Part shown: positions 1 through 29,110 of the stretch, piece by piece
Position numbering within the stretch: the stretch's first letter is position 1
How the letters are laid out: each line of letters opens with the position of its first letter
Source: Bacteroidales bacterium
GTDB lineage: Bacteria; Bacteroidota; Bacteroidia; Bacteroidales; P3
Reading direction: 5' to 3'
NCBI GenBank assembly: GCA_017545365.1
Contig: JAFWOP010000016.1
Coordinates: forward strand, 1 to 29,110
DNA: 29,110 bases
The notes under the pieces: generated by a model
Databases searched by the model: none
Told to the model about the DNA's origin: nothing
The model's input: only the letters and a program-made list of their open reading frames with translations
Program-made: the position numbers and the translations under genes

Positions 1-1
1 C

Positions 2-1525
2 GACACCGACAACTGGTCATGGCCCCGCCACACCTGCGACTTCTCCATGTTCCGCATCTACACCGCCCCCGACGGCAAACCCGCTGCCTACGCCAAGGAG
101 AACATCCCCCTCAAGCCCAAGCACCACCTCCCCGTCAGCGCACGTGAACTGAAGGACAACGACTTTGCCATGGTCCTCGGCTTCCCCGGCACCACCGACC
201 ACTTCCTCACCTCCTACGGCCTGGAAGAGACCATGAACATCACCAACGACCTGCGCTACAAACTCCGCACCGTCAAAATCAACATCCTCCGCAAAATGAT
301 GAACGCCGACCAGGCCATCAAAATCAAATACGCCTCCAAATATGCCAGCTGCTCCAACTACTGGAAATACAGCAACGAGCAGAACATCGCCCTCAAGAAG
401 CTCAACACCATGAAGCTGAAGAAAGAGGTGGAACAGGAATACTACGACTGGGCACTCGACAAAGACCCCAAATACCGCAACGCCCTCAAACTCATCGAAC
501 AGAGCTATGCCGACCGCCGCGAGGTGCAGGCCGCCATCACCTATCTCGACGAGGGCCTGCTCGAAGGTCCCGAACTGCTCTACCAGTCCTTCCTCTTTGG
601 CCGCAGCATCAAGGCCATGCTCGCCGAGACCAACCTCGACCAGCGTGATGCCATGCTCGAAGAGCTCCGCGCCGATGCCGCCAAATTCTACAAGGACTAT
701 GACAAAGAGGTCGAAAAAGCCGTCATGGCAGCCATGATGGAATACACCTACACCCACATCGACCTCAAATACGCCCCCGACTGCCTCAAGAATGCCGACC
801 GCAAATACAAGGGCGACTTCACCGCACTGGTCAACCGCCTGTTTGCCCAAAGCATCTTCGCCGACGAAGAGACCCTCAACAAGTTCCTCAAGAACCCCAA
901 CCTCAAGACCTTGGAGCGCGACGAGATGTACAAATACGGCAGCGAAATCCTTGACAAATACCGCGAGCTCTACCAAGCCGTGCCGCAGAGCAGCCGCGAC
1001 AATCTCACCCGCGGTCAGCGCGACTTCGTGGACGGCATCCTGCAAATCAATGCCGGCCGCAAACTCATGTCGCCCGATGCCAACAGCACCATCCGCCTCA
1101 CCTATGGCAATGTCAAGGCCTACGACCCACGCGACGGCGTCACCTACCACTTCTACACCACCCTCGAAGGCGTCATGCAGAAGGAAGACCCCACCAGCAC
1201 CGAGTTCATCGTCCCCCAACGCCTCAAGGACCTCTACGCCGCCAAGGACTACGGCCCCTACGCCAACAGCCGTGGCGAGCTGCCCACCTGCTTCATCACC
1301 AACAACGACATCACCGGCGGCAACAGCGGCTCCCCCGTCCTTGACGCCTACGGCAACCTCATCGGCCTGGCCTTCGACGGCAACGGCGAAGCCATGAGCG
1401 GCGACATCGACTTCGAGGAGAACCTGCAACGCTGCATCTGCCTCGACAGCCGCTACATGCTCTTTGTCATCGACAAATACGCCAACGCCCAGAACCTCAT
1501 CGCCGAAATGGATATCGTAAGATAA
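2..1525 (+). CDS. dpp7: Family S46 dipeptidyl-peptidase, DPP7-like (5' end outside window)
   Basis: The reading frame is open from base 2, so this is the C-terminal ~507 residues of a protein whose family is about 710 residues long; the ATG at 47 is internal. The stretch begins with WPRHTxDFS, the conserved S46 block that by spacing probably carries the catalytic Asp. The nucleophile is the first Ser of GNSGSP (codon 1325-1327). It is followed by FDGN: in characterised S46 enzymes a Gly at this S1-pocket position goes with DPP7 (hydrophobic P1), while Arg goes with DPP11 (acidic P1), so DPP7-like specificity is inferred. S46 enzymes are periplasmic or surface enzymes that remove dipeptides from the N-terminus of peptides. 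The His of the triad and the signal peptide lie outside the window. The gene ends at a strong terminator and converges on the PNGase F-like gene. Confidence 0.93.
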   Translation, partial: DTDNWSWPRHTCDFSMFRIYTAPDGKPAAYAKENIPLKPKHHLPVSARELKDNDFAMVLGFPGTTDHFLTSYGLEETMNITNDLRYKLRTVKINILRKMMNADQAIKIKYASKYASCSNYWKYSNEQNIALKKLNTMKLKKEVEQEYYDWALDKDPKYRNALKLIEQSYADRREVQAAITYLDEGLLEGPELLYQSFLFGRSIKAMLAETNLDQRDAMLEELRADAAKFYKDYDKEVEKAVMAAMMEYTYTHIDLKYAPDCLKNADRKYKGDFTALVNRLFAQSIFADEETLNKFLKNPNLKTLERDEMYKYGSEILDKYRELYQAVPQSSRDNLTRGQRDFVDGILQINAGRKLMSPDANSTIRLTYGNVKAYDPRDGVTYHFYTTLEGVMQKEDPTSTEFIVPQRLKDLYAAKDYGPYANSRGELPTCFITNNDITGGNSGSPVLDAYGNLIGLAFDGNGEAMSGDIDFEENLQRCICLDSRYMLFVIDKYANAQNLIAEMDIVR

Positions 1526-1550
1526 CCCAGCGGCTCCTCACAATACAAGC

Positions 1551-1582
1551 AACGGGCCCTTTTGGGGCCCGTTGTCTTTTTA
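1551..1582 (+). terminator. Rho-independent terminator of the S46 peptidase gene
   Basis: A 9-bp stem (AACGGGCCC paired with GGGCCCGTT) with a loop of about five bases is followed by GTCTTTTTAT, 25 bases after the stop codon. Confidence 0.85.
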
Positions 1583-1634
1583 TCAACCGCGCCGACTGCC
1601 GCTTGTCACTCTAATCAGACTTACGGTAATCACC

Positions 1635-1662
1635 CGTCACCCTCCTCTTGAGGCGGGTGACG
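1635..1662. other. Stem-loop in the convergent intergenic region 1583-1805
   Basis: CGTCACCC pairs with GGGTGACG, and inside it CCTC pairs with GAGG across one mismatch, closing on a TT loop. On the plus strand it is followed by CCCTTTTGC, a weak T tract, so it may be a back-up terminator. On the minus strand there is no T tract. The rest of 1583-1805 has no gene I can support; it holds a short inverted repeat (GGTAT/ATACC, 1711-1723) and a 12-bp perfect palindrome ATCTTATAAGAT at 1736-1747. Confidence 0.45.
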
Positions 1663-1805
1663 CCCTTTTGCAGTCTCTTAGAGGTAAGCTCCGGATTCGT
1701 TCTAGGTGGCGGTATCCTATACCTAACCAGAAAATATCTTATAAGATTCGTAGAAGGAGCGGAGGCGGGGCGGGGTGCTGGTGGGTTGTGCGCCAAGGGA
1801 GGGCG

Positions 1806-3626
1806 TTAGTCGAACAGGAGCACGCCGCTGACGCACCAGTGACTGAAGCTGCCCGCCTGCGGCTCGCCCTGGGGGATGGCGATGGTGAGGGTGTGGCGGC
1901 CTGTGGGCGTGATGCCTTCGCGGCGGAAGTACTCTGATATGTTGAAATAGACGGGCTGGGTGGCGGTGCCGGGGCACCAGCCGCTGCGGGAGTAGTCGCT
2001 GCTGGAAAGACCGTTCCAGAAGTTGCCGCTGACGGGGTTCCACTCGCGGTAGCGGCCGCAGTCGCCCCGCCAAGGGGTGTAGGTGAAGGCGGGACGGCCG
2101 TCGATGAGGAGGGTGTGGGTCTTGGGGTTGAACTCATCGCCGCCACCCCAACCGCCGTGGCCGGTGGCGATATAGCGGAGGCGGGCGTTTTGGTCATGGT
2201 CGCCTAGGACGAACGTGACGGTGAGGCTGTCGGTGGCAAACAGCTTGCCATAGTTCTGCCCGGCCATCTCCAGCACGTTGCAGGTGTTGAATAGCGACCT
2301 GGCGTGTCCGCCATGCCACCCCTCTTCGACATGATTGTCGCCCGGGTAGGACTTGATATCTACCGTGACGCGGTGGCCTCCGCGGTCGTAGTTGCCAATC
2401 CATACGCCAATCCACACCTCGCCCCGCAGTTGGGATGCCAGTTCGGTGACCTCCTGTTTGTAGTAGTTCTCATCGTTCCACTCCAGCCCGTCGAGCCGCA
2501 GACGGTCGTTGAAATGCCCGATGCCGAAGGAGGTGAAGAAGCGCATCAGCTCGATGGGCGGGAGGTAGAGGCCGTGTCCTTTTACGGGCTTGATGCCTTG
2601 GTAGCGTTCACCGTCGCGGCCTACGAAGGTGGGCAGCGAGTCGGGGTGCTGGTTGATGCCGTCGAAGAAGGAGGTGATGTTCCGAAAGGACTGAGGGGGG
2701 AGGATGAAGAGTGAGCCGGTGCGGTCGTAGGCGTCGCCGTTGCTCACTTGGTGCAGCTCCACAAAGGTCTGGTAGTGGCTGGGCAGGTTGGGCAGCTTGA
2801 TGCGTTTGAGGGCGAGGGTGCCGCCGGCGAAGTGGAGCACGCTGTCGTAGGGCATGTCGTACATGTCGCCGTCGACATGGCTGTTCTCCATGCCCCAGCA
2901 GAGCTGTACGGAGTCGAACACGCGGGTGGTGATGACCATCTTCTGCCGCTTGATGTTGCTGAGCTCGCGGGCGGTGACCTGTGGATAGCGGTCGCTTAGG
3001 TAGAATTTGGAGCTGTGTACCCGGTCGGTCTTTACCAACTGGAGCTGGCACTGTCCGTTGCGCCAAAAGCTCACCAGCAGTCCGGGGAAACGGCCGTAGT
3101 AGGGCACAGGCGAAAGGTCGCGCGACTCCTTGCCCCAAGTCTTGGCGCCACCATGCCAGATGGTGGTGAAAGGTTGCACGTAGAATTCTAGCTTGTTGCT
3201 ATTGATGGAGCAGGTGTAGCGGGTGAGGCCGTTCACTTGGTCGGTGTCGAAGTGGATGTCCTTGCGGGGAAAAGGGGCTATGGTACGGTAGTGCTCGCGA
3301 TGATTACCTTCAAATATGGTGGTGAGGTAGGTGACTGTGTCTTTGACATCATCCACAAAGATGTCCTCCACCGAATAGCCTTGTATGTAGGGACCGTTGC
3401 TCCATCCGCCCGGATGATACTCGTCGGGCAGACGGTCGCCCTCGGTGACGAGGTAGGTGCTCCCGCCACAGATTTCTATCTGGGTGTAATGGGTGTCGAT
3501 ATGCTCGCCATAGTCGTAGGTGGCATAGACGAAGTGGTTGGCGTTCTTCGCCACTTTGAACGGCTTGGGCTGGGCGCACAGGGTCGCGGCGGCGGCCAGG
3601 AACAAGATAAAGGCAGGGTGTCTCAT
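1806..3626 (-). CDS. PNGase F-like peptide-N-glycosidase (N-glycan amidase), secreted
   Basis: 606 residues. A hydrophobic N-terminus ending LCA|Q looks like a signal peptidase I site. The C-terminal ~300 residues resemble PNGase F, which cleaves the bond between Asn and the first GlcNAc of N-glycoproteins. The signature GDAYDRTGSL (about 297-306) carries D301, matching the catalytic Asp of the flavobacterial enzyme's WDRYA motif. E498 in GGGDEFNP matches a second active-site Glu. Near the end DYSRSGWCPG matches the family's AGWCPG block. The first ~240 residues are an extra N-terminal region whose fold I cannot name; other Bacteroidota PNGases also carry N-terminal additions. The third acidic residue of PNGase F (Glu in TETW) seems to be replaced in IGVW here. 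It lies 56 bases after the CNNM gene on the same strand, probably in one operon with it and the beta-galactosidase. Confidence 0.82.
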   Translation of the reverse strand: MRHPAFILFLAAAATLCAQPKPFKVAKNANHFVYATYDYGEHIDTHYTQIEICGGSTYLVTEGDRLPDEYHPGGWSNGPYIQGYSVEDIFVDDVKDTVTYLTTIFEGNHREHYRTIAPFPRKDIHFDTDQVNGLTRYTCSINSNKLEFYVQPFTTIWHGGAKTWGKESRDLSPVPYYGRFPGLLVSFWRNGQCQLQLVKTDRVHSSKFYLSDRYPQVTARELSNIKRQKMVITTRVFDSVQLCWGMENSHVDGDMYDMPYDSVLHFAGGTLALKRIKLPNLPSHYQTFVELHQVSNGDAYDRTGSLFILPPQSFRNITSFFDGINQHPDSLPTFVGRDGERYQGIKPVKGHGLYLPPIELMRFFTSFGIGHFNDRLRLDGLEWNDENYYKQEVTELASQLRGEVWIGVWIGNYDRGGHRVTVDIKSYPGDNHVEEGWHGGHARSLFNTCNVLEMAGQNYGKLFATDSLTVTFVLGDHDQNARLRYIATGHGGWGGGDEFNPKTHTLLIDGRPAFTYTPWRGDCGRYREWNPVSGNFWNGLSSSDYSRSGWCPGTATQPVYFNISEYFRREGITPTGRHTLTIAIPQGEPQAGSFSHWCVSGVLLFD

Positions 3627-3682
3627 AGCATGAGGGATATAGGGTTTAAAGGGACTAGGGGCACTATAGAGTGTATGGTGGT

Positions 3683-4756
3683 TTATGATTCTTCGGCGTT
3701 GTCGTCGGGGAGGTCGATGACCTTGAAGCGCGACTGGCGCTGGTGCCAGCGGTCGAGGGCCAGCTGCCGCATGTCGGCCACATCGTCGCGCTCGTCCATA
3801 ATCTCCAGGCCGACGATGGTCTCGATGATGTCTTCGAGGGTGATGATGCCTTGGAAACTGCCGTATTCGTCGATGACGCAGGCGATGTGCTGCTTGTTGC
3901 GGAGCATGGAGTCCCAGATTTCTGACACGGGGAGCTTCTCGCCATACATGGCTATGTCGCGTTTGATTTCGCCGAGGGTCATGTTGAACTTGTCCTCGGT
4001 GAGCAGCTCGAGGGCCTCGCTGCGGAGGACGTAGCCTGTGATGTACTCGTCGGAGTCGCTATAGACGGGAATGCGGGAAAAGTGGGAGAAGGCCTTGTCG
4101 CGGTAGAACTCTTTGAGCGTCATACCTTCCTGAGCGATGGCAGCCACGGTGGTGGGGGTCATCACGTCCTCGGCCTTGACATCGTCGAGCTTGATGACGT
4201 TCTGGATGATTTTGTTCTCGTCCTCGTCGATAACCTCCTCGTCCTCGGCCATATCGGCCATGGCGGCGACCTCCTCGCGGCTGACGGCGGCTTCCTCGTC
4301 ATCGGTGTCGGAGATGGTGTTGGAGAGTTTCTCCACCACCCACACGATGGGGAAGAGCAGCACAATGAGGAGCCGGAGGGTGTAGGCGGTGAAACCCATG
4401 AGCTTTTTCCAGTGATGGGTGCCGATGGTCTTGGGGATGATTTCGGCGAAGACCAGTATGAGGATGGTGGTGATGGCAGAGACGAGGCCGAACCAATGGC
4501 TGCCGAAGAGCTCGGTGGCCTGTGCGCCCACACCTGCAGCACCGATGGTGTTGGCGATGGTGTTGAGCGAGAGTATTGCGGCGATGGGTCGGGCGTTGTC
4601 GGTCTTGTATCGTTTGAAACGGGTGGCAGGTTTGTATCCTTCGTCTTCGCGCATGTTCACATACGACAGAGGGGTGGACATGAGTGCCGACTCCAATATC
4701 GAGCAGATGAACGATATGGACATTGCACCAAGGAGGAATATGAGTAAAAGGGTCAT
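3683..4756 (-). CDS. CNNM/DUF21 membrane protein with CBS pair (hemolysin/CorC-like)
   Basis: 357 residues. An N-terminal DUF21/CNNM transmembrane domain (about 1-150) with three to four hydrophobic helices contains the family-typical EIIPKTIG motif. An acidic linker (about 150-185) leads to a CBS-domain pair (about 195-320) with DVMTP at its start and DEYGSFQGIITLEDI, the usual end of the second CBS domain. The CorC_HlyC domain often found at the C-terminus is absent: only ~35 residues follow the CBS pair. Family members are linked to Mg2+ or other divalent cation transport or sensing in the inner membrane; the substrate here is unknown. It sits between the galactosidase (63-base gap) and the PNGase gene (56-base gap) on the same strand; its role in that context is not obvious. 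Confidence 0.9.
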   Translation of the reverse strand: MTLLLIFLLGAMSISFICSILESALMSTPLSYVNMREDEGYKPATRFKRYKTDNARPIAAILSLNTIANTIGAAGVGAQATELFGSHWFGLVSAITTILILVFAEIIPKTIGTHHWKKLMGFTAYTLRLLIVLLFPIVWVVEKLSNTISDTDDEEAAVSREEVAAMADMAEDEEVIDEDENKIIQNVIKLDDVKAEDVMTPTTVAAIAQEGMTLKEFYRDKAFSHFSRIPVYSDSDEYITGYVLRSEALELLTEDKFNMTLGEIKRDIAMYGEKLPVSEIWDSMLRNKQHIACVIDEYGSFQGIITLEDIIETIVGLEIMDERDDVADMRQLALDRWHQRQSRFKVIDLPDDNAEES

Positions 4757-4764
4757 TTGTGGTT

Positions 4765-4804
4765 GTGTGAATGTTTTATTGTGTTACTGTGTGATTCTTT
4801 GACT
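4765..4804 (+). repeat. 8-bp-period intergenic repeat (between galactosidase and CNNM genes)
   Basis: Successive 8-mers GTGTGAAT, GTTTTATT, GTGTTACT, GTGTGATT and a diverged CTTTGACT fill most of the 63-base gap. They belong to the same family as the NNGTTAAT-type arrays near 9.85, 17.2 and 17.6 kb. Confidence 0.6.
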
Positions 4805-4819
4805 ATCAAATTAATGTAT

Positions 4820-8845
<4,026 letters not shown>

Positions 8846-8853
8846 CTACTCAA

Positions 8854-9822
8854 ATGATAGGGCTTATAATACGCACAACAGGCAGCTGGTACAAGGTGCT
8901 GCCAACCGAGGGAGGGACGGTGGTGGACTGCCGTCTGCGAGGCAATTACCGTCTGCGAGGCAACAAGCAGACGAACCCTGTGGCAGTGGGCGACAAGGTG
9001 GATGTGACGCTACAGGAGGATGGCACGGGGGTAATCATGGAGGTCCACGACCGGCGCAACTATATTGTGCGCAAAGCGACCAAACTCAGCAAGCAGACCC
9101 ACGTCATAGCAGCCAATATCGACAGCCTCTGCATTGTGGCCACACTGGGGTTTCCCCGCACCTCGACAGGCTTTATCGACCGTCTGCTGGTCACCGCCGA
9201 GGCTTACCACATCCCTGCCCGCATCATCTTCAACAAGACCGACCTTTATGGTGAGGAGGAAGATTTGTGGGGACTGCACAACGAGCTGAAAGACATCTAT
9301 GAGAAAGTGGGTTATCCCGTTCATGCCGTCAGTGCCCTCAAGGGCGACGGCGTGGAGGAATTGCGCGAGGTGATTGCCGGACGCACCGTACTCTTCACCG
9401 GGCATTCGGGCGTAGGCAAGTCGGCCTTGCTCAACGCGTTGGTGCCGGGGTTGAACCTACGTGTGGGCGAAGTGAGTGAGTGGAGCTTGAAGGGCAAGCA
9501 CACCACCACCTTTGCCGAGATATTCCCCATCGAACTCCCCTGCCCTACCCCTCAGCCAGAGTCACCGCAACTCACCTACCTGATTGACACCCCCGGCATC
9601 AAGGAGTTCGGCATGGTGGACTTCAAGCCGGAGGAACTGTCGCACTTTTTCCCCGAGATGCGCGAGGTGCTGCACGACTGCTATTTCGCCAACTGCACCC
9701 ACCGCCACGAACCCCGCTGCGCCGTGAAAGAGGCCGTGGACGCAGGCACCATCAGCACCGAACGCTACAACAACTACCTAGGAATCTTCGACCAGATAGA
9801 AAGCGGCAACGAAAGTCGCTGA
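8854..9822 (+). CDS. rsgA: RsgA, small ribosomal subunit biogenesis GTPase
   Basis: 322 residues, usual length. An N-terminal OB fold (about 1-75) precedes a circularly permuted GTPase domain in which G4 NKTD (127-130) comes before G1 GHSGVGKS (183-190) and G3 DTPG (245-248). This order is the hallmark of RsgA/YjeQ. A C-terminal zinc finger uses C276, C281, H283 and C289. The protein checks late maturation of the 30S subunit and is released from it by GTP hydrolysis. It stands alone on the plus strand, divergent from the galactosidase, with its own promoter and a very short leader. No clear intrinsic terminator follows; the downstream gap holds 8-bp-period repeats. Confidence 0.97.
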   Translation: MIGLIIRTTGSWYKVLPTEGGTVVDCRLRGNYRLRGNKQTNPVAVGDKVDVTLQEDGTGVIMEVHDRRNYIVRKATKLSKQTHVIAANIDSLCIVATLGFPRTSTGFIDRLLVTAEAYHIPARIIFNKTDLYGEEEDLWGLHNELKDIYEKVGYPVHAVSALKGDGVEELREVIAGRTVLFTGHSGVGKSALLNALVPGLNLRVGEVSEWSLKGKHTTTFAEIFPIELPCPTPQPESPQLTYLIDTPGIKEFGMVDFKPEELSHFFPEMREVLHDCYFANCTHRHEPRCAVKEAVDAGTISTERYNNYLGIFDQIESGNESR

Positions 9823-9842
9823 AGAAGGAGCAATTTGTGATT

Positions 9843-9942
9843 GTGTGAATTCGTTATTGCGTTAGTCTCTTTTTGATTGTGTTAATTCGTTAGTCGCTGG
9901 CGCATCGAAAGGCCAACGCATTTACACATTAACACACTTACG
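9843..9942. repeat. 8-bp-period repeats in both orientations downstream of rsgA
   Basis: GTGTGAAT TCGTTATT GCGTTAGT (9843-9866) and GTGTTAAT TCGTTAGT (9879-9894) are followed, in the opposite orientation, by units including ATTAACAC (9928-9935). GTGTTAAT at 9879-9886 and ATTAACAC are exact complements and could form the base of an imperfect hairpin. The rest of 9823-9948 has no other feature I can see. The array lies between the 3' ends of rsgA and the converging defence operon. Confidence 0.6.
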
Positions 9943-9948
9943 TATTCC

Positions 9949-10089
9949 CTAAGGTCTTTCCCAAGTGACAGTTATGTTCGACCAGATGAGTGACTCTAGT
10001 TCATCCTGTGCTGATATCGGAAAAATCCTACGTTCATCATACAAGGAGATTTCTACCAATTGGATTGTATCTCTTAAAGACACTGTCAT
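9949..10089 (-). CDS. Putative 46-residue small protein, last ORF of the defence operon
   Basis: This short ORF starts with an ATG that overlaps the TGA stop of the preceding gene (ATGA), an arrangement typical of translational coupling. It begins MTVSLRDTIQLVEISLYDER and ends TVTWERP, then stops with TAG. It has no signal peptide, no membrane segment and no motif I recognise; it is rich in Glu, Leu, Ile and Ser. The alternative is that it is the C-terminus of the preceding ORF separated by a frameshift. The low-GC composition is shared with its neighbours. The evidence for coding is positional only. Confidence 0.4.
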   Translation of the reverse strand: MTVSLRDTIQLVEISLYDERRIFPISAQDELESLIWSNITVTWERP

Positions 10090-10448
10090 TGATGCATTTG
10101 CAGCAGCTCCTCCCATGTGGCAAACCATGGCGAAGTGGTCTGTTTGCCTCGACCAAGGGCGTTAACATTGGTGTAGTCTTTCGACTGGGTTGTGTCAAAG
10201 GTATAAACCAAATAATAGTCATGCCCCAAAGAGTTGAAGCCTTTCTTCTGCAAGGCCTCTCTTGACATGAATCGTGGCCCAACACCTTTTAGTTTGAACA
10301 AGGTGCCGTTTGTGCCGTTATGGAGCATCACATATTTGGCATTCAACGCTCTTGGAGGCAGCACAATGGAACCTGCATCCTCGCCTGTACGCAGATAGCA
10401 CAACCCGAGTTCTTTCATTTTGGCAAACTTGTCCTTGTTGGGATTCAT
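10086..10448 (-). CDS. Hypothetical protein downstream of the HpaII-type endonuclease
   Basis: About 120 residues from the ATG at 10448, 17 bases after the endonuclease stop; a TTG at 10475 would add nine residues and overlap the endonuclease gene. I do not recognise the family. It is soluble and basic, with a beta-rich look around LNAKYVMLHNGTNGTLFKLK and HDYYLVYTF, ending in WFATWEELLQ. Its place as the penultimate ORF of a restriction-modification operon suggests an accessory role, such as a specificity, control or antidote function; that is inference from position only. Confidence 0.65.
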   Translation of the reverse strand: MNPNKDKFAKMKELGLCYLRTGEDAGSIVLPPRALNAKYVMLHNGTNGTLFKLKGVGPRFMSREALQKKGFNSLGHDYYLVYTFDTTQSKDYTNVNALGRGKQTTSPWFATWEELLQMHQ

Positions 10449-10465
10449 TAAGGAATAGATGTCCG

Positions 10466-11548
10466 TTATTTGCAAAAACGTATTTGTAAGTTTAATTTAA
10501 TGTACACTTTCCCGTCATTGCCACGATAAAGAGTGCCAAAGTGGTGACGGCTACGGCTACCGCGCTCAAAGCGAGTATTGTGGTAAAGGTAATCTTCTAC
10601 ATCATTGCGATTATAGAAGTGATAGCACACAATTTCGCCATCGCGGCGTACTACTAGATAGCCACCATTGGCATCATATCGACCTTTCCATTCCTTTGCG
10701 GGTGTCATTCCAAGGGCGGCATCGAGAAGCAACACTTTCATCTTGTGTTCATAGAAAGCCTTAATATCACTGCCAGTGAAACCGAATGGATTCTGATTCG
10801 CCACAATTTCCACGGCCTCGCTTATTTTCGAAGTCGAGTTAGGCATACTGTCGCAGATAAGACAGGCAGCAATGAATTCGGGCATGTAAGTGTCAAGAAA
10901 CAGCAAGTTGTTTTTGAACGTATTATGCTCAATGCCAGAATATCTCAGTTTGTAGCCATTCTTGACTAGAGCCTCCATGCGTGGCATGTGGTCTTCGATG
11001 TTGTTGTATGCGACAATCTCAGCATCCGTCATTTTCTTGCCAGAAACAAGGTAACGGATATTGGTTGCCTCGGTAGCGTTGAGTAGTGTGGAAGCACTTC
11101 CAAGTTGCGACTTTATGCTGAAACCAAGCAGCGGGGTCATATTGGTGCGTAGGTCGTGAATGACAATGTGGATATCTGCCTTATCTTTAGATGGCGCCTT
11201 GAGCTTTCTGCAGCCTATTTTGCTCATAAAACATTCCGCACTTGGAACAGCAAATGAGCGTTGATTGGTTTCTTTAATTGCATCAAGCAACGATTTAGAT
11301 TCGGACATAAACTTGTCCATTGAGATTCGCGCGTATTCGTGTCCGTCTTCGTCAATTACGACAATGTTTTTGCTTTGATTTGGCTTGTATTCGTAACGAT
11401 TACTTTCTTCACGGATGATGTTGATAATAGGATAGTAGAGGTCCAACTTGTTTAGGTTGGCATCGCCAGCATGAACAATGCCCTCGCCAAGCAAGCGGAA
11501 AAGGGTGTATATTTCGCTCCACTCTCCTTTATTTCCTGTTATTGCCAT
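10466..11548 (-). CDS. HpaII-family type II restriction endonuclease
   Basis: 360 residues, very close to the length of R.HpaII (358). The start MAITGNKGEWSEIYTLFRLL and the following LNKLDLYYPIINIIREE match my memory of the HpaII endonuclease family, which cuts CCGG. The central segment DIHIVIHDLRTN...LLGFSIKSQLG looks like a nuclease core (acidic residue, then xSIKSQ). The gene starts six bases after the stop of the C5-cytosine methyltransferase, the expected partner protecting the same site. CCGG specificity is inferred from family membership, not shown by the sequence. It is essentially uninterrupted, with no frameshift or stop, so probably functional. Confidence 0.82.
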   Translation of the reverse strand: MAITGNKGEWSEIYTLFRLLGEGIVHAGDANLNKLDLYYPIINIIREESNRYEYKPNQSKNIVVIDEDGHEYARISMDKFMSESKSLLDAIKETNQRSFAVPSAECFMSKIGCRKLKAPSKDKADIHIVIHDLRTNMTPLLGFSIKSQLGSASTLLNATEATNIRYLVSGKKMTDAEIVAYNNIEDHMPRMEALVKNGYKLRYSGIEHNTFKNNLLFLDTYMPEFIAACLICDSMPNSTSKISEAVEIVANQNPFGFTGSDIKAFYEHKMKVLLLDAALGMTPAKEWKGRYDANGGYLVVRRDGEIVCYHFYNRNDVEDYLYHNTRFERGSRSRHHFGTLYRGNDGKVYIKLNLQIRFCK

Positions 11549-11554
11549 AGTTAT

Positions 11555-12892
11555 TTATACTAGTCCTAAAACTTTTAATTCTTCTTCAGCGGTGGCTTGA
11601 ATTGCCGGGATTGCAACCGAGTTGCCAAACTGTTTGTATGCAGAAGCGTCGGCCACAACAATTTTAAATTCGTCAGGAAAACCTTGTAACCTTGCCCATT
11701 CTCTTGGGGTCATTTTTCGTATACCATCTCTATTGACTTCCCCCTTAATATTAGTAATGGGGGTGAAATTAGTTAGCCTTTTGTCTATTATGAGATTACA
11801 CTCTCTACCCATCCCTCCGACAACAATTGCGTTTGCCACTCCGTTAATGTCTATAATTTTATATCCGAATCCGTGACCAGCTGCTTCATGGCGTTCTTTG
11901 TGACGGATGAGCGTCTCAATATAGGTTGTCGATAAATAGTATTTTACCGATACTTCTTTTTTCTCCATTACATCACGGAACTTGGGGCGTTTCTTTCCAG
12001 TAGTTGTGGGTTCTGGGTAGTGAAACCGAGATATATCAATATGCAAATCTTTGCGAAATCCTATGATATATATTCGCTCTCGGTGCTGTGGAACACCATA
12101 ATCCATTGCATTAAGAATTTTGGGAGGAACCACATCATAACCAGCATCATCCAAGTGGGTCAATATCGTTTCCAATGTGCGACCACGATCGTGAATCGCA
12201 AGACCCTTAACATTCTCTAAAAAGAATGCTTTTGGCTGACGTTTACGCAAAATATCTTCTATTTCAAAGAATAATGTGCCGCGCGTTTCATCCTTAAACC
12301 CAAGCCGTTTGCCCGCCATAGAGAATGCTTGACAAGGAAATCCTCCACAAAGTATATCAAATTTCTTAGGAATATAACTCTTTGTCGATTCTTTTGTAAT
12401 GTCTCCAAAAGGCATTTCCCCATAGTTGGCGAGATAAGTTTCCTGTGCTTTAGCGTCAATTTCGGATGAATAGACACATTTTCCACCGAGATTTTGCATT
12501 GCTATACGAAAACCACCAATTCCTGCGAAAAGGTCAATGAATGTGAATTTTGGTTTTTCAGGGGCAGGGAAAGGCACATCAAAGAATTGCGAGAAAAGAG
12601 CATATTGGGCAGGATTTTCAGCAACAGAAAGAATGTCATCGTCTGTTAGTGTATCAACGACAATCATTTGTCGAAACTCTTTGCGTGAAAGAAACTCGCG
12701 AATAACTTCAATGATTTCTTTTTGCTCTTTTTGTGTCAGTCTCTTATGCTTGTTGTGCAGAAAATGACTTAATACAGCCATTTGATTCTCGTATGAGGTT
12801 TCACCGTAAAATTTCACTCCGAAGTCATTAACTATCTTTTCCTCTTCAGGGAAATCTATAAGTGATGTGTTTACTTTATTACTTATCTTCAT
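11555..12892 (-). CDS. C5-cytosine DNA methyltransferase (HpaII partner)
   Basis: 445 residues. A ~110-residue N-terminal extension precedes the catalytic domain. Motif I is DLFAGIGGF, motif IV is GGFPCQAFS with catalytic C187, motif VI is ENVKGL, motif VIII is QHRER, and the C-terminus has MTPREWARLQGFPD and YKQFGNSVAIPAI (motifs IX-X). It transfers a methyl group from S-adenosylmethionine to carbon 5 of cytosine. Pairing with an HpaII-type nuclease six bases downstream suggests CCGG as the site, probably at the inner C; this is inference. The N-terminal extension (with LTQKEQKEIIEVIREFL) may be a DNA-binding or regulatory part. It starts one base after the stop of the adenine methyltransferase gene. 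Confidence 0.96.
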   Translation of the reverse strand: MKISNKVNTSLIDFPEEEKIVNDFGVKFYGETSYENQMAVLSHFLHNKHKRLTQKEQKEIIEVIREFLSRKEFRQMIVVDTLTDDDILSVAENPAQYALFSQFFDVPFPAPEKPKFTFIDLFAGIGGFRIAMQNLGGKCVYSSEIDAKAQETYLANYGEMPFGDITKESTKSYIPKKFDILCGGFPCQAFSMAGKRLGFKDETRGTLFFEIEDILRKRQPKAFFLENVKGLAIHDRGRTLETILTHLDDAGYDVVPPKILNAMDYGVPQHRERIYIIGFRKDLHIDISRFHYPEPTTTGKKRPKFRDVMEKKEVSVKYYLSTTYIETLIRHKERHEAAGHGFGYKIIDINGVANAIVVGGMGRECNLIIDKRLTNFTPITNIKGEVNRDGIRKMTPREWARLQGFPDEFKIVVADASAYKQFGNSVAIPAIQATAEEELKVLGLV

Positions 12893-12893
12893 T

Positions 12894-13778
12894 TTATTCT
12901 GTTATGGGTTCAATCATAATACTTTTACTATGAGTCCTTCTTATTTCAAGTTTTTCTGGAAAGAACAGGCTTGGAGAATGTGTTAGTAATTCGTATCCAA
13001 TTTGTTTTCTTTTTACTGTGTATTTCAAAGGAAATCTATATAATTCTAAATTTGTATACAAATTTCTTATTTGAGGTACATCATCATAAGATAATACCCA
13101 ATTAAAATGTGCCTCATTCTGAAGAAAGTGAGATAGTTCTTCGTGATTCTTATCAGTATAATGATTCATATACAAACTTTTCCCTTTCACATAATATGGG
13201 GGATCCAAATATACAAATGTATTTTCTTCTATGTGTCTCAAAAAAAACAAGGCATCTTCATTAGAAATTTTAATTTGATTTTTCTTGGTGGCGATGACTT
13301 CGAGTCGATGAATCAGGTCTTGCTTATTAAAACGACAATCTATTGTATATTTTGCATTTCTTTGTTTTTCCTCTGTGGACCCTCCAATTGGTCCGCCATA
13401 TATAACGCCAGAACGATTGGTTCTCGACATGAAAAATGTTGCAACACCTAATTCAAAAGAAGGGTTATTTGTCTCTAGTAATACGGATCTTTGTTTATAC
13501 CATTCTTTCAAAGTAACGGGAATATTATAGATGGCTTGAATAAATCTAGTTGGTTCGTTTATGAGTGCATTCCAAAAAGAAAAAATCCCATTATTTGCAT
13601 CATTGATTAATATTTCATTTACATGACCTCTCAAAAGAAGATTGATTGCTGCACCAGCACCTCCTGCGTATGGTTCTGCATACACTATTTCATGCAATCT
13701 ATTCTGGTGAAATAGATCGACGAAGAAATTAGTCATTAACGACTTTCCCCCAGGGTACCTGAGTGGGCTACTATTCAT
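12894..13778 (-). CDS. D12-class N6-adenine DNA methyltransferase (Dam-like)
   Basis: 294 residues. It starts MNSSPLRYPGGKS, the N-terminal signature of D12-class (MethyltransfD12) enzymes. Motif I is YAEPYAGGAGAAINLL, followed by INDAN, and the catalytic motif is DPPY at 192-195 (FVYLDPPYY). It would methylate adenine N6 using S-adenosylmethionine; the target site cannot be read from the sequence. Its start overlaps the stop of the ParB/Srx-like gene by eight bases, so the two are probably translated together. Both are markedly more AT-rich than the genes on either side. It may be a partner of the ParB-like protein rather than of the HpaII-type nuclease. Confidence 0.93.
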   Translation of the reverse strand: MNSSPLRYPGGKSLMTNFFVDLFHQNRLHEIVYAEPYAGGAGAAINLLLRGHVNEILINDANNGIFSFWNALINEPTRFIQAIYNIPVTLKEWYKQRSVLLETNNPSFELGVATFFMSRTNRSGVIYGGPIGGSTEEKQRNAKYTIDCRFNKQDLIHRLEVIATKKNQIKISNEDALFFLRHIEENTFVYLDPPYYVKGKSLYMNHYTDKNHEELSHFLQNEAHFNWVLSYDDVPQIRNLYTNLELYRFPLKYTVKRKQIGYELLTHSPSLFFPEKLEIRRTHSKSIMIEPITE

Positions 13779-15246
13779 TTTGAGTACTGTTTTCTCTTAT
13801 ATCAACTAAAACTTCAAATAAAGGGAATAGAAAATCCCAAAAACGATTAAGGAATTGCCTTTCTAGATATACAGTATCTTTACTGTGCTGGTAGCCGTTT
13901 AATACATCGAGACAAAATTCATTTTCATTGTTAATTAACCTAACAATTATCGAATTGGCTTTTGGCTTTTTTGCTTTTAATCTGTCCGCGATGAAATCCA
14001 ACCGATGATGCAAAGTAATATCTCTGATATTTTTTTGTTTTTGAGCCTGTATATCAGATATCAAATCTTCTGTTTGTAACCAATTCAATACGGCTAAGTC
14101 TAAAAAAATACGAATTGATGCGGCAACCGCATTCTTGTATTTGGTTATTGACAAACTTTTAAGTTCATTGAAAATTCCTTGTAACCTATAGTCAGACGTA
14201 TGTATTTCATAAATAGGAAGTATTAGTTTCAATCGGTTAGGATTACCTTTAACAATCTCTTTGTTTTTTTCTTGTTTGTTATCAATGAGTTCTGTCTTGT
14301 CCTCGTGTGGAACCTCTTCAGTTTGGTCGTGTAGGGTATATGGATCTAGTATTGTTGTGTCCACTTTTGGAAGATTATCCAAAATTTCCTCCAAATTAGT
14401 AGTTATTGTTCGTGTATCAATTTGAATGCTCGGCTGTTTTTCAACAATGTTTTTGATAAGCTCGGCGTATGCCACAAGAAAACCAGATTTGTTTTTAAGT
14501 CTGACTTCTGAACCTTCAAAGTCCAATCCCCATTTTTCTTTTACCAATTTATTTGCAAAGAAACGTTCTATAATAGTAACAGGAAACTTATATGAAGTGG
14601 CATCCTTATATTGCTGTTCTGATAGAGCGTCTTTTACCTCTGGAGTTTTTATCAAATCAATCAGGCGTAGATTACGGATGGCCGTTTCTAGTTCTCCTTG
14701 GGACATGGATGATTTAGATGATAAAAGTTCCATGTTATTTCCATACTTCTTATATAGAGATTCTACCCATCTTTGTTGTTGAATTCTAGACCACCTTTGT
14801 TGCAGTGTTGACATGCTGTTCCTTTGACATATGTACCACTCCGCATCGTCAAATGAAGGTGCAACATTTACTTTTATTTTATCTACAGGTGCTCTATTCT
14901 TGGATAGGTTTCTAACATATGCTCTTATACTTTTCGGAGCTTTGCTAGGGTCATTAAGTAATTTTAAGGCAAGAACACGTCTATTGCCTTCTGCAACATA
15001 GAACTTTTGAGAAACATCATCTTTCCAAACTATGATTGGGTCTGCTGGAATATATTCAACAGCAATGGATTTTAGCAGATCAAAAAAGTGTTTTTTCTCA
15101 TATTCGTCAGCAATTAGGTCTTCTGTGAAATCTGCTAATGTTATATGTTTTTCTTCTGGGTTGAGACGCGGATTTTCATTCCATAATCTTAATTGATCTA
15201 CAGAACGGGGTGTTTTCTTCTCCAGCCACTCATATTTCTCTTCCAT
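13771..15246 (-). CDS. ParB/Srx-like N-terminal domain protein with helical C-terminal domain
   Basis: 491 residues. The N-terminal ~130 residues look like a ParB/sulfiredoxin-type fold: DQLRLWNENPRL, then PIIVWKDDVSQKFYVAEGNRRVLALKLL, where GNRR takes the place of the GERR/DGQxR motif of ParB and DUF262 proteins. A central helical region (about 130-330) may bind DNA. A charged linker (about 305-335, rich in E, K, D) leads to an all-helical C-terminal domain (about 340-485) with AASIRIFLDLAVLNWL and LNGYQHS, reminiscent of HEPN/DUF4145-like helical domains of defence proteins. No catalytic function can be assigned. It starts 17 bases after the TOPRIM gene and overlaps the adenine methyltransferase start by eight bases. 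AT-rich (about one third GC by eye) compared with ~45% for the ATPase/TOPRIM genes. Confidence 0.75.
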   Translation of the reverse strand: MEEKYEWLEKKTPRSVDQLRLWNENPRLNPEEKHITLADFTEDLIADEYEKKHFFDLLKSIAVEYIPADPIIVWKDDVSQKFYVAEGNRRVLALKLLNDPSKAPKSIRAYVRNLSKNRAPVDKIKVNVAPSFDDAEWYICQRNSMSTLQQRWSRIQQQRWVESLYKKYGNNMELLSSKSSMSQGELETAIRNLRLIDLIKTPEVKDALSEQQYKDATSYKFPVTIIERFFANKLVKEKWGLDFEGSEVRLKNKSGFLVAYAELIKNIVEKQPSIQIDTRTITTNLEEILDNLPKVDTTILDPYTLHDQTEEVPHEDKTELIDNKQEKNKEIVKGNPNRLKLILPIYEIHTSDYRLQGIFNELKSLSITKYKNAVAASIRIFLDLAVLNWLQTEDLISDIQAQKQKNIRDITLHHRLDFIADRLKAKKPKANSIIVRLINNENEFCLDVLNGYQHSKDTVYLERQFLNRFWDFLFPLFEVLVDIRENSTQNE

Positions 15247-15263
15247 AATAATTATTCTTTAAA

Positions 15264-15887
15264 TCAAAATTGTTTATAAAGAAACTCCTTCAACGGCTCC
15301 AGATATTCAGTATCCAGATTCCAGTGCTGGGGGTTCTCGTAGTTGCGGTTGCGGTCTTTGATTAGTTCCTTTTGGCTTCTTGACTTGCCCAGCAGGGTTT
15401 CAAGGTAGGCGTATATCTTGGTTTTCTTGGCTGGGATGGTCAGTGTGGGTGGGGTCTTGGTGGGTATCCGCACTTTTGTCAATTCGCCTTCGTAAGTCTG
15501 CCAGCAGTCCATCACGGGCTGGTTGTCGGGGTTGATGATGTTCTCCAACAAGTCTTCCAATGCTCCAGTATCTTTGTCGTTGGGGAGGAGAAACAGTTCA
15601 AATTCCACACCATAGGCTTCTTTTATCGCCATTAACTCGGCACGTCTCTCAGCAGGATTCTCATCGGCATCGAATATGACAAGGTTTACCCCGCCTTGGT
15701 CGGTATTCTGACGGAGTGCCTGTAGGGTTTCTTCTGACTTTAGTTTTCCCAATCCACCAGTATCATTGTTCTTCCCAGAATGGATGATGCTGTTCTCGGG
15801 TGCCTCCTCACCAAACAGATGGTGGTAGTAGTCCCGAAAGAACTTCTTGTCGGCATCGCCTTCAACGATTATCAAAAATCTCTTCAT
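15264..15887 (-). CDS. TOPRIM-like protein (DUF3226/DUF4435 type), partner of the upstream ATPase
   Basis: 207 residues. The N-terminus MKRFLIIVEGDADKKFF with E9 and the later LVIFDADEN with D73 and D75 match a TOPRIM fold (Glu followed by DxD), as found in OLD-family nucleases and in AriB of PARIS. Further on are FELFLLPNDKDTGALEDLL and a basic C-terminal half. Its ATG overlaps the stop of the ATPase gene as ATGA, so the two are translationally coupled and probably act as a complex. In the better-known systems the ATPase senses infection and the TOPRIM subunit cuts nucleic acid; that role is inferred. It is shorter than AriB, so this is a related but not identical arrangement. Confidence 0.78.
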   Translation of the reverse strand: MKRFLIIVEGDADKKFFRDYYHHLFGEEAPENSIIHSGKNNDTGGLGKLKSEETLQALRQNTDQGGVNLVIFDADENPAERRAELMAIKEAYGVEFELFLLPNDKDTGALEDLLENIINPDNQPVMDCWQTYEGELTKVRIPTKTPPTLTIPAKKTKIYAYLETLLGKSRSQKELIKDRNRNYENPQHWNLDTEYLEPLKEFLYKQF

Positions 15888-16963
15888 AGGGCAATGCTTC
15901 TAAGTTCAATATCATTTTCACAGGCACCATTTAAGCCATCGTATGTGTATTTGTAGGCCTGATAGCCTTTCTTTAGGGTGTTTTCTAAGGTGTACAACCG
16001 CATTTCATTGCGGTACTCGGGGTGCTCCTCAAGCATTTGGTTGAGTTTCTGTAGCGTCTCTTTGCTGTGGGTCGTCACAAACACCTGTTTGTTGGTACTC
16101 ACAGCAAGGGCGAAGATGGCTTCCCAAAGTTTTTTGTATGCGGAATAGTGGAGGCCGTTTTCTATCTCGTCTATCAGCAGGATATTGTTCAAGGGATTAG
16201 CCGATGCCGAAATGATGTTGAGATACCGACGGAGTCCATCACCCATCATGTTGACGGTCAGCAACTGGTCAATGCCTTCCAATCCAATGTAGGCTATGTT
16301 GTTCAGTATCTCCAATGAGGTAATACGGCTGTCGAAATTCTTTAGTTGCTCAGCCACGATGCCTTTTTTCTTTCGTTTAGCCAGTTCAACCAAATCATTT
16401 GCAGTATTGCCAGCTGCCAAGTCGGAGGAAAGAAAAGCTGCACTGTTTTTCTCTAAATACCCCTCGGCAAGTTTCTTATCTGAAATCAAGCCTTGTTGGT
16501 TGACAGTGATGCTGCTCACATAGTCCTCTTTCTGCTGTCCAGACTCAACGCTGAAGAATAATCTCAGCGTATTAAGAAACGTCTTCGTCTCGGATGTAGG
16601 GATATGTCCGTTTTGCGAGTCTGATTGTGACTTCTTGTCAAAAACGTAGGTCATATTTAGTTCCAGCTCACGTTTGCTGCCATCGTTCATCTCTGCAGCA
16701 ATTCTCGGCACCTCTTTCCAGTCATAGTTGTGAAACAGATAGAACAGGTCTGCAAAACCACTGAAGTTGCGCGACCTGATGGAATTGATGGTTTGAGGCA
16801 GGTCGGGGTTGGACATTCCCATCAGTAGTAACAGACATTCGAGCACAGAACTTTTGCCGGAACTGTTCTGTCCGAGAAAGACGTTGACGCGCGAGAAAGC
16901 ATCAATCTTTAGGTGGCCGATACCTCTGAAGTTATTGATTTCAATATTTTTAAAGCCGTCCAT
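15884..16963 (-). CDS. OLD/PARIS-like AAA (ABC-type) ATPase
   Basis: About 359 residues from the ATG at 16963. A longer frame from a TTG at 17008 is unlikely, because that codon sits inside the apparent -7 box. The start MDGFKNIEINNFRGIGHLKI is typical of SMC/OLD-like ATPases. Walker A is GQNSSGKS at 31-38; Walker B is ILLIDEIENGLH; a switch His lies in VFVTTHSKE. An inserted middle region between the two halves of the ATPase has no clear motif. The layout fits the AAA_15/AAA_21 ATPases of split OLD-like systems such as PARIS (AriA). It is the first gene of the defence operon, 112 bases beyond the tRNA-Arg gene, and is coupled to the TOPRIM-like gene by ATGA. Confidence 0.85.
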   Translation of the reverse strand: MDGFKNIEINNFRGIGHLKIDAFSRVNVFLGQNSSGKSSVLECLLLLMGMSNPDLPQTINSIRSRNFSGFADLFYLFHNYDWKEVPRIAAEMNDGSKRELELNMTYVFDKKSQSDSQNGHIPTSETKTFLNTLRLFFSVESGQQKEDYVSSITVNQQGLISDKKLAEGYLEKNSAAFLSSDLAAGNTANDLVELAKRKKKGIVAEQLKNFDSRITSLEILNNIAYIGLEGIDQLLTVNMMGDGLRRYLNIISASANPLNNILLIDEIENGLHYSAYKKLWEAIFALAVSTNKQVFVTTHSKETLQKLNQMLEEHPEYRNEMRLYTLENTLKKGYQAYKYTYDGLNGACENDIELRSIAL

Positions 16964-17005
16964 AGCGGTTATATTTATATATACATGCACATAAGTATGC
17001 AAATG

Positions 17006-17013
17006 CAAAAATA
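17006..17013 (-). promoter_or_regulatory. -7 box of the defence-operon promoter
   Basis: TATTTTTG on the minus strand fits TAnnTTTG and lies 42 bases before the ATPase ATG. No good TTTG is found 19-21 bases upstream, so the promoter is incomplete by consensus. Confidence 0.45.
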
Positions 17014-17036
17014 CGATTTTTTTTTTATTTAAGAGG

Positions 17037-17074
17037 AAAAAATAAAGCCCGGCCTACATGCAGTGCCGGGCTTT
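17037..17074 (-). terminator. Rho-independent terminator of the tRNA-Arg gene
   Basis: A 10-bp stem (AAAGCCCGGC with GCCGGGCTTT) and an 11-base loop are followed on the minus strand by ATTTTTT. It starts two bases after the tRNA and separates it from the defence operon. Confidence 0.88.
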
Positions 17075-17075
17075 G

Positions 17076-17147
17076 TACTCCGACCGGGAATCGAACCCGG
17101 ATCTACTCTTTAGGAGAGAGTTATTCTATCCATTGAACTATCAGAGC
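17076..17147 (-). tRNA. tRNA-Arg, anticodon CCU
   Basis: The minus strand folds into a full cloverleaf: acceptor GCTCTGA with TCGGAGT (two G-U pairs), D stem GTTC/GAAT, anticodon stem ACTCT/AGAGT with loop CTCCTAA giving anticodon CCT, and T arm CCGGG-TTCGATT-CCCGG. The discriminator base is A and CCA is not encoded. It reads AGG codons. Confidence 0.96.
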
Positions 17148-17156
17148 TTTTGGATT

Positions 17157-17260
17157 GTGTGAATTCGTTAATGTGTTGAATCAATGCTTGAATGTGTTAA
17201 TGCGTTAATTCGTTAATGTGTTAATCCTTTTTGAAGGTGTTAGTTCGTTAATGTGTTAGT
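17157..17260 (+). repeat. 8-bp-period NNGTTAAT repeat array
   Basis: Units include GTGTGAAT, TCGTTAAT, then GTGTTAAT GCGTTAAT TCGTTAAT GTGTTAAT in perfect register (17194-17225) and GTGTTAGT TCGTTAAT GTGTTAGT (17237-17260). The array reaches into the last codons of the four-helix-bundle gene, so its C-terminus KLTH and stop come from repeat sequence. Confidence 0.75.
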
Positions 17261-17610
17261 TTCTGTTTGACAGTTATTGCAGAGGAGTTCAGCATTTTGT
17301 ATAGTTCCTCTACTTGGCTGCTCAGTTGGGTGTATCGTTCGTTGTCTAGGTAGTTGCTATCATGTAGCAGGTCAAGCCAGAATGATGTTTCGTTTGCTTC
17401 TTTAATAGAAATAGACACTTTGTGTATAAAGTCTTGAGGACTTTCGGCACAGACGGCTTCGCAGTAGTTTGCACCGATGCTTGTTCCAGACTTAAGGATT
17501 TGTTTAGACATGATGTATTCCCCCTTCTCACGAAGTTCATTGCAAAGGGCGATTACGCCTAATGCAAACTGCTTACTCTTATCATACAACACGCCTTGCG
17601 TCTTCATCAT
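17248..17610 (-). CDS. Four-helix-bundle protein (23S rRNA intervening-sequence protein family)
   Basis: 120 residues, the usual length for this family. Typical motifs are a helix with FALGVIALCNELR, then ILKSGTSIGANYCEA with the family's conserved SxGANxxEA, then FIHKVSISIKEANETSFWLDLL, and a last amphipathic helix. Members form small all-helical, probably oligomeric proteins. Some are encoded in intervening sequences of 23S rRNA genes, but most, as here, stand alone, and the function is unknown. Two ATGs (17610, 17607) are possible starts. The gene sits between the tRNA-Arg and infB and is flanked by oppositely oriented 8-bp-period repeats, which may mark it as a small insertion. Confidence 0.88.
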   Translation of the reverse strand: MMKTQGVLYDKSKQFALGVIALCNELREKGEYIMSKQILKSGTSIGANYCEAVCAESPQDFIHKVSISIKEANETSFWLDLLHDSNYLDNERYTQLSSQVEELYKMLNSSAITVKQKLTH

Positions 17611-17618
17611 CTACAATG

Positions 17619-17658
17619 ATTCACGAATTAACACATTTACACGTTAACACATTCATTA
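17619..17658 (-). repeat. 8-bp-period repeat array, inverted orientation
   Basis: ATTCACGA ATTAACAC ATTTACAC GTTAACAC ATTCATTA run in register. They are the reverse complement of the units at 17157-17260 and fill the gap between the four-helix-bundle start and the infB stop, touching the infB stop codon. Confidence 0.72.
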
Positions 17659-20600
17659 CAGTTTCCTTTTGATTTCAATAATCTCGTAGGCTTCGACGAT
17701 GTCGCCGACTTTGATGTCGTTGAAGCCTTCAATGTTCAGGCCGCAGTCTTGTCCGCTGACCACTTCTTTGACGTCGTCCTTGAAGCGTTTGAGGGAGGCC
17801 AGCTTGCCTGTGTAGACCACGATACCGTCACGGATGACACGGACATTGTGGTTACGGGTAATCTTACCGTCCAAGCACATACAACCAGCGATGGTGCCGA
17901 CCTTGCTAATCTTGAAGGTTTCGCGGATTTCGAGGTTGGCAACGATCTTCTCCTGTGTCTCGGGCGAGAGCATGCCCTCGATAGCGTCTTTCAACTCGTT
18001 GATGGCGTCGTAGATAATGCTGTAGAGGCGGATGTCGATTTGCTCGGTCTCGGCCATCTTGCGGGCACCCACGGAGGGACGCACCTGGAAGCCTATGATG
18101 ATAGCATCGGACGATTCGGCCAGCATGACGTCGGTCTCGGTAATCTGACCCACAGCCTTGTGAATCACATTGACCTGCACCTCTTCGGTGGAGAGCTTCA
18201 GCAGTGAGTCGGAGAGGGCTTCCACAGAGCCGTCCACATCGCCCTTGACGATGATGTTGAGCTCCTTGAAGTTGCCGATGGCGATACGGCGGCCAATCTC
18301 GTCCAAGGTCATGTGCTTCTGAGTGCGCAAGCCCTGTTCGCGCTGGAGCTGGGTACGCTTGGAGGCAATATCCTTGGCTTCCTTCTCGCTCTCGGTGACG
18401 TTGAAGGTGTCGCCAGCCTGACAGGCACCTGTGAGGCCGAGCAGCAGCACGGGCTGCGAGGGACCGGCGGACATAACCTCTTGGTTACGCTCGTTGTACA
18501 TGGCACGTACACGGCCGCTGATAGCACCTGCGACGATGGGGTCGCCCTTGCGGATGGTGCCGTCCTCGACCAGCAGCTTGGCCACATAGCCACGGCCTTT
18601 GTCGAGCGAACTCTCCAACACCGTACCCTTGGCGCGCTTCTTGGGGTTGCCCTTCAGCTCCATGATGTCGGCTTGGAGGATGACCTTCTCAAGCAGTTCC
18701 TCCACATTGATACCCTTCTTGGCCGAGATGTCCTGACTCTGATACTTGCCGCCCCACTCTTCGACGAGTAGGTTCATATTGGCCAGCTCGGTCTTGATGC
18801 GGTCGGGGTCTGCACCCGGCTTATCAATTTTATTGATAGCGAAAACAATAGGCACACCAGCAGCCTGGGCGTGGTTGATAGCTTCAACGGTCTGCGGCAT
18901 GATTTTGTCATCGGCGGCGATGACGATGATGGCGATATCGGTGACCTTGGCACCACGGGCACGCATGGCGGTGAAAGCCTCGTGACCAGGGGTGTCCAAG
19001 AAGGTAATCTTACGACCTTCGGCCGTGGTGACCTCGTAAGCACCGATATGCTGGGTGATGCCGCCCGCCTCACCGGCAATGACGTTGGTCTTGCGGATGT
19101 AGTCGAGCAGGGAGGTCTTACCGTGGTCCACATGGCCCATGACCGTAATGATAGGATTGCGGGTGATGAGGTCTTCGGGGCGGTCTTCCTCCTCAATCTT
19201 GTTCAGCTCGTCGATAACGTCGGCACTGGCGAAGTTGATTTCGAAGCCGAACTCGTCGGCAATCAGCCTGATGGTCTCGGCATCGAGACGCTGGTTGATG
19301 CTGACGAAGATGCCCACGGACATGCAGGTGCTGATAATCTGGGTGACGGGCACGTTCATCATGGTGGCCAGCTCGTTGGCGGTGACGAACTCGGTCACCT
19401 GCAACGTCTTCTGGTTCTCCATCTCGGTGAGCTGCTCCTCTTCCAGACGCTGGTGCACCTTCTGGCGCTTCTCACGGTTATGCTTAGAAGTCTTAGACTT
19501 ACCCATGGGACTGAGACGGGCGAGGGTGTCGCGAATCTGCTTCTCAATTTCGTTGTCGTCAATCTCCACCTTCACGGGCTTCTTTTCTTTCTTCTTCTTC
19601 TTTTCGGAACGTTCGGCCTTTTCGCTCTTGGCGTCCGAGTCGGCCTTACGCTCTTTGTTGCCGCCCTTGGCAGGGGCCGCAGGGGTGGTCATGGCGTTGG
19701 GGTCGGGCTGAGTGGTATTGTCGCCCACCTTAACGCCCTTGTTCTTGATGCGTTTGCGTTTCTTCTTCTCAGCTGGTGAGGGCTTGGGTTTGTCGAACTG
19801 GCTGAGGTCGACCATGCCGACCAGCTTGGGTCCCTCAAGCTTCTTGTACTTGGTCTCGATAAACTCAGGAGCAGGTTTTGCCGGAGCGGCAGAGGTGGGG
19901 GCAGGGGCAGGAGCCGGCTCTGGTGCTGGTGTCGGCTGCGGAGTCTTTTCTTCCTTGGCGGGAGGCTCAGGAGCAGACTTTTTCTCCTTCTCGGCAGCAG
20001 CCGCACCCTTCTTGGCCTTTGGCTCGGTGGCCTTCTTATCCTCCTTGGCAGCGGCCGACTTTTCCTTATCGGCTTTAGACTTTTTCTTCTTATCGGGGCG
20101 CATCTTACTGTTGATGGCATCCAGGTCTATCTTCTTGATGATGCGCAGGTCGCCAACCTGTGTAGAGACAATAGTCTGAGGCTCTTCGGCGGGGGCTGGT
20201 TCTTCAGCAGGTGCCTCGCTGGGCTGGGCATCAGCAGCAGGTTCTTCGCTCACATTGGCCTCGGCCTCCTGAGGTTCGGGGGCTGGCTCCTCAACAGGCT
20301 GGGGGGCTGGCTCCTCGGGTTGGGGCGTTTCGACGGGTTCGGGTTCGGTCGGCTCGTCGGGAGTGACGGCAGTTGCGACGGGCTGGGCGGTACCCTTGTT
20401 TTCGATGGCGGAGGAGTTGTAGTTTTTTATAATCACCTCTTCGCTCTCTTCGGTCTTTTCTTCTGAATTGGCCTCAATCACCATGTTGTTACCGCTAGGG
20501 GTAATCTCGATTTTGTCGGCCTGTTCCTTCACAGCACGCTCGGATTGGAAGGCAGCAGCGACAATGTCATACTGCTCAGCAGTAAGACGCGTGTTGGGAT

Positions 20601-20712
20601 TCGTCTCCACCTGATGGCCTTTCTTAGCCAGATATTCCACCAATGTGGAAATACCCACGTTCAGCTCTGTCGCCGCTTTTTTAAGTCTTATTCCTTTAGT
20701 TTCTTCTGCCAT
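17656..20712 (-). CDS. infB: Translation initiation factor IF-2
   Basis: 1018 residues. An N-terminal IF2_N helical domain ([21 protein letters not shown]) is followed by a very long, low-complexity linker (about 70-430) that is first Pro/Glu/Ala-rich and then Lys-rich. A second IF2_N-like region lies around 430-500. The GTPase domain has G1 GHVDHGKT at 526-533, DTPGH and NKID. The C-terminal half holds the beta barrels and the initiator-tRNA-binding domain. IF-2 brings fMet-tRNA to the 30S subunit and promotes subunit joining. It is the third gene of the conserved rimP-nusA-infB operon, 95 bases after nusA. The long linker is usual in Bacteroidota. Confidence 0.98.
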
Positions 20713-20807
20713 ATTTCACTCCTTTTTAATTACTCGAAGTTTTTCTTTATCGTTGGGGCTGGGGAAGAACTTCATCCAACTTACGCCCACCCCTGTTGGC
20801 GCACGAC

Positions 20808-22121
20808 CTATTCCTCCTCTTTGGCGGGTGCAGGCTCCTCCTCTTTGGCGGGAGCTGGCTCGTCTTCTTTGGCGGGGGCCGGCTCGTCCTCGAACTCAGC
20901 CTTGAGGATACGAATCACCTCATCCACGGTCTCTTCTTCAAGGTCGGTACGGTTAATCAGGTCTTCCTTGCTGATAGCCAGGACGCTCTTGGCGGTGTCG
21001 CAGCCAATATTGACCAGCACGTCGATAATCCACTGGTCGATTTCGTCGGAGAATTCTTTCAAGTCGACATCATCCGAATCCTCGTCACCTGTACGGTAGA
21101 CATCAATGTCATAGCCCACCAACTTGCTGGCAAGCTTGATATTGCAGCCGCCCTTACCGATGGCCATGGACACTTGGTCGGGCTCCATATAGACTTCCAC
21201 TTTCTTCTCCTCGTCGTCCACTTTCAAGGAAGAAATCTTGGCGGGTGCCAAAGCACGCTGCACCATGATGTCCATACGGGGGGTATAGTTGAGCACGTCA
21301 ATATTCTCGTTGCGCAGCTCGCGGACAATGCCATGAATACGGGCGCCCTTAATGCCCACGCACGAACCCACGGGGTCGATGCGGTCGTCATACGATTCCA
21401 CTGCAATTTTGGCTCGCTCGCCCGGGATGCGGACGATATTGCGGATGGTGATAAGACCGTCGTAAATTTCCGGCACCTCGGCCTCCAACAGACGCTCCAG
21501 GAATATGGGAGAGGTACGCGAAAGGACGATGGCGGGGTTGTTGTTGCGCATCTCCACCTTCAGCACCACGGCGCGCACCGTGTCGCCCTTGCGGAAACGG
21601 TCGGAGGGAATCTGCTCGCTCTTGGGCAGCACCAGCTCAATCTTCTCCTCATCCAGAATCAGCACCTCCTTGTTCCAAGGCTGATACACCTCACCCACGA
21701 TAATCTCGCCCACTTTCTCCTTGTATTTCTGGAAGATGAGCGACTTCTCGTAATCCTGAATCTTGCTGACCAGGTTCTGACGGATGGCCAATATCTCTCG
21801 GCGGCCAAAGTCAGACATGTAGATAGGCTCCGACAACTCCTCACCTACCTCAAAGTCGGACTCAATCTTGATAGCGTCGCTGTATGCAATCTCCAAATTC
21901 TCGTCTTTCACCTGACCGTCTTCGACGATGGTGCGGTTGCGGAAAATCTCCAAGTCGCCCTTGTCAATATTCACAATGATATCGAAGTTGTCCTCGGTGC
22001 CATAGCGTTTGGCCAAGGCGGTACGGAAAACCTCCTCGAGGATGTGCATCAATGTCTCGCGGTCTATGTTTTTAAACTCTTTAAATTCCTGAAAAGAATC
22101 TATCAGATCTAGCGTCTTCAT
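20808..22121 (-). CDS. nusA: Transcription elongation/termination factor NusA
   Basis: 437 residues. The N-terminal RNA-polymerase-binding domain (about 1-130), S1 domain (about 135-200) and two KH domains (about 230-350, with DPVGSCVGIKGARI and AIGKGGCNIKLASKLVGYDIDVY) are all present. A short helical region follows, and then, instead of full acidic repeats, a tail of three copies of an 8-residue unit EPAPAKE[DE], encoded by a 24-bp tandem repeat (about 20811-20889). NusA modulates pausing, termination and antitermination. It is the second gene of rimP-nusA-infB, 58 bases after rimP. The tail may vary between strains because of the DNA repeat. Confidence 0.97.
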   Translation of the reverse strand: MKTLDLIDSFQEFKEFKNIDRETLMHILEEVFRTALAKRYGTEDNFDIIVNIDKGDLEIFRNRTIVEDGQVKDENLEIAYSDAIKIESDFEVGEELSEPIYMSDFGRREILAIRQNLVSKIQDYEKSLIFQKYKEKVGEIIVGEVYQPWNKEVLILDEEKIELVLPKSEQIPSDRFRKGDTVRAVVLKVEMRNNNPAIVLSRTSPIFLERLLEAEVPEIYDGLITIRNIVRIPGERAKIAVESYDDRIDPVGSCVGIKGARIHGIVRELRNENIDVLNYTPRMDIMVQRALAPAKISSLKVDDEEKKVEVYMEPDQVSMAIGKGGCNIKLASKLVGYDIDVYRTGDEDSDDVDLKEFSDEIDQWIIDVLVNIGCDTAKSVLAISKEDLINRTDLEEETVDEVIRILKAEFEDEPAPAKEDEPAPAKEEEPAPAKEEE

Positions 22122-22179
22122 TTGACATGTATATTATTGTTATTCTTACTATAAATCTCCGCAACTCTGCCCACGGCGG

Positions 22180-22620
22180 TTAGAAGGGCAGCACTACCTT
22201 CACGGTTTTGACATTGTCGTAGCGGAAGGTCATCTCATGGGGAGCCACTTTCTTCAGCCCCTTGGTTTTGATGACAAACTGCTCCTCGTCGGCCTCCAGA
22301 AGAGTGCCCTGGACCGCTTCGCCCTCAAAAGGCTCCACACTAAGCATGCGCCCGATATGGCGGTGATACTGGCGGGGCATCTTCAACGGGGCCTCGGCTC
22401 CGGCCGAGCTGACATTCAGTTCGAAATCCTCCTCCTCACGGTTCAGCTTGTTCTCAATCGTACGGCTCAGCTCGATGCAGTCGTCAATATTGATGCCATT
22501 GTCCCCGTCGATGTCCACAAAAATGCGGTTATCGGGGGTGATACGCATGTTTACAAGGTACTTTTCAGTGCCTTCCAGCGAATCCTTCACTATGTCTAAA
22601 ACCTTGAATTTGTCTATCAT
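22180..22620 (-). CDS. rimP: Ribosome maturation factor RimP
   Basis: 146 residues from the ATG at 22620 (MIDKFKVLDIVKDSL); a frame extended to 22626 would need a TTG start. The N-terminal alpha/beta domain has the family motif RIFVDIDGDNGINIDDCIELSR and LNVSSAGAEAPLKMPRQY (family form: VSSPGLDRPL). The C-terminal half is the SH3-like domain. RimP acts in 30S assembly. It is the first gene of the operon with nusA and infB, with a clear promoter about 43 bases upstream. Confidence 0.95.
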   Translation of the reverse strand: MIDKFKVLDIVKDSLEGTEKYLVNMRITPDNRIFVDIDGDNGINIDDCIELSRTIENKLNREEEDFELNVSSAGAEAPLKMPRQYHRHIGRMLSVEPFEGEAVQGTLLEADEEQFVIKTKGLKKVAPHEMTFRYDNVKTVKVVLPF

Positions 22621-22662
22621 AAGCAATAAAAAGGGGGACTACCGTCCCCACAATATCCGCTG

Positions 22663-22692
22663 CAAAGATACACATTTTTTTTAACATAACAA
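22663..22692 (-). promoter_or_regulatory. Promoter of the rimP-nusA-infB operon
   Basis: On the minus strand TTG (22692-22690, in CTTG) is separated by 19 bases from TATCTTTG (22670-22663). The leader contains a small GGGGA/TCCCC hairpin. Confidence 0.72.
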
Positions 22693-22748
22693 GAAAAAAC
22701 TTTCATTCTGCCTCACAATCCGTCGTTTCCCTGGCTCTAACCCGGACG

Positions 22749-23882
22749 TTACCCCACCATCCTCCGCCCTATCCACAGCCCGAAAAACCTATCGTTGACC
22801 CGATACCGCCGCGACTCCTCAACCACAAAGTCGTCCGAAAGGAGCTTCTTAATCGCCGACTGCACCGAACTGGCCGAAGCCAGCTTGTGCCGTTTGACAA
22901 AATCAGCCGAGGTGATTTGCGTAGCCACCCCGTCCCTGGCAATGGCATACAGCAACATCTTCTGCCTCATCGTCATTCGCGACAGCAGGTCCCTATAGTA
23001 ATAATCGTTTCCGGCAAGAATATCGCCTATGGCCGCGTCCAAGGTTCCCTTTGTGCAGGTGCTTCCCGCTGGAGTATTAGCAAAGGACTCGTTCATTACC
23101 TTTTGCACATAATAGGTATGGCCTTCAAACAGGTCATACGCCTCTTCGGCGGCCTCCGGGTCTAACTCCCTCCCCTTCTCGCGGAACTTCTGAAGCATAA
23201 ACTCAACATACACATCACGGTCAATCGGACCCAGATTCATATTGTCGGCACTCTTATAGAAAGGGTGGTTCCTGCTGTCGAACATCTGCTCCAGCATGTG
23301 CCGCTCACTGCCCGCAAACACAAACCTGCAATTGTCTATCCTCTGGATATGCCCCCTAAGCAGCGCCTCAATATTCTTTTCTGGGTACTTCGCCACCTGT
23401 TGAAACTCATCAATAGCCACAATACAGGGTCTATCAGCATGTTGCAGATAGCCGAATATCTCTTCCATCGTGTACTCTGGCTGTTCAATGTCGCCAAGTC
23501 CCAATGTGAAAGTAGGCAGACCTGTGTTTGCATCAAAACCCATCTTCCCCCCGATGCTGCGCAATGACTTGACAAAGTTCTGAACCATTCTCTTCCCTCG
23601 AGGTACAGTCTGCTCATACACAGCCCGCCCCAACCCATGCACCAGCTCCTGCAAACAGGTGGTGTGGAGAATATCGACAAAGAAGGTGTAATAGTTGTCG
23701 CGCAACACTGGCTGGTCGAAACAATACTGTATCAACCCCGTCTTGCCCATGCGACGGTCCGACTTCAACACCACGTTATTCCCGTTGGTCAACAGCTTAA
23801 CCATCCGTTCCGACTCTGCTCTGCGGTCGCAGAAATACTCAGGTCTGATGTGGCCCGACACCACAAAAGGATTCTCTTCCAT
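22749..23882 (-). CDS. ATPase_2-family (STAND-like) AAA ATPase with C-terminal winged helix
   Basis: 377 residues. The N-terminus NPFVVSGHIRPEYFCDRRAE is typical of this Bacteroidota/archaeal ATPase family. Walker A is SDRRMGKT at 41-48, where S41 replaces the usual first Gly of GxRRxGKT. Walker B is CIVAIDEFQQ. A sensor-like FVFAGSERHML and the substrate-domain FYKSADNMNLGPIDRD follow. The last ~70 residues (MTMRQKMLLYAIARDG ... SVQSAIKKLL) form a winged-helix domain that could bind DNA. The function of the family is not settled; a regulatory or defence-related role is possible. It stands alone with its own promoter, and the large dyad overlapping that promoter suggests tight control, perhaps by its own winged helix. 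Confidence 0.85.
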   Translation of the reverse strand: MEENPFVVSGHIRPEYFCDRRAESERMVKLLTNGNNVVLKSDRRMGKTGLIQYCFDQPVLRDNYYTFFVDILHTTCLQELVHGLGRAVYEQTVPRGKRMVQNFVKSLRSIGGKMGFDANTGLPTFTLGLGDIEQPEYTMEEIFGYLQHADRPCIVAIDEFQQVAKYPEKNIEALLRGHIQRIDNCRFVFAGSERHMLEQMFDSRNHPFYKSADNMNLGPIDRDVYVEFMLQKFREKGRELDPEAAEEAYDLFEGHTYYVQKVMNESFANTPAGSTCTKGTLDAAIGDILAGNDYYYRDLLSRMTMRQKMLLYAIARDGVATQITSADFVKRHKLASASSVQSAIKKLLSDDFVVEESRRYRVNDRFFGLWIGRRMVG

Positions 23883-23910
23883 AGTTCATATATTCTTTAG
23901 TTTCCGGCTG

Positions 23911-23943
23911 CAAAGATACGAATATTTTTTGACATTATGCAAA
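23911..23943 (-). promoter_or_regulatory. Bacteroidota promoter for the ATPase_2 gene
   Basis: On the minus strand TTTG (23943-23940) is separated by 21 bases from TATCTTTG (23918-23911), 28 bases before the ATG. This is a full consensus match. Confidence 0.8.
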
Positions 23944-23980
23944 CTAAATTATGTAAATTGCATAATTCTATTTGCATAAT
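23934..23980. promoter_or_regulatory. Nested 47-bp dyad, candidate operator over the -33 box
   Basis: Outer arms ATTATGCAAA (23934-23943) and TTTGCATAAT (23971-23980) are exact complements. Inner arms AATTATG (23947-23953) and CATAATT (23961-23967) are exact complements with the same centre, 23957. Together they give four half-sites of ATTATGyAAA, two in each direction. The left outer arm contains the promoter -33 box. No T tract follows on either strand, so a terminator is unlikely. Confidence 0.6.
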
Positions 23981-24186
23981 CGTATAACAATTTATTAATC
24001 TGATAATAAGGCAGACAAAAAACTCTCCATAGCACACATTATCAGCCACAACTTTCACAACACCGACAGCACAAACAAGAGTCTTAATGACCACAAATGA
24101 ACCTTTCAAAAAGAATGGACACTGGACGAACTGCACGGCGGCGGCAGTGATGCGCTTTATTTTGTGCTTCGATTTGAGGTTGCTTT

Positions 24187-24237
24187 TATTATGTTTTTAC
24201 TTCGTTTCTATTCGATAATCAAAGTCAAAACATAATA
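24187..24237. repeat. Inverted repeat in gene-free stretch 23883-24271
   Basis: TATTATGTTTT (24187-24197) and AAAACATAATA (24227-24237) are exact complements, with ACTT/AAGT pairing just inside across one mismatch. It lies about 35 bases after the symporter stop and has no following T tract on the minus strand. The remainder of the 389-bp gap, apart from the promoter and dyad near the ATPase gene, shows no gene or motif I can support. Confidence 0.5.
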
Positions 24238-24271
24238 GAAACAAAAGAGAATCAAATTAGAAAGACTCACG

Positions 24272-25816
24272 TCAAACTGGGGATTGCCCCTTGCGGCGGG
24301 AGCCGAGGAGGATGACGAGGAGGGAGAGGGCGAGGCCGTAGTAGACGGGGTCGGCGGGGAGGGTCAGGACCTTGGCCAGGAGCATGGCGGCGGTGCCGGC
24401 GGCCATAGAGACGAGGATGGCACGCGGACGGAACCGCCCGGGCAGCCACAAGGCAAAACTGAGGGGGAACAGCAGCGCCACGGCACGCAGGCCGAGGGAA
24501 AGGAAGCCCAGGTCGTTGATGAAGGAGCCCCGGAAGAGGTTGGCAGCACCCGCGGCCATGAGCAGTATGACCACGATGGCGAGACGGGTCTGGGTTAAAA
24601 CTGAGAATTGAGAATTGAGAATTGAGAGTTGGGGGGTTGGGGATGATTTGGAGGACTGTTTGCGGAGGTTTATCAAGTTTTGGACCACGTCGCGCACCAG
24701 GATGGTGGCAGCCCCAAGCGAGAGGCCGCTGGCACAACCCAATATGTTGATAAGGAGTGTGCCGAGCATGATGCCGCCAATCCACGCGGGCATGTGCTTC
24801 AAGATGAAGGCGGGGAAGGTCTGGGCAGAGTTCTCTATCACGCCGATGCCGTCGGGCAGGCGTTCGCCCGCGGCCTGCAGGGCTGCAAGTTCGGCGGCGG
24901 TGACGTAATGGCCACGCATGTACATGCCAACCAGCGTACAGGCGGCACCGATGAGCGGGATGAGGAAAGCGCAATAGAGTGCCCCGCGACGGGCTTTGGG
25001 GGTTGTGGCGGCCGACCAGATGGACTGGGCATAGGTCTGTGTGGAGACCACGCCGAGGATGATGGAGAGGCAGCCGCCGAGGTTTTTCGCCACTCCGCGG
25101 CCGAAGAGGCTGCCATAGCGGTGGTGGATGCTTTCGAGGTCGGCAATACCGTTCTCCTCGGCAATACCCGGCAGGGCATAGACGGCATCAATGCCACGCC
25201 CTACTCCCGCAAAGCCTCCCGCCATGCGCCACACCACCACACCGGCCGCCAGCGAGCTGATATAGAGCAGCACCAGCTTGATGATGCCCGCGGCCCCGGC
25301 ACTTTTGATGCCGCCAAAGAGGACAAGCAGCATGATGAGCACTGCCCCGATAAGGGCTGCCCAGAACATGGGCAGATGGAAGAGGCTGCCTAGCATGGCC
25401 GACGAGGTGATGACCTGCGCAACGATGCTGATAAAGATGCCTATGAGGAAGAGCAACGACCCCACGGTCTCGGCCTTGTGGCCGTATTGGCGCGCCACAA
25501 TCTCAAGCAGGGTGGAACAGCCGCTGCGGCGTATGGGGGCGGCGTAGAAGAGCGCCAGCACCACCGCACCCAGCGCGGCACCGATGGTGAACCACCATGC
25601 CGAAAGACCGAAGTTGAACGCTAGCTGGGCGGTGCCCACGGTACACTGCCCACCCATGAGGGTGCCCATCAACGCCCCGCAGACCATCCAGCTGCCCGAC
25701 TTGCCGCCGGTGGTGAAGGACTGGGCGTCTTTTACTTTTCTGCCCGAAAGGAAACTTGCGGCAAGGATGAGCCCGATGGTGAGCAGGATGCCTATGATAT
25801 GGAGGGGAGTGAGCAT
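24272..25816 (-). CDS. Sodium:solute symporter (SSS) family transporter
   Basis: 514 residues with about twelve or thirteen hydrophobic membrane segments. The N-terminal SGRKVKDAQSFTTGGKSGSW and GTLMGGQCTVGTAQLAF belong to the SSS family. Members couple Na+ entry to uptake of sugars, amino acids, carboxylates or vitamins; the substrate cannot be told here. The loop after DVVQNLINLRKQ is odd: SSKSSPTPQLSILNSQFSVL is encoded by a 7-bp-period repeat (24603-24630) plus its flank, placed in frame between two membrane segments, probably on one face of the membrane. The gene is the last of an apparent operon rnhA-pnuC-prmC-symporter, starting 23 bases after prmC within another copy of the repeat. 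Confidence 0.9.
   Translation of the reverse strand: MLTPLHIIGILLTIGLILAASFLSGRKVKDAQSFTTGGKSGSWMVCGALMGTLMGGQCTVGTAQLAFNFGLSAWWFTIGAALGAVVLALFYAAPIRRSGCSTLLEIVARQYGHKAETVGSLLFLIGIFISIVAQVITSSAMLGSLFHLPMFWAALIGAVLIMLLVLFGGIKSAGAAGIIKLVLLYISSLAAGVVVWRMAGGFAGVGRGIDAVYALPGIAEENGIADLESIHHRYGSLFGRGVAKNLGGCLSIILGVVSTQTYAQSIWSAATTPKARRGALYCAFLIPLIGAACTLVGMYMRGHYVTAAELAALQAAGERLPDGIGVIENSAQTFPAFILKHMPAWIGGIMLGTLLINILGCASGLSLGAATILVRDVVQNLINLRKQSSKSSPTPQLSILNSQFSVLTQTRLAIVVILLMAAGAANLFRGSFINDLGFLSLGLRAVALLFPLSFALWLPGRFRPRAILVSMAAGTAAMLLAKVLTLPADPVYYGLALSLLVILLGSRRKGQSPV
24603..24630 (+). repeat. 7-bp-period GAGAATT repeat inside the symporter gene
   Basis: Three copies of GAGAATT and one GAGAGTT run in register, followed by a G-rich stretch. 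On the coding strand it gives LSILNSQFSVL, in frame with the transporter. Confidence 0.8.
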
Positions 25817-25820
25817 TGTT

Positions 25821-25855
25821 AGGAATTGAGAATTGAGAGTTACGAATTGAGAGTT
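25821..25855 (+). repeat. 7-bp-period GAGAATT repeat between prmC and symporter
   Basis: AGGAATT GAGAATT GAGAGTT ACGAATT GAGAGTT run in register, same orientation as the copy at 24603. The repeat covers the last codons of prmC (TLNS and stop) and ends five bases before the symporter ATG. Confidence 0.78.
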
Positions 25856-26727
25856 TTGTGGGCGGTGATGCAGCGGTTTTTGTCGCGGAAGTCATTATGC
25901 AACGTGGCGACGAAGCCCAGCTGCTGCATCAGCTGGCAGGTTTCGGCACCAAGGTGTTCGTTGATTTCCATGACAAGCAGGCCGTCGGGGGAGAGATGCC
26001 GCGAGGCATACTGCCCGATGGCACGGTAGAAGCGCAGCGGGTCGTCGTCGGGGACAAAGAGCGCCAAGGCAGGCTCGTAGTCGAGCACGTTGGGCGACAT
26101 CTGCCCGCGCTCGCTGTCGCAGACGTAGGGCGGGTTGCTGACTATCAGGTCGACCGTATCGCAGGGCAGCGGGGGCTCGTCTTGCAGCAGGTCGCATTGT
26201 ATAAACGTCACCTCCAGCCCGTTGGCCTCGGCGTTGGCTTTGGCTATGTCCAAGGCCTCCGCTGACAGGTCCACGCCCCACACTTGAGCGTCGCGGTAAT
26301 GGTCGGCAAGGGCCAGGGCGACGCAGCCGCTGCCCGTGCAGAGGTCCACCACCCGCTTCGCGTCGGGCATCATGGCCTTGATGCGCCCGACCATCTCCTC
26401 GGTCTCGGGACGGGGTATCAGCACGCCGTCGCCCACCCGTATGCGGAGACCGCAGAAGGGGACATGGCCGACGATATACTGTATAGGGCGGAAGCGCTCC
26501 AAATCCTCGGCGGCCCAATGGAACTTGAGCAGGTCGGACTGGTTGATGGTGTCGTCGCGGTGAAGCAGCAGGTGCGCCCTGTCCCACCCCATGAAAGCCT
26601 CGAACAGGATGAGGAGGAACGAGCCGATTTCACCGTCGGGGTACTTGTCGGCAAGCTCCGTGTGGAAATACCGCTCGATGTCCCTCACACGGTTAGAGGG
26701 GATGCGCATGTGGGTGGTGTTAGGCAT
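25840..26727 (-). CDS. prmC: PrmC (HemK), release-factor glutamine methyltransferase
   Basis: 295 residues from ATG 26727; an ATG at 26709 (MRIPSNRV) is an alternative start. An N-terminal helical domain (about 1-90) contains GHVPFCGLRIRVGDGVLIPRPETEE around 88-112, the conserved PxVLIPRPETE block. The methyltransferase domain follows with VVDLCTGSGCVALALA (SAM site), and LIVSNPPYV carries the NPPY motif that binds the target glutamine. It methylates the GGQ glutamine of release factors RF1 and RF2. The C-terminal residues TLNS come from the 7-bp-period repeat, so the original end may have been different. Its start overlaps the pnuC stop by eight bases. Confidence 0.96.
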   Translation of the reverse strand: MPNTTHMRIPSNRVRDIERYFHTELADKYPDGEIGSFLLILFEAFMGWDRAHLLLHRDDTINQSDLLKFHWAAEDLERFRPIQYIVGHVPFCGLRIRVGDGVLIPRPETEEMVGRIKAMMPDAKRVVDLCTGSGCVALALADHYRDAQVWGVDLSAEALDIAKANAEANGLEVTFIQCDLLQDEPPLPCDTVDLIVSNPPYVCDSERGQMSPNVLDYEPALALFVPDDDPLRFYRAIGQYASRHLSPDGLLVMEINEHLGAETCQLMQQLGFVATLHNDFRDKNRCITAHKTLNS

Positions 26728-27298
26728 TCTCCTGCTCTTTACGGGTGGCCTTCCACGCCTTCAGGAAAGTGATGAAGCCGTAGGTGGCCGTGATAAGGAA
26801 AATGGCGCTGATGACGAGCCATTTGTAACTGCCCCCCATGATGCCGAGGGGGATGTAGATGGCATCGCATATCAGATAGCAAATCCACGCGTTGATGTCC
26901 TTGCGCACCATGAGGAAGGTGGCGACGGCCTGAAGGGAGAAGATGGCGCAGTCGAGCACCGGCAGGTTGGAATGCAGCACATGGGTGTCGAAGAGGTAGG
27001 TGGCGGCGGCGATGCCCACCACCGCCAGCAGCGGCCACAAGGGGTTGCCCCAGCAGATGGTGCGGCGGTTGTCCTCGGCTTTTTTCTTCCAGATGAAGAC
27101 ACCCCCGATGGAGGCCAGGATGCTGTAGACCTGGAAGGCAAAGCTCATAAAATGGCGGTCGGTAAAGAAGTTGTAGCACAGGATGAGGCCAGTGACTATG
27201 CTGAAGACCCAAGTCCAACGGTTGCCGCGGGCGGCAAGGTAGACGGTGGTGATTTGCGCGATGGTGATGAGGATGGTGAGGATGGCTTCTACATTCAT
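26720..27298 (-). CDS. pnuC: PnuC-family nicotinamide riboside (vitamin precursor) transporter
   Basis: 192 residues from the ATG at 27298 (MNVEAILTILITIAQI). A longer open frame running up to 27793 overlaps rnhA and is not supported. There are about seven membrane segments. NRWTWVFSIVTGLILCYNFF and NAWICYLICDAIYIPLGI match the two halves of the PnuC fold. PnuC proteins let ribosyl vitamins such as nicotinamide riboside, or in related groups thiamine or riboflavin, enter by facilitated diffusion; phosphorylation traps them inside. No riboswitch is visible upstream, so the substrate is not fixed. It lies 32 bases after rnhA and overlaps prmC. Confidence 0.9.
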   Translation of the reverse strand: MNVEAILTILITIAQITTVYLAARGNRWTWVFSIVTGLILCYNFFTDRHFMSFAFQVYSILASIGGVFIWKKKAEDNRRTICWGNPLWPLLAVVGIAAATYLFDTHVLHSNLPVLDCAIFSLQAVATFLMVRKDINAWICYLICDAIYIPLGIMGGSYKWLVISAIFLITATYGFITFLKAWKATRKEQENA

Positions 27299-27330
27299 TG
27301 TTTGATGATTATGGGTTGAATCGTTTGTTT

Positions 27331-27987
27331 CTATTTTCTTCCAAAGTCGGCTGGAATTTCGCCCCAGTGGTCGGTGTCCCACTTGCGGATTTCGGTGTCG
27401 TAGGTGTTGCTCTGCAGCCATGCTTCGGCGCGGCGGACGAGGTTCCAGAGGTCGGCCGTCTGCGGCGTGAGGGGCAGTTTGCTGCGGCATTCCTTGCGCT
27501 TCACCCAGCTGATGGCGGTCTTCGAGTCGGTATAGATGATTTGGTTGAGGTGATGTTTCTTGAGGTAGGAAAGGCCGTGGACGATGCCGAGGAACTCGCC
27601 GATGTTGTTGGTGCCCACGGGTGCGGCATAGTGGAATACCTGCTGGCGGTTGGCCACATACACCCCCTGGTACTCCATCACCCCCGGATTGCCACTGCAG
27701 GCGGCGTCGACGGCCAGGCTGTCCAACACAGGCCCCGGCACATCGCCCTGGCGCACAAAGGTCATGCCGTTCTCGTCCACGCCCACCATGCATTCCGGCT
27801 CCACCTTCTTCCCCTTCACTTCGTCGTAGGGCCGCTGAAGGGCCGCCTTCGCCTCGTCCAAGCTGTAGAACGACTTATACTGCGCCCCCGCCACACCGAC
27901 AACCTGCTTCTCACAGTCAGCCCAGTTGTCGTAAATGCCAGGCGTATTGCCCTGCCACACAACATAATATTTTTGTTTCTTTGCCAT
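27331..27987 (-). CDS. rnhA: Ribonuclease H with N-terminal viroplasmin (hybrid-binding) domain
   Basis: 218 residues. The N-terminal ~50 residues (KYYVVWQGNTPGIYDNWADC ... YKSFYSLDEAKAAL) form the caulimovirus-viroplasmin/hybrid-binding domain found in eukaryotic RNase H1 and Bacteroidota enzymes. After a linker, the RNase H domain starts at about 90 with catalytic D94 (AVDAACSGNPG), E131 (NNIGEF), D154 (YTDSKTAISW) and probably D214 near the C-terminus (EIPADF). It cuts RNA in RNA-DNA hybrids. It is the first gene of the apparent rnhA-pnuC-prmC-symporter operon and diverges from the head-GIN lipoprotein gene. Confidence 0.94.
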   Translation of the reverse strand: MAKKQKYYVVWQGNTPGIYDNWADCEKQVVGVAGAQYKSFYSLDEAKAALQRPYDEVKGKKVEPECMVGVDENGMTFVRQGDVPGPVLDSLAVDAACSGNPGVMEYQGVYVANRQQVFHYAAPVGTNNIGEFLGIVHGLSYLKKHHLNQIIYTDSKTAISWVKRKECRSKLPLTPQTADLWNLVRRAEAWLQSNTYDTEIRKWDTDHWGEIPADFGRK

Positions 27988-27998
27988 AATTAAGAGTG

Positions 27999-28006
27999 CA
28001 AAGGTA
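27999..28006 (-). promoter_or_regulatory. -7 box for rnhA
   Basis: TACCTTTG on the minus strand, 11 bases before the rnhA ATG, fits TAnnTTTG. A convincing TTTG 19-21 bases upstream is lacking. Confidence 0.5.
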
Positions 28007-28014
28007 CGAAGTTT

Positions 28015-28045
28015 TTTGCATTTACGGATTTTATTTGTACCTTTG
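28015..28045 (+). promoter_or_regulatory. Bacteroidota promoter for the head-GIN lipoprotein gene
   Basis: TTTG (28015-28018), 19 bases, TACCTTTG (28038-28045), 26 bases before the ATG. Confidence 0.75.
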
Positions 28046-28071
28046 CATGTTAAATAATATACTGTATTAAT

Positions 28072-28890
28072 ATGAAAAGAACTGGTCTAATGCTATTTGC
28101 ACTTTGCATGCTGTGTGCTGCATGCAACAAAGAGAATGATTATTACACTATGGGATACGTCATTGCCGGAGACTACACCAAATTGGACGTCAGCAGCGCT
28201 TTCGACGTGGTGGTGTGCGACACCGTCACCCAGGCCATGGTCACCACCCCCAACCGGCTGCAGCGGTATGTCGTTGTCAGAGTGGAGGATGGCGTTCTAA
28301 CCATCAAGCTTCGCCCCCACCTTATGTTTGGCAGCTATGATGCCAAGGTGTTGCTGCCCCGCAACGAGAAGCTTTGTGAGTTAGAACTTTCGGGTGCGTC
28401 AACATTCTATGGCGACCTGAAGGGCGACAAGGTGGAGGTGGACTTGTCGGGTGCCTCCGACTTTGTGGGTTCCTTGCAAGGTGCCACAAAGGTAGAGATG
28501 GAACTGTCGGGCGCATCCACTTTCAACGGTGCCATCCAGGGATCGGAAGTCAGCATCGACCTCGCCGGGGCATCTGTCATAACGGGGTCCATTGATGCCG
28601 ATTATATTGAGTTGGAAGCCAGCGGCTCCTCGACCGTCAAGGCCACGGGCAGCTGTCTCGACTATCTGGACTTGGACCTTTCGGGTTCTAGCGACTTCCT
28701 AGCACCGCTAATGGAATGCCGCAACGTGAAGGGCGAGATGAGCGGCAGCAGCGATGCCGAATTCCAAGTGTGCGAGAGTCTGCAGGTCACCCTCTCAGGT
28801 TCGAGCAGCATCATCTACGGCATCCCCGCCGGCTGCAGACCCCTCGTCAACTGCCCCACCTCCGGCAGCTCGTCGGTCACCCTGCGGTAA
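28072..28890 (+). CDS. Head-GIN domain (DUF2807) lipoprotein, beta-solenoid
   Basis: 272 residues. The N-terminal MKRTGLMLFALCMLCAACNK is a lipoprotein-like signal with Cys in CAAC; the lipobox is not perfect, because Cys rather than Leu sits at -3. After a start typical of the family (YVIAGDYTKLDVSSAFDVVV) come nine repeats of about 20 residues centred on SG[AS]S: ELSGASTF, DLSGASDF, ELSGASTF, DLAGASVI, EASGSSTV, DLSGSSDF, EMSGSSDA, TLSGSSSI and TSGSSSV. Such repeats build a right-handed beta-solenoid. Members are common in Bacteroidota and presumed to sit in the outer membrane or periplasm; no function is established. The repeats shift from SGAS to SGSS about halfway. It is a single gene, divergent from rnhA. 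Confidence 0.92.
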   Translation: MKRTGLMLFALCMLCAACNKENDYYTMGYVIAGDYTKLDVSSAFDVVVCDTVTQAMVTTPNRLQRYVVVRVEDGVLTIKLRPHLMFGSYDAKVLLPRNEKLCELELSGASTFYGDLKGDKVEVDLSGASDFVGSLQGATKVEMELSGASTFNGAIQGSEVSIDLAGASVITGSIDADYIELEASGSSTVKATGSCLDYLDLDLSGSSDFLAPLMECRNVKGEMSGSSDAEFQVCESLQVTLSGSSSIIYGIPAGCRPLVNCPTSGSSSVTLR

Positions 28891-28962
28891 GAGGGACTGT
28901 AATACTCCCCAAAATTTAGACCACTGATATGCGGAAAAAAATTTCGTTCTAGTATAAAGTAC

Positions 28963-29100
28963 GACTGATTTTTTTCCAATCTTTCCCATTGTCGCGTCCC
29001 TCCGGGACGCTGAGTAGTAGGGTTTTCGTTGACCCCACACTGCGTTCCTTGTGTGGGGTTATTGAAATTCAGCATCTTCGATGCTGTTAAAAAATCAGTC
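28963..29100. repeat. 138-bp element: 12-bp terminal inverted repeats around three hairpins
   Basis: GACTGATTTTTT (28963-28974) and AAAAAATCAGTC (29089-29100) are exact complements. Inside lie GCGTCCC-TCC-GGGACGC (28994-29010), ACCCCACAC with GTGTGGGGT (29032-29059) and CAGCATC-TTC-GATGCTG (29070-29086). Short ORFs crossing it are not coding in my view. No target-site duplication is evident. It may be a MITE-like element or a structured RNA repeat; the region 28891-28962 before it shows nothing else. Confidence 0.65.
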
Positions 29101-29110
29101 TTTTATCAAA

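Follow-up and report, generated by a model that had tools for sequence, protein, structure and literature searches.

The eight open reading frames (ORFs) at 9949-16963 on the minus strand of the window, by which we mean the whole 29,110-nucleotide stretch analyzed here, are in our moderately confident reading a modular composite defence operon, in which three self-sufficient modules stand behind one likely leader and provide layered immunity with an AbiL pair as back-up. The ORFs make up three known two-gene modules (AbiL-like, PD-lambda-5, and HpaII-type restriction-modification, or RM) plus a probable scar of a fourth system.

The earlier note had described eight same-strand ORFs with tight spacing and two ATGA couplings, and this holds: intergenic spacing runs from -8 to +17 bp. 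The ATPase and TOPRIM ORFs overlap by 4 bases (ATGA, 15884-15887), and 17 bases separate the latter from the ParB-like ORF, which overlaps the adenine methyltransferase (MTase) by 8; the C5 MTase follows after 1 base and HpaII after another 6. Depending on the start codon, ORF7 lies 17 bases behind HpaII (ATG 10448) or overlaps it by 10 (TTG at 10475), and ORF7 and ORF8 overlap by 4 (ATGA, 10086-10089). Because six of the eight ORFs have clear profile matches (Pfam, PADLOC), the block is more than a chance run of reading frames.

GC content is 33-45% in the block (10-17 kb) and mostly 50-63% in the flanks, the exceptions being 17-18 kb (43%) and 23-24 kb (47%). The block sits between tRNA-Arg(CCT) (17075-17147, minus strand), which flanks the island, and rsgA; a GC-rich hairpin and T-run, read by eye, follow the tRNA at about 17035-17072. 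A possible but weak match, TATTTTTG (17006-17013, minus strand), to what we take to be the Bacteroidota -7 element lies 42 bases upstream of ATG 16963, and the window contains this motif about as often as expected by chance (15 versus 12.8). Judged from the sequence, the eight ORFs are likely to share one transcript.

The first gene (15884-16963, minus strand, 359 aa) encodes a predicted AbiL-like OLD-family ABC ATPase (PF13175, 6.8e-24; PADLOC AbiLi, 1.6e-64, spanning 20-370 of the TTG-start frame). Its start is most likely ATG 16963 rather than TTG 17008, as the relatives L020 and L160 have that ATG, and residues that we take to be the Walker A/B and switch-His motifs are invariant in ten aligned sequences. 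The second gene (15264-15887, minus strand, 207 aa) encodes a putative TOPRIM nuclease partner of the DUF3226 family (5.3e-13), AbiLii/PDC-M38B-like, with TOPRIM motifs and predicted fold present. The pair shares its ATGA-overlapping ATPase and TOPRIM genes and its TOPRIM fold with AbiL (AbiLi/AbiLii) and with the wider OLD-ABC/TOPRIM class (PARIS, Gabija, and MADS mad3/mad4), AbiLi being the best match. It differs from them in a DUF3226 second gene that matches AbiLii only weakly (1.7e-5) and in heading an RM/PD-lambda-5 operon.

Two other identities were considered and rejected. PARIS requires an AriB-type TOPRIM (presumably DUF4435), and at profile level the partner matches neither AriB nor DUF4435 at E 0.1; the AriA match of the ATPase (3.4e-25) is far below that of AbiLi. 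MADS is resembled by the ATPase (mad3, 5.9e-17) and the TOPRIM protein (mad4, 5.2e-5) alone, and the full mad set is missing: mad profiles are absent among the matches listed for the other five of ORF1 to ORF7, the C5 MTase being represented by the best 25 of 65.

By their profile matches, the ParB-like ORF and the adenine MTase together make up PD-lambda-5, which is known as a two-gene system that stands by itself. Protein A (13771-15246, minus strand) combines a predicted ParB-type fold (10-148), a KorB-like middle region, and a HEPN-like C-terminus (349-486), and matches PADLOC PD-Lambda-5_A over residues 2-485 (1.2e-167). Protein B (12894-13778, minus strand) is a predicted D12-class N6-adenine MTase (PADLOC PD-Lambda-5_B, 5e-101; PF02086, 5.9e-21) with a DPPY motif invariant in nine sequences. 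The earlier note had seen a ParB/Srx-like protein and a second MTase joining the other parts; instead, A and B immediately adjoin in 32 of 35 PD-lambda-5 loci, with AbiL beside them in one.

Adjacent A and B genes, with top profile matches for both, are what the window shares with PD-lambda-5 as given in Vassallo et al. 2022 (PMC9519451), where the system is described as apparently an RM plus Abi system in compacted prophage form and anti-phage protection is demonstrated for the E. coli homologue. The window pair differs in having other systems on either side, and its MTase falls in a subclade of which four of five members abut a downstream module. The same combination of ParB, HEPN, and DNA methylase is found in operons of the HEPN MAE_28990 family, there with a ParB nuclease (PMC3710099); in the window the HEPN-like domain is instead part of the ParB-type protein itself.

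The third module is a putative HpaII-type type II RM pair, with a C5-cytosine DNA MTase (11555-12892, minus strand; PF00145, 4.5e-99), which in relatives is paired with or fused to HpaII, and an adjacent full-length HpaII-family endonuclease (10466-11548, minus strand; PF09561, 7.8e-127 over 1-359 of 359). The matches to PF09561, PF00145, PD-Lambda-5_A/B, AbiLi, and DUF3226 bear out the gene identities first read from the raw letters. What sets the pair apart from other HpaII-type systems is that it belongs to a composite operon and is followed by a McrC-like tail. CCGG, which we take to be the recognition site of the family, is depleted in the island (2 observed versus 10.1 expected), which is only suggestive. 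In locus L185, a P-loop ORF weakly matching the AbiL ATPase (22 bits) lies 6 bp after HpaII, an observation that our preferred reading leaves unexplained.

ORF7 (10086-10448, minus strand) resembles the C-terminal tail of a McrC-like (DUF2357-PDDEXK_7) nuclease and probably represents the scar left by an earlier third module of McrC-like type. It has no match in Pfam, PADLOC, or NCBIfam, and aligns with residues 655-735 (L069, 33.4 bits) and 670-743 (L020, 22.6 bits) of McrC-like proteins; longer homologues (P0123/P0124) extend upstream. ORF8 (9949-10089, minus strand, 46 aa), apart from its overlap with ORF7, is without support as a gene and matches none of the ORFs of at least 50 aa in the 35 loci compared. 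One could suppose that ORF7, and ORF8 with it, serve the HpaII system as functional accessory genes, encoding for example a specificity or control domain, given that the ORF7 frame is open with its own ATG and that it has 25 homologues (68-208 aa, counting the one in the window), of which some have a start of their own and most lie on short contigs. We regard this as decidedly improbable: what ORF7 matches is the end of a large McrC-like nuclease, similar tails also follow a Vsr-like start (P0135; a weak match, E 0.026) and another N-terminus (P0128, P0133, and P0142), and ORFs of at least 60 aa in the 12 HpaII loci contain no match to ORF7.

The three-module set looks assembled rather than co-evolved, for four reasons. 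Third-position GC jumps between modules (AbiL 0.56/0.59, PD-lambda-5 0.29/0.26, RM 0.33/0.48, and ORF7 0.56, against 0.71-0.81 in four host genes). The nearest relative of every module is in a different genome. The best DNA relatives lie in different loci, and homology breaks off at module borders or gene ends. Finally, the trees of A and B are incongruent (AU p 0.0028, 1e-65, 3e-5, and 1e-4); identity to L020 is 71% for the ATPase, 60% for TOPRIM, 46% for A, and 76% for B.

Parts of the gene order recur. Two more independent loci, each with a different third module, have AbiL at the head of a PD-lambda-5-type pair: L020 (McrB-like, SLFN, and McrC-like) and viral L160 (ParB-like A, 2e-10; B, 9e-109; then an OLD-type ATPase). 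Restriction or methylation genes come directly after AbiL in at least 7 of 33 AbiL loci: the window, L020, L160, L067, L072 (type I HsdR), L079 (type ISP), and L098. The full set of AbiL, PD-lambda-5, and HpaII was met in the window only, among the loci searched. The suggestion that the modules occur together only here holds for that set and fails for AbiL with PD-lambda-5; likewise, the same gene order exists elsewhere for the AbiL-led pairs and was not found for all three modules. The best reading of these sequences is that modules are exchanged around a recurring order of AbiL leader, ParB/MTase pair, and replaceable third module.

Plain defence-island clustering, with independent systems side by side, no joint function, and short gaps reflecting compact packing and transfer, would account for the mosaic composition. 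PD-lambda-5 elsewhere adjoins Septu (L011), a PDC-M29-like pair (L008), NsnABC (L009), and KwaB/SLFN genes (L001), and AbiL adjoins just 1 of 35 protein A loci and none of 80 viral MTase-B loci, a rarity that also tells against our preferred reading. We nevertheless find clustering quite unlikely. The AbiL-then-ParB/MTase order appears in three unrelated contexts, and MTase-to-next-gene spacing of -4 to +1 bp in four of the five MTases of the window-type clade suggests selection for co-expression. In that clade, four of the five members have the next module within 10 bp, as against 1 of 30 loci outside it; functional coupling, in place of the stacking that we favor, could be the reason.

Tighter integration was what the earlier note suggested. 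In such a guard system, a phage that used a DNA mimic or an anti-methylase to inhibit PD-lambda-5 or HpaII would lead the ATPase to release the TOPRIM nuclease and kill the cell, so that three modules act as one. AbiL does stand repeatedly 5' of PD-lambda-5-type pairs and RM genes, and in L110 an AbiL-like ATPase is fused with a ParB-like domain, hinting, against simple layering, that such parts can form one machine. There are also precedents: the anti-restriction protein Ocr is sensed by PARIS, and BREX operons contain OLD-ABC/TOPRIM units for which a back-up effector role has been proposed (PMC12839542). Guarding is possible in that it is compatible with these precedents and the recurring order; as an account of the locus we consider it unlikely. 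In 26 of 33 AbiL loci the next gene is not a restriction or methylation gene (some loci being cut or unannotated), what adjoins AbiL varies freely (HpaII, McrBC-like, type I, type ISP, and STAND), and the modules differ in composition and ancestry. A fixed integrated unit is unsupported because the A-B, AbiL, and HpaII pairs each occur without the others; of 12 loci with HpaII and its C5 MTase, none adjoins a clear AbiL pair and one has a PD-lambda-5 pair no more than about 6 kb away. What the sequences support is a recurring theme of AbiL ahead of PD-lambda-5-type pairs or restriction-methylation genes.

We return to the layered composite, whose modules we call self-sufficient because they are found alone elsewhere, and whose full set is seen once, without a replicate. 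Its modules would act as layers rather than by physical interaction. The HpaII-type enzyme would cut DNA lacking its own C5 methylation, presumably at CCGG as in its family. PD-lambda-5 B would place N6-methyladenine on host DNA, and protein A, with its ParB-type fold and HEPN-like domain, may detect unmarked or invading DNA and mount a toxic RNase-type response. Should these DNA-targeting layers fail, a phage trigger might cause the AbiL ATPase to free the TOPRIM nuclease and abort infection, by analogy with PARIS. BREX operons that carry OLD-ABC/TOPRIM and Schlafen units as proposed back-up effectors likewise unite modification or restriction genes with a suicidal OLD-ABC/TOPRIM unit (PMC12839542). 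The window core is instead PD-lambda-5 plus type II RM, and BREX core genes (PglZ, BrxL, PglX, and others) are absent from the Pfam matches of seven of the eight ORFs (ORF1 to ORF7) and of ten flanking ORFs.

The individual parts are known, and the PADLOC profiles count AbiL, PD-lambda-5, and type II RM as three distinct systems. Their stacking in this gut-type bacterium illustrates how layered defences may be built, with modules swapped behind a common "suicide" leader, and the locus predicts that the AbiL module is triggered by anti-restriction proteins. A bolder and rather doubtful extension is a Bacteroidales-wide architecture in which an AbiL leader guards a ParB-HEPN/adenine-MTase core, senses its inhibition, and kills the cell, while restriction modules (HpaII, McrBC-like, or OLD-type ATPase) are swapped behind it like cartridges; if true, phages with broad anti-restriction proteins would still be stopped. 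If cassettes regularly combine a suicidal leader that stays constant with DNA-targeting parts that can be exchanged, defence operons would evolve by cartridge swapping, and phage escape by anti-restriction may be countered by design.

The eight minus-strand ORFs that the earlier note had described (9949-16963) are all present in the window sequence and are packed as tightly as it had claimed: neighbours overlap by as much as 8 bp or stand no more than 17 bp apart, with ATGA at two junctions. They are probably co-transcribed. The start of ORF1 is better placed at ATG 16963; a possible -7 element, a motif found here at chance frequency, lies 42 bases upstream of it. The composite operon was well read and is real, and its parts are known systems with established families, predicted folds, and spacing: AbiL (the OLD/ABC ATPase and its TOPRIM partner), PD-lambda-5 (the ParB-type/HEPN-like protein A and the adenine methyltransferase B), and an HpaII-type restriction-modification (RM) system. 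ORF7 is a short ORF matching the C-terminus of McrC-like nucleases.

This defence block is AT-rich and is bounded by rsgA and by a tRNA-Arg(CCT), which lies upstream of ORF1 and is followed by a hairpin and T-run recognized by eye; the host flanks carry rimP, nusA, infB, GH2, and PNGase F. These flanking genes, like the relatives of the locus, indicate a Bacteroidales host. A solitary 23S rRNA-IVP/four-helix-bundle gene (17248-17610) stands between infB and the tRNA. Degenerate, AT-rich repeats (TTAACACATTAACGAATTAACGCA type; 9832-9936, 17147-17267, and 17618-17651) flank the island, the tRNA, and this gene, and are a possible signature of recombination or insertion. In the host flank (1-9830 plus 17251-29110; 21,690 bp), GATC occurs 3 times against a Markov expectation of 71.7, possibly a sign of long restriction pressure at that site.

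The mosaic nature of the block is established. GC3 is 0.556 and 0.587 for the AbiL ATPase and TOPRIM, 0.285 and 0.258 for A and B, 0.330 and 0.479 for the C5 methyltransferase and HpaII, and 0.71-0.81 for four host genes. ORF7 (0.562) resembles AbiL, as would be expected if an older operon running from AbiL to McrBC-like genes had had its middle replaced; such an ancestor may have looked like locus L069 (ATPase-TOPRIM, two genes, McrB-like, McrC-like). ORF7-type tails stand behind differing N-termini, one Vsr-like, in homologues P0135, P0128, P0133, and P0142, and this variety suggests that breakpoints have arisen repeatedly where McrC-like genes end.

When DNA homology was compared against the fetched loci, the longest matches of the AbiL part set in at 16963-16964, and its homology ended at 15248-15282, the 3' end of TOPRIM (L160, L020, L097, L099, L069, and others). 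The nearest DNA relatives among them were L002 for PD-lambda-5 (L020 for B) and L178 for the RM part. Protein identity to L020 was 71% for the ATPase, 60% for TOPRIM, 46% for A, and 76% for B.

Trees were built from 35 A and 35 B proteins (the window, L001-L034 minus L021, plus L066), with L021 and L035 removed beforehand. The A tree joins the window with L002 and L001, separate from L020 and L016; the B tree pairs the window with L020, and L001 with L016. The trees thus conflict, and all four cross-constraints were rejected (AU p 0.0028, 1e-65, 3e-5, and 1e-4), with p values that are optimistic because the groups were picked after identities and trees had been seen.

Partial recurrence is also established. 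The ATPase alignment, run against viral sequences, returned L160 and L161, identical and counted once, with the order ATPase (75% identical), TOPRIM, a 17-bp gap, ParB-like A (a remote match, 2e-10), B (9e-109), and an OLD-type ATPase. Counting the window and L020, AbiL thus leads a ParB/methyltransferase pair in three unrelated loci, each with a different third module. Among the loci searched, the full three-module set was seen in the window alone.

That single occurrence speaks against reading the block as a composite of stacked modules, as does the fact that AbiL seldom adjoins PD-lambda-5. The A scan gave 32 loci from GTDB genome contigs and 3 from viral contigs; A and B are immediate neighbours in 32 of these 35 (exceptions L005, L018, and L019), and AbiL stands beside them only in L020. 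The AbiL pair was absent from all 80 viral loci kept for methyltransferase B. The ATPase was found in 25 of 393 Bacteroidales genomes and A in 2 (both at 1e-20; centre genome G001 included), and in the family of genome G004 the figures were 11 of 399 (1e-40) and 1 of 399 (1e-30), the latter being the centre genome itself. With hits in 58 of 148 genomes, relatives of HpaII are common; none of the 12 HpaII loci read (L014, L157-L159, and L178-L185; some short) has a clear AbiL pair adjoining, and PD-lambda-5 lies within about 6 kb in one (L014). In L185 (1774-4785), a 605-aa P-loop ORF follows the HpaII gene by 6 bp and weakly matches the AbiL ATPase (22-bit).

Two further observations weigh against the same reading. 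In L110 a ParB-like domain is fused to an ATPase, evidence that parts of this kind can function within a single protein. In the methyltransferase subclade of the window (with L001, L002, L016, and L020), the next gene of at least 100 aa begins within 10 bp in 4 of 5 loci, against 1 of 30 others, and this tight spacing might mean functional coupling.

The neighbours of AbiL were read in 33 loci (window, L020, L160, L067-L086, and L097-L106), several truncated by contig ends; this set excludes the six weakest rows of the Bacteroidales ATPase scan and 16 remote loci of the viral one. In at least 7 (window, L020, L160, L067, L072, L079, and L098), the next same-strand gene within 110 bp is a methyltransferase, a restriction enzyme, or a PD-lambda-5-type pair; the window and L020 had entered the set on other criteria, and without them the count is 5 of 31. 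Elsewhere unrelated genes follow, such as OstA, a competence protein, or a polysaccharide deacetylase, with unannotated genes in some and a STAND-type protein gene in L097. In L083, L084, and L097, the opposite strand nearby carries NPPY-motif ORFs. In L072 (2467-12973), which has the type I RM genes HsdM, HsdS with a nucleotidyltransferase domain, and HsdR, AbiL separates HsdS from HsdR, and an ApeA-HEPN gene lies there on the opposite strand.

PD-lambda-5 itself varies: between A and B, L018 (772-4373) carries a second ParB-like protein gene and L005 (10001-14063) an OLD-type ATPase gene. L001 (9989-17949), where PD-lambda-5 overlaps a gene adjoining KwaB (Kiwa) and an SLFN-group-3 helicase, followed by a DUF5131 pair, is another composite stack.

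As to mechanism, HpaII would cut unmethylated sites, A could sense in a nucleotide-dependent way and act through a HEPN effector restrained by the methylation that B provides, and AbiL would form a last-resort layer, which might sense the loss of the other layers. PMC12839542 offers precedents: in PARIS, an anti-restriction protein is sensed by an OLD-ABC/TOPRIM unit, and such units in BREX operons are proposed back-up effectors. What the window holds is a real composite operon of known systems, with an architecture that partly recurs.
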